Shown here piece by piece: positions 1-64,000 of a stretch of DNA of 64,000 nucleotides. The DNA lies in NCBI GenBank assembly GCA_914767715.1, contig OU612067.1, forward strand, positions 21,738,162 to 21,802,161, read 5' to 3'. The number at the start of each line of letters is the position of its first letter. Positions within the stretch are counted from its first letter, which is position 1. The translations under genes and the position numbers were made by a program. Below the pieces are notes generated by a model that saw only the letters and a program-made list of their open reading frames with translations, did no database searches and had not been told where the DNA came from. The DNA comes from Membranipora membranacea. Taxonomy: Eukaryota > Bryozoa > Gymnolaemata > Cheilostomatida > Membraniporidae.

Positions 1-259
1 AGAATTTGGTTTAATTTTGAGTATGACCATTAGGCTTGCTTTTTGAATGATTAAAACACGTTTTAAATCTGTTTTGTTTCCATGTCCCAAAATCTCTAGA
101 CCATATAATAAATGAGGATAAAAGAATGTATAATATATGTCAATAAGAGTTTTTTGGTCTAGGTAAGGCTATGGCACGCATCATGAACAAACACAAATTC
201 AGTTTTCTAACAAGTTCAGCTATGTGTTTGGAGAATGAGATATTGCTGTCTAAAGTTAT

Positions 260-1630
260 TCAAAGAAATTGTGTATCCGGTTTAATTTGAAGAGGAATGT
301 TGTTTAAATTGAGGGAAAAATCATTAAAATTAAGTTTTTTGTTTGATGCTCTAAAAATTATCTGAATAGTTTTATCATAATTTATAATCAACTTATTTGC
401 AAGACACCAGTTTTTTATGTTAGTAAGTTCAATTTTCATTTTGGATGGCTCTGTGGAGAATATGTTTGTATCATCAGCAAATAAAATGTATTTCAAGCTT
501 GGTGATGCCTTCAACAGATCATTGATAAAAATTAAAAATAGCAGAGGGCCTAAGACCGATCCTTGGGGTACACCATTTTTTAGGGTTAAAAAAGAGGATT
601 TTGCATCATTGATTTGAACAAATTGTTTTCTGTTTGATATATAACACTTCATGAAGTCTTTTGAATTTTCTGTAAAATTGCAAAGAGTAAGTTTTTGTAT
701 TAAAATATCATGGTCAATGGTGTCAAAAGCTATAGAAAAGTCTAAAAATATACCCTGAGTGATTTTGCTAGAATTAAAATTTATATATAAATCTTCCATC
801 AACTTATATATGGCACCCGTAGCATTTCTTCCTTTCCTAAAACCGAATTGGCTGTCAGTAAAAATGTGATTTGTTTAAAAAAATTCATTAATCTGTGCAG
901 CTAAAATCTTCTCCAAAATCTTGGATATGACACTGAGTATTGAAATAGGACAGTAGTTTGAGCAATTTGTTGGATGACCTTTTTTATGAAGTGGTTTAAC
1001 ACAGGCAACTTTAAGTAGGTCTGAGAAACAAGAGTTTTGAATTGATAGATTTACTAAATAGGCTAGTACTGGAGCAAGGCTATATTTGTTGTCTTTTAAA
1101 GCTTGGATGGGTATTTTGTCATACCCAGCTGATTTTTAATGGAAAGGCTTTTTAAAATATCAATTATTTCTTGAACCCCAATTAGGTGAAAATTTTGGAT
1201 GTAGGGGATTTGGATGGTCAAAATACTGTCTAAAATCTGTTTTAGAAGCAGGCAGTGCCACTGACAAGTTAGAACCAATATTTGTGAATAAGTTATTAAA
1301 TATTTCTGAAACTGCTTTTGGGTCATCAATTAATTGTTGGTGGTCATCTTTAAGAGCTATACAACTAGTCTCTGTCTTTTTGCTTTGATTAAGCAGACTT
1401 ATGATAAAACGCCATTTTTCATTTTGGTTGCCCTTACATTTTGAAAACTGTAATTTAAAATAATTGCGCTTGGCTTCTTTGATACATGATGTTACGAAAT
1501 TGCGGAAATTTATATAATGTTCTTGCACATTTTTGTTAAAAGGCTGATATTTTGCTTTATCATGTAGTTCAGTGCGCTTTTTGGTCAAATGAAATAGCTC
1601 ATCCATTCTTTTTGGAAGGCTTTTCTTCAT
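260..1630 (-). pseudogene. LINE linker and reverse transcriptase, frame-broken
   Basis: 1630-1160 encodes the basic linker before the RT domain. 1140-803 carries the RT fingers (a SAGYDKIP-like start, then PLHKKGHPTNCSNYCPIS) in shifted frame. 802-260 carries the palm, with AFDTIDHD, PQGSVLGP and FADD. A run of T's near 880 puts a stop (TAA) between fingers and palm. The RT motifs are unambiguous. The copy cannot encode an intact protein as read. Confidence 0.85.
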
Positions 1631-1709
1631 GATTTACCGCTTTTAATTTTAAAGCTTTTACTTGAACTTTCAATAGCCTGGGTCATAGTGTTTTGAAATT
1701 TATTAAAAG

Positions 1710-2160
1710 CTAGATTTGTATCAGTTCAATGTAAACAGACTCCCACTCACAATTTTCTAAATTATCTCTTAAAAGCTGGTAATCGATCTTTTGAAATGTA
1801 GCATTACTGCTAGCAATTTTATTGTTTTCAGAATGTTGCATATATGAGAAAGCCAAACACACAGGCAGATGGTCTGCAATCCGGTAATTCATGGTGAAAG
1901 ACCTAATGTTTTGTTTAAAATTTTTTATTAAGATGTGGCCGAGGATACTTGTCTTGTGTTTGCCAAAGCGAGCCGGAGTAGAAATAGTATTAAAATGACC
2001 ATTTTTTCCAATCAAATCAAGATAATTGTAGGAAAATTTATCCAAAGGGTTTTCATAGTTAATATCAATATTAATATCCCCAACAACAACAGGGCTAGAT
2101 GGGAGGGAAGGCAGCAGCTCTGCCAAATCACCAACTGTAAGTATTTAACTAATTATAGTG
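1710..2160 (-). pseudogene. LINE endonuclease C-terminal fragment
   Basis: Open frame of about 140 codons carrying the C-terminal half of an AP-type endonuclease: GDINIDI, a Thr-Ser-x-Leu-Gly-His stretch, and ADH in the usual SDH position. The N-terminal catalytic part is absent, so the copy is 5' truncated. It is separated from the downstream linker frame by about 80 bases of broken reading frame. Confidence 0.8.
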
Positions 2161-2297
2161 CATGGATTCGAGGAAGAGACAGTGAATATCAACTTTCTGT
2201 ACACTGCTGGAATGCTGCATAGCTACTGATCAGTAACAGCTCATAAAAATGTGATTGGATGACGTTGTGTCATTTCATCGAAGAAATGAGGCCAAAA

Positions 2298-3140
2298 AGG
2301 CTGTTGTTACCAAAGTAGGTGGCTGAGCTGATATGATTGCTGTATATTTCAAAACAGGTTATATTTATCTTAGAGATATAGTTTATCCTAAATCTAGGTT
2401 GGAAATAATATGTGATGGGCCTAAAGTGGTGTTTTATGTCACGTAGTTATGCGAGTGATCTTTTAAATTTGATGATTTAATGTGAAATTTTTGTGCTACG
2501 ATTTGAGACAGATCGGATAATTTTTGCTGTTTCCCACAGAAGTGCTGTTTGAATGACGCATAACAATAAATTATCAAGATCATCAAGAGTAGATAAATTT
2601 TGCCTCATTTTTACATAAAGCCAAACATGCTGTCAAAAGGGCCATTACAAAGTCTAGACATTTTTCAAAAAAGAAATTTGTCTGGCCTAAATAATGGTCC
2701 TTTTGACAGGATGTTTTGCACTATGGAAAAATGACGCCAAATATATCTACATTCGATAGTCTGTGCTGATCTTGAATATTTACACTGCCAAACTTGGAAG
2801 AGCATCAATTTAACGGTGAAGATTGTTGTCAATAAATGTTAAGAAAAAATCGTTATACTGCTGAAAATTTGTGTGTGGGTCATTCAAACAGCGCTACAGT
2901 CGATAATAGCGAAAAATTGGCTCTTACTTATTCGGTCTGTCTCAAATTGTTGCTTAAAATTTCACATTATTGATCATCAAATTTCAAAAACCGTGTGATG
3001 AAAAATGCCGCATTAGGCTCATCATATATTATTTTCAACCAAAAATTGGGATGGACTATATCACTTAGAAAAAATATGACCTGTTTTGAATCTTTTTTTT
3101 AAGCTCAGCCATCCACATTGCTAAAATCACCGTTTACAAC
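2298..3140. repeat. foldback (long inverted-repeat) element
   Basis: The left half (about 2298-2665) is an imperfect inverted copy of the right half (about 2680-3140). Matching pairs include 2352-2370 with 3075-3093 (around AAAACAGGT), 2465-2520 with 2930-2985 (around TGAGACAG), and the innermost pair around TCAAAAGGGCCATTA with TAATGGTCCTTTTGA. No open reading frame is present. It looks like a non-autonomous foldback DNA element. Its right end adjoins the point where the LRR array stops, inside an intron. Confidence 0.7.
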
Positions 3141-3159
3141 TTCATATTTTCGTAATGAA

Positions 3160-6100
3160 TAGTAAGACTAATAATGAGAAGAAAACTCACTGTCGCAACT
3201 TAAAATAAATCATGGTGGTAATGACTTATTCAAACTTATATTCCAATTTTATCAAAAATAAGCTGCATACTTATAATGGATAAAAACCCACCTTTCTGGT
3301 AATGCTGATAGATCACAGTGCCGCACAGTTAAACTCTTCAATGACCTCATCATACCTATACTATCAGGTAATGTGTGAAGTTTCTCATTAGCTGACACAT
3401 TTAACTCCTCTAGAGCATTCAGTGTGCCGATACTATAATATATAAAGATAAGTAAGACTAACAATGAGAAGAAAACTCACTGTCGCAACTTAAAATAAAT
3501 CATGATGGTCAAGATTTATTTTAAACTTATATTCCAATTTTATCATAAATAAGCTGCATACTTATAATGTATAAATTACCCACCTTTCTGGTAATGTTGA
3601 TAGATCTAAGTTCCACACATCTAAACTCTTCAATGACCTCATCATACCAATACTATCAGGTAATGTGTGTAGATTCTTAATACCTGACACATATAACTTC
3701 TCTAGAGCAGTCAGTGAGCCGATACTATAATATATAAAGATAGGTGAGACTAACAATGAGAAGAAAACTCACTGTCGCAACTTAAAATAAATCATGATGG
3801 TCAAGATTTATTTTAAACTTATATTCAAATTTTATCATAAATAAGCTGCATACTTATAATGTATAAATTACCCACCTTTCTGGTAATGCTGATAGATCAC
3901 AGCCTAACACAACTAAGACCTTCAATGACCTCATCATACCAATACTATCAGGTAATGTGTGTAGGTTCTTATTAACTGACACATATAACTTCTCTAGAGC
4001 AGTCAGTGTGCCGATACTATAATATATAAAGATAGGTGAGACTAACAATGAGAAGAAAACTCACTGTCGCAACTTAAAATAAATCATAATGGTCAAGATT
4101 TATTTTAAACTTATATTCCAATTTTATCATAAATAAGCTGCATACTTATAATGTATAAATTACCCACCTTTCTGGTAATGCTGATAGATCACAGCCTAAC
4201 ACAACTAAGACCTTCAATGACCTCATCATACCAATACTATCAGGTAATGTGTGTAGATTCTTATTATCTGACACATTTAACGTCTCTAGAGCAGTCAGTG
4301 ACCCGATACTATAATATGTATAAAGATAAATAAGACTAACAATGAGAAGAAAACTCACTGTCACATATTAAAATAAATCATGGTGGTAATGACTTATTCA
4401 AACTTATATTCAAATTTTACCATAAATAAGCTGCATACTTATAATGGCTAAATTACCCACCTTTCTGGTAATGTTGATAGTTCACAGCCTAACACATTTA
4501 AGACCTTCAATGACCTCATCATACCAATACTATCAGGTAATGTGTGTAGATTCTCATTATATGACACATCTAACGTCTCTAGAGCAGTCAGTGAGCCGAT
4601 ACTATAATATGTATAAAGATAAATAAGACTAACGATGAGAAAAAAACTCATTGTCACGTATTAAAATAAATCATGGTGATAATGACTTATTCAAACTTAT
4701 ATTCAAATTTTACCATAAATAAGCTGCATACTTATAATGGCTAAATTACCCACCTTTCTGGTAATGTTGATAGTTCACAGCCTAACACATTTAAGACCTT
4801 CAATGACCTCATCATACCAATACTATCTGGTAATGTGTGTAGATTCTTATTAGTGGACACATATAACATCTCTAGAGCAGTCAGTGAGCCGATACTATAA
4901 TATATAAAGATAGGTGAGACTAACAATGAGAAGAAAACTCACTGTCGCAACTTAAAATAAATCATGATGGTCAAGATTTATTTTAAACTTATATTCCAAT
5001 TTTATCATAAATAAGCTGCATACTTATAATGTATAAATTACCCACCTTTCTGGTAATGTTGATAGATCACAGCCTGACACAACTAAGACCTTCAATGACC
5101 TCATCATACCAATACTATCTGGTAATGTGTGTAGATTCTTATTACCTGACACATATAACGTCTCTAGAGCAGTCAGTGAGCCGATACTATAATATATAAA
5201 GATAGGTGAGACTAACAATGAGAAGAAAACTCACTGTCGCAACTTAAAATAAATCATGATGGTCAAGATTTATTTTAAACTTATATTCCAATTTTATCAT
5301 AAATAAGCTGCATACTTATAATGTATAAATTACCCACCTTTCTGGTAATGTTGATAGATCACAGCCTGACACAACTAAGACCTTCAATGACCTCATCATA
5401 CCAATACTATCTGGTAATGTGTGTAGATTCTTATTCTCTGACACATTTAGGGTCTCTAGAGCAGTCAGTGAGCCGATACTATAATAATAAAGATAAGTAA
5501 GACTAACAATGAGAAGAAAACTCACTGTCGCAACTTAAAATAAATCATGATGGTCAAGATTTATTTTAAACTTATATTCCAATTTTATCATAAATAAGCT
5601 GCATACTTATAATGTATAAATTACCCACCTTTCTGGTAATGCTGATAGATCACAGTATGACACAACTAAGACCTTCAATGACCTCATCATACCAATACTA
5701 TCAGGTAATGTGTGTAGATTCTTATTACCTAACACATCTAACGTCTCTAGAGCAGTCAGTGAGCCGATACTATAATATATATAAAGATAAGTAAGACTAA
5801 CAATGAGAAGATAACTCATTGTCACATATTAAAATAAATCATGGTGGTAATGACTTATTCAAACTTATATTCCAATTTTATCATAAATAAGCTGCATACT
5901 TATAATGGATAAATTACCCACCTTTCTGGTAATGCTGATAGATCACAGTATGACACATCTAAGACCTTCAGTGACCTCACCATACCTATACTATCAGGTA
6001 ATGTGTGTAGATTCTTATTACCGTACACATTTAACGTCTCTAGAGCTGTCAGTGAGCCGATACTATAATATATATAAAGATAAGTAAGACTAACAATGAG

Positions 6101-9100
6101 AAGATAACTCATTGTCACATATTAAAATAAATCATGGTGGTAATGACTTATTCAAACTTATATTCCAATTTTATCATTAATAAGCTGCATACTTATAATG
6201 GATAAATTACCCACCTTTCTGGTAATGCTGATAGATCACAGTATGACACAACTAAGACCTTCAATGACCTCATCATACCAATACTATCAGGTAATGTGTG
6301 TAGATTCTTATTACCGTACACATTTAACGTCTCTAGAGCAGTCAGTGAGCCGATACTATAATATATATAAAGATAAGTAAGACTAACAATGAGAAGATAA
6401 CTCATTGTCACATATTAAAATAAATCATGGTGGTAATGACTTATTCAAACTTATATTCCAATTTTATCATAAATAAGCTGCATACTTATAATGGATAAAT
6501 TACCCACCTTTCTGGTAATGCTGATAGATCACAGTATGACACAACTAAGACCTTCAATGACCTCATCATACCAATACTATCAGGTAATGTGTGTAGATTC
6601 TTATTACCTAACACATCTAACGTCTCTAGAGCAGTCAGTGAGCCGATACTATAATATATATAAAGATAAGTAAGACTAACAATGAGAAGATAACTCACTG
6701 TCACATATTAAAATAAATCATGGTGGTAATGACTTATTCAAACTTATATTCCAATTTTATCATAAATAAGCTGCATACTTATAATGGATAAATTACCCAC
6801 CTTTCTGGTAATGCTGATAGATCACAGTATGACACATCTAAGACCTTCAGTGACCTCACCATACCTATACTATCAGGTAATGTGTGTAGATTCTTATTAC
6901 CGTACACATTTAACGTCTCTAGAGCTGTCAGTGAGCCGATACTATAATATATATAAAGATAAGTAAGACTAACAATGAGAAGATAACTCATTGTCACATA
7001 TTAAAATAAATCATGGTGGTAATGACTTATTCAAACTTATATTCCAATTTTATCATAAATAAGCTGCATACTTATAATGGATAAATTACCCACCTTTCTG
7101 GTAATGCTGATAGATCACAGCGCCCCACAGTTAAACTCTTCAATGACCTCATCATACCTATACTATCAGGTAATGTGTGTAGATTCTTATTACCTGATAC
7201 ATTTAACGTCTCTAGAGCAGTCAGTGAGCCGATACTATAATATATATATAAAGATAAGTAAGACTAACAATGAGAAGAAAACTCACTGTCGCAACTTAAA
7301 ATAAATCATGGTGGTAATGACTTATTCAAACTTATATTCCAATTTTATCATAAATAAGCTGCATACTTATAATGGATAAATTACCCACCTCTCTGGTAAT
7401 GCTGATAGATTACAGTTTGACACAACTAAGACCTTCAATGACCTCATCATACCAATACTATCAGGAAATGTGTGTAGATTCTGATTATGTGACACATCTA
7501 ACGTCTCTAGAGCAGTCAGTGAGCCGATACTATAATATATATAAAGATAAGTAAGACTAACAATGAGAAGAAAACTCACTGTCGCAACTTAAAATAAATC
7601 ATGGTGGTAATGACTTATTCAAACTTATATTCCAATTTTATCATAAATAAGCTGCATACTTATAATGGATAAATTACCCACCTCTCTGGTAATGCTGATA
7701 GATTATAGTTTGACACAACTAAGACCTTCAATGACCTCATCATACCAATACTATCAGGTAATGTGTGTAGATTCTTATTACCGTACACATTTAACTCCTC
7801 TAGATCTGTCAGTGTGCCGATACTATAATATATATATAAAGATAAGTAAGACTAACAATGAGAAGATAACTCACTGTCACAACTTAACATAAATCATGGT
7901 GGTAATGACTTATTCAAACTTATATTCCAATTTTATCATAAATAAGCTGCATACTTATAATGTATAAATTACCCACCTCTCTGGTAATGCTGATAGATCA
8001 CAGTACTGCACAGTTAAACTCTTTAATGACCTCATCATACCTATACTATCAGGTAATGTGTGTAGATTCTTATTACCTAACACATCTAACGTCTCTAGAG
8101 CAGTCAGTGAGCCGATACTATAATATATATAAAGATAAGTAAGACTAACGATGAGAAGATAACTCACTGTCGCAACTTAAAATAAATCATGGTGGTAATG
8201 ACTTATTCAAACTTATATTCCAATTTTATCATAAATAAGCTGCATACTTATAATGTATAAATTACCCACCTTTCTGGTAATGCTGACAGATCACAGTATG
8301 ACACACCTAAGACCTTCAATGACCTCATCATACATATACCATCTGGTAATGTGTGTAGATTCTTATTATCTGACACATCTAACGTCTCTAGAGCAGTCAG
8401 TGAGCTGATACTATAATATATATAAAGATAAGTAAGACTAACAATGAGAAGATAACTCACTGTCGCAACTTAAAATAAATCATGGTGGTAATGACTTATT
8501 CAAACTTATATTCCAATTTTATCATAAATAAGCTGCATACTTATAATGTATAAATTACCCACCTCTCTGGTAATGCTGATAGATCACAGTACAGCACAGT
8601 TAAACTCTTTAATGACCTCATCATACCAATACTATCAGGTAATGTGTGTAGATTCTCATTATATGTCACATCTAACGTCTCTAGAGCAGTCAGTGAGCCG
8701 ATACTATAATACATAAAGATAGGTGAGACTAACAATGAGACGAAAACTCACTGTCGCAACTTAAAATAAATCATGGTGGTAATGACTTATTCAAACTTAT
8801 ATTCCAATTTTATCATAAATAAGCTGCATACTTATAATGTATAAATTACCCACCTCTCTGGTAATGTTGATAGATCACAGTACCGTACAGTTAAACTCTT
8901 TAATGACCTCATCATGCCAATACTATCAGGTAATGTGTGTAGATTCATATTACCTGACACATTTAACGTCTCTAGAGCAGTCAGTGAGCCGATACTATAA
9001 TATATATATAAAGATAAGTAAGACTAACAATGAGAAGAAAACTCACTGTGGCAACTTAAAATAAATCATGGTGGTAATGACTTATTCAAACTTATATTCA

Positions 9101-12100
9101 AATTTTATCATAAGTAAGCTGCATACTTATAATGTATAAATTACCCACCTTTCTGGTAATGTTGATACTGATAGATTACAGTATGACACATCTAAGACCT
9201 TCAATGACCTCATCATACCAATACTATCAGGTAATGTGTGTAGATTCATATTACCTGACACATTTAACGTCTCTAGAGCAGTTAGTGAGCCGATACTATA
9301 ATATATATAAAGATAAGTAAGACTAACAATGAGAAGATAACTCACTGTCGCAACTTAAAATAAATCATGGTGGTAATGACTTATTCAAACTTATATTCCA
9401 ATTTTATCATAAATAAGCTGCATACTTATAATGTATAAATTACCCACCTCTCTGGTAATGCTGATAGATCACAGTACAGCACAGTTAAACTCTTTAATGA
9501 CCTCATCATACCAATACTATCAGGTAATGTGTGTAGATTCTCATTATATGTCACATCTAACGTCTCTAGAGCAGTCAGTGAGCCGATACTATAATATATA
9601 AAGATAGGTGAGACTAACAATGAGAAGAAAACTCACTGTCGCAACTTAAAATAAATCATGATGGTCAAGATTTATTTTAAACTTATATTCCAATTTTATC
9701 ATAAATAAGCTGCATACTTATAATGTATAAATTACCCACCTTTCTGGTAATGTTGATAGATCACAGCCTGACACAACTAAGACCTTCAATGACCTCATCA
9801 TACCAATACTATCTGGTAATGTGTGTAGATTCTTATTACCTGACACATATAACGTCTCTAGAGCAGTCAGTGAGCCGATACTATAATATATAAAGATAGG
9901 TGAGACTAACAATGAGAAGAAAACTCACTGTCGCAACTTAAAATAAATCATGATGGTCAAGATTTATTTTAAACTTATATTCCAATTTTATCATAAATAA
10001 GCTGCATACTTATAATGTATAAATTACCCACCTTTCTGGTAATGTTGATAGATCACAGCCTGACACAACTAAGACCTTCAATGACCTCATCATACCAATA
10101 CTATCTGGTAATGTGTGTAGATTCTTATTCTCTGACACATTTAGGGTCTCTAGAGCAGTCAGTGAGCCGACACTATAATAATAAAGATAAGTAAGACTAA
10201 CAATGAGAAGAAAACTCACTGTCGCAACTTAAAATAAATCATGATGGTCAAGATTTATTTTAAACTTATATTCCAATTTTATCATAAATAAGCTGCATAC
10301 TTATAATGTATAAATTACCCACCTTTCTGGTAATGCTGATAGATCACAGTATGACACAACTAAGACCTTCAATGACCTCATCATACCAATACTATCAGGT
10401 AATGTGTGTAGATTCTTATTACCTAACACATCTAACGTCTCTAGAGCAGTCAGTGAGCCGATACTATAATAATAAAGATAAGTAAGACTAACAATGAGAA
10501 GAAAACTCACTGTCGCAACTTAAAATAAATCATGATGGTCAAGATTTATTTTAAACTTATATTCCAATTTTATCATAAATAAGCTGCATACTTATAATGT
10601 ATAAATTACCCACCTTTCTGGTAATGCTGATAGATCACAGTATGACACAACTAAGACCTTCAATGACCTCACCATACCTATACTATCAGGTAATGTGTGT
10701 AGATTCTTATTACCGTACACATCTAACTTCTCTAGAGCAGTCAGTGAGCCGATACTATAATATATATAAAGATAAGTAAGACTAACAATGAGAAGATAAC
10801 TCATTGTCACATATTAAAATAAATCATGGTGGTAATGACTTATTCAAACTTATATTCCAATTTTATCATAAATAAGCTGCATACTTATAATGGATAAATT
10901 ACCCACCTTTCTGGTAATGCTGATAGATCACAGTATGACACATCTAAGACCTTCAGTGACCTCACCATACCTATACTATAAGGTAATGTGTGTAGATTCT
11001 TATTACCGTAAACATTTAACGTCTCTAGAGCTGTCAGTGAGCCGATACTATAATATATATAAAGATAAGTAAGACTAACAATGAGAAGATAACTCATTGT
11101 CACATATTAAAATAAATCATGGTGGTAATGACTTATTCAAACTTATATTCCAATTTTATCATAAATAAGCTGCATACTTATAATGGATAAATTACCCACC
11201 TTTCTGGTAATGCTGATAGATCACAGTATGACACAACTAAGACCTTCAATGACCTCATCATACCAATACTATCAGGTAATGTGTGTAGATTCTTATTACC
11301 GTACACATTTAACGTCTCTAGAGCAGTTAGTGAGCCGATACTATAATATATATAAAGATAAGTAAGACTAACAATGAGAAGATAACTCATTGTCACATAT
11401 TAAAATAAATCATGGTGGTAATGACTTATTCAAACTTATATTCCAATTTTATCATAAATAAGCTGCATACTTATAATGGATAAATTACCCACCTTTCTGG
11501 TAATGCTGATAGATCACAGTATGACACAACTAAGACCTTCAATGACCTCATCATACCAATACTATCTGGTAATGTGTGTAGATTCTTATTCTCTGACACA
11601 TTTAGGGTCTCTAGAGCAGTCAGTGAGCCGACACTATAATAATAAAGATAAGTAAGACTAACAATGAGAAGAAAACTCACTGTCGCAACTTAAAATAAAT
11701 CATGATGGTCAAGATTTATTTTAAACTTATATTCCAATTTTATCATAAATAAGCTGCATACTTATAATGTATAAATTACCCACCTTTCTGGTAATGCTGA
11801 TAGATCACAGTATGACACAACTAAGACCTTCAATGACCTCATCATACCAATACTATCAGGTAATGTGTGTAGATTCTTATTACCTAACACATCTAACGTC
11901 TCTAGAGCAGTCAGTGAGCCGATACTATAATAATAAAGATAAGTAAGACTAACAATGAGAAGAAAACTCACTGTCGCAACTTAAAATAAATCATGATGGT
12001 CAAGATTTATTTTAAACTTATATTCCAATTTTATCATAAATAAGCTGCATACTTATAATGTATAAATTACCCACCTTTCTGGTAATACTGATAGATCACA

Positions 12101-15100
12101 GTATGACACAACTAAGACCTTCAATGACCTCACCATACCTATACTATCAGGTAATGTGTGTAGATTCTTATTACCGTACACATCTAACTTCTCTAGAGCA
12201 GTCAGTGAGCCGATACTATAATATATATAAAGATAAGTAAGACTAACAATGAGAAGATAACTCATTGTCACATATTAAAATAAATCATGGTGGTAATGAC
12301 TTATTCAAACTTATATTCCAATTTTATCATAAATAAGCTGCATACTTATAATGGATAAATTACCCACCTTTCTGGTAATGCTGATAGATCACAGTATGAC
12401 ACAACTAAGACCTTCAATGACCTCATCATACCAATACTATCAGGTAATGTGTGTAGATTCTTATTACCGTACACATTTAACGTCTCTAGAGCAGTTAGTG
12501 AGCCGATACTATAATATATATAAAGATAAGTAAGACTAACAATGAGAAGATAACTCATTGTCACATATTAAAATAAATCATGGTGGTAATGACTTATTCA
12601 AACTTATATTCCAATTTTATCATAAATAAGCTGCATACTTATAATGGATAAATTACCCACCTTTCTGGTAATGCTGATAGATCACAGTATGACACAACTA
12701 AGACCTTCAATGACCTCATCATACCAATACTATCAGGTAATGTGTGTAGATTCTTATTACCTAACACATCTAACGTCTCTAGAGCAGTCAGTGAGCCGAT
12801 ACTATAATATATATAAAGATGAGTAAGACTAACAATGAGAAGATAACTCACTGTCACATATTAAAATAAATCATGGTGGTAATGACTTATTCAAACTTAT
12901 ATTCCAATTTTATCATAAATAAGCTGCATACTTATAATGGATAAATTACCCACCTTTCTGGTAATGCTGATAGATCACAGTATGACACATCTAAGACCTT
13001 CAGTGACCTCACCATACCTATACTATCAGGTAATGTGTGTAGATTCTTATTACCGTACACATTTAACGTCTCTAGAGCTGTCAGTGAGCCGATACTATAA
13101 TATATATAAAGATAAGTAAGACTAACAATGAGAAGATAACTCATTGTCACATATTAAAATAAATCATGGTGGTAATGACTTATTCAAACTTATATTCCAA
13201 TTTTATCATAAATAAGCTGCATACTTATAATGGATAAATTACCCACCTTTCTGATAATGCTGATAGATCACAGCGCCCCACAGTTAAACTCTTCAATGAC
13301 CTCATCATACCTATACTATCAGGTAATGTGTGTAGATTCTTATTACCTGATACATTTAACGTCTCTAGAGCAGTCAGTGAGCCGATACTATAATATATAT
13401 ATAAAGATAAGTAAGACTAACAATGAGAAGAAAACTCACTGTCGCAACTTAAAATAAATCATGGTGGTAATGACTTATTCAAACTTATATTCCAATTTTA
13501 TCATAAATAAGCTGCATACTTATAATGGATAAATTACCCACCTCTCTGGTAATGCTGATAGATTACAGTTTGACACAACTAAGACCTTCAATGACCTCAT
13601 CATACCAATACTATCAGGTAATGTGTGTAGATTCTGATTATGTGACACATCTAACGTCTCTAGAGCAGTCAGTGAGCCGATACTATAATATATATAAAGA
13701 TAAGTAAGACTAACAATGAGAAGAAAACTCACTGTCGCAACTTAAAATAAATCATGGTGGTAATGACTTATTCAAACTTATATTCCAATTTTATCATAAA
13801 TAAGCTGCATACTTATAATGGATAAATTACCCACCTCTCTGGTAATGCTGATAGATTACAGTTTGACACAACTAAGACCTTCAATGACCTCATCATACCA
13901 ATACTATCAGGTAATGTGTGTAGATTCTTATTACCGTACACATTTAACTCCTCTAGATCTGTCAGTGTGCCGATACTATAATATATATATAAAGATAAGT
14001 AAGACTAACAATGAGAAGATAACTCACTGTCACAACTTAACATAAATCATGGTGGTAATGACTTATTCAAACTTATATTCCAATTTTATCATAAATAAGC
14101 TGCATACTTATAATGTATAAATTACCCACCTCTCTGGTAATGCTGATAGATCACAGTACTGCACAGTTAAACTCTTTAATGACCTCATCATACCTATACT
14201 ATCAGGTAATGTGTGTAGATTCTTATTACCTAACACATCTAACGTCTCTAGAGCAGTCAGTGAGCCGATACTATAATATATATAAAGATAAGTAAGACTA
14301 ACGATGAGAAGATAACTCACTGTCGCAACTTAAAATAAATCATGGTGGTAATGACTTATTCAAACTTATATTCCAATTTTATCATAAATAAGCTGCATAC
14401 TTATAATGTATAAATTACCCACCTTTCTGGTAATGCTGACAGATCACAGTATGACACACCTAAGACCTTCAATGACCTCATCATACATATACCATCTGGT
14501 AATGTGTGTAGATTCTTATTATCTGACACATCTAACGTCTCTAGAGCAGTCAGTGAGCTGATACTATAATATATATAAAGATAAGTAAGACTAACAATGA
14601 GAAGATAACTCACTGTCGCAACTTAAAATAAATCATGGTGGTAATGACTTATTCAAACTTATATTCCAATTTTATCATAAATAAGCTGCATACTTATAAT
14701 GTATAAATTACCCACCTCTCTGGTAATGCTGATAGATCACAGTACAGCACAGTTAAACTCTTTAATGACCTCATCATACCAATACTATCAGGTAATGTGT
14801 GTAGATTCTCATTATATGTCACATCTAACGTCTCTAGAGCAGTCAGTGAGCCGATACTATAATATATAAAGATAGGTGAGACTAACAATGAGACGAAAAC
14901 TCACTGTCGCAACTTAAAATAAATCATGGTGGTAATGACTTATTCAAACTTATATTCCAATTTTATCATAAATAAGCTGCATACTTATAATGTATAAATT
15001 ACCCACCTCTCTGGTAATGTTGATAGATCACAGTACCGTACAGTTAAACTCTTTAATGACCTCATCATGCCAATACTATCAGGTAATGTGTGTAGATTCA

Positions 15101-16090
15101 TATTACCTGACACATTTAATGTCTCTAGAGCAGTCAGTGAGCCGATACTATAATATATATATAAAGATAAGTAAGACTAACAATGAGAAGAAAACTCACT
15201 GTGGCAACTTAAAATAAATCATGGTGGTAATGACTTATTCAAACTTATATTCAAATTTTATCATAAGTAAGCTGCATACTTATAATGTATAAATTACCCA
15301 CCTTTCTGGTAATGTTGATACTGATAGATTACAGTATGACACATCTAAGACCTTCAATGACCTCATCATACCAATACTATCAGGTAATGTGTGTAGATTC
15401 ATATTACCTGACACATTTAACGTCTCTAGAGCAGTTAGTGAGCCGATACTATAATATATATAAAGATAAGTAAGACTAACAATGAGAAGATAACTCACTG
15501 TCGCAACTTAAAATAAATCATGGTGGTAATGACTTATTCAAACTTATATTCCAATTTTATCATAAATAAGCTGCATACTTATAATGTATAAATTACCCAC
15601 CTCTCTGGTAATGCTGATAGATCACAGTACAGCACAGTTAAACTCTTTAATGACCTCATCATACCAATACTATCAGGTAATGTGTGTAGATTCTCATTAT
15701 ATGTCACATCTAACGTCTCTAGAGCAGTCAGTGAGCCGATACTATAATATATAAAGATAGGTGAGACTAACAATGAGACGAAAACTCACTGTCGCAACTT
15801 AAAATAAATCATGGTGGTAATGACTTATTCAAACTTATATTCCAATTTTATCATAAATAAGCTGCATACATATAATGTATAAATTACCCACCTTTCTGGT
15901 AATGCTGACAGATCACAGTATGACACACCTAAGACCTTCAATGACCTCATCATACATATACTATCAGGTAATGTGTGTAGATTCTTACTATTTGACACAT
16001 TTAACTTCTCTAGAGCTGTCAGTGAGCAAAGACTGTAATATACAAAAATAAAGGTGAGGGTAACTATTAGAATATATCTCATAATCACAA
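3160..16090 (-). repeat. tandem array of 44 LRR exon-intron units (about 293 bp)
   Basis: Unit period is 291-299 bp: a 141-nt exon plus an intron of about 150 bp. The intron begins GTGGGTAATTTATACATTAT and ends in a TA-rich acceptor (TATATTATAG). Introns fall into a few near-identical types, for example those with AATCTTGACCATCATG and those with AAGTCATTACCACCATG. Intron similarity is as high as exon similarity, so whole units were duplicated rather than exons alone. At the low-coordinate end the last unit stops in its intron near 3160. At the high end unit 44 (15892-16032) is the most divergent, with an acceptor ending TATTACAG. Confidence 0.95.
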
Positions 16091-17301
16091 TTTATATTAA
16101 ATTATCCCTTCTTCATTTACGGTGTGTAGAAAAAATGCAAAGCTTAGAGGCCAGAGAGCAGTGCGCATTCTATGAAATCAATACACAAAACAAATATCGC
16201 ACCACGAGTAGTGTGCTCATGTCAGAGCACAGCAGCACTTTGTGAAAACAAAGCGAACGTTGAGTAAGTGTGGTCATGTCAGTGAGTGCAGAGTTAATTT
16301 TGGAAAATAAGCTTTATAAATATCGACAAGATATTATCTTATAATGGGAATAACCACTTGTCAGTGCTGGGCGAAATAAATATAAATATCGATATTCATT
16401 TCCCGAATGAAATATCTGCATCGAGTACATCGAACCAAGGAGTTAAAGACAAGGAGATGCAACAAAGACAGCTTCCTTGATTTTGAAGAACTACCCTAAT
16501 TTAAACAACTATAAAGCTTTACTTCAGAGTTTTCTCCCCTTGTGAGGAGGAGAGACAACTACCGACAGTGTGAAATTATGACATAAATATTACTGCCGGA
16601 TACATTGTGAGAGATTATCTCAGTATTTGGAGTTTTGTGTTGATAAAACAGCTAGAGGAAAATTGGTCAAGAGTGAGGCGGTGTAATGGCTCAGTGGCTT
16701 CAAGACACAGCTGTCAGATCTGCAACCATGGAGGCTCGCACAAAATGTCAGATTTTAGCCAAAGACTCTTATAAAACTCGAACACTGTATCACACAATAC
16801 TTATGCAAGGCATAATAAGTTTGTCATTGACGGTATCCATACATTTTCCAAATTTCAATTTCCCACCAAGCCCTCCTCTCATCTCCTGTTATCCCAGCAA
16901 GACATTTCCCATCAGGATGTTGCTTGCTATTTCAACAAGACATTTTCCCACTAACCCTTATCCCACTGTTACTTCTTTCAAAGGCCGCGCCTTCAACTCA
17001 ATGCTGGTAGCCTTTTTTAATTTTATGGTTATGTTTGATGTGAGACTTCCCCACAAACAAAATGCTTACAAAAAAACCTACCTCTGTAGCTGATGTTTGT
17101 CGGAGATCCTCTCGAGCCTGAGAGCTGTCAGATGAGGTACCAGCTGATCTAGATTAGGAGGGATATCACCGCGAATAACCATGTGTGAGATCTGACGGTC
17201 ACAGGTAGCCGCTTCAAGTTCTGATAAGGTCATGGATCTGAACTCTTCATCTTTTATGTTATCAATTCTAGGCATTGCCATACCGTACCATACTCTGTAA
17301 C
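3292..17301 (-). CDS. giant leucine-rich-repeat gene of 45 recognised exons (partial)
   Basis: The most 5' exon found is 17301-17082. It is followed by 44 LRR exons whose low coordinates are 15892, 15601, 15302, 15007, 14716, 14423, 14130, 13835, 13542, 13247, 12954, 12661, 12368, 12075, 11784, 11493, 11200, 10907, 10614, 10323, 10032, 9740, 9448, 9149, 8854, 8563, 8270, 7977, 7682, 7389, 7094, 6801, 6508, 6215, 5922, 5629, 5338, 5046, 4754, 4461, 4168, 3876, 3584 and 3292. Each exon is 141 nt (147 at 15302 and 9149). Each starts after TATAG or ACAG and ends CAGAAAG before GTGGGT. All junctions are phase 2 (AG|T gives Ser), so the protein reads LPE-SIG across exons. Each exon gives two LRRs of 23-24 residues of the short SHOC2/plant-like type (LPxSIGxLxxLxxLxV). 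Predicted LRR length is about 2,070 residues. No signal peptide, membrane span or NACHT domain is visible. The 5' start and 3' end are not in view. Confidence 0.85.
12330..15780 (-). repeat. 12-unit block duplicated from about 6177-9627 (offset 6,153 bp)
   Basis: Units with exons at 12368 to 15601 repeat those at 6215 to 9448 in the same order with constant spacing of 6,153 bp. Differences are rare: for example GGTAATGC at 7105 against GATAATGC at 13258, and a Tyr codon at the variable Cys position near 7710 against Cys at 13863. The 6-nt exon insertion at 9149 recurs at 15302. Smaller nested copies also occur: 5046-5770 resembles 9740-10464 (offset 4,694), and 10032-10755 resembles 11493-12216 (offset 1,461). 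This indicates recent unequal exchange, or assembly duplication. Confidence 0.85.
16091..17081 (-). other. intron of the LRR gene, no other gene seen
   Basis: About 1 kb between the N-terminal exon and the first LRR exon of the array. A 135-codon plus-strand frame (16686-17093) has no recognisable motif and overlaps the N-terminal exon on the opposite strand. I treat it as chance. Confidence 0.5.
17082..17301 (-). CDS. N-terminal exon of the LRR gene
   Basis: 220-nt exon with acceptor CTCTAG after a pyrimidine-rich stretch and donor AG|GTAGGT. The peptide begins [20 protein letters not shown] and ends in an LRR-like strand ([20 protein letters not shown]). It enters in phase 1 and leaves in phase 2. 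The leaving AG joins the T of the exon at 15892-16032 to give Ser, continuing the LRR pattern. It could be the N-cap before the repeats. The reading frame is open across the acceptor and the entry phase is not zero, so at least one upstream exon is likely. I do not recognise the family. Confidence 0.7.
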
Positions 17302-18094
17302 CTAGAGAAAGGGAAACAGAAAATATAAACTAAACCGAATAATATATTTATTTTGAGAGATCTTCAGCTCTCACAGCTTGGACCAGGATGAGCCAGGAGC
17401 CTCAATAGAATAAGGGGGGGGGGGAAAGCTATGAGATCTCAAGTCCTCACAGCTCATACTCAGGCAGAGATTGACAGCAGATGCTATCAAGACTAAGACA
17501 CCCAACTAAGACTCTTGAGAAATCACCACCCTCGTCTAATCGCCTTTATATTCTAAAAATCCTACATGAAAAACTCCTTTGTTTTGGTTTTTCGCTGTTA
17601 AATTATCTTGATTGAGTGATAAGCAAAATCCTATCTCCGCTTTTTGAGAGAAACGAGGGTTTAACACAATTGATGTAAAATTACATTATTTAAATTGGAC
17701 GATAAGTCGAAATCCACTTTCCGTTTTTTCAAGAGTTTTTGCAAGAGTTTTTGCAGTCTTATTTTTAAATTAAATTGATTCTTGAGCAAACGCATTTTCC
17801 GTTTTTATGCCCATGCCTACCCACAGTGATGAAACCGGGTAAACATCAAGCTTGGGCAGTTCTGGTTGGAGAGCTGTAGTATGGCAAAGATTGCTTTTTT
17901 TTGGTAAATTACTGTTTAGTGTTTAATTTAATTTACTATTCAAGAATAAAATTCATTTGAATATGGAAAACTCATCTAAACCATGTGTTATTAGTAATTT
18001 GAGTATGCACCTTTACGTAACAAAATTCGAAAAACAAATGTCCTGGATAAATTTAAGTAGCTAAACAAAACACCTTTTGTACCGAGTTGCATCC
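17302..18094. other. non-coding stretch
   Basis: Contains a homopolymer G run near 17415-17427 and AT-rich DNA. Upstream exons of the LRR gene would be expected in this direction on the minus strand, but I could not identify one. Confidence 0.4.
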
Positions 18095-18295
18095 TTGTTG
18101 AACCCACAAACGTCGCAAACATCACAACGTCGCAATCTAGCGTTCCACTAACGTCGCAATCCCAAAAACGTTTCAACGAAAGGTTTTTATAACGTCGCAA
18201 ACCCAGTAATGTCGCAATTTTTAAATGTCGCAAATGCTCAAACCCACTAACGTTGCAAATATCGCAACTCAATAAAAATGCCGAGTTTTCTTCTC
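18095..18295 (+). repeat. dispersed repeat rich in AACGTCGCAA motifs, copy 1
   Basis: About 200 bp built of variants of AACGTCGCAA and AACCCACTAACG. An inverted copy lies at 27863-28065 and shares the flank that reads CCGAGTT(T/G) next to GCAACTC, so the whole segment is a mobile repeat, not a local tandem array. No coding sense is evident. Confidence 0.65.
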
Positions 18296-18995
18296 ATTGG
18301 ATGCAAATTGGTGATTAAAATTTGCTGTTGATAGGAGCATACAGACTTCAAAAGACTGTGGGAAGTTGAAATATTGTGCAAATTGCTATAAGAGAAAAAA
18401 TTTTCACTTCCTAGGATCATGATAAAAATTATTACCTTAGAAATAATTACTGCCGCCGATTATTGGATGCTTATAAATATTGGAGGCAGATATCAGCAAA
18501 CATGCCTAGCTTGAAATATACCGTCATGTTTGATATAGGCTATGCTAAAAGTTTTCAAGATGTAGTACACTGCTTGCAATATTTATAATGGAAAAATTGT
18601 TACACCAGTTATGCATGAACCACTTCATCTTCACTTTCCACCATAACATTGGGTAGTAGACAACGGTAAAAATATGAGTTTTCCTATTTTATTTTGTGAG
18701 GGAACAACTCTCATAAGTGAAAATGGTTTCCTTATCCGAGCATCATCGATTGCTACAATGTAACAGATCAGATTTTTTTCATGGGTAGAGGCAGGACACA
18801 TGGTGACCATATCGTGATCCAGGCACTTGCAGACATGCTGAGTATGCAAATACTCATTTAAACGTCTACTAAAAACTCAGATATTTTGATTCGACCTGAT
18901 GGTCCAGGCTTATTAGACTTAGACCCAAGTGAGCCATATATCGTCCTCCCTAAATTACCAAAAATGGAGAACACTATGTAGCACTTGGACAAGAT
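18296..18995. other. non-coding stretch
   Basis: AT-rich sequence without a supported exon. Short open frames of 60-70 codons are present but carry no motif. Confidence 0.35.
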
Positions 18996-19424
18996 TTGTC
19001 CGATTTTGTTATTGTCATTACAAGGTCACCGCAGATGAGACTTCAGACAGAGAGTAAAATTCATGTGACTCCTTTAACAAGGGTGCAGTCAACAGAATCA
19101 CCCCGAAGCTCCTTTGCAGCTATGGTTACATCACCCGTACAGGCCTCAGAAGACATGACAGAAAACTTGTTTGACCTTCCAGTGGAAATTTTACCAGTGA
19201 TATTTACTATGGTTGTCAACAATAACTTAAAACATACAAAAACACAAATATATCAGATGTTCCTGGACATACAAGAATTGCTTGGGTTTGTGTTAGCGTA
19301 TGTAACAAGACCTGTCCCATCCTTATTATCATTACCAATTCATTGTTCAACTGTGTCTTTCTGGAGATATCATCACTTTCTATATGTAAAGGAAAATGGG
19401 TGGGCTAAACTATTTGATCGATAA
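18996..19424 (+). CDS. hypothetical open frame, possibly a gene remnant
   Basis: 142-codon open frame. Around residue 60 it contains ENLFDLPVEILPVIFTMV, which vaguely resembles the start of an F-box (LPxEILxxIF). It then has a moderately hydrophobic tail and no second motif. No splice sites or neighbours support it, and it sits among repeats. It could be a fossil exon or chance. Confidence 0.25.
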   Translation: MSDFVIVITRSPQMRLQTESKIHVTPLTRVQSTESPRSSFAAMVTSPVQASEDMTENLFDLPVEILPVIFTMVVNNNLKHTKTQIYQMFLDIQELLGFVLAYVTRPVPSLLSLPIHCSTVSFWRYHHFLYVKENGWAKLFDR

Positions 19425-19710
19425 TGACTCCATTCCAAGGGAAGCAATTTATATGGATGCCTGCATGGAAAGGTGTTGAATCTGCAGAAACTTCCAGTAA
19501 TCTGAACCAGCCTGAGTGCGGTATCACGTGCCAGCAGCAAGAATATTGGGCTTATGATTGAGAATAAGAGATGGTCGATGGTACAATCATAGAGTTATCC
19601 CCATAGAGCTATTACTCACAGAATAATAACATTGCGTTTCCGGTGGAGGTGTGTGCACAGTGTCGGCCATATTGGATTTGGGGAGCAACACATAAACATT
19701 CCATTGTGCT

Positions 19711-20363
19711 CATGGGCCCCTGGGACTTACATGTCTTCACTTTGCCAATGTCCACTATCACCCACACAAAAAAAACCAAACAGGGTAAGACACACAAAAA
19801 ATATTTTTTACAACCTACCCTAAAATCTCTCACACTAACTCAGCCCTCCTTCCTCTTTCATTTGCTTCAGGTTTGAAGGTTCTAGCACCAACAGAGCTGA
19901 CTTTATGGACCAGAGAAAAAAATTGTTCCACAAAATCTGAGTAGGCTGAAAAGGCTGCATGAGTGTTGACATCCCCACATGATTATCGTACTTTTTTTTA
20001 TTTCACTAAATTGGTTCTTTTTACACTTATTTATGAGTTCTAAATTATATTCATTAATTTTTGAGCTTCTAATAAGCTATGAGAAATCATATGAGTGTAA
20101 AAAGAACCAATTTAGTGGAATAAAAAAAAGTACAACACTCATGCAGCCATTTCAGCCTACTCAGATTTTGTGGAACAATTTTTTTCTCTGGTCCATAAAG
20201 TCAGCTCCGTTTACGCTAGAAACTTCAAACCTGAAGCAAATGAAAGAGGAAGGAGGGCTGAGTTAGTGTGAGAGATTTCAAGGTAGGTTGTAAAAATTTG
20301 TTTTTTGGGTGGTTGATAGTGGACATTGGCAAAGTAAAGACATGTAAGTCCCAGGGGCCCATG
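19711..20363. mobile_element. 653-bp foldback MITE with 8-bp target duplication
   Basis: The two halves are inverted copies meeting near 20,040-20,080. The outer end reads CATGGGCCCCTGGGACTTAC and is matched by the reverse complement at 20363. Inner pairs include GAGGAAGGAGGGCTGAGTTA (20250) with its complement near 19838. The direct repeat ATTGTGCT flanks it at 19703-19710 and 20364-20371. An 8-bp duplication is typical of hAT-type transposition. Short open frames inside are palindrome by-products. Relatives lie at 44237-44352 and 54649-54742. Confidence 0.85.
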
Positions 20364-20555
20364 ATTGTGCTCTATAGTTGTGGTACAAAATTCATGGATA
20401 TCTCTAGGGTTTTTTCAATAGATCTCAACATCTGATGAACCCAGACATAGATTGAAGAACCCAGGTAAAGTACAAAGATCTCTTAGCTGTATTTCATGAT
20501 TTTGAACTCATTTTGAGTAAAATATATGGATATCTCAGTGAAGCATGGTCTTTGG

Positions 20556-21725
20556 GAAGAACTTGTTAGCCACATAGCAGGGTAGAAGGGGCGTGGCCTG
20601 ATACTCTTGTTTCATTGGTTTACTTATTTGTATACAGATATTGCGAAAGCACATGGTTATATTAGATGTATTTTATAGATGTTAGTGCCTTAATAATACT
20701 ACAAATACTCTCTATATGCTTATATGATGTAAGCCTTTGACAATTCACTAAAATAGCCAGCTAAGATCACCACACCCCCTGAACTCCCACATTAAAATAA
20801 AATACAAACAGAAAATATGCTTGAAGAGCAAAGATAGATAAATACCAGCCATCCAATGTAGAACCACCAAGAGAGAAAACACCTTTTTGAATGCTATTAC
20901 GATTTTTCAACTAATGCAGCTCAGACTCCTTTTATTTTGTTTTACTTATGTGCCGTACTTTCGATGCTATCAACCAATTACAGGATGGATATTAGAAATA
21001 AGGCAATAAACAAACTTCAAACTTCACTTAAACATTTACTAATTCCAACATTCAAGCTAGTGTTAGACTTTATATCACAAATAACAACTCGACGAAGCAA
21101 ATGAAAACTTCACTTAGTGAGCTGAATTTTGGTTAGTACCTTATTAATCATCCTAGTAGCCTCTTTAAAAACTGCACAAACATGGTCTCGGAGGATGCTG
21201 AATATTCCTTGCATTTTGCAGCCTCTATATGTTTTTATTCAAGTTGCGGCAAGTGCTACCTTACTTGCATTTAATAATAGATTACAACGTTCCATGCTGC
21301 TGTCACAAATATTGAGGTTATCAATGAGACACCACTGCTGGTGAATGATGGGAGCAAATAGCTGCAGATATATTCAACTTAGAGTTCGCATTTACCATAT
21401 TTGAATATAAGTATTGTAGAACAAGTTTGTTCCCTCTGTGGTCGCAGAGGGATATCCCTCCACCACAGAGGGAACAAACTGATGTATATATTTTAGATCC
21501 TTGTGACTTTAGCAAACACCGACTGCGCTTTGATTTAGGTCTCTAAGAGGTATTGTCAGTTATTCTAAGCTTTGCAACAATACCTACATTGAAACCATCA
21601 AATTTGTGATGAAAGAACATCGAAACATCCGAAATTACATTACATTAATTTGTGTCAATATATATATATATAGAAAATAGGGAGGCACGCCCTTTCTACC
21701 CTGCTATGTGGCTAACAAGTTCTTC
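20556..21725. mobile_element. 1.17-kb element with 40-bp terminal inverted repeats
   Basis: The left end (20556-20595) begins GAAGAACTTGTTAGCCACAT. The right end (21686-21725) is its reverse complement with one mismatch. The interior is AT-rich with a (TA)n run at 21658-21671 and no transposase-like frame, so it is non-autonomous if mobile. I found no clear target duplication. It contains the small hairpin at 21425-21479. Confidence 0.6.
21425..21479. repeat. 55-bp hairpin (GTTTGTTCCCTCTGTGGT arms)
   Basis: 18-bp perfect arms (21425-21442 and 21462-21479). The loop is itself partly palindromic (GAGGGATATCCCTC). It resembles the other mini hairpin elements in this window. No target duplication was recognised. 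Confidence 0.6.
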
Positions 21726-22719
21726 CGTCTTGGGAGGAAAAAGAAGTGTAACTGGAAGACAAGGTATGTCAAGTGCATAAATCTTACATATTCTGAGAAG
21801 CTGAGTTGTTTCCTATCACATGACATACACTAAAACATTTTCATTCTGCATCTAATTGGACTGGTGATTAGCAATCATTATTTGTTTGGATAGCAAGCAT
21901 GACTTTTTAGTTCTTCAATTTCATTCTTCATTTAATTTTGTTGTTGTCCAGCATTCCTATCCCCCCCTGATCCCATCATCTATTTGCCTTTCTATCTTCC
22001 TACAGCTAGCCCTGCATAATTGCGGGATTGAATGTAGAAAGACAAATAGAATGGTAAGATTACATCATTGTCAGCCAGCTAGCCAAATATATAATATAAT
22101 ATTAATTGGCACAATTGTAATTGTGTGTATTCATTCATTTCTTTCAGCAGCTAAGAACTGTAAGACAGTTTTGGATTACCCACATTCACTAAACAACAAG
22201 CAGGTGAGATGCCCGGAGGGAGCTTTTGCTGTGCAGTTAACTGCTCTAACTCTTCAAGTAATTCATCTAAAAAATTCCATGGGTGAGTTATTTTATATTA
22301 TAATTTACAATGATGTAGCTTGGATCCATAACAGCAATAGTTGGTGTAAAATTGAGTTTTGTAGGCACATGGAGGGTTGATTCCCCTACAGTGGTTTAGT
22401 GCCTCTCAAAAAACCACCACCAATCAACAAAAGAAGTTGTGTTTTTTGTTGGTTGCTTCCGGTTGGGGACTTTTTGGTGGGCACTCGACCACTGTTGGGG
22501 GATCAAACCTTCAATGGTGCCCATGACTGTTATTTTGTACTCTTTGCATTTGTCAGAGCAGAGCTTTTGAATTCAATACCACCAAAAATGTTACAATATC
22601 GTTCACGCCTATCATTAGACTCACGGATGTATTACCACTAGCGTGTTTGTGTAGTTATTGAATCAAACTTGAATACGTAATCAAAAAATAATCATTGTTA
22701 CAATGCATTGTTATTATAG
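21726..22719. other. upstream region of the THAP/P-element-like gene
   Basis: Non-coding as far as I can support. A 48-nt segment at 22006-22053 has exon-like borders (CTACAG before, GTAAGA after) and encodes a Cys-x3-Cys. Its phase does not fit the THAP exon that follows, so I do not join them. Confidence 0.35.
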
Positions 22720-22912
22720 ATTTCCACTGAAAGACCCTGAACTGACCAAAAGATGGGTGGTTGCGACAAAGAGAGAGGGCTTTAATCCTGGGAAGTCGAC
22801 AAAGCTGAGCTCCGACCATTTTAAAGACAATGATTACGCCGGAGTGCCAAAACAGTCATATCTAAAACCTGATGCCATTCCTTCTGTGTTCACTTTTCCA
22901 GCACATCTTATG
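22720..22912 (+). CDS. THAP-domain exon
   Basis: The exon starts after TTATTATAG and ends before GTATGA. It encodes RFPLKDPELTKRW, then LSSDHF and KPDAIPSVF, the Trp, His and AVPxxF-type landmarks of a THAP DNA-binding domain. Ser replaces the Cys expected three residues before the zinc-binding His. The upstream Cys-x2-4-Cys exon is missing from view. Confidence 0.75.
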
Positions 22913-23776
22913 GTATGATGAATATGGCATGAAGCACATAGCTTTAGCATTGCCATGCGGCCAATTAAAAAAAAGGGCCGCAGGGCAAGGCTACATAACT
23001 TTGACATTGAAGCCTAAATCTTTCCATCGGAAAAGAATTGTTAACTCTTTTTTTTATATGAGGAGTGTATCAGAACTACTAAATGGATTATTCAGATGAT
23101 TGAATTATTCAAATAATCAATTTCAATGATCAGAACCGACACTTTAGCTTTGTAGATTACACAAATATTGCACTCATTCATGTACATGTAGGCAATTCTC
23201 ATTCACAGAACATGTTAGTTGTGGCCTAACTTTGTTCCAGTTTTTGCTGCCTGTCTTTGTGTCTGAGTTTTTCTCATCGCTCACATCTCAGTGGCTGATA
23301 TTATATCAATCTTGTTGTTTGTAGCCTAAGCAGACCGAAGTCAGAACTGCACGGAAACGCAAAATATCCACAGAAGATTTGCCGAGCTCAGAGCCAGTTG
23401 TAGATGATAGCCCGACTCCAAGCTCCTCTAGTACTCCGCATGATCATAGTTACAGTGAGGATATAGGTACGTATACAACAGCAAACAAACATAGCTCATG
23501 CTCATAAAAATAATAATGAGTTTATTTGATATCCCGCTCATAGAGATCACACTATGATCCCGCTTAATGAACTCCAAGATAGGATAACTTCTAAGCGGCT
23601 GTATTTTTGTGGAATTTATAATTTAATGTGGTCGATGTAGATGTTTTAAATACCATAAATGTGTTTGTCTACATGTACTTTGGCATTTCTTCGGTCTATT
23701 ATAGTGGCAGGTAGTGTTATTCACAAAATGATAAGAACAAATATGAACGCAAGCAACTTGATTTTATATTTCACAG

Positions 23777-24911
23777 ATGTCGCAGTAAAAAAGTCTAAGG
23801 AGAGAACTAAGTTACTTGAAAGAAAAGTCAAAGCGTTATCCAACAAAGTGCGGAGGCAAACACAGCAAATCAACACCCTCAAATCTCTTTTGGTTGAGCT
23901 AAAAGAAAAACAGCTGCTACAAGCACACCCAGCCGCAATATTAGAACAATGCTTTGACGACAACATAATTGATGTCGTCAGGAATGAGTACGAGAACAGC
24001 TCTCGCCATAAAAAGGGTAGGCGTTATTCTGAAGAGACAAAACAGTTTGCTCTAACCTTACACTACTACAGCCCTCAAGCTTATGAGTTCTGCGGAGAAA
24101 AACTTTCCCTACCTCACTCGTCATCCCTCGAGCACTGGCTCAGTAATATAACATGTGAGCCCGGATTTCTATCTAATGTGATTGAGGAAGCAGCTAAGTC
24201 AAACATAAAAGACTTCTCCCTAGTTGTTGATAGTATGTCCCTCATGAAGACTACAACTTACTCGAACAGTCAGTTCTCAGGATACTGCGACTATGGCGGT
24301 GTTGTCGCGTCTGGCATCAGAGGCTTTTGTGTTCTTGCTGGTACCTCTGCACTACTCAGTAATGAAATACCCCGTGGGTTATTTTCTCGTTGACAAGGTA
24401 AATGCAGATATTCAAACCAGACTTGTGCAGAATCTTCTCAGCATAACTGCTGAGAAGGGAGTTCTTATACGTAATATAGCCTCCGATGGCGCCTCCGCCA
24501 ATATCGCCATGTTCTCAGCTCTTGGTGCTGATCTAGAAATACTCAATCCAAAGCCTTACTTTAATCATCCACAACTCGGCCACAGGGTCTACACTACCCT
24601 CGACATATGTCATATGCTTAAATTAGGCAGTAACACACTCGCTGACTATAAAGAACTGAAAGTTGACGGTAGGACTGAATCAATATATTGGAGTCACATT
24701 GTGCAACTATCATCGCTGCAAGATGACATTGGTTTACACCTGGGAAATAAACTATTGTCACAACATGTAGCGTGGCAGAAACAGAAGATGAAGGTGAAAT
24801 TGGCAGCTCAGACTTTCAGCCGTTCAGTGTCCGATGCTCTGGAGTTTCTCAAGCAAGCTGAAGTCCCAGTAATTGAAAAAATGCTCTGCCACTATAGAAT
24901 TCATACGTCAG
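23777..24911 (+). pseudogene. P-element-like transposase catalytic core exon
   Basis: Begins after TTTCACAG and ends TCAG before GTATAT. Residues 1-60 form a leucine/lysine-rich coiled coil (LLERKVKALSNKVRRQ). The RNase H-like fold follows, with both catalytic aspartates. Reading requires a frame change at about 24313-24320 and another at the A-run 24877-24882. Downstream of each the homology resumes at once, so both are point indels. Confidence 0.85.
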
Positions 24912-25830
24912 GTATATTCTCAAAACTTAGTGCATTCTTGCTGTGTGCTCCTGCTCGCTTTCTTTGAACAGTTAACGCTTAAAATCTCAAGAAGTGCTGC
25001 AAAATATCAATGTTTAAACCATTCGATATCGATTTTTCAAAAAGCGATATCTCGATATAGTTTGTCTCACTGGGATCTCTTAATTTCAGAAAATTTAGCG
25101 CCATTTTCCACAAGATACTCCAGGGATTACCTTGATTCAAGCCTATCTTTTCATAACAATGCTAGGTCAATATGGGTATAGTTGATCTCATATCAATGAT
25201 TTTATAATTTGTTCCAATACTATAACATTTAATGTTAGTTTCGATATCAAATTATTGATTACATATTTTTGGATTAATCTGAAATCTGTGTAGCACTAAG
25301 TTAAGTTTATGTTGTTGCTTGACACTTATGTTCTGTACTGTTCTTTCAGAGTTCTGCCATTGTTCCTCTACCTTTCAATCAGCATGTTACGGTGAGTGCT
25401 TGTTGTTAGACTCGACGTTTCCGTATTTTTGTAAAAAAAATTGTTGCTCGTAGTCGAATTGAGTCATAGATAGACCATGATAGAATTTTCATCATTCTCT
25501 GAAATGGTGCTATAAACATCTGTGAATCCCCACTTATCATTCAACCCACCCCAGCCAATGAATAAATAAGTAAATCAACTATCGTTTCATACCAATTTGA
25601 GTTTTTATCTTTGCTTGCAATGAGATCCATAATACAGAAATTTGGATCGCATTATTGCTTGTTCAAATCTGTGTAAGAGTAGTCTTCTCATGCCAACTTT
25701 CAATAGATATAAACTGCCACTAGCAGTTTAAGTGCATCTTTATCTCTTCTCCGTATTTACTTGGTGATTATTACCTATACAGCAATCTCTACATAATTGA
25801 CCAATACAATTACGTATTTCTTTTTCACAG
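24912..25830 (+). other. introns flanking a transposase microexon
   Basis: Contains the 42-nt microexon 25350-25391 (between TCTTTCAG and GTGAGT), which encodes SSAIVPLPFNQHVT in phase 0 and bridges IEFIRQ to MDIVFDILNS. Nothing else was recognised. Confidence 0.55.
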
Positions 25831-26922
25831 ATGGACATCGTATTCGACATATTAAACTCTAAGAGTGCATACGGGAGATTTCCAAAATCTCCATTACGAC
25901 CTGATAACATGGCAGAGCAGAGAAAGAACTATGATAACTTCAGAAAATACATCCTTTCCATACAAGATTCGAGCGGCCAACCACTAAATAGGGGAAGACG
26001 CAAGACATTTATAGTAGGCTTCATAAACACATTCCACGCAGTTCTCATGCTAACAGAGGAGCTGTTTTCCTCAGGTTTGAAGTACCTGCCTACGTTTAGG
26101 ATATCACAAGATTTTATAGAAACACTTTTCAGTAAGATTCGCAGGATGGGTGGTCACAACAGCAACCCTACATGTGTGCTATTCAAAGCTGCTCTTAAAA
26201 AGCTACTGTGTAAGCAGTTCGTACAGGGCTCTAACAGTGCAAATGCTTTAGAAGCCGATTCCAACTCCGGCATTTTCTCTCTGAAATGGAGCAAGCGAAC
26301 TGCTCCTGTACCAACTGCTAGTGACATTTCATTGTCAAATGATTTAGTTGAGAAACTTCAACATCTCGAGACAAGCACAAGTAACATAGTTAGGGATAAT
26401 ATTGTTACATATGTTGCAGGCTATGTTGTTCGATCACTGTTAGGGTCTGTCAAGTGTGAGGCCTGTGCCGAAGCTTTGGTCGGGAAGCGAGGCTACTGTG
26501 TCTTTGATCATGACTATCAAAGTTACAGTTACAAATCTACACAGTTACTGAATATTAAGGATAGAGGTGGCCTTGTGGCTGCCTCACAGTCTGTTAATGA
26601 TATCATAAAGCGGTGCGAGTCCATCATGGAACGATATGTTGATCAAAAATTTCTACGTAAAGATAACCATATAAATCTGCTTGTGGCGTTGTTATTCCGC
26701 AGTGTAATTGTAGAAAATCCTACTTTATTATTTACTCATAGCTGTGAGCTTGGGGAGGGTAGTTTAGATCACAGCAAACAGTTGATCAGGAAAATAGCCA
26801 GAAAATATTTTGATATTCGTATAAAACACTATGTAAAGCATTACAACAAAACAGTTATTCATGGGAGTAAGGGAAAGGATCGAGCAAAGTTGAGTCGCCT
26901 TGTAATATTTAAACATCTGTAG
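25831..26922 (+). CDS. P-element-like transposase C-terminal exon
   Basis: Uninterrupted 363-codon exon after TTTTTCACAG, ending in TAG. It contains VFDILNSKSAYGRF, the catalytic Glu in DFIETLFSKIR, GGHNSNPT, TYVAGYVVRSLL and a Cys-x2-Cys pair (CEACAEAL), as in THAP9/P-element C-terminal domains. It begins with an in-frame ATG, but the splice acceptor and the microexon upstream argue that it is internal. Confidence 0.85.
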   Translation: MDIVFDILNSKSAYGRFPKSPLRPDNMAEQRKNYDNFRKYILSIQDSSGQPLNRGRRKTFIVGFINTFHAVLMLTEELFSSGLKYLPTFRISQDFIETLFSKIRRMGGHNSNPTCVLFKAALKKLLCKQFVQGSNSANALEADSNSGIFSLKWSKRTAPVPTASDISLSNDLVEKLQHLETSTSNIVRDNIVTYVAGYVVRSLLGSVKCEACAEALVGKRGYCVFDHDYQSYSYKSTQLLNIKDRGGLVAASQSVNDIIKRCESIMERYVDQKFLRKDNHINLLVALLFRSVIVENPTLLFTHSCELGEGSLDHSKQLIRKIARKYFDIRIKHYVKHYNKTVIHGSKGKDRAKLSRLVIFKHL

Positions 26923-27310
26923 TCTTGCATCATTCACTCTGCGATTTAATCTGATATGATACAATCCAATTTATTTTATGTTTATGATCTATTTCATTAT
27001 TGTCTATGAATTAAAAAAATTATATCCATGTATCAGTCTGTGCTTGATAGCAGGGGCATATATTCTAAAAAATTTCACTCACTGACTTTTCATAGATGAG
27101 CATAATAATCGGGCGCAGCCCGATCCACACGCCGTAGGCGTGGCGGGGAGGGTGTGGGAAATTTTTGCATATCGGTAGCAAAATAGTGCAAGCAGAGAGG
27201 TATTTCAATAGCTCACTGAGCCTTTGGGTACTTTCAGAAAACAACTCAATAGCAGTAGAAGATTACGGTAAAAATGCTCCAGTTGTAAAGCACCCATTTG
27301 AAAAAAAACT
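26923..27310. other. 3' flank of transposase gene
   Basis: AT-rich, with short GC-rich palindromes at about 27110-27150 (GGGCGCAGCCC, ACGCCGTAGGCGT). These could form hairpins but have no assigned role. Confidence 0.35.
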
Positions 27311-27395
27311 GACCTTGATGGGATTCGAACCCACAACAACCTTATTAACAATGATTATTAGGCGGACGCTCTACACACTGAGCTATTCAGCCTTT
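27311..27395 (-). pseudogene. tRNA-like pseudogene
   Basis: On the minus strand it reads TAGCTCAGTGTGTAGAGC (D-arm/A-box) and GTGGGTTCGAATCCCAT (T-arm/B-box) at tRNA spacing. The anticodon stem does not pair and the acceptor ends disagree (GGCTGAA against CAAGGTC). It is therefore a decayed tRNA or the head of a tRNA-derived SINE, not a functional tRNA gene. Confidence 0.5.
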
Positions 27396-27862
27396 CACAT
27401 ATTTCCGTGGGCCGTGAGTGGTAATATACGCCACTGCTTGATAGGATCAATAAAATACATTGATATGAGTAGCATCTATTGTATCTTCTTCCTAGCATCA
27501 CTGGTAGGACATAGCATGGAAGCTTATATTTCCTTAATCTTTGGGTTAAAACCTCTGCAATGGTGTTTTGTGGTTCATCATAGCTTAAAAGTTACCTGTT
27601 GAGAGCTATGGTACTTGCAAATCAATCTTAAAAAGCTAACTCCTCCCCCCATATAATTATATTTCTTCAACAGTCCACAGTGGTTTGCTTATGTGTTGCA
27701 ACACAAATCCAATATGGCCGCCGGATACACATGCCTCCACAGGAAGTCAACATTGAGTCATAGCTCTAGGGGGATAACTCTATGGGTACAACACTTGGTT
27801 AGTCTTGTTGGCAGAGTGGAATGAGTGGTTTGTAGTCGGAGATACATTTTCGGAAAAAAATT
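27396..27862. other. non-coding stretch
   Basis: No supported gene. Sequence at 27710-27735 (CAATATGGCCG, then CCGGATACACATGCCTCCAC) resembles the complement of 19640-19680, suggesting a further dispersed repeat. Confidence 0.35.
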
Positions 27863-28065
27863 GAGAAGACAACTCGGTATTTCTATAGAGTTGCCACATT
27901 TGCGACGCTAGTGGGTTCGAGCATTTGCGACGTTTAAAGAATTGCGATGTTTGTGGGTTTGCGACGTTACAAAAACACTTCGTTCCGCCGTTTTTTGGAT
28001 TGTGACGTTAGTGGAATGCTAGATTAGGACGTTTTGACGTTTGCAACGTTTGTGGGTTCAACACT
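27863..28065 (-). repeat. dispersed AACGTCGCAA-type repeat, copy 2
   Basis: Inverted copy of the repeat at 18095-18295, starting GAGAAGACAACTCGGTAT and ending at AACGTTTGTGGGTTCAAC. The two copies diverge by scattered substitutions. Confidence 0.65.
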
Positions 28066-28295
28066 CCTTCAACAGGAAGGGGTTAACTCCATACAAAATG
28101 AACTTGAGCAAAAACCAATGAAAGAGGGATGCTTTTCTGCTGTGTTTGACCTCAAGTGGGTCGAATATCTAACAATTTGTTACATCACACCCTCAAGCAA
28201 TAAAGTACTTCAAGTGTGCACATAAATAAAGGTGAGTTGAGGTGGGAGGGGGGGTGACAAGACACAATGAAATCAGTTCTGTGAAGAAGGAGACA

Positions 28296-28539
28296 GGGGG
28301 GTCTTTTAATTAGAAACAGCCAAAATTGCAATCTGATTGCTCACTCACTGAGTGAGTGACACCTGCTAGGGGTCTCGCTCTTAGATCGCTCACTCATTGA
28401 TGGAGCTATTACATTCTGAGTGAGCGATATGGGAACGATCTTTACTAATTGAAACACCAAGTGAGCGATAATTTTGAGCAATGTGATAGTGATAACTTGA
28501 TTTAGTAAAGCATCGCTCTTTCTAATTGAAAGACCCCCC
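28296..28539. mobile_element. MITE with GGGGGGTCTTTCAATTAG ends, copy 1
   Basis: Terminal inverted repeats of about 20 bp (GGGGGGTCTTTTAATTAGAA and its complement at 28516-28539). The interior is rich in GAGTGAGCGAT palindromes. An inverted relative lies at 59345-59560. No coding capacity. Confidence 0.75.
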
Positions 28540-28686
28540 AGGATTATAGGGAGCATAAGTACCAGTCTTTAGAATTTTACTGATAAATTATCAAACCCAC
28601 AGAACTGATGGTTTAAAAGATTGATGTACAATTATTGTTAATTCTGGAGGTCAAACTGAGTAAAGAAAGCAAATCTCTAAACTTAC

Positions 28687-28890
28687 GCTTCTCAGTATCC
28701 GACTCAGTATCCGACCCTGTATCTGAATCTGTATCCGACTCAGTATACAGCTCTGTATCTGAGTCTGCCACCGGCTCAGTATCATTGTCTGAGTCTTTAG
28801 CATGGCGCTCAGCACCTCTCTGGTCTCCTTTAGTCTCTGAATCAGCTCCCTCTGCTTTATCTTTGTCTGACCTCTGCATTCTGTTTCTGT
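28687..28890 (-). CDS. acidic Ser-Asp-Thr-rich exon of an unidentified gene
   Basis: 204-nt exon with acceptor CTTCCACAG and donor GAAGC|GTAAGT, entering and leaving in phase 1. It encodes a charged segment (NRMQRSDKDKAEGADSETKG) followed by repeats of SDT and ESDT (ESDTDSDTGSDTESDTE). The composition suits a disordered nuclear or phospho-acidic protein. I found no confident neighbouring exon, so the gene is not identified and the exon may belong to a long-intron gene. Confidence 0.45.
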
Positions 28891-30086
28891 CTGTGGAAGA
28901 TTTAATCATGAAACGAAACAGTCACTGTTATTTCTGGTTGTTGTCAGAGCGCACTTTCAAACTGAATGATTGCTGCTAGAATTCAGAACCAACTGTCTTT
29001 ACACACCCTTTGAACCCACCAATAGATCAGTCGGTCAAATCGCCTAAGCAACTGAAAGCAATGCATTACTAATAATAAACACTAAAAATTGCATATCGCA
29101 TCTCGGCCTATTGGCTAAGATCAAAGTGTCACTGCCAATGGCCGATTAATGCCGTTCAGTTTTGGCAGCTCGCTGCACACCCATGTTCAGAAGGTCTTCT
29201 ATGGCCTCACCTCTAGGATGCATTCTAGTTTTCTAGGATGTATCACATTCTTAGTATGAAGATTTAGGGCACCTTGTGTCTCTCTTTAGGGGCAGCCCAA
29301 TTTTCTGTTTCTTACTAAACAGCAAAACAGATTTACTTTTCTCTACCATCTCCTCGCAACAAGCCAAACAATACTACAAGAAATTTTGCTAAACAAATGC
29401 CTAGAGCCTGAAATTCTCAGTTAACCTGGCAGCCACTCAACAGATTTCTTTCCCATTATGGAAATACGAATGCTAGCCATAGACACTTGTCAAGCAGGGA
29501 GAATATAACCCACTCACATACACAGGCTGGGGGTGCAGCCATTCCCAATAACAGAGGCAGGAGTCATAGCCACCTCAGTACTCATACCTGCCTCTACATG
29601 TATAAATAAAGACAGGGTGCACGATACACCATCCATCAGAATGGATATAGCAGAGCTCTCAACCTATCGGATTTAGCCTGAGTTACTCAGGTTTTTAGGT
29701 TCAACTCAGGCAACTCAGGGGATTTTAGAATAAGAGCTAAAAACTCATACTTTGCCACATATTCATAAAAGATGGACATAAACTCCCAGTGTGGTCTTGT
29801 TGTATTGTTATATCTGAAACTAGGGGTTTTAGGATACCCAATACAACTAATCTCGATACAATTGATAGAACAGGCTCACCTCAAATAACTGTTACAAATA
29901 TCTGATTTCTCAAGCAAGATCCTCTCAGTGCAGAGCTATCAGTGGAATGTCCTCTCTACTAGCAGCCAGCCTCTTGGGATGACTCTACAAGTAACATAAT
30001 CCTTGTATATAATATATTGTAGTTGGTACAAAGGTATACTAGAATATCTGCACTATCTGTTTGCCGTTGCCGCTATGTGACTGACT
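28891..30086. other. intergenic stretch with a U2-like segment
   Basis: Apart from the U2-like 5' segment at 29095-29128, no gene is supported here. Confidence 0.4.
29095..29128 (+). ncRNA. U2 snRNA-like 5' segment (probably a retro-fragment)
   Basis: ATCGCATCTCGGCCTATTGG followed by CTAAGATCAA matches the 5' stem-loop of U2 snRNA with two substitutions. The match stops just before the branch-point-pairing GUAGUA region, which is absent. The following sequence (GTGTCACTGCCAATGG) is unrelated. It is therefore a truncated pseudogene or a repeat that captured a U2 head, not a working U2 gene. Confidence 0.5.
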
Positions 30087-30095
30087 GGTTTCTGG

Positions 30096-30169
30096 TAGCC
30101 TGTCTTAACAAGCTTTGTTCGATGGGAGTGGGGGCTCCCCCACTGAACAAAGCTTGTTAAGACAGGCTA
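30096..30169. mobile_element. 74-bp hairpin element with 9-bp target duplication
   Basis: TAGCCTGTCTTAACAAGCTT at the left end is matched by its complement at the right end. The arms are at least 25 bp and continue into a G/C-rich palindromic loop (GTGGGGGCTCCCCCAC). The direct repeat GGTTTCTGG flanks it at 30087-30095 and 30170-30178. A partial relative (GGCCTGTCTTGACAAGCTTT) occurs at 61724-61743. Confidence 0.8.
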
Positions 30170-30285
30170 GGTTTCTGGCCGAGTCATGTTATTCATACCA
30201 GGGAGTTATATCCCAAACTCCCTATTTATACCTTTGTACTCAATTACATTTAAACGTGGGAGTTGCCTTCTCTTTATGCGTGGCG

Positions 30286-30379
30286 GGGCAACTGCAAAGT
30301 AATATATGATGGTTATTACAATTTGTCTAATATATTATCCAAATTCTAATAGGCATCATATATTACTTTGGAGTTGCCC
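30286..30379. repeat. 94-bp inverted-repeat element
   Basis: Arms of 26 bp (GGGCAACTGCAAAGTAATAT at 30286 and its complement ending at 30379, one mismatch). No target duplication was recognised and there is no coding capacity. Confidence 0.6.
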
Positions 30380-31091
30380 AACCACACATGAATTCAATAT
30401 AACAGTATGATTATAATTATAAGTAAATAAGTTTTATCCTCCTAGATATCCTAGTATACTATCAAGACAGAACAGAAAAACCAATTCTATGGAAGCACAC
30501 TTCTCCACTAGAAAGAAGAAAAATCCTGAACAGAGGACTTTCTTTAATCGGCAGCTGAACGTTAGATACAATAGAAGCTGAGCCAAGCTGCCTAACTGCG
30601 ACATTTCCTCTTCGCTCTCACATTATCTGAGCTTAATACCCGTCAACACAACACTTTATAAGAGTAGTAAGACATGCTCATTTTGTTTGGGGGGAGGTAA
30701 CAGGCTGGGTAACTATATTTGACAAGAGAGGACAACTCCATAAAAAGATTGCAATGGTTGTGGGTTTCATACCCACCCACCACCGACAGTGTGCCCTAGC
30801 TTCTGCTATACCCATGTCTAAGGTCTGCCTTTAATACTGTAAATAATCTCAGACTGCAGTATGAATACTTACAATATTACAATTAATTAATTTTGAAGAG
30901 CATTGTGCAATTTTGCCTGTCGGTCCAAGGTCAAATAAAGTGCAACAATACCATTTGTATAGAAAATCTGGTAAAATAGACGCAATGCTGCAATAATATA
31001 ATATGAATGGTCAAGTTTATGCTAAGAAATATGAAAAAGGAAGGCCGAATTAAAAAAAAAAGTTTGTTAAAATCGCAAGAATGAGTACTCA
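30380..31091. other. non-coding stretch
   Basis: No gene supported. A B-box-like GTGGGTTTCATACCCAC at about 30758 may belong to another decayed tRNA-derived sequence. Confidence 0.35.
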
Positions 31092-31292
31092 AAATAGTTT
31101 GTGCCTGAAGGGGAACCCTCTGGGCAAGGCCCCATTGTTTGCGCCCATTTGCTCTCAGTTTGTAGGCAGGTTGGAGCACACCTGGGGAACCAACAGGTCC
31201 CAATAGTCAGTGGGCTGCAGTGGGACTCAAGCCCATGACCTTCAACATTTGCGTGCTGAAGTCCGGCGCCCAACTGAGCCACCTCCTATAAC
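31092..31292 (-). repeat. tRNA-derived SINE, copy 1
   Basis: On the minus strand the head reads GGTGGCTCAGTTGGGCGCCG (A-box-like), then GGGCTTGAGTCCC (B-box-like). The body contains CAGGTGTGCTCCAACCTGCC. A second copy with the same layout lies at 35362-35545. The tail lies toward lower coordinates. Confidence 0.65.
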
Positions 31293-31689
31293 TGCACTGC
31301 GAGACCCAGAGTGGTACTCCGGGTTGGAAGTTCGCCGGCAGAGACCTTCTGATTGTCATGTATGATCTTCACTAATTAAAACCAATGCACAAAATACAAG
31401 ATGAAAATCTGTTATGAAATAAACTTTACCTGTGCTTCAATCCTGAAAGTCAGTGGGTTATAACTCCTTGGTTATATTGTATGACTGTTAACCAAAAAAT
31501 GGATCATCATAACGACTAAGGCTTGCAGGCGCTGTCGCGCAATTATTGCCACACCTTACTAGCTGTGCGAGCAAACCTGTTTATAATGCAAGCAATTTTC
31601 AGTGTTGTTTTTCATGAAGTTATTAAATTAAATGTTGGCTTCTCAATCTCAACACAAAAAACCTATGTTTGCAGGAGTCATCAATATAC

Positions 31690-33345
31690 CTAGTATAAGC
31701 TTACTTACATATAACATCTGCGATGAGTTTTGCCGTAGGACCAGAGACTATAGATATAGAGACCTTCCACTTGCGCATAAAATGCGAATAGCCAATCAGC
31801 GTTATTTAACGGTCACGCCCACTTCTGGTTGTATAGTAAGCGCTGCTGTCTTAGACAGCAATGGCTTTCTCAATAAAATTTCAGGTCTTTCACCTGAGTT
31901 ATTTGAAGCAAAATAACCACAATCCTAATGACAAAACCAGATCAGACAGCAACAAAGTCACTATCAACTTGTTGTTGCATTCTTAGCCAGAGATTTATAT
32001 TATACAGGCCTGTATTTTTGTAAGAAAGTAAGGGGGCTGTGCAGTATAATCCATCATTGTTGCCCACTGCGATGTTATGATGGCCTGCCATAGGTTAGCT
32101 GTTGTAATGAGTTTCACGGACAAAGTTTTCATGTGTGAGGACAAGAGGAAGAGGGCTCTAAGATTAATATAAAAGAATTTAATCATGGTGACTAGTACCA
32201 ACCATACACACACATTCAAAACTGAAGTAAGAATGGCATCAGAGTAAAGTGCATCGTCAGCAGATTCATACTGACAATTCAATGCTGACAAATGTATAGA
32301 ATTTACTGCATTGAGAGATAGAAGACCTCCCTCTCTGCCTCAAAGTTATTGTGGGATGGTTGAGGCTATGGAAAGCTTATTTTTACAAATCGCCTTGAAA
32401 ACTTGTTTGGGCTTCATAGACAGATTCAGAGCAGTTCAAAGCACATATCTTCAGGCAACTATCAGCAGTATGCTGACTTAAAACGGGAAAACTTAGACTT
32501 TTTGAGGATGATACTTTTCTCAGACCTATGCTATAGAAAGTTTCTGTGCTGACCTAACTATTGAATTCAATTCAGTCACCGGAACTGGAGAATATAACAT
32601 CAGTGCTTGTTCACATTTAACTATTTTCACATTGAATATTCAATTTTCTATACATATGGGGGCTACATTACCAAAAGGTCATCCACCAAGTATTTTGTTT
32701 CCTTGATGCCTATATTTTATATAAAAGTCGCACATCTTAGATTTCATTAGTCCCAGTTGATATTATTGAGAGTTTTGTGTGAATGTACTTATAAAATAAA
32801 CAGCTAAATCATTCGCCTTGTCAATTTTTGATAGTAAATTCATAGCACTGGGTACGCTTACCTCCAAGCAATTACCACCAGAAAGGGGCGGAGCCTAATT
32901 TTCAATGTGTTCGCATCGGTTATATACGTTATCATGGCAAGTGGAAGGTCTCTATATCTATAGTCTCTGGTAGGACTGCAGCCTCACCAACAGTTTGTCT
33001 ATCAATGGCTTGATACCAAAGTGCAGGGCAATGAAATGTACTGTGATCCGGCTAACTGTCAATACAATGACTCTTATCTATAGAGCGGAGTTGGTTGAAT
33101 AGAACATCTATTTGATATCAGTGTATTTGAGAGGCTTGCATTGCCGCTTGTTGCTGGCTTTTACAACATGAATGCAAATTTCTTATCAGTAAAAGCACTT
33201 ACTGATAACATACCAGGTAACTGTCATCCTTTTGATAAAACTGTGAAATGAGTATATGAACTGTCAATCAACGAAATCATTACTATCATTATATTATATT
33301 GTATCTGCGAGAAAAATAGTAAAATCAGTCAAACTAAGTCTTTAA
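31690..33345. repeat. segmental copy related to 35975-36770 (3' flank of NSRP1)
   Basis: Sequence around ACTTACATATAACATCTGC, AGTGCAGGGCAATGAAAT, CATCTATTTGATATCAGTGT and TCTGCGAGAAAAATAGTAAA occurs both here and at 35975-36762 in the same order. This copy carries the 1,228-bp element. The other carries about 370 bp of extra sequence (36321-36690). The shared part ends just beyond the NSRP1 stop codon. Confidence 0.75.
31742..32969. mobile_element. 1,228-bp DNA element with 33-bp perfect terminal inverted repeats
   Basis: Both ends begin CAGAGACTATAGATATAGAG and match perfectly for 33 bp. GTAGGAC is directly repeated outside both ends (31735-31741 and 32970-32976). The flanking DNA has a second copy without the element at about 35980-36050, an empty-site comparison. 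No transposase frame was seen inside. The CAGAG terminus suits hAT-like ends, although the duplication reads as 7 bp with an ambiguous border. Confidence 0.85.
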
Positions 33346-35361
33346 GAATGTCAGAGCTGTGAATTTCTATCGAGCATGGTTAATCAGAAACAATATTAGT
33401 CTTGTCTTATGGAGTATATCTGCTCACCGGAATTTCACTGATTTTTATCGACAATTGGAGTGCGTTGTCTCACATTTCTCGCATACCGGGCTGAAAGCAC
33501 TTTTTAAATTGACTTAAATATAAAAAACGTGGTCTTTCAAAATGTTTCTAACACCTTTTTTCAGGGAAAATTACTCAACATCAATGAAGATACATGATTC
33601 AGAAAAAAATTTCATTGTTACAATGACAATGTATATCCAGCAAGAGACAAACTGTGTGGAGAGTTACATCGCAGTATTCTAATAATGTCAGGTAAACGAA
33701 TATTGGAGCAGTCACTTAGATGTTAAAACTTTAATGAAACTTTCTCAAACACCATGGAGAAGTTGAGTTATTTGAAACGATAACTTGTACCAATCTTAAC
33801 TCTACCTGGCGGTGCTTGGCCATATATCACAATAGGTCAGTGATAGATAACATGTGAGGCTACTTACATATTATAACAGTTGCACTGTGCCCCACAATTC
33901 GTCGGCGGTTCCGTCAATTGCTTGTTTTATCAGTGATAAATAGCGGGACGCTGTAATGAAGAGTAGCTTTATACTTGAAATTATGAGTCTTATCTAAGAG
34001 AGTGTTGGCTAACCTGAAATTTGCAACCATTGTTATCAGTCTTAGAAGTGCCTGGTGTCACATTTACTGGCATACTAAACTGAAATCACTTTACAAATAG
34101 ACTTCGTCATAAAAAAACGTGGTCCTCCACAATAAATTGCTAAGCATTGTACAATGTGTACTGCAGGAGCCAAGTGTGTCAGAAGTTACATTGAAGTTTT
34201 CTTAATATTAGACAGACACATAAAGTACAGATTAGACCAGTTACAAATTGATCTGATTCGGTTTTTAAAACTTTGCTGAAGCCCAATTCAATTCGGACCA
34301 ATAATTGGTACCAAACTTAACTTTTCCTGGGTGTTTTGCTACTAAACGCAATTTGAGCAGTTGTCCTCTATCCAGTTTGTTACAGGTGCAGATTCTGAAT
34401 CAAAAATCATTTTTATCTTTAACATAAGCGGTTTTCAAGATAATCCTCTTTTCAGCACGTTTTTCCTATGCGGCGTGGGTTAAACGTACCAAACAGGAGA
34501 GAGGACAACTCCGGATTGAGGATCAAATCAGAGCATAGAAAACTGTCTATAGGGCTACTTACATTTACGACTGCAGCATTAAGCTCCACAGTTTGTCTGT
34601 TGATTTCCCAGACACTTTTCTACCATAGAGCACGTTGAGGATATCGGACGCTGCTATAAAGAATATATAAATCAAGTCTTACTGGCATTATGTTACAACG
34701 AACCAGGGCAAGGCTGTAAATTATCAGTAAAACTTATGTGATTGTTTGATACCTGTTTCATCAAATCCATGAAATATCGATGTTGTCTGGAACGATAAAG
34801 ATAGAATAATATGTATGCTAGGCTTCTCACATGTAACTGCTCCTCTTTGCTTCAGGATCTACACAGCTTCTTAGTCAGTGAGTGATAGTTGGCAACACTG
34901 CAATAAAATAAAACGATAAGCTTAAAATACTGAGTCTTATCTATGAAGTGTTAGCTTGCTTGAATTTCCAACAATTGATATCAGTGCCATAAGAACAATG
35001 AACTAAAGGAGATTAGTTCATTGGCTAGAAGTTGCTTACATCCCATCTAGTATTACTAACGCCCAAACCTGACCGAAAATCTTACATTGGAGAAAGGAAA
35101 CTGAATGCTCAACATCACAGAAGCCATTGTCGTTTTAGCAAAGCAAAGAAAGAAAAACACAAAACTTGTCTTTGTCGCAATGTAAACAGCAAGAGACAAT
35201 TGTGTTTAGAGCAACATTGCAGTTTTCTATTACCAGACCAACACATATTGGACCAGTTACAATTCAATCTCACTCGGTTTTTAAACCTGAAGCTTGATCA
35301 AGCATATGGCCCATTAACATGTATCAAGTTTAACTCTGAGTTGGTGTTTGGTCACATATCT
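33346..35361 (-). repeat. degenerate tandem blocks with exon-like units
   Basis: Blocks near 33440-33990, 34030-34700 and 34830-35350 share ordered motifs (AAAAAACGTGGTC, GACCAGTTACAA, TCGGTTTTTAAA, TATCAGTG). On the minus strand each holds an exon-like piece ended by a GTAAGT or GTGAG donor: near 33960-33868, 34650-34565 and 34900-34830, with another near 36062-35990. Peptides such as SRYLSLIKQAIDGTADELWG and HIGINSLIETLGEAADIQRS are weakly alike, but stops interrupt several. I read it as decayed tandem exons of an unknown gene. Confidence 0.35.
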
Positions 35362-35545
35362 TAAGGGCAAGGCAACAATTTCTGCGTCAGGTTGTTCTCT
35401 GTACACAGGCAGGTCGGAGCACACCTGCGGGCCAAACAAACCTCAGAAGTCAAAGGACTGCAGTGGAATTCAAACCCACGACCATCAACATTTTGCATGT
35501 TGAAAGACCGGCAATCTAACCAACTGAGCCACCTCCTACTCCTAG
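35362..35545 (-). repeat. tRNA-derived SINE, copy 2
   Basis: Same family and orientation as 31092-31292: head with GGTGGCTCAGTTGGTTAG, B-box-like GTGGGTTTGAATTCC, body with GCAGGTGTGCTCCGACCTGC. It gives a chance open frame on each strand, which I do not annotate. Confidence 0.65.
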
Positions 35546-36429
35546 TGGTGGTCGGATACCATTCCCTCCACACCAAGAAATCAACAACAGTGATACCGTA
35601 CATCATGAACAAAAATATATGTATTAGGGGGTACTGTATCCTTCCTCTTGTGTGGTCATGAGCAAAGCCCCAGCCAAGCAAGTCTGTCAACACTATATAA
35701 TTGTGAATAATGAAATAGTGTTGGCCACTTTTATTTAAGATTCGCGCCCAGGAAATACGGGGCTGGGAGTGACAAAAGCACAGCGAGTCTTATATCATGA
35801 TGGAGTTGAAACAAAAGAAGCAACATGGCTGTCAGTGACAATCAACCAAAGTTAGGACGAACATAGTAACAAACTACAAATAGTGTAATTAACATTTCCA
35901 GGTAAAACTTAAATTTGGCCTCTCCATCATAACCAACAATCTTACAAATACAGAGGTCAAATTTATACCTAATATAATGTCACTTACATATAACATCTGC
36001 ACTGAGCTTCGCTGTATGTCTGCAGCCTCACCAAGAGTCTCTATCAATGAGTTGATACCAATGTGCAGGGCAATGAAATATATACTGTGATCCGGCAATC
36101 TTTCAATACAATTACTCTTATCTATAGAGTGACGCTGGTTGAATAGAGCATCTATTTGATATCAGTGTATTTGAGAGGCTTGCATTGCCGCTTGTTGCTG
36201 GCTTTTACACTGTATATGCAAATTCTTATCAGTAAAAGCACTTACTTATAAAATACCAGGCAACTGTCATTCTTTTGATAAAACTGTGAAATGAGTATAT
36301 GAACTGTGAATCACCGAAAATCTAAACTGTATTTGTAAAAGCTCCCTGTCTGTTATAAGAGAGAGATGCAGAACAAACATACTAACCTCGACACTTTGAA
36401 CTTTAAAGACCAATGCATGTTTAGTCAGG

Positions 36430-36580
36430 TAGTTACTTCTGATAAAATTTTGTCAGATTGTTATGGTAAAAAAATTCAATGCTCAACTTGGCATGAATTA
36501 TTGATGGTGGAAAGAGAGCCTCCCATAAAGGAAGGTAACTCTCATTCTCTGCTTTATGATGTCACAGTCTTGGTCTTAGG
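36430..36580 (+). repeat. dispersed repeat (TGATGGTGGAAA...CCTCCCATAA)
   Basis: The segment containing GATGGTGGAAAGAGAGCCTC and GGAAGGTAACTCTCATTCTC recurs at 48476-48600 and 52838-52937. Three copies in one window indicate a mobile repeat. It lies within the extra sequence of the 36-kb block. Confidence 0.55.
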
Positions 36581-36772
36581 GTAATTTTTAATTGTTGTGC
36601 TCAAAATAAACACCAACAAGAAAGAGACATGAGAAAAAACTTCTGTACAGTATTATTTCATTATGTTTATTAGTATGTTATATATATAAGTATTTGAAAT
36701 CATTACTATCATTATATTATATATTGTATCTGCGAGAAAAATAGTAAAATCAGTCAGCGTAAAATGTAAATC

Positions 36773-39700
36773 TCAAGTTCCCTGTTTGGCTGCTTTTCTA
36801 GCTAGATACCTCTCTCTAGCGCTCATCATAGAATCTGCATCATTCCTTTTGCCAAAGCGATCCTTCTTTTCAGCAGATTCATTAATGTCCATTTTATCTT
36901 CTGCGGTAGATTTGGCTGTGTCAGTAAGAGGCGCTTCAGAACTTTCAGGTTTAGGTGACCGAGATCGTCGACGCTTACCATCTACATTAAAAAGATGAAA
37001 TTCCACCAATGTATTCTTGGTTATACAAAACTTGGAGCTTTCACTTCTGATATAAAGGCATCGGCTACAAGAAATTCAATTGTGTGCCGCCTTGACGAAA
37101 TAGACCTAGATGGGGTACCTTCTCAGAGTTTTGGCCATTTGATTGCTACATGATTTTAAATGGATGCAAGAATTAGCACTAAGGTATAATCCTGAATGCG
37201 TTGAATGAAGAAAAATACAGGCCTTGCAGTTTGAATGATATTATGTCATCACATCAAATTAAAGTTAACCATTAATAGTAAGATAATGTTAGACCTAGCT
37301 AGACCTAAGTAAGTTATGCGCTTCCGCCCACACAAATTCCTTTTATATAATGATGGATGTAGAATAAAGGCGCCAAGTTGATGAGCCACGCATTCCATAG
37401 TTGAGTGTGGACTATGCTATGTCCACCCCCGAGTGCTAAAGGGAGTTTTAACAATCCCAAAACGACAAAACACAGACACTGCCGCTGGGGGGGGGGCTGC
37501 CGGGCGATGGAGGGGGGGGGCAAGAGTCTGGGGGGATCAGACTACATCCGAACTAACCTTTGTGTTTCTTCTCGTCTCTATCTGTGTCCTGATGTCTGTC
37601 CTTTTCTTTATCGTCACTCTCAGTTCTGTAAACGAATAAGGTTAAAGGTTAGGTTTGTCAACAAACAAGGGACAGGATATCACTGGAGCTGTCAGTACAC
37701 TAATATTATATCTTTATACACCATAAGTAAAAAATCATACAGCTGTTTCTTTGCAAATGGAACAAAAGTTGCAACCAGAATAATTTGTCGCACTTGAAGG
37801 AACATAAAGCCAAGAAACACAACAGCAAACATGGTTCAATCACACCCTGGTTTTTCGAACGGTTTGGTTAAAATTCTCGGAGGTATGTTTTGGGTCTTCA
37901 GAAAAGGAGAGAAAGTAGCAGGCAAGGTGGGTGGTTTTGCTGTGATACTCTGTTTTCCTGCACAATTATTGTGGACAAGTCAGGAGAAGGGGAGAAGGGA
38001 GGGGGTGTGTATCATATAAGTACAGTCATCCATCTGGTTAAGTTTCTTTATCTGGTCTTGTCCAATCATGAGGTTGAGTAGTTATATCAGGAAAAGTCTC
38101 TAAGCTAGCGTCTGCAATCACACGGCTCCATCATCTTAAACTCAACAATGCTCTACCTAATTTTGCATCCACACTTAAAGTCTTGACCATCAATGCACTC
38201 CATATTGATGTATATAAATAGGCCTACCTGTGTCTATCTGATCTATGTTTGTCATGAGATTTTTGTCGATGTGATTGTCTGTCTTTATCTTCCCTTCTCT
38301 CTCCATCCCTGTGAGATTTCGAGCTATTTTTCACCCTGTCACGACTATGTGACCTAGACCGAGATCTTGGTCGACTTATTTTGTCTTTGGGCGGACTATC
38401 TTCTTCTGAATTACGTCGCCTGTACTGCCTACAAGGATATATAATTGCAGGATAAGTAGACTAATAATATTACAGTCATACAAGTATTTGATGATTATAG
38501 TGATCCATGAGTGAGTGAAGTCTGTCTGACAAACTTTATTGGTGGAAGGGGGACGGGGGGAGGGAACACCTCGAATCAACAACATAAAGTGAGTGATACA
38601 TATTGACATTCATCAGATTTACTCTTATCCCAATTCTTTTTGACATTTGGTCTTTGAGTAGTCTGAGCCCCCCCAGACTTTGCCCTCCGCCCGATGGCCC
38701 CCTGACGACAGGAAAGTCTGAGAACAATGCAGGATTTTTCTGCAGTTGTCTGCTCTTAGATAAACTAAGTTAGAACAGGGATCTATTGAATTCTATTCAT
38801 GCCACCTATTATATTGCTCCAGGTATGAGAGTTTTCCAGTCAGACTTTGGGAAAAGTAGCCTCATGTTTAGGCAATACCCATGAGCAGAGATATTCACTG
38901 CTAAGTAGTGAAAAAAAATCTCAGCCAGAAATCATTTTATTTTGAATAAGGGCAGTCATTCATGACATTGACAAAAGGTCATACAATGTTATATTATTCG
39001 ACCCTTAGGCTATTGAAGTAACACTAATGAAGAAGTAATGAGAGAAAAACTCGAAGCAAATCCTTCAAAGTGCATAGGCTAGTCTTTGGGTAGTCTTCAA
39101 CCTTACCTTTTTGTATCTTTTTTAGGACTGTCAGCCTCTTTTTCTAGTTTGACCTTTATCTCCATCTGATCTTTGTTTTCTGTAGCTGATTTTGCATCAG
39201 GCTCTGAACCCAAAGTCTGTTTATAGAGATTACGATAAAATCCAGACATATCCGACTGCTTCGTAACGTCTAAAGCATCTACAACAAAGTGATGATATAT
39301 TAAAATAAATCTTGCTGCTAAATGGCAACTCAAATTGGGTAAGTATTGCAGTATGTAATTTCATTTATTTTTGTTTATTATGTTTTGAGGCAGATGAGAA
39401 ATCTGGAGGAGATTAAGAGCCAAACATCTAACACTAGGGTCTGTAATAATGGGCGAACACCCAGCTTTATTTATGTAAAATGACATAATTTTTCTCAACA
39501 TACCCACAGGGGTATGTACAGTTTTCAAAATGTAAAGATTTTTACTTGACCTGGGCACAGCCCATCTCTACTCTTAACTCAAGTCGTTGTTAGTTTAGTA
39601 TGTTTTTGACAAGTCTAAGTGCTCAGACTGCTGTGATTGAGATTTGATTGATTATTGAATGCCACAAACTCTGAACTTGCTGCCAACTGAAACTTAGAAC

Positions 39701-42700
39701 TTAAGGCTACATAAAGAACAGCGAGGCCTTACCTTCCAATGCCTCCTTTCGTTTCTCCTCCTCTTCTAAAGCTTGCATTTCAGCCATCTTCTGTTTATAC
39801 GCTGATGTCACAAATTTATCTTTGTCTTCAAATTCATCACCCTCCGCTTCACGTTCCTGTGAGAGAAAATATTGAAATAAATATATATAGTGTTGGACTG
39901 TCAAGGTTCTTATTTTATCAGCCTGATGTTGATAATGGCGTCCTGTCATGGGCAGCTTCATCATAACAATTTGACAGAAAGCTACCTCCTCAGTAGACTA
40001 TATTCCAATGAGTAAATTTCCCTGAAAATATCATCGTAATCTTGACTGGGCATGTAGTTCACTGATAAACTAGGCTATCTTTACCACATAGGAGATGTAG
40101 TAACGCTGAGTATCTTTCATGGGTGACTTTGATTTGCACAAGTGCAAGAACAATGAGTATCGTTGGGGTTCTGATAGCAATATTGGTCAGGAAGAATGAG
40201 ACACCCCCATGTATGAATTGGTAATCAAAATTAGCAAATAGTAACAGCAGACGACGCCATTTCTACATGTATTGGAAAGAGCAGCCACCAGAGAGGGTGG
40301 CTAATCGAATGGCTTTGGAATTACGAGACTCAATTTTGCAGTGATCAGCTCATGCCTCAGAGCTGCGCATGCGCAGAATGTGAAAAAAAGTAGCGGGCAT
40401 GTTAATCATTTTTTGTTAGCAGCTTTTCAGCTGAATACACTTGGTTGTGTCATTGAGCTACACAATTTTTTACATACAACATATGTGGTAGGGTGCCCGA
40501 TGGCACTGGGTAGTACTCAAAATTTAATTATAACCACAACATCAAGACCAGCGCTGTTAGTGGCATAACAACACGACAAGAGTTCAAAAACCCTAAACTA
40601 GGACATCCGTCTGTAGAACACAGGTTGTGAATCTACAAGAATAATCTGATTTTCTGAATAGGGAGACCCGTAATGCTCAGTAACTTGAAAAAAAGCAGAC
40701 AGCTATGGACATTGACCTTCATATAAACAGGAGTTATAAAGTATGAGATAATCTTGAACACCTTCTGTACTTGCTGATAAGTAGGGCTTCCACTGTTATA
40801 GTGCTGGGATAGCGTTAATATTATCAAACATAGAGAGTGGTTTGAAACAGACTTACAGATAAGGATACCTACAGCATAGACCTTAATTATATTCTATAAT
40901 CATTCAGCCATTATGTGCCAGCCTCATACCTTTTGTACTTTCTTCTCTGATCTTCTTTCATGCTCCTTCTGTCTCTTTTCAGCTGCCTTCATCAGCCCTC
41001 CAATGTATCTAGACTGTCAATATAAGCATAAGTCATATTCAATCATTGCTGCACGCCTTAATTGTGCTGCGTTGACTTTTCTCGGAAATCATAGCAATGT
41101 GACTCTTCGCGTACGATCAATGAAATCTAACTTGATTCCAAGAGCTGACATATTGCTAGAGTGTATGGATCAATTTGGGAAATTGCTTTTCTATATGCAT
41201 CACTGCAAGTTTCCTGGTCACTATATACGAAAAATCAGATGCTATTTAGGAGTTGTTCTCTCTTTGACATGCAAGTTCAGAGAGTTGACAACTCCATAGA
41301 GCAAATAAAATATAGAGCAGTTGTGTCCAAACTTCAGCCCCTTGTATGAAGTGTTAAGTCAAGTTGTGATTTTTATTCAAAAGTTTCGGTTCATCATGAT
41401 ATCTGATTAAGTAGAAAGAGTGAGTGGTTCAACTATTACTTGTCATTATCTCTTGGTAGAAGATGTCGGGCTAAAAGTAGAGGGTTACATCATTCAAATG
41501 TTTAGGCATCCTTGAGTAGCGTGATGCGCCTACACTGTCTACATGGCACATACATACTGTGATTTCAGGACGGCCAACTATCTTGAATGTTGCCCGGAAT
41601 CTAGAGTCTGGCCTCATTGTATTTCAGGGCAAGAAGACAGTTTTATTTCCTATGATCTTTTTCAACAGGTTTCGGATACCTACCTTCTTTTCCACAGAAT
41701 CTTTAGAATGGTTGAGTTTTTGTTTGTATTGTTCCTTTTCTGCGTTCTTCATGTCATCGTACAATTCATCGTAACAATAGACATTTGGGTCATCAGCCAG
41801 CGCTTTATCAATCTCCATTGGTGTCTAAATGAAGAGAATTATGTCATTATCTAATGAGACAGCAGTCCTCAACAAGTTCTCATCTTATGATTGCAATGTT
41901 ACCAAGCTTCCTAATGCCTCTATGCTGTTCTTATTATCACAGCAAACATCGAAGCAAGGGGTCGTTTAGTATGACTCATTAATGTGATTGTGTAAGAATC
42001 TGGTTTCTCAGTCTAATTTAGGGTACTACCCTAGACTCATTAACAGCCTTTGACCCAGTAAATCAACCAGTTGATTCACCATGTTGGGGTCCAATAAAAT
42101 TTACCAGAAATGGTATCTGAGAGTTTGCTGCAGAAATGAACAAGACGTGCCTCAAGTCTCTCACCAAATTCGCACACCGATTGGCTAAATGAATGACTAA
42201 AAAAGCAAGAGATTTTAGCCAAGTGAATGTGAGTAGTTTGTCAGAAAAGGCCTCTTGCTCATTCTCATTCAAAAACTTGCTGGTCATTATATTTGATTGT
42301 GAAGATATTTTCTTACTGTAGGGAAACTGATGATCATCTTTATTTTACCTGTCTTTTGGTTTGATTTTTCTGTGAGGTGAGATTAATTTCTTTGTTGACA
42401 GCCGCCATCCCATCCTACATAAGACAAGATAACTGGTTGTGGTAATATACAAATATGACAAAGCTGAGGGGCAAGCGGGGGTGGAGCCTCAGTGATTCTT
42501 AAAACAGATAGAAGATAGATTAGGCCTATCTCTCCACATGACCAACATTTTAAATTGGAAACTGAGATCAGAACATCAAAATTGCAAATAGGTTTTTACA
42601 ATTTTTTAAGAGGCATGTGTTGTATCAGTTTCAATACTTCGAAATCCTGCAGCACATTTAGACATACAAATAATCATTATCAAGTCTAGGGTCGTCTGTC

Positions 42701-42865
42701 GCCTTTACTCAGTACAGTCTTATATTAAAAATAATGGGGGGGGGGGGTCAAGTCGAGTAGGATGAGATGAGCTTTACCTCTTCACTATCACTGTCGAATA
42801 TACTGGCTTTCTTGAGGGGAACTTATGCATCTTTGCTCTTCTTAGGAAGCCTAATAAGACCATAT
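36773..42865 (-). CDS. NSRP1: nuclear speckle splicing regulatory protein 1
   Basis: Exons, high to low: 42865-42778, 42414-42349, 41824-41684, 41013-40930, 39856-39733, 39278-39107, 38428-38228, 37625-37558 and 36981-36773 (stop TGA). All junctions are GT-AG and phases agree throughout. Family landmarks are YGLIRLPKK, IDKALADDPNVYCYDELYDD, SRYIGGLMKAAEKR, DKDKFVTSAYKQKM, LDVTKQSDMSGFYRNLY, an RS-rich segment (SRPRSRSRSHSRDR), and the C-terminal MMSARERYLARKAAK. The family acts in nuclear speckles and influences alternative splicing. Codon 13 of the first exon listed is TAA (42825-42823) between homologous segments. If this is real, translation may start at ATG 42408 (MAAVNKEINL). The exon holding the usual start Met was not identified. 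A possible 17-nt microexon before GTAAGT near 42992 fits in phase but is unproven. Confidence 0.9.
37481..37544 (+). mobile_element. G-rich mini-insertion family member
   Basis: Ends in the family 3' signature AGTCTGGGGGGATCAGACTA, a hairpin AGTCTG/CAGACT. It is preceded by a G-rich variable part with GGGCGATGG. It sits in the NSRP1 intron just 3' of exon 37558-37625 on the minus strand. No clear target duplication. Confidence 0.6.
38659..38704 (-). mobile_element. G-rich mini-insertion family member
   Basis: Inverted copy: the minus strand reads GGGGCCATCGGGCGGAGGGC then AAAGTCTGGGGGGGCTCAGA. It lies in an NSRP1 intron. Target duplication not clear. Confidence 0.6.
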
Positions 42866-45299
42866 CTACAAAAAGGGATAGAATAAATATAATAGAATAA
42901 CAAAATGAATAATATACAAATGCTGCATCCCTAAAGCAATGATGAAGAGGGAGTTCATTGCCTCAAGTCAATAAATTTAGTATCACAAACTTACTTGCCT
43001 CCCAATTGATCCTAGGAGCCAGTTCGAGGCATATGGGAACACAGAACAAAACAGCTAATGTGTTTTACCTCCCTGTTTATGTAGGAATATCATAATATAA
43101 TTAAAAATATTATTTGTTATTAGAATATATATTTATACTGTTTCTCTTTGATGATGATATGATCAGCAATCAGCATACATAGGTTGCTTTTAAAGAGCTA
43201 TATTATATAAACCATTGTATAATGAATACTAAAAAAAGCATATCAGCTAATACCTCCTCCCTGAAGAGAGAGCTAATTGATCATTTGAATGAAAAAAGTG
43301 TTGAGGAGCTTGCAAATCATGAAACAATTAGGAAATTTACTTTTTTGAGGGGGCTGCCATCTTTTTGCATTGATAACCAAAGTTCTACTTCAAGACTTAT
43401 CTTTAGTTGCATCATTTACTTAAAAATAGATCAGTAATAGAAAAAGCAATAGTTGAAAAGAAAAAACACTGACATCTAACAATTATGAACGAGAATTCTG
43501 CACAAATTATCATCATTAGATGATTGGTTATCATTGCTCTGAATACAACCAAGGAGCACAGCATAAACATTACAAGGTAATGACTAATACTCGTAAAACT
43601 ACAACTATAAACACTGACATCAATTCTTAGGACATGTCACAAGTGTTTTCAAACTCCTTGCTTGAAACAACCCAGGTGTCAAGAGATTAGTTATCTTCAA
43701 TTATATATTATCAAAACTAGAGATCAGTTGTGTTATTCATGTACTGTACTGTAGGAAGATAAGGCCTGCCTACCACCCCAACATAATAATACATACACAG
43801 ACAGAGTCACAGTGAGAGTTGATTACATAACATAATATTAATTAACAAACAAGTACAGACTGTCTGTGAGTATGACATGAAGTTATGTAACTTAGTGTTG
43901 ATATTGAACTAAGCAATTGGGTGTCTTACTCATTTAAACTGTGTACAGTACAGCACAGAAAATATATTTACAGTAAAGTGAGTGTGTTGCTGAATTTGAT
44001 CAGTGAGAATGATTTGGAGAATAGATAAATATTTAGGTAGATTTATGAATTTGGAAAGTAAAACTTGTCTTTCTGTACAATAAATAAGCAGAAGTCTCCT
44101 AGTGAGTGTCTAGCTGCCGGCCTACTACTCTACTTTTGACATTCTGGCCTGGGTTTGTCCTGGCAATGGTCAATGATTGACTGTCACATATATTTTTCCT
44201 TACTAGGGATCCTTATCAGAGGTTGGGTACTTGAAACAATGGGGTCCTTAGGACTTACATGCCTTTACTCTGCCAGAGCATTGGTATCAACCTGAAGTGG
44301 TATATACTGGACATTGGCAAAGTTAAGGCATGCAAGTCACAGGGGCCCATGCTTGAACCATACTTTCATTTCACCTGTTTTACCTATGTAAAGTGTGCTT
44401 GTTTACATCTGGTTACTCGTTCTTGTTGGCCAAAGTGTTGACTCTGATCCACAAGTTGGACGCTATATTGCCACAATCTGGCTGTGCAACAAAATTGTGG
44501 GTCTGGTGGGGTTCAGCTTTGATGTTTCTTAAATAAAGTTTAAGTTAGTAATTTGTTGTAGGCCTGACAGTTTGATTTTAAATAATCATTAAAATCACCC
44601 TCTTCATTCATGACCCTAACCAACGCCTATCAAACCTCGTGCCATCTAGACAGAGTCAACATCGACACTCTGCTAGGATGACTGACACTTTAATAAAGGG
44701 ACACAGAAAATACAGCATGAGTAGGCTAACACAGTTTTTACAAAAAAGGTATTCGAGTTTTTGAACTCCCTTCTTTTATCAAAGACATTTCAAATACATA
44801 TGTTTTAAGTTTTTGCTTTATATATAACACTCGCTCTTATCATGATAGCCATGTCAACATGTACTATATGGAGCGGTAAAAATAGAGTAGATATTTATCT
44901 ATTGACGTCAAAAATTGCGGCCACATAACTTTCAGTGCACAAGGTATATCGGTACTGCCTCTTCTCCTCATGGAGACGAAGCAGTGAATGGGCTCACAGT
45001 CCACACCACTTTAGTGTAGACTATTCGTGAATGATTAGCAGGCGTGAAAATTGATTGTCACTTCAGTTTGCTTAATGCGGAAGCTAGGCTTTATGGCAGG
45101 TTTTCAGGTGTTCAATACATTCTGCTCACATATATCTATATCATGCTGACTGATTTAGATTACTACAACTTTGCAAGCACAAGGGGCCATGTCTAATATT
45201 TATAAAGTATTCTAATATTGATCATGAGTCTGTCAATGCACTATTTTTATCATCTTACAGATAGTCAGTATTACCAAGGAGTAAGAAACTATAACTCCA
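42866..45299. other. divergent intergenic region between NSRP1 and copine
   Basis: Would hold both promoters. I see no recognisable core promoter. A 71-codon plus-strand frame at 43222-43437 has no motif. The region contains the MITE at 44237-44352. An acceptor-like TTACAG at 45255-45260 precedes the copine start ATG, suggesting a 5' untranslated exon upstream. Confidence 0.4.
44237..44352. mobile_element. short relative of the 653-bp foldback MITE
   Basis: Ends resemble GGGGTCCTTAGGACTTACAT and its complement (CAAGTCACAGGGGCCCATG). It contains TGGACATTGGCAAAGTTAAG. Flanks CTTGAAAC and CTTGAACC look like an 8-bp target duplication with one change. Confidence 0.6.
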
Positions 45300-47228
45300 A
45301 TGGCAGTTCCCAATTTTCAGTTAGGACAAAACGCTGTCCCGTCGTCTAAAGTGGAGATTAGTGTGGCTTGTAGGTGAGTTCTAGCAAGGAGTGTTACTCT
45401 TCGGTTCTAGTGTGTTGATCTTATGATTGTGACCAAACATTCTTTGTACAGACAATCCGACAGACATAATGCAAAAACACCATCATATATACCCAATGAG
45501 CGGGTTGTTTCCTATTGCATGCTCAGGAATTACAATACTGTCATGACTTCAACATAGTTATGGTGCATTTGTAGTGTGCAGCATTCTTTGTCAATGTGGA
45601 GATTATTGTTTGAAGTTGTAACTAGACAATGTGTTGGCTCAGACCCAACACATTGGCCAGTCATGCTTGTTAGTTTCTATATGAACAATTAACTACACAC
45701 CAATAACATTTATAACCTTTTATAACGCTTGATATGCTATCCATCTTTGTAGGAAGCTCCTAGATCGAGATGTCACTTCAAAGTCAGACCCAATGTGTGT
45801 CCTATATATGTCCGAGTTTGGCAGTACCAAGTTCAATGAGGTAATTTGGCATCCCTTTGTTATTTTAATTTTAAGATGAGTTAACTAAACACTCTTAATT
45901 AGAGGATAGAGATAATTAATATCTGGTTCGGTTTTCTGTTCTTTTAGTTTGTACTGTACTCCTAATATGCGGCTGTTATACTTATGCGTCTCTCTTACAT
46001 TTCACATGTAGGACTGCTACCCATCTGACGCACCCTCCTTGGAAGTTGGCTCCCCATGCCGCTGTTCCTTAAACTGCTATTTAAATATTGAGATATATTT
46101 ATTTGCATGATATTATATATAATACTATGATATATGATAATAAGGTTTTATAAATATATATTTATTCAATATTTATATTCAAGTAATATAAAAATGTATT
46201 TAGTTTTGGCCAACAAGTATATTTATGCTAACTTACCTATACATTGATGTATTTTTTGTGTAGTTTCACAGCTTTACATAAGACAGAAGTGATTGAGAAC
46301 ACACTGGACCCGACATGGAGGGAGATGATGGTCAGTGTAGGTACTCTTTGTAATGGAGATAAAGCTAGGACACTCAAAGTAGAATGTTACGACTGGGATA
46401 GTGACAGAAGGTGTGTTAATTTGTCTGAGATTACTTTAATTTGTCAATCAAATGTATAATTTAGATCTGCAAATGCGGAAAAAATGTTTCAATGCTGCAA
46501 TATATCATACAGCATCATCATAGTAAATCACAAAATTACGGTATTTGCTAAAACAGAGAGATGTTTTCTAACATCAGTTTACATACACTTGCCATATTTG
46601 CTTTGTTATTTTGGTTTGTTTAAATCTACACTTTGGTCAGAAATTCGTAGTTTCCTCTTCCAGATTATAGTTATTGAATCAGAATTAATAGTTTGCCTAT
46701 CTATATGGTGATCAGAGTATGTTGCCTTGAAAGATTTCAGCGACAAGTTTTTAGTTGATATTGTTTTTTTATGACAAAATATCCGATTCAACGTCTTCAT
46801 CCTACTTGTTGTTTGCGTCACAGAGCGCTATAGGTAAATACTCTGTAAAAAATCCATCTTAACAACACCCTCCAGTTAAAGTGCAAATAAACCGCTAATA
46901 GACTTTTTCTGAGCGTAAATTTATGTATGTATGTATGTATGGGCCTTATTAAGAGCGAAGAATCAGTAAGTCTAGTATGCTACTGTTATTGTTCTGCACT
47001 CTGCAGTTTCAACTGATTGACCCTCATAATAATATCTTAATACAATTAGACGAGAGACTGATAACCTCGTCGCAAAACTCGAATAGAGTATACCTTGAAC
47101 TGATTGTAGGTGCTGCGGGTAGTTTGGTTTTATGTTTGAATAAAGATTGGCTCCTGATGCCCTACATTTAGTTGCCTCTCTTAGGGCAAAGCACAGTACA
47201 AACTCGTAGTATTACAGTAGGACCATTG

Positions 47229-47285
47229 CCCCGGCTGGGGGGGAGGGGGTCGGACGGTGGGCGAGAGTCTGGGGGGCTCAGACTA
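47229..47285 (+). mobile_element. 57-bp G-rich insertion with 6-bp target duplication
   Basis: Bounded by CCATTG at 47223-47228 and 47286-47291. It begins CCCCGGCTGGGGGGGAGGGG and ends in the family signature AGTCTGGGGGGCTCAGACTA. The same element and duplication occur at 51531-51587 in the second copine copy, so it predates that duplication. Confidence 0.8.
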
Positions 47286-47612
47286 CCATTGAGTATAAGC
47301 AATAGCAAAATATCAAATATGGCTACATGTTATTAATTCCCTTCCTGTGTGTAACTTTTGATGGATCTACAATTCCACATATTGTGAGACACTGGACTTC
47401 TCTATAATAAGTTGACTTGTAGCTCCATCCTCCTATCCTATCTCGATAATCTCACTAATCTATGTATTGTATTTGTTTACCTCAGCCACGACTTGATAGG
47501 CGTCTTCCTCACCAACGTCAACGAGTTAGCAAAGCACAGTGTGAACTTGTGAACCCAAAGAAGACCAAGAAGAAGAAATATGTCAACTCTGGTAAGATTT
47601 CGGCATCCATAT

Positions 47613-47764
47613 TAGTCTACGTGCTTAGACGGCTCTGTTGCGAGTTAGTGGCATTACATCATCAACCACCCATTTGGCCTCAAGAGTTGTCCGCTCCTTG
47701 TTTTGCGTGGTTGATAATGTAATGCCACTAACTCGCAACAGAGCCGTCTGAGCACTTAGAATAC
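47613..47764. mobile_element. 152-bp MITE with 8-bp target duplication (copine copy 1)
   Basis: Inverted arms of about 40 bp (core GACGGCTCTGTTGCGAGTTA and its complement). ATCCATAT is repeated at 47605-47612 and 47765-47772. It gives chance open frames that join the preceding copine exon, which I do not annotate. Confidence 0.85.
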
Positions 47765-49308
47765 ATCCATATAGTCATATCTGTTTAAGATTGTAGCTGA
47801 TCATTATGCAGGCTTAAGAATTAAATATTATTCAAGTGGGTTGTATAGAATTTGTAGAACTGTTGACCTGATGCTGTCAGTTTGGTGTCGATTTTCATAC
47901 ACGCCTGCAGACAATGTCCCCTCTTGCTCGCTATTTTCCGACGCTTACCCGGGATAAAATTTTAAATTGATCGCAAAGTCTTCTTCCGGTTCAACCAACT
48001 ACTCGGTTTGACTTTGACACAACAAGATGACACAAAAATGCCTATTCGATGCCATCAGTAAATCTTACATAATATGTTTGATATGGAGTACGGACCTTAC
48101 TGACTATTACCGAGTATGGGCCTTACTGAACATTACCGTCATATCGCTGTATCCTCAATAAGATATTATGTCCATGTCATTGAGGATGCAGCAACCTGAC
48201 AGTAATATTATAGATATTGAACTAACACTGCTTGTGTAACATTGAGAGAGTTTTTGATATTTGTCAGTGAAAATTTCATCACCAACCTCTATTTTCTCTT
48301 CCATTCTGCTTGTAGATACATGTAGACCATGCCAGGGTAGAGAAAATTTACACATTTTTAGACTACATACAATCTGGGTAAGATAATCATACTACTGGCT
48401 CCATCTCAACATCAAATATATAATCATTGTGGTGTACCCAAAGACCAAAACATGTTATAGTCAGGCAGTAACTTACGATAAAGCTGTGTCAGATTTACAT
48501 GGTAAAAATATGCTCTACTTGACATGAATTACTGATGGTGGAAAAAGTGCCTCCCATAAGGGAAGGTAACTCTCATTCTCTGCATTATGAGGTCACTATG
48601 CTCAGGATATGCAATACAAGAGTGGATCATCATTTTACATAATTTGTTATAAAATGTGTTGTTATATGGAGATTTGTAATTACCAATCATATATGTTGAA
48701 CAAGTTGGAGTTATGCACTCAGTTAGAATTTTTTCTGTTGCTCAAACCTGAGGGTCTGTTTTACCAAGAATTTTTACATGTGTAATTCACACAAGCTTGT
48801 TTTTTCGGATACACGGGCTTGTCAATCAAGAAACCAAATTATACCTAGGGTGGTAAGGTAACCCTCCTGTCTTCTGTACAATAGATGAGAAGATATTTTT
48901 TTCATATCTATGTGGTGATCGCAATTAAATGTCATCTTTCTTACTTACAAAATAATTGTGGCGAATATTATGTCATATTTTTCAAAAGGCTCCAAAGGAG
49001 CTCAAAACGCTGAAGTTTCATTAAAACCGTTGAGCGTTGCTTCGAAGTTATGAGTCGGCCTTTGATATAATCGCCCTCCCCTATATAATAAATAGAGAAT
49101 TCGCAAACTCTTGAACTTGTCCTCTCCCAACATATGAAATCGTCACGTTTTACGTTGTTTGTCACTTTGGACACCATCTTGATTCGGAGTAGCATCCTCC
49201 TGACAATGGGAAAGGCGACCTCATATGGATGGTTTCCCGGAATCAAGAATTTGTTGCTTTTTGAATCCTGTGACATCCCTGGGGAGATTTCGAAACCTTT
49301 CTGCTTAA

Positions 49309-49590
<282 letters not shown>

Positions 49591-51530
49591 TGACTAGCTG
49601 CTTGGGAGTGATATCCCTTCTGTTTCATCCCACCCGATCTTGTGTTTTTCTTATTGTATGAGTTGGATAGCTGGTTGGTCAACCATCTAGCTGACTGATG
49701 TTGATATCCCGTCAAAAACTCATCACCCGTCGCACTTTGGAAACCACAGTTTTTTAAAGAGTTGTTTCAGCTTGCTCGTGTTGCTAACAGTGGCTTTCTG
49801 TTAGGGGTTGATAAAGAAATGCTGATAACAACAACCCTGGCAAAGTTTATGCACTATGACTAGAATTATCCAATGAACCACCTGAAAAAGTGAAAATACC
49901 CCCCCCCCCCAAAAACTAAGTTATATTTGCTTAGTCAAACTTACTATGCTGTAGGTGTAGCATATAGTGCTAGGTAACTCAGTAGTGCATCCATCTCTCA
50001 AGATCGTTTTGGCCAACAAAGTATATTTATGTACATGTCATACTGCTATTATATAACTTTCATATCTGTGTGTAAAACTTTGATAAAATGATTGATTGAT
50101 TGGTCGAATGATTGATCGATATTGATTGATTGATTAACTACCACAAAGATTGAATGTTGCAAGTAAAGGATGCATATACTTTATCATAAAAGGAGCTTGC
50201 TACTGGAGTAGCGAACTTGCATTTTAAAAAGTATCTCATTGACCATAATGCACATTTACCTCATGATCCATATTCGCCTTAGGAAACAGTCTACTCAATA
50301 AATCTACTCGTGCATTTCCCGTTTGCTTGCTAACTTACCTATATATTTTTTTGTGGTTTCACAGCTGTACATAAGACAGAAGTGATTAAGAACACACTGG
50401 ACCCCACATGGAGGAAGATGATGGTCAGTGTAGGCACTTTCTGTAATGGAGATAAAGCTAGGACACTCAAAGTAGAATGTTATGACTGGGATAGTGACGG
50501 AAGGTGCGTTTGTTTCTTATTACTTTATATTTGTCGACCAAGATTCATTTAAAATGTATCATGTGAGGTCGGAAGGTACAGAAAAGTGTCCCAATGCTGC
50601 AATATATCGTATAGCATCATCATAGTAAATCACAAAATCACGGTATTTGAAAAAAAAAGAGACTTCATGTACATTATCATTATTATTGAGATTATAAAAG
50701 AGACATGTCTACTAACATCAGCTTTCATCTACTGGCCATATGTGAAGAGGAGGTTTTTTAATCTCTACACTTTGGTCAGGTATTTGTTTATTCCTCTTCC
50801 AGATTATAGTAATTCAATCACAATTGATGGTTTGCCAATATGGTGAACTGTGGTATGTTGCCTTGAAAGATTTCAGCAACAAGCTTAGATTTGATATTGT
50901 TTTTTTTTCAAATATCCGACCGGATATCTTCTTCCTACTTGTTGTTTGCGTCACAGAGCACTATTGGTAAATACTCAGTGAAAAATCCGTCATTACAACA
51001 CCCTCCAGTTAAAGTGCAAATAAACCGCTAATACACTGTTTCTGAGCGTAAATTTTAGCCTACTTTCGGAGCTGTCCTCTCTCCATTTAGCTGATCAATT
51101 GTTTTCCTTGCTGTCTAAATTCTTAGTATGATAATTTTAGTGATTGTATTCCGCTCAGTGTTTTGTATGTGGTTTTCTTATCAAATTTGCAGCAGGTAAT
51201 AGCATCTATCATTTACTCTTGATAAGCTAAACGGGTATGTATGGGCCTTTTTAAAAGCGATGGATCAGTAAGTCTAGTATGCTACTGCCATCGTTCTGCA
51301 CTCTGCAGTTTCAACTGATTGACCCTCATATTAATATCTTAATACAATAAGATGAGAGACTGATAACCTCGTCGCAAAACTCGAATAGAGTATACCTTAA
51401 ACTGATTGTAGGTGCTGCGGGTAGTTTGGTTTTATGTTTGAATTAAGATTGGCTCTTGATGCCCTACATTTAGTTGCCTCTCTTAGGGCAAAGCACAGTA
51501 CAAACTAGTAGTATTACAGTAGGACCATTG

Positions 51531-51587
51531 CCCCGGCTGGGGGGGAGGGGGTCGGACGGTGGGCAAGAGTCTGGGGGGCTCAGACTA
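51531..51587 (+). mobile_element. 57-bp G-rich insertion, duplicated copy
   Basis: Same insertion as 47229-47285, carried along by the segmental duplication. CCATTG flanks it at 51525-51530 and 51588-51593. Confidence 0.8.
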
Positions 51588-51914
51588 CCATTGAGTATAA
51601 GCAATAGCAAAATATCAAATATGGCTATATGTTATTAATTCCCTTCCTGTGTGTAACTTTTGATGGATCTACAATTCCACATATTGTGAGACACTGGACT
51701 TCTCTATAATAAGTTGACTTGTAGCTCCATCCTCCTATCCTATCTCGATAATCTCACTAATCTATGTATTGTATTTGTTTACCTCAGCCACGACTTGATG
51801 GGCGTTTTCCTCACCAACGTCAACATGTTAGCAAAGCACAGTGTGAGCTTGTGAACCCAAAGAAGACCAAGAAGAAGAAATATGTCAACTCTGGTAAGAT
51901 TTCGGCATCCATAT

Positions 51915-52066
51915 TAGTCTACGTGCTTAGACGGCTCTGTTGCGAGTTAGTGGCATTACATTATCAACCACCCATTTGCCCTCAAGAGTTGTCCGCTCCT
52001 TGTTTTGCGTGGTTGATAATGTAATGCCACTAACTCGCAACGGAGCCGTCTGAGCACTCAGACTAC
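51915..52066. mobile_element. 152-bp MITE (copine copy 2)
   Basis: The same insertion at the homologous position of the second copine copy, with ATCCATAT at 51907-51914 and 52067-52074. It was present before the duplication. Its outer ends are better matched here (GAGCACTCAGACTAC). Confidence 0.85.
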
Positions 52067-52538
52067 ATCCATATAGTCATGTCTGTTTAAGATTGTAGCT
52101 GATCATTATGCAGGCTTAAGAATTAAATATTATTCAAGTAGGTTGTATAGAATTTGTAGAACTGCTGACCTGATGCTGTCAGTTTGGTATTGATTTTCAT
52201 ACACGCCTGCAGACAATGTCCCCTCTTGCTCGCTATTTTCCCACGTTTACCCGGGATAAAATTTTAAAATGATTGCAAAGTCTTCTTACGGTTCAACCAT
52301 CTACTCGGTTTGACTTTGACACAACAACATGACACAAAAATGCCTATTCGATGCCATCAGTAAATCTTACATAATATGTTTGATATGGAGTATGGGCCTT
52401 ACTGACTATTACTGAGTATGGGCCTTACTGAATATTACCGTCAGACCGCTGTATCCTCAATAAGATATTATGTCCATGTCATTGAGGATGCAGCAACCTG
52501 ACGGTAATATTAAAGATATTGAACTAACACTGGTTGTG

Positions 52539-52586
52539 CGGCCACGGCCGTCGGGCGAGGGGCAAAGGTCTGGGGGGCTCAGACTA
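52539..52586 (+). mobile_element. 48-bp G-rich insertion, filled site absent from copy 1
   Basis: Flanked by GTTGTG at 52533-52538 and 52587-52592. The corresponding position in copy 1 (about 48230) reads CACTGCTTGTGTAAC uninterrupted. It ends GGTCTGGGGGGCTCAGACTA. It inserted after the copine duplication, direct evidence that this 48-bp sequence moved. Confidence 0.85.
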
Positions 52587-54178
52587 GTTGTGTAACATTG
52601 AGAGAGTTTTTGATATTTGTCAGTGAAAATTTCATCACCAACCTCTATTTTCTCTTCCATTCTGCTTGTAGATCCATGTAGACCATGCCAGGGTAGAGAA
52701 AAGTTACACATTTTTAGACTACATACAATCTGGGTAAGATAATCATACTACTGGCTCCATCTCAACATCAAATATATAATCAGTATGGTGTACCCAAAGA
52801 CCAAAACATGTTATAGTCAGGCAGTAACTTATGATAAAGTTGTGTCAGATTTGCATGGTAAAAATATGCTCTACTTGACATGAATTACTGATGGTGGAAA
52901 AAGTGCCTCCCATAAGGGAAGGTAACTCTCATTCTTTGTTATATGGAGATTTGTAGTAATCCATCATATGTGTTAAACAAGTTGGAGTTATGCACTCAGT
53001 TGGAATTTTTTCTGTTGCTCAAACCTGAGGGTCTGTTTTACCAAGAATTTTTTCAAGTGTAATTCACACAAGCTTGTTTTTCGGATACACGGGCTTGTCA
53101 ATCAAGAAACCAAATTATACCTAGGGTGGTAAGGTAACCCTCCTGTCTTCTGTACAATAGATGAGATGATATTTTTTCCTATCTATGTGGTGATCGCAAT
53201 TAAATGTCATCTTTCTTACTTACAAAATAATTGTGGCGAATATTATGTCATATTTTTCAAAAGGCTCCAAAGGAGCTCAAAACGCTGAAGTTTCATTATA
53301 ACCGTTGAGCTTTGCTTTGAAGTTATGAGTCGGCCTTTGATATAATCGCCCTCCCCTATATAATAAATGAGAATTTGCAAACTCTTGAAGTTGTCCTCTC
53401 CCAACATATGAAATCATCACGTTTTACGTTGTTTGCCACTTTGGACACCATCTTGATTCGGAGCAGCATCCTCCTGACCATGGGAAAGGCGACCTCATAT
53501 GGATGGTTTCCCGGAATGTTGCTTTTTGAATCCTGTAACATCCCTTGGGAGATTTCGAAACCTCTCTGTTTAATTGAGATTGACCCCTCTGAAACACAAG
53601 AACAACATCTGTAGTCCAGCAGATAATCTTTGCTATTATACTCATCACTTGTTTTACATTTTCAGAGTTCAGCTCATTTTCACAGTGGCGATAGATATCA
53701 CCGGCTCTAACGGTAAACCATCGAGTCCTCAGTCGTTACATTACCTCGGCGCTCAGATGAACCAGTATGTTACAGCCCTGAGCTCGGTTGGTACGATAGT
53801 ACAAGATTATGACAGGTATGAATCTAACATGGCTTATTGGCTAATTGGTATGAGCTGATTAGCTGCTTGGGAGTGATATCCCTTCTGTTTCATCCCACCC
53901 GATCTTATGTTTTTTTATTGTATGAGTTGGATAGCTGGTTGGTCAACCATCTAGCTGACTGATGTTGATATCCCGTCAATAACTCCTCACCCGTCGCACT
54001 TTGGAAACCACAGTTTTTAAAGAGTTGTTTTAGCTTGCTCGTGTTGCTAACAGTGGCTTTCTGTTAGGGGTTGATAAAGAAATGCTGATAACAACAACCC
54101 TGGCAAAGTTTATGCACTATGACTAGAATTATCCAATGAACCACCTGAAAAAGTGACATACTATTATTGAGTGTAAAT

Positions 54179-54212
54179 CATAGACTTAATAATAATTATT
54201 ATTAAGTCTATG
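54179..54212. mobile_element. 34-bp perfect palindrome flanked by 8-bp direct repeats
   Basis: CATAGACTTAATAATAA is followed at once by its exact reverse complement. GTGTAAAT lies directly on both sides (54171-54178 and 54213-54220). This is a target-duplication signature around an element that is nothing but two fused ends: a minimal MITE or a transposition remnant. It lies just beyond the copine duplication boundary. Confidence 0.7.
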
Positions 54213-54648
54213 GTGTAAATATGTCACGTTGATGTGAAGTGGCCCTCATTTTAAGCTCAACATCAATAATGACTATGACTATATAACTCTTATCCCTCTC
54301 TGATTGACTCGGAGTTGTCTGTCTATGGAAGACGAGCAATGACAAACAATAATTTTTATTTTTCCCCGAGAAAAAATTGTGTGTCATCCCTCGGCTTCGC
54401 TATTTGCCCGGGCTATGACAGGGAAAATTTTGATAATCAGCAGGAAAAAAAAGTTTGTCAGTACTCGGCTACACGAAAAGAGAGGGTAACTCCCAGTAAG
54501 AATGAGTTATCCTAGCCTGAATAAGAGCTCTTATGCAGGTAACAGGTTTAGTGGGCGTGTCTTTTCTTGGCGGCAATAACAAAGTCACTCAGTTCTCTGA
54601 TAGTTGACAATAGCAAAGCATCTCAATGTAGGTAGTAGTTATAGTCAA

Positions 54649-54742
54649 GGGCCCCTGGGACTTACATGTCTTTACTTTGCCAATGTCCAGTATCAACCAC
54701 TGGACATTGGCAAAGTAAAGACATGTAAGTCCAAGGAGCCCA
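54649..54742. mobile_element. 94-bp short form of the foldback MITE
   Basis: GGGCCCCTGGGACTTACATG ... with its complement ending at 54742. The two arms are separated by about 10 bp (TATCAACCAC region). It is the same terminal sequence as 19711-20363 with the interior deleted. Confidence 0.75.
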
Positions 54743-54948
54743 TGACATGTCTGAATCTCCCTGCTTAGTTCACTGTTTAGTTCTTTGTTCTTATCTCAAT
54801 TATCTTTCTTTGAAAAAATCCCTCCGCATACGTCAACAGTCTAATCAATCAAATTTTCCTGTGTTTTTTTATCATCGTATTTCTTGAATACCTCCCTATG
54901 CTCATTTAGCTGTGTATAATCCAATATCAATTAGTTTTCTTTCAACAG

Positions 54949-56504
54949 AAACCTGCTAAAATAACTGAAACTACAGCAAGGAGAAACCCTTCCATCCATG
55001 CAAGCTCTTACCCTGCTGCCTCTTGTCCAGCAGCACCAGGAAACGCCAAACAGGAACAGAAAGCAACCAGAGACGTAATAAGCGGAAGAAAGAGAGCTCC
55101 TAACAAATTTCCACAGCAGCAATCAATGTTTGCAGAGGGTAAGGATACTGAACTGATAATATTTTATGGGAGACTAATTTGTGGGCTCAAACGTTGCTTG
55201 GGTCACTAGAATTGAAATTCCATTTTCATTACCCTAACCGAACCAGTGTTTGGTTAGGTCAGGGTTTCAATTATGGAATGACATTTCCAGCAACCCAAGC
55301 AAACTATGCATTGAGCACTCAAACCAGTGTGTACTGTATACTCTCTGAAGCCTTATCATAATTCTTACTTTGCGATGTTTTATTATCAGGGTACAATGTG
55401 GTGTGTAGTGGTGAAATAGTTTGACAGTGTTTATTCAAGGTTTCAAGAAGTATGATATACACTTATTTGAAGCATATTATACTGTTCTTTGAACCTGGAG
55501 CAAACAGGCCCACAAAAACAGCTGGAGAACAAGCTTATCAAAAGGTTTGAGCAAGACAAAGCAGGTTAGTAATAGTATGATGGGTGTGCCGTGATTGCGT
55601 ATTGAAGCATCTTTTTAAAATAAAAACAACTCTTAGCCCTGACATAACCATGCTATAACCATACAACTCCTGTTTTTACACTATTCAGTCAATTCATTAG
55701 GACTTGGCAAAAAATCAAAACTTTGGAATTTGTCTTTGGTACTAGTACTACCCCTTTATCATTTACAGATAAAATCTTGGGGACTGGGGCCTTCAGGTTA
55801 TCTCTCAACACAGAGCTTATCATAGAGATACTTATGTTTGTTTGCGATATTAATTAATTATATTAGCAAACTCAATCAGGGTGCTTGGTCACTGGGTGCA
55901 GGCCCCAGAGAACTGAGAATAAGGTTCATTGCGTAAGGCAGCCCTCGCACCCTGTATTGATATGCCTAATCCTGCATATGGTCCCAAGATTGTCATTCTG
56001 TGAGAGTGCCATGAAATGGGGACAGACTTGGGGTTTTTATTTGTGAGATGAGTAATGTATTGGGATTATTTTTCCACATTTTATTTTGTAAAATGACCAC
56101 CGTGTGGAAGTTAACCTGATGTTGAACAGTGATGGTGAACTGAGGGTAATTCATCAATAGCGTGTAAATAGACTTGTATTTACCTGCACTGTAACAATGT
56201 TTGTATGTGCCTCCATTTCAAAAAGTTCACAAATCAACAACCAGATTTATGAAACCTAAATTTGTTACAGTTAGAAAACACAGCAAGAACTCAATACTGT
56301 ACTGTACTTATCTAAAGCACCGTCAAGCTTGGAGTTTCTGTGTCTGAAATTTGCCATTGTTCAGCCAAAATTAACCATGTGAAGTGTGATTTATACCCAA
56401 AAATAAACATCATATAATCCACGAAAATTCATGATTTCATGAGTTTTATCATGTTGCATGTATTTATTGTTTCAGGCAGCACGGAAAAATACATTGGAAT
56501 GTGA
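54949..56504 (+). CDS. 3' end of an unrecognised gene, three exons
   Basis: Exons 54949-55138, 55508-55564 and 56476-56504 (stop TGA) splice in phase 1 at both junctions (AG|GTAAGG type donors, ACAG/TTCAG acceptors). The 92-residue product is basic: KPAKITETTARRNPSIHASS at the start, a GRKRAPNKF stretch, then a helical charged segment (PQKQLENKLIKRFEQDKAG) and STEKYIGM at the end. A polyadenylation-type AATAAA occurs at 56672. The first exon starts in phase 0 after TTTCAACAG, so earlier exons probably exist but I did not identify them. The phase does not match the copine exons upstream. I do not recognise the family. Confidence 0.55.
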
Positions 56505-58007
56505 TTGCTGGTGATTGCGGTCCCTAAAGAATGTTACCTGCACCTTTGCATTTTCACTAACAGGCCTTGTCCATGAAGGGTGCATCTATTTTCTGAGCGT
56601 ATGTCACACTCTGCCAATGTATGTTTTGGATAAAATAAGTTTAAAAAAAAACAATTATTGGATGGCACTGCAATAAAATTTATATACAGAAGTTCATCAA
56701 TATTGGTTCCTTGTCTTCTATTTATGGCCATGTTTGTGGGTAGTAATTATACAAGGCCTTCAGTATAAGGCATACAATCTGACTACAATGATGTATATCG
56801 ATCAATTGTTTTTGTCAGGTTTTCACGACTTATGTACAACTACTCATTCAAGTTCCACCTTAAGTTTTACTACCTGAAGACATGACAATGGGTCCCTCTC
56901 ACTCCTTGGATGCACTACCAAGTAGCAAATGGCGCTTTAACTTAACTTAATCTCTTTTGATTGAAATGGGGATGTAGCGGTATATCCCATGTCTCTGCTA
57001 ATAGTTGCATGACTATGAGCCTTGAAGAAAAATCTTGTTTTGGCTTTGGATCTCTCATGTTTTTACTATTTTGAAGACTGAGTATTATGTATTATATTTA
57101 GCAAAAGGTCTCTGTCTGTGCATGTTTTTGCTTCCATTGGCAGTTGGAGATCTCCATTCCTGTAAATTGTAAATAGTGTCCTGCTATATTTGAATCAAGC
57201 ACCCTATTCAGTTTGGTAACAGCTGCAGAATAATACACTCTTGTTGAACTGTACATGGATTGGATTTTCCAAAAAAAGGGGAGATATGATGGCATCAGAT
57301 CAGAAAAAAGGGTATGATACACCATTCCATTGGTCCAGACAAGGGTTGCTATATATATGACCAAGCCAAAGGACTGAAATTGACTAATTCCTTGCTGTCA
57401 CTGCTGAGGTGTGTACTACTCATCAAAAGTCATTGGATTATCAGGCTAATACAATATAAATAAGCAATGACGTGGCTTCACCCTTGCATGGGTTGGTGAC
57501 TGTCCGCAAGCCCAATACTTTGTTTTAGTGTTCTTTAGTTACAATGAGAGAATAGCATTTTATTGTGGTCCGCAGCGGAAAAACACAAATCAAATACAAA
57601 TACAATACAAATGAGAATGCAGTGCTGTGGTCTTTTTGTAATTACATTAGCAGGAGTTTTCCCCCACTTCTCAGCGATGGAGTAGACAACTGGATCCCGA
57701 AGTATGAAAGGATGGTCTGGTGTATCAGTGACCCTGAAACATCAAACAAAGGCAAAGTCTCAAAACATATTTCATGCGGACTTGTTATGATGTACCTTAG
57801 TTTCCTCATCTGCTGTATTACCTGAGGTAAAGTTCATCGGCCAGAGGACAGGGGACAATAAACGTATCGAGATCAGAGGTTATATGTGTTTGATCAATTT
57901 TTTATGCTGTTGGTCACATTTTCCTGGTGAACCGCCGGCTCAAACTCCAATTAAATTGGATCGTATTTCATCTACAACTCAGTGATATCATGATGCTTGA
58001 ACCACAG
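56505..58007. other. 3' UTR and intergenic stretch
   Basis: The first part is likely 3' UTR of the preceding gene up to about 56,700. An 86-codon frame at 57565-57825 shows no motif. Nothing else is supported. Confidence 0.35.
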
Positions 58008-58191
58008 TCAGCTCTTAATGTTTGGGAAGGCAATCAAGGCCTTAGAGGATTGTCAGCAACCGGCTATCGATGTGGACGCCTTACTGAGCACTCTCAGAGT
58101 AGTGATGGAAAAAATGAGGAAAAGGAAATATGAAAGCTTGAGAATGAAAATAAGTAACAATGAAGATTATTTGTATAACTATGAGAGATAA
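58008..58191 (+). CDS. terminal exon of an unidentified gene
   Basis: Open to TAA at 58189-58191 after an AACCACAG acceptor with a weak pyrimidine tract. The peptide looks coding and helical: QLLMFGKAIKALEDCQQPAI, then DALLSTLRVVMEKMRKRKYE. It ends NNEDYLYNYER. I do not recognise the family and found no upstream exon, so the gene may be a fragment. Confidence 0.4.
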
Positions 58192-58935
58192 AATATCACA
58201 CCTGGCTATGGCTTGAACCTTTCATACTTACCATGGTCTATCTCGAGAGCCAATACAGGAGTGAGCTGTCACAGTGATTCCATGCTTAGCACAAAAATGC
58301 CTCATCTTAGTCTGCTTAAAGTACGGGTGTACTTCAATCTTTAAAATTAGAATAAGTGGGTCAGTTGGCATAGATGAAGACATGATATGCTTCTGATGAT
58401 TTAACGGGTTATATTACCAGTTCTTGACAATACAGGGGCAAATCTTGGCCTTTTTTGTTCAGAGTAAACATAGTTCATGTGCGTTGTGCAGCGTCAAATT
58501 GAAGCTGCTATTTACTTCATTGTAAAAGGCAGCCTCGAGTTAGACACTGCTATCACAGCTGTAGTGGAGTAGCATTGATGATACGGGCCATATTGAAATG
58601 AGTAGATCAGGGGCGAATTGTAACCTCTTTTGAAGTAGAGAACAAATTGACAAGCAGGCGTAGCGAGAACAATTTCGTGTGATCTTTACTGGCAGGCTGG
58701 TGTAAGTATATAAGGGAAATTAATGTAAACTTATTCCAAAAATAGACCAATTCAGGGCGCCTCTGGAAGTGAAGTAGATATTTACTTCATCGGCATGACA
58801 AAATATTCAGTTAAGCATTTTTAGGCCAATCTATTGAGCATTCCAGGGGCGGCAAAGCGTCCCTGTCTCCCCTAGAACTACGAGCCTGAAACGTAATAGC
58901 TGTGATATTGGATCGAAAATTTCATAAACACCCAC
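58192..58935. other. non-coding stretch
   Basis: Later exons of the aldo-keto reductase (with the VKSIGVSNF-type region) would be expected on the minus strand here. I did not find them. Confidence 0.35.
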
Positions 58936-61054
58936 CTCCCATGTATCCTCTGTCGGTCCATCAGAGTATAGAAAGTTGTCGTTCTCATCCTCTGGGAATC
59001 GCTCTGGCCCCTCCTGCAATTATGAGCTACATTGAAATGACAGATCACATATTGTTATGCTAATATGTGACTTACAAGAGAACAACTGTGTGCCTGGTCT
59101 AGCTGGGGCAAGTTTTGTTTTAGCATAGACACAGATAATGGAAAATAAGGTCAAACCTTTTTTTGAATAGTTAACATTTTGGCTATTTTTCTTCGTATGT
59201 AGTATAAACATCACAAGGTCTGAAGTAGTAAAAGTTTAATCAAAATTTGAGGCTAGTGATAGTTTTAGCGCTCAAGCAATGCCTGGACGGATGGTATTAG
59301 CATTTCATTACCAACCAAAATCTAAGCAATGGTAACATCATCCTGGGGGGTCTTTCAATTAGAAAGAGAGATGCTTTACTAAAGCAAGTTATCACTATCA
59401 CATCGCTCAAAATTATCGCTCACGTGGTCTTTCAATTAGACAAAACCGTGTCCAGATCGCTCACTCAGAATGTATATAATTCCACCAATGAGTGAGCGAT
59501 CTAAGAGCGAGACCCCTAGCAGATTGCGATTTTGGCTGTTTCTAATTGAAAGATGCCTCCTTGGCATCGTTTGAGCATTTATACCATCACCAGTGATAGA
59601 GTTTGTCTGTAGTAAGTATATCTTCCCTGTAAGCAGTAGGCCAATGCATGAGAAACAAATCTAGGTAATCTGTTTGCAGATCATCAAGTGTCGCCTGCAG
59701 CCCCTTGGTCACTAGATGTCGTCTGTGGTATGTGTTCCATAGCTACAATAATCAAAGGTTCACCACTCATTAGCTAACCAGAAAATGTGAAACACTCAGT
59801 AAATACAGAATAAGGTGCAGTCAGTATTTTGTTCCATTTGATGGACGACCAACTGGAAAAAAAGATGATAGTTCATCTGTCATACCATCAGTTTTGAAAA
59901 CATGTACATTTTATTGGGACAACCGACTGTCTTTGTTTACAGCTGTTTACAAACTAGTGTCACCCTTAGCCAGTCTGATGCCCAACTGTAAATCTACTGT
60001 AGCACATGTGTTTGAGGAATGCAATGACTTGCTATGAGCATAGTGCTAGTGCATAGTGCGTCTAACTGCTATTGCCAGAAATCTGAATCCCTTATATTTG
60101 AAACTCAAGCTGTGAGAATGATATCAGGTCATGCGTAATGTTAGTATCTCAAGGGTTAATTGTAGTGCCTGCATTATTTTTTTCCAATTTGATGATGCAA
60201 GTATTTACTCAACAATTTTAAAAGACCACAACTGTTTATATAGTTTAATTGCTTTGTCAGTCAGATTAAATAAGCCACAATAATCCAACCAATTAAACTC
60301 TGGTCAATAAAATATGAAAGCTACCTAGGATAGCTATAATTTGTGTGTATAATGGCAAGTTATAGTCAGCAGGTTGTTTTCAGAGTATCATCAAAGCCAG
60401 TCCCGCAGAAGGGGAGGCAGGGATGTTATGCCCCTAGATTGTTTAATAGAGTGGCCTAAATGCTATTATTTGGGACTTCCAACTGCTATTTGAAATAGCA
60501 TTGAGATCCTTTCCAGAAACTTAACGCTATCAGCCCATTCATGTTCACCCACCTTGCCTGTGATAAGAGATCCTGTCTCCTTACAGTATCATCATCTATT
60601 TTAGACTTGATCCACCTCCTTCTCATTACCATAACAATGAGCCGCGTCGATATGTCTGTATCCCGCCTCTATCGCATGCTTTGTCCCCTCATACGCATCC
60701 TCGGGTTTGGTCTATACAATCGAGAAGAAAGTCTCAATCCATTGTAGATGAACTTAGCTTGGCCTCGCTCGGCTATACCTATTGGAGTGAGGGTAGTGAT
60801 AGGGCCCCCCCTTCCTGGATCTACGCAAAACTATCTAGAGAGAGTCTAATATCCCACAATGCAGTTCATACTCAGCTCAGGATGATGATGATGTCAATCG
60901 ACAGTGTTTCATGCAGGTGGAGTTATGATATAACAACAATTAGAACCTATCTTACCTTCAAAGTCCCGTATCCTAAGATAGGCATTGTGACTCCATTACC
61001 CAATGTAACACGGGGCATCTCCATGCCAAGCTGTTGGATTGCTCGTCGAATCAT
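58936..61054 (-). pseudogene. aldo-keto reductase, partial and decaying
   Basis: NADPH-dependent oxidoreductase family. Exons: 61054-60956 (MPRVTLGNGVTMPILGYGT), 60711-60553 (KPEDAYEGTKHAIEAGYRHI, DAAHCYGNEKEV), 59742-59626 (LWNTYHRRHLVTKGLQATLD, DYLDLFLMHWP) and 59013-58936 (EGPERFPEDENDNFLYSDGP, TEDTWE). All four catalytic residues are visible: Asp and Tyr in HIDAAHCYGNE, Lys in ITGKLW, His in LMHWP. Damage: exon 60711 loses frame after NEKEV and again at a short T-run (CTCTTATC; one T fewer than needed for DLFITGK). Exon 59742 lacks a GT donor (ACAGGGAAGAT). C-terminal exons are not seen. Either a pseudogene or a gene with consensus errors. Confidence 0.8.
59345..59560. mobile_element. MITE with GGGGGGTCTTTCAATTAG ends, copy 2
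   Basis: Inverted relative of 28296-28539. Ends are GGGGGGTCTTTCAATTAGAA and TTCTAATTGAAAGATGCCTC. The interior has the same GTGAGCGAT palindromes. It lies in an aldo-keto reductase intron. Confidence 0.75.
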
Positions 61055-62790
61055 TATTTGTAATTGGAGGAACTAATCTAAAGAAAACTTCACCCAGTCC
61101 TGCCTCAAAATTGAGTGAGGCTGAAAATCCAGGTTAGGCTCAATAGCAGATTCACCTCTGCTGGGAGTTTGACAGGGCTTGTTATTTATTACAGTATAAA
61201 CATCAGTGAATTGTTATTGTGGTGACCTGTCATATTAATTTTTAACCAGCCCCTATATAAATAAACAAAGGTACTCCCAATTTACCTGCTGCACTTGAGA
61301 TCTGTCTCTTCTCAGCCAACAATAACAAATGTATCAAATCCAACAGGTTCAAGATTTAAGAATATTTGTATCATAGCTCTCAGCCTACGATGGCGAACTA
61401 GTCATGTTACATATAATACCAACAACCTGCATTCTCTGCCAAGGCTATTTATATAGATAATATCTCATGGAACATGAATTCTGTTCCAGATAGGTACAAA
61501 CATTAATTACGTTAATTACTTATTGTGTGATTCAGAAATTATGGCTGTTGCTTTTTTGATTTTTTCCCAATGAAGGTCTAATGTAGCGTCTATTTTCATG
61601 TCTATGTCTAGCTCTTTCTCAGGACAGGTCTACAGTTCAGTATCCAATATAGATGAATAAAAAGATCAAAAAGTCATAGCGTCGCTCTATTTATAACATA
61701 GTTTCCTAGATCATGAATCAGGTTGGCCTGTCTTGACAAGCTTTATTTGGTGGGCATGTCAATACAGACAAGGATCAGCTGGGCATAAATGATGATCGGT
61801 CTCGGAACTTTGATCAAATTCGAATTTTTTCAGTTCTGAGCTTATAGTTTTTAATCCCACCCACTCACTAACTTATACATACAGAACTTATTGAAATCAC
61901 TGAAGTGAAAAGTGAAAAGTTTCTAAATTTATTTTATTTTTCTATTTGTTGCAAATACTTAAAAATATGACAAAAAGATCACAGCAGAATATCAAAGTAA
62001 ATATGTATGTATAGCATTTAATATATCTTTGCAAATAAAGTACATATTGAAAAATTGTGCTCTGTAGATTAACAATAAAAGACAGTTTCTAAAAAACTGT
62101 TGAAAAATAAGGTATTAGTATCTTAAAAAAACTTGGCAGACTGACCAGTCTGTTCTATAACAGAACTTTCGGCAGTTTACTCGCTGTTTGGGGATCCTAC
62201 ACATGCTGGATAGAAGTGTGTCCAGTGTCGGGAAATTCTATCTTGTCAGGATAGCCAGCATGGGCTTGACATAATTATTCCCGATCTCCAACTTGTTCTG
62301 ATGAACGCGTAAGGCTTAACGGCAACCTGCCAGTCGAAAAGTCTGTTTAAATCAAGGCTACCAGCCAGGCATAAAAATGTGTGGTTTATCAACTATACTA
62401 TGATTTTATTGTGTACTAACTATCTAACTAAAACTAACAGAGTTACAAAGATTTAATGTATAAATCAGTAAAAATGATCAGTGCGTTTAGTCTCGTCCGC
62501 TAGCAAGCATGATGTGTCAAGTTGTAAGAGGGAAGAGTGTAAGCTTGCTAAAAATAGTTACAGTCGTAGCATTAATAATGGATTATTATAACAGACAAAA
62601 CATGTGTAGGAATAGAATGTATGATTAGAATGTATGAATAGAATGTGTCCTCAGTGCTTAATATATATAACAGTCAAAGACTGAAATTCCCCACACTCTC
62701 CCACTAGATACAAATTAATTATGTTGGTAAATCGGAGCAAAACGAATTAATTATTTATCTCAAACTTTAAAAAAAGGGGAATTGTAAAAA
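61055..62790. other. intergenic stretch
   Basis: No gene supported. Contains the partial hairpin-family arm at 61724-61743 and AT-rich DNA. Confidence 0.4.
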
Positions 62791-62977
62791 TCAGCTTAAA
62801 CATAGAATGTCTGTCAGCTCGTCGGCAGTTGGGTCGAGAGTAGCGATGTATCGGTGAATTGCTTCATCTGTGTTGGTAGGAGCCAGTGAGTTAGATGCAA
62901 GAGTTAGAGCTGCTGGTTTCACCTGACGGTAGATGTAGAAGTGTTGTTGGCGGCTGGAGGACTGAGATAAGCGTATT
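62791..62977 (-). CDS. terminal exon of an unidentified gene
   Basis: Minus-strand exon after ATACACAG, ending in TGA. The peptide is IRLSQSSSRQQHFYIYRQVK, then PAALTLASNSLAPTNTDEAI and ADELTDILCLS, and appears coding and C-terminal. The next exon upstream would lie beyond the Ty3/Gypsy-like fragment at 63218-64000, outside this window. I do not recognise the family. Confidence 0.4.
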
Positions 62978-63217
62978 CTGTGTATATTCAGTGATAGATA
63001 TGCAATGGTATACAGCATACCTGTGCATAAGTGCAGATTAATACAATAATATAATATTTTGTTTGTCTTTTACATGCGTCCACGCTTTAATAAGTGTTAG
63101 TTTACAACATGTATTTTCTGGGTTCTCTTTATTATTAAAAATCACTACAGGTTAATAATTATCTAATTATAATATTGATGTGTAGCCTAATATATAATCG
63201 GCTAGATATTTTCACAA

Positions 63218-64000
63218 TCACCCAATGCCTGTATCCAGTGCGGTGATTATGTTATTTGTTGTTTCGTCATCTCCTATTGAGACAGATTGGCCTGTGTCAT
63301 CAGGCTTTCCTGTTATTTCTATAAGGTGTTTTATTGGTTTTGTGTCCAGTAAAGCCGGAATAGAATGATTAACCGACTTTGTTGGACAGATAAGTGAATC
63401 ACCTTGACAGAAAACATCGGAGTATTTTGTAAATAAATTTACTATTGCTCCTTTGTGGTCAGCTGATTTCATCCCTTGAGTAGTTGTGCTACAAAGCTCT
63501 TTCATGTGGTTTGGCACTATGCTGTCATAATGGTCACCCAGCTTTGAAGCTATACCCTTGCTTTGTTGTTCAATATTTTCACTTCGGCTCAAAACATCTC
63601 CAATGTTTACTAAATTAAATGCCTGTCCCATTGTATTTTGTGGCTTCATGATGTTGCCTGTTTTGTTGTTTACAAGCTGATCATCTTTTGATAGTGATAT
63701 GATATCAGCAGAAACAGTTCCGGCTCTGGTTTCATCCTCTACTACAATTTTATTCAGCCCACCTGGCTCCCACAGCTTCAATGCCACCAAAACATTTTCT
63801 GGCATTTTATGATTCATTTTAGTTCCTGTTACACCGCACATGCCTCTGGTATTATTACATAACTTTGTATGAATAGCCATCTCAGGTCCTACTGGGGTTA
63901 TTGTATCACGCATAACTTGGATATTGCTTACAAGCAAATCCCCTAATCTGCCAACACATAACAGATTTTTATTATTGATATACAGTGACGCTTTCTTGAA
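63218..64000 (-). mobile_element. Ty3/Gypsy-like LTR retrotransposon pol fragment
   Basis: Open frame of at least 260 codons, open to the window edge at its upstream end. It has the layout of the segment between protease and reverse transcriptase: a beta-rich stretch (VLVALKLWEPGGLNKIVVED) and VSADIISLSKDDQLVNNKTG. The typical pre-RT region follows, with NHMKELCSTT, NLFTKYSDVFCQ and NHSIPALLDTKPIKH. After KPIKH the usual PxR start of RT is not recognisable and the frame ends at 63218, so the element is truncated or rearranged there. Confidence 0.6.

Follow-up and report, generated by a model that had tools for sequence, protein, structure and literature searches.

An array of 44 symmetric leucine-rich repeat exons in a predicted ROCO GTPase gene of the bryozoan Membranipora membranacea

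A stretch of 64,000 nucleotides from the bryozoan Membranipora membranacea (contig OU612067.1; hereafter the window) carries 44 tandem exons, each encoding two leucine-rich repeats (LRRs). We consider it probable that a single large LRR-ROC-COR protein of the cytoplasm, a ROCO GTPase, binds its ligands through the repeats that this array encodes, and that the units turn over in the germline, are diversified by selection and serve recognition. Both germline repeat turnover and diversifying selection are well supported by comparison of the units with one another and with those of 14 paralogous arrays.

Organization of the exon array

The first-pass annotation had proposed 44 symmetric phase-2 LRR exons between positions 3292 and 16032, all open and with splice borders. 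All 44 are there, in tandem on the minus strand from 16032 downwards (Table 1), and the borders are uniform: each exon is preceded by AG and followed by GTGGGT, and none contains a stop codon. Every exon (44/44) is of phase 2/2, with one base of a split codon at its start and two at its end. The exons measure 141 nt in 42 cases and 147 nt in two, a difference of 6 nt only, and the 43 introns take four lengths (150, 151, 152 and 154). Tandem Repeats Finder (TRF) reported a period of 293 with 44.0 copies and 93% matches. By our own reading each exon comprises a 24-residue and a 23-residue LRR, giving 88 LRRs in the array. The LRR identity assigned earlier agrees with matches of Pfam LRR models to the first units and with matches to LRR structures in the PDB. 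That annotation gave no strand and did not include the in-frame upstream exon, the last exon beyond the window or the gene cluster described below.

When the 378 differences from the consensus were placed at random (2,000 trials), a mean of 16.8 exons carried a stop codon, with a minimum of 7, against none observed; the exons are therefore open beyond chance, which rules out chance open frames as the source of the array. A reading on the plus strand is ruled out as well, as the exons and splice signals lie on the minus strand. If retained, each of the 43 introns would stop the frame, after seven codons in 40 of them, after four in two and after 22 in one.

Table 1. Features of the predicted gene in and beside the window (positions are those of the window unless prefixed)
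Feature	Position	Strand	Basis or remark
Exon 1, 220 nt, candidate ATG at 17281	17082..17301	minus	phase-2 end joins unit 1 in frame
Intron 1; final ~60 bases resemble the array intron (by eye)	16033..17081	minus	sequence
Array, 44 phase-2/phase-2 exons and 43 introns	3292..16032	minus	TRF, exon parsing
Array units 2-13, recent block copy of units 23-34	12368..15741	minus	lag of 21 units
Array units 23-34, block-copy partner	6215..9588	minus	sequence identity
Last intron, window part; 4,171 nt in total	1..3291	minus	coordinates
Last exon	C3:21737281 to frame end 21735313 (L009:9120-7152)	minus	880 bases left of the window

The predicted gene and its protein

The array is predicted to be the middle of one larger gene, which consists of exon 1, the 44 units and a last ROCO exon. 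Immediately left of the window, the minus strand holds an open frame of 678 aa; this last exon begins in phase 2 after TTCTTTTGCAG, a pyrimidine-rich acceptor, and comprises in order the end of the LRR series, a Roc GTPase domain and a COR-like region. Splicing of the whole gene in silico yields one open frame of 2,795 residues (304 kDa). The Roc domain matches PF08477 with 28.5 bits (cut-off 27), and the best PDB matches of the last exon are 3dpu, 6hlu and 8r4b, with a Roco chain at 7.9e-11; 6hlu and 8r4b are the Roco protein of C. tepidum. At residues 2220, 2274 and 2343 of the spliced protein stand GKSRAGKT, which we take to be the P-loop, and DFGGQ and THCD, which we likewise read as GTPase motifs. 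In a search of 14 control genomes PF08477 matched eight, over the cut-off in five, so this model marks GTPases more widely than ROCO proteins. A COR domain likely follows Roc, the COR-A model scoring 13.5 bits, below its Pfam cut-off of 35.3.

The predicted N-terminus has no strongly hydrophobic leader, with a highest 19-residue hydropathy of 0.22 in the first 70 aa by a crude scan. No NACHT/NB-ARC domain, as NLR proteins have, was found in the last exon or in the three minus-strand frames of positions 16,000-29,999, and NACHT, TIR or death domains just upstream of the array were rejected, none occurring in the three minus-strand frames. Protein searches, in which the top ~8,000 candidates were scored, returned LRR proteins at most 49% identical among the 120 matches listed from each, with no close orthologue among them. 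Scans for tRNA and Rfam families gave no match, nor did a search of viral contigs for an exact DNA pattern. Elsewhere the window encodes NSRP1, which is 57% identical (84% covered) to a Watersipora subatra protein and 96% identical (55% covered) to a JGI protein.

A family of arrays and ROCO-like genes

The genome searched comprises 339,339,785 bases in 18 contigs; the published assembly, tzMemMemb1.1, is given as 339,374,674 bases in 21 scaffolds (PMC10290214). The colony used for sequencing was growing on Undaria, a kelp and hence a member of the brown algae, the lineage with the comparable gene design described below. A 409-base query from the array matched 236 places. Among the matches listed, most form 14 further arrays at 21.80-22.51 Mb of C3, in the orientation of the window's array, and in total 15 same-strand arrays are spread over 0.77 Mb, of which that in the window is the longest. 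The other 14 hold 145 exons of the array type, 2 to 24 per array, and 140 of these passed the checks for AG, GT, phase and open frame. The other five, one exon in each of L012, L014, L015, L017 and L024, did not pass at the splice step, where AG was required in front of the donor GT, and the selection tests were run without them. Exons of L026 and L027 were likewise omitted. A homologue of exon 1 lies beside eight of the 14 arrays and is open over the whole aligned length in seven; at L023 the exon is shorter than the fixed length that was read, and the reading overruns it. The last exon of L017 is split in two frames, and some genes of the cluster look damaged.

Beyond the cluster, a genome search with the last exon scored 65 loci of 742 candidates, and the Roc model gave 148 matches; for the family count we required an open frame of no fewer than 371 aa, which 67 of the matches have. 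The union of both sets amounts to at least 110 ROCO-like loci on nine contigs, a lower bound that may include broken genes and rests in part on a Roc model that also matches control genomes.

Several of these relatives carry arrays of their own. In a sister array at C3:19.39 Mb the exons are in phase 2 and recur with a period of 378; a script parsed 9 of its 11 units as 141 nt, and the remaining two, by eye, end at a GTTAGT donor. The C9 array is of another LRR type, with a period of 384/397 and, by eye, phase 2. Two sister ROCO genes on C11 and C1 have the LRR array in one exon, with open frames of 2,462 and 1,634 aa. They are ruled out as retrocopies of the window's array, because their LRRs are of a different, single-LRR type, which points to sister branches. 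Near the relatives on C5 and at C3:22.8 Mb (L032 and L035), no array was present within the 7-8 kb examined.

Repeat turnover and exchange

Units 2-13 and 23-34 are near-identical blocks: over 12 unit pairs they differ by five exon and three intron bases, with exact repeats of up to 1,005 nt. Among the 15 paralogous arrays the number of units ranges from 2 to 44, and 11 of the 147 distinct exon sequences occur in more than one array. Of 182 exons, 89.1 have their nearest relative within their own array, where 19.6 would be expected, a count from which the two 147-nt exons were left out. This excess, together with the exons common to several arrays, suggests that exchange is mostly local but crosses genes. 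The 63 unit pairs with an identical intron differ at 0 to 19 exon bases (at none in 15 pairs). Unequal crossing-over and/or gene conversion, which the first-pass annotation had named as possible sources of diversity, are thus supported by the block copies, the array sizes, the exons found in several arrays and the identical introns beside differing exons.

Sequence variation and selection

Exons are less alike than the introns between them, with mean pairwise identities of 0.919 and 0.954 in the window's array, and the same order holds in 9/9 other arrays measured. This variation is concentrated on the concave face of the LRRs, the geometry of which is well established for LRR proteins; by face we mean the xxLxLxx codons of each LRR. 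Face sites make up eight of the nine most variable codons, the other being codon 43 (permutation, 0 of 50,000), and face codons 8 and 32 are invariant. Over the 44 exons the first two bases of codons 35 and 38 vary and the third never does; in codon 11 only the first varies.

For codon alignment the two 147-nt exons were trimmed by two codons. In the window's array, dN at the face is 0.372 against a dS of 0.151 over all codons (bootstrap of the difference, 0.039 to 0.447). Set against the face codons' own dS of 0.284, a value from few sites, the ratio is 1.31. Elsewhere dN/dS falls to 0.33 in the remaining codons and 0.09 in core residues. The 140 exons of the other 14 arrays repeat this pattern, with a face dN of 0.452 against a dS of 0.162 overall and 0.335 at face codons, and site variability correlates between the two sets at 0.96. 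A count of changes on a tree of the 147 distinct exons gave 284.5 nonsynonymous and 28.5 synonymous changes at the face (ratio 3.5, P 2e-14), and 161.5 and 135.5 outside it (ratio 0.47); this count is by parsimony with transitions weighted 2 and is biased by recombination between units. The signal keeps its direction but weakens when minimum steps are counted, with 31 nonsynonymous to 6 synonymous steps at the face and 26 to 17 in the rest (Fisher P 0.027). Among seven last exons, dN/dS is 0.43-0.80 for close copies, which indicates mild recent constraint, and 0.27-0.33 for distant ones.

The one-exon arrays, of which only in-register repeats were compared (59/67, 37/40 and 42/43), vary at or beside positions similar to the face sites of the window's array. 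Their most variable site is 12 or 13, adjoining the face set but outside it, and in L030, one of the three arrays, the ratio over the other sites is 1.26, with no purifying signal. Their pattern is less clean than that of the window's array.

Might the symmetric exons instead be chosen combinatorially by alternative splicing, so that each locus yields many receptors? Any subset of the 44 would keep the frame, and splice variants are reported for phase-2 LRR-ROCO genes in the accessible text of a brown-algal study (PMC11378527). We nevertheless hold this to be unlikely, since all 44 donors share GTGGGT and the introns are near-identical, leaving no obvious unit-specific signals. In the one intron tested for docking, that upstream of the array, the longest exact complement to the commonest array intron is 9 nt, within the range of shuffled sequences (mean 8.8, maximum 12), which rules out docking-selector pairing of the Dscam kind. 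Furthermore, the one-exon sister genes demonstrate very long LRR-ROCO frames that involve no splicing choice, and because their arrays vary similarly, alternative splicing appears dispensable as a source of diversity.

It is also conceivable that this is an ordinary expanded repeat gene shaped mainly by drift, with the weakest constraint just happening to fall on the face sites. To our knowledge, conservation in LRRs generally is lowest at the x positions of the concave face. The wide range of array lengths would fit such a gene, as would the recent block copy, whose five exon differences change no amino acid at face sites, and the ratio of only 1.31 obtained in the window with the face codons' own dS. 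We judge this quite unlikely, since face dN exceeds all-codon dS both in the window and in the other arrays and the tree count reaches 3.5 at the face; relaxed constraint alone should not raise the ratio above 1. Diversifying selection on the face is the reading that we retain.

Integrity of the locus

The last intron carries a foldback element at 2279-3152, with outermost arms at 2279-2329 and 3102-3152, and a degenerate non-LTR retroelement. Such insertions, like the damage apparent in some members of the cluster, would fit a pseudogene or relic array that transposable elements have cut off from its last exon. Against this, the 44 array exons and the last exon are all open, and the intron, at ~4.2 kb, ends in a pyrimidine-rich acceptor in phase; a relic is accordingly improbable to us. 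That the copies were expanded in assembly or joined from two haplotypes is highly improbable: although the two 12-unit blocks are so alike and in the published assembly 62 joins had to be corrected and 17 haplotypic duplications removed, its 66-fold HiFi coverage and contig N50 of 7.0 Mb make a gross error in the array unlikely (PMC10290214), most of the array is not duplicated, and 14 further arrays of like design lie on the same chromosome.

Discussion

In the model that we favour, an LRR-ROC-COR protein with a recombining array, unequal crossing-over and gene conversion in the germline would add, remove and copy units. The near-identical introns would serve as recombination sites, and the phase-2 symmetry would keep any change in repeat number in frame. 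Selection for new binding surfaces would keep the exons diverse while the introns homogenise. The simplest assumption is that all units are spliced in series, and the resulting LRR solenoid may bind varied ligands, microbial or self/non-self, inside the cell and signal through the GTPase. We infer this recognition role, immune or self/non-self, together with GTPase signalling, from membership in the ROCO family and from the pattern of selection. A wider proposal, which we put forward tentatively and hold somewhat less probable than its negation, is that a colonial animal has evolved more than 100 LRR-ROCO recognition receptors independently of brown algae, with frame-safe arrays that undergo recombination in the germline and perhaps also splicing or somatic recombination, with the result that binding specificities for immunity or self/non-self recognition would differ between colonies.

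In Bryozoa this array family is a candidate for the molecular machinery of immunity or colony recognition, and it would allow a natural test of a recognition-receptor role for LRR-ROCO proteins; the contrast between exon arrays and one-exon sister genes could separate the roles of splicing and recombination. A literature search by title and abstract opening, which had preprints outside its scope and covered subscription papers sparsely, returned no description of such LRR-ROCO arrays in bryozoans and no such gene family for immunity or colony recognition in Bryozoa. The accessible text of the Flustra paper (PMC13326412) contains neither of the terms leucine-rich and immune. Public PolyA RNA-seq of M. 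membranacea is available as ERR6464929 (PMC10290214).

Comparison with known systems

Within the same phylum a likeness is seen in P0233 of Watersipora subatra ('leucine-rich repeat protein lrrA-like'), which has a Roc domain. It has the same 47-aa double LRR with a Cys in the second LRR and, among 360 proteins, gave the best 47-mer match to an array unit (25/47); against the last exon it is 27% identical over 452 aa. P0233 is shorter, with 849 aa and about six double units. Its structure model places strands at the residues matched to codons 9-11 and 33-35 of the array exon, and the first structural match is the LRR-Roc-COR structure 6hlu, with an rmsd of 19.3 and low confidence in that part of the model.

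The LRR-ROC-COR architecture of the predicted bryozoan protein is also that of the bacterial Roco found among the PDB matches, and of MFHAS1/MASL1. Both of these have few LRRs, and neither is known to be hypervariable. People have four ROCO GTPase genes, LRRK1, LRRK2, DAPK1 and MFHAS1, according to the brown-algal study (PMC11378527).

Two systems had been offered as loose parallels to the array. Dscam exon clusters and lamprey VLR are both built of repeated coding modules that could diversify binding. The Dscam parallel fails at the docking test, where complementarity did not go beyond that of shuffled sequences. The VLR parallel is loose: the bryozoan gene is already complete in the germline when spliced in silico and, by the crude scan, encodes no hydrophobic leader; unlike in VLR, there is no partial germline gene awaiting assembly.

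The LRR genes of Tetrahymena resemble the bryozoan genes in their uniform arrays of phase-2 LRR exons, in an expansion peculiar to the species, in ectopic recombination and in having a LINE-like element close by, and differ in having 90-bp exons and a ciliate host; the accessible text describes them without mention of ROCO (PMC6564038).

The closest precedent for the design of the bryozoan array is provided by the LRR-ROCO genes of brown algae, described by Teng et al. 2024 (PMC11378527), who cite Zambounis et al. 2012. As far as the accessible portion of that study goes, brown algae have 9-47 ROCO genes per species, mostly dispersed and with up to 49 LRRs, in which a 72-bp exon encodes one LRR. 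Both groups share the LRR-ROC-COR order (with a predicted COR-like region in the bryozoan), tandem phase-2 LRR exons (44/44 in the window and 140/145 in the 14 paralogous arrays), varying array length, and positive selection at concave-face LRR sites, which is weaker here by the minimum-step count. The bryozoan unit, unlike that of brown algae, is an exon of 141 or 147 nt with two LRRs rather than 72 bp with one; the bryozoan genes form same-strand clusters, number at least 110 loci and reach 88 LRRs in one array, and the family includes sister branches with one-exon arrays and belongs to an animal. The LRR-ROCO exon-array design is already known, and what differs here is the type of unit, the clustering, the number and the animal host. 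A putative independent origin of the arrays in bryozoans and brown algae is likely. With its 110 or more ROCO-like loci and its hypervariable, modular LRR surfaces, the bryozoan would be an animal counterpart of the brown-algal system.

Neighboring genes and mobile elements

The NSRP1 gene in the window is apparently intact, and its product is 57% identical to that of Watersipora subatra; this gene pointed to Bryozoa as the phylum. The transposase remnants match both the Tnp_P_element domain (6.2e-20) and the TNP-like RNase H C-terminal domain (1.5e-11). Near three other arrays (L018, L019 and L021), reverse-transcriptase frames were seen that by eye resemble the non-LTR retroelement of the window.

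Features of the window and related loci in the genome
Feature	Location	Strand	Description
Degenerate non-LTR retroelement	window 1-2160	minus	adjoins foldback element
Foldback element	window 2279-3152		in last intron (unit 44 to last exon); nested inverted arms, imperfect (71-80%)
P-element/THAP9-like transposase remnants	window 23659-26922	plus	domain matches over several open frames
Gene for nuclear speckle splicing regulatory protein 1 (NSRP1)	window 36776-42900	minus	several exons
Open frame similar to a section of an LTR retroelement polyprotein	window 63218-64000	minus	judged by eye only
ROCO gene, LRR array in one exon (L029)	C11:3043001-3051000		2,462-aa open frame
Sister array (L033)	C3:19388000-19394999		11 units; period ~378; phase-2 exons
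ROCO last exons, further groups	C3:18.9-19.4, 22.8-23.6, 25.6-26.1 Mb
ROCO last exons, further group	C5:4.3-7.6 Mb
ROCO last exons, further group	C9:0.42-2.5 Mb

Related arrays elsewhere in the genome

The one-exon array of L029 comprises 67 pattern-matched repeats, which vary at the concave face and beside it. Among the further groups of ROCO last exons, the homologues of the exon encoding the LRR end, Roc GTPase and COR-like region, two arrays were inspected (L033 and L034), and the unit lengths of both differ from those of the window's array. The splice donors of L033, GTGAGT and GTTAGT, are likewise distinct from those of the window's array.
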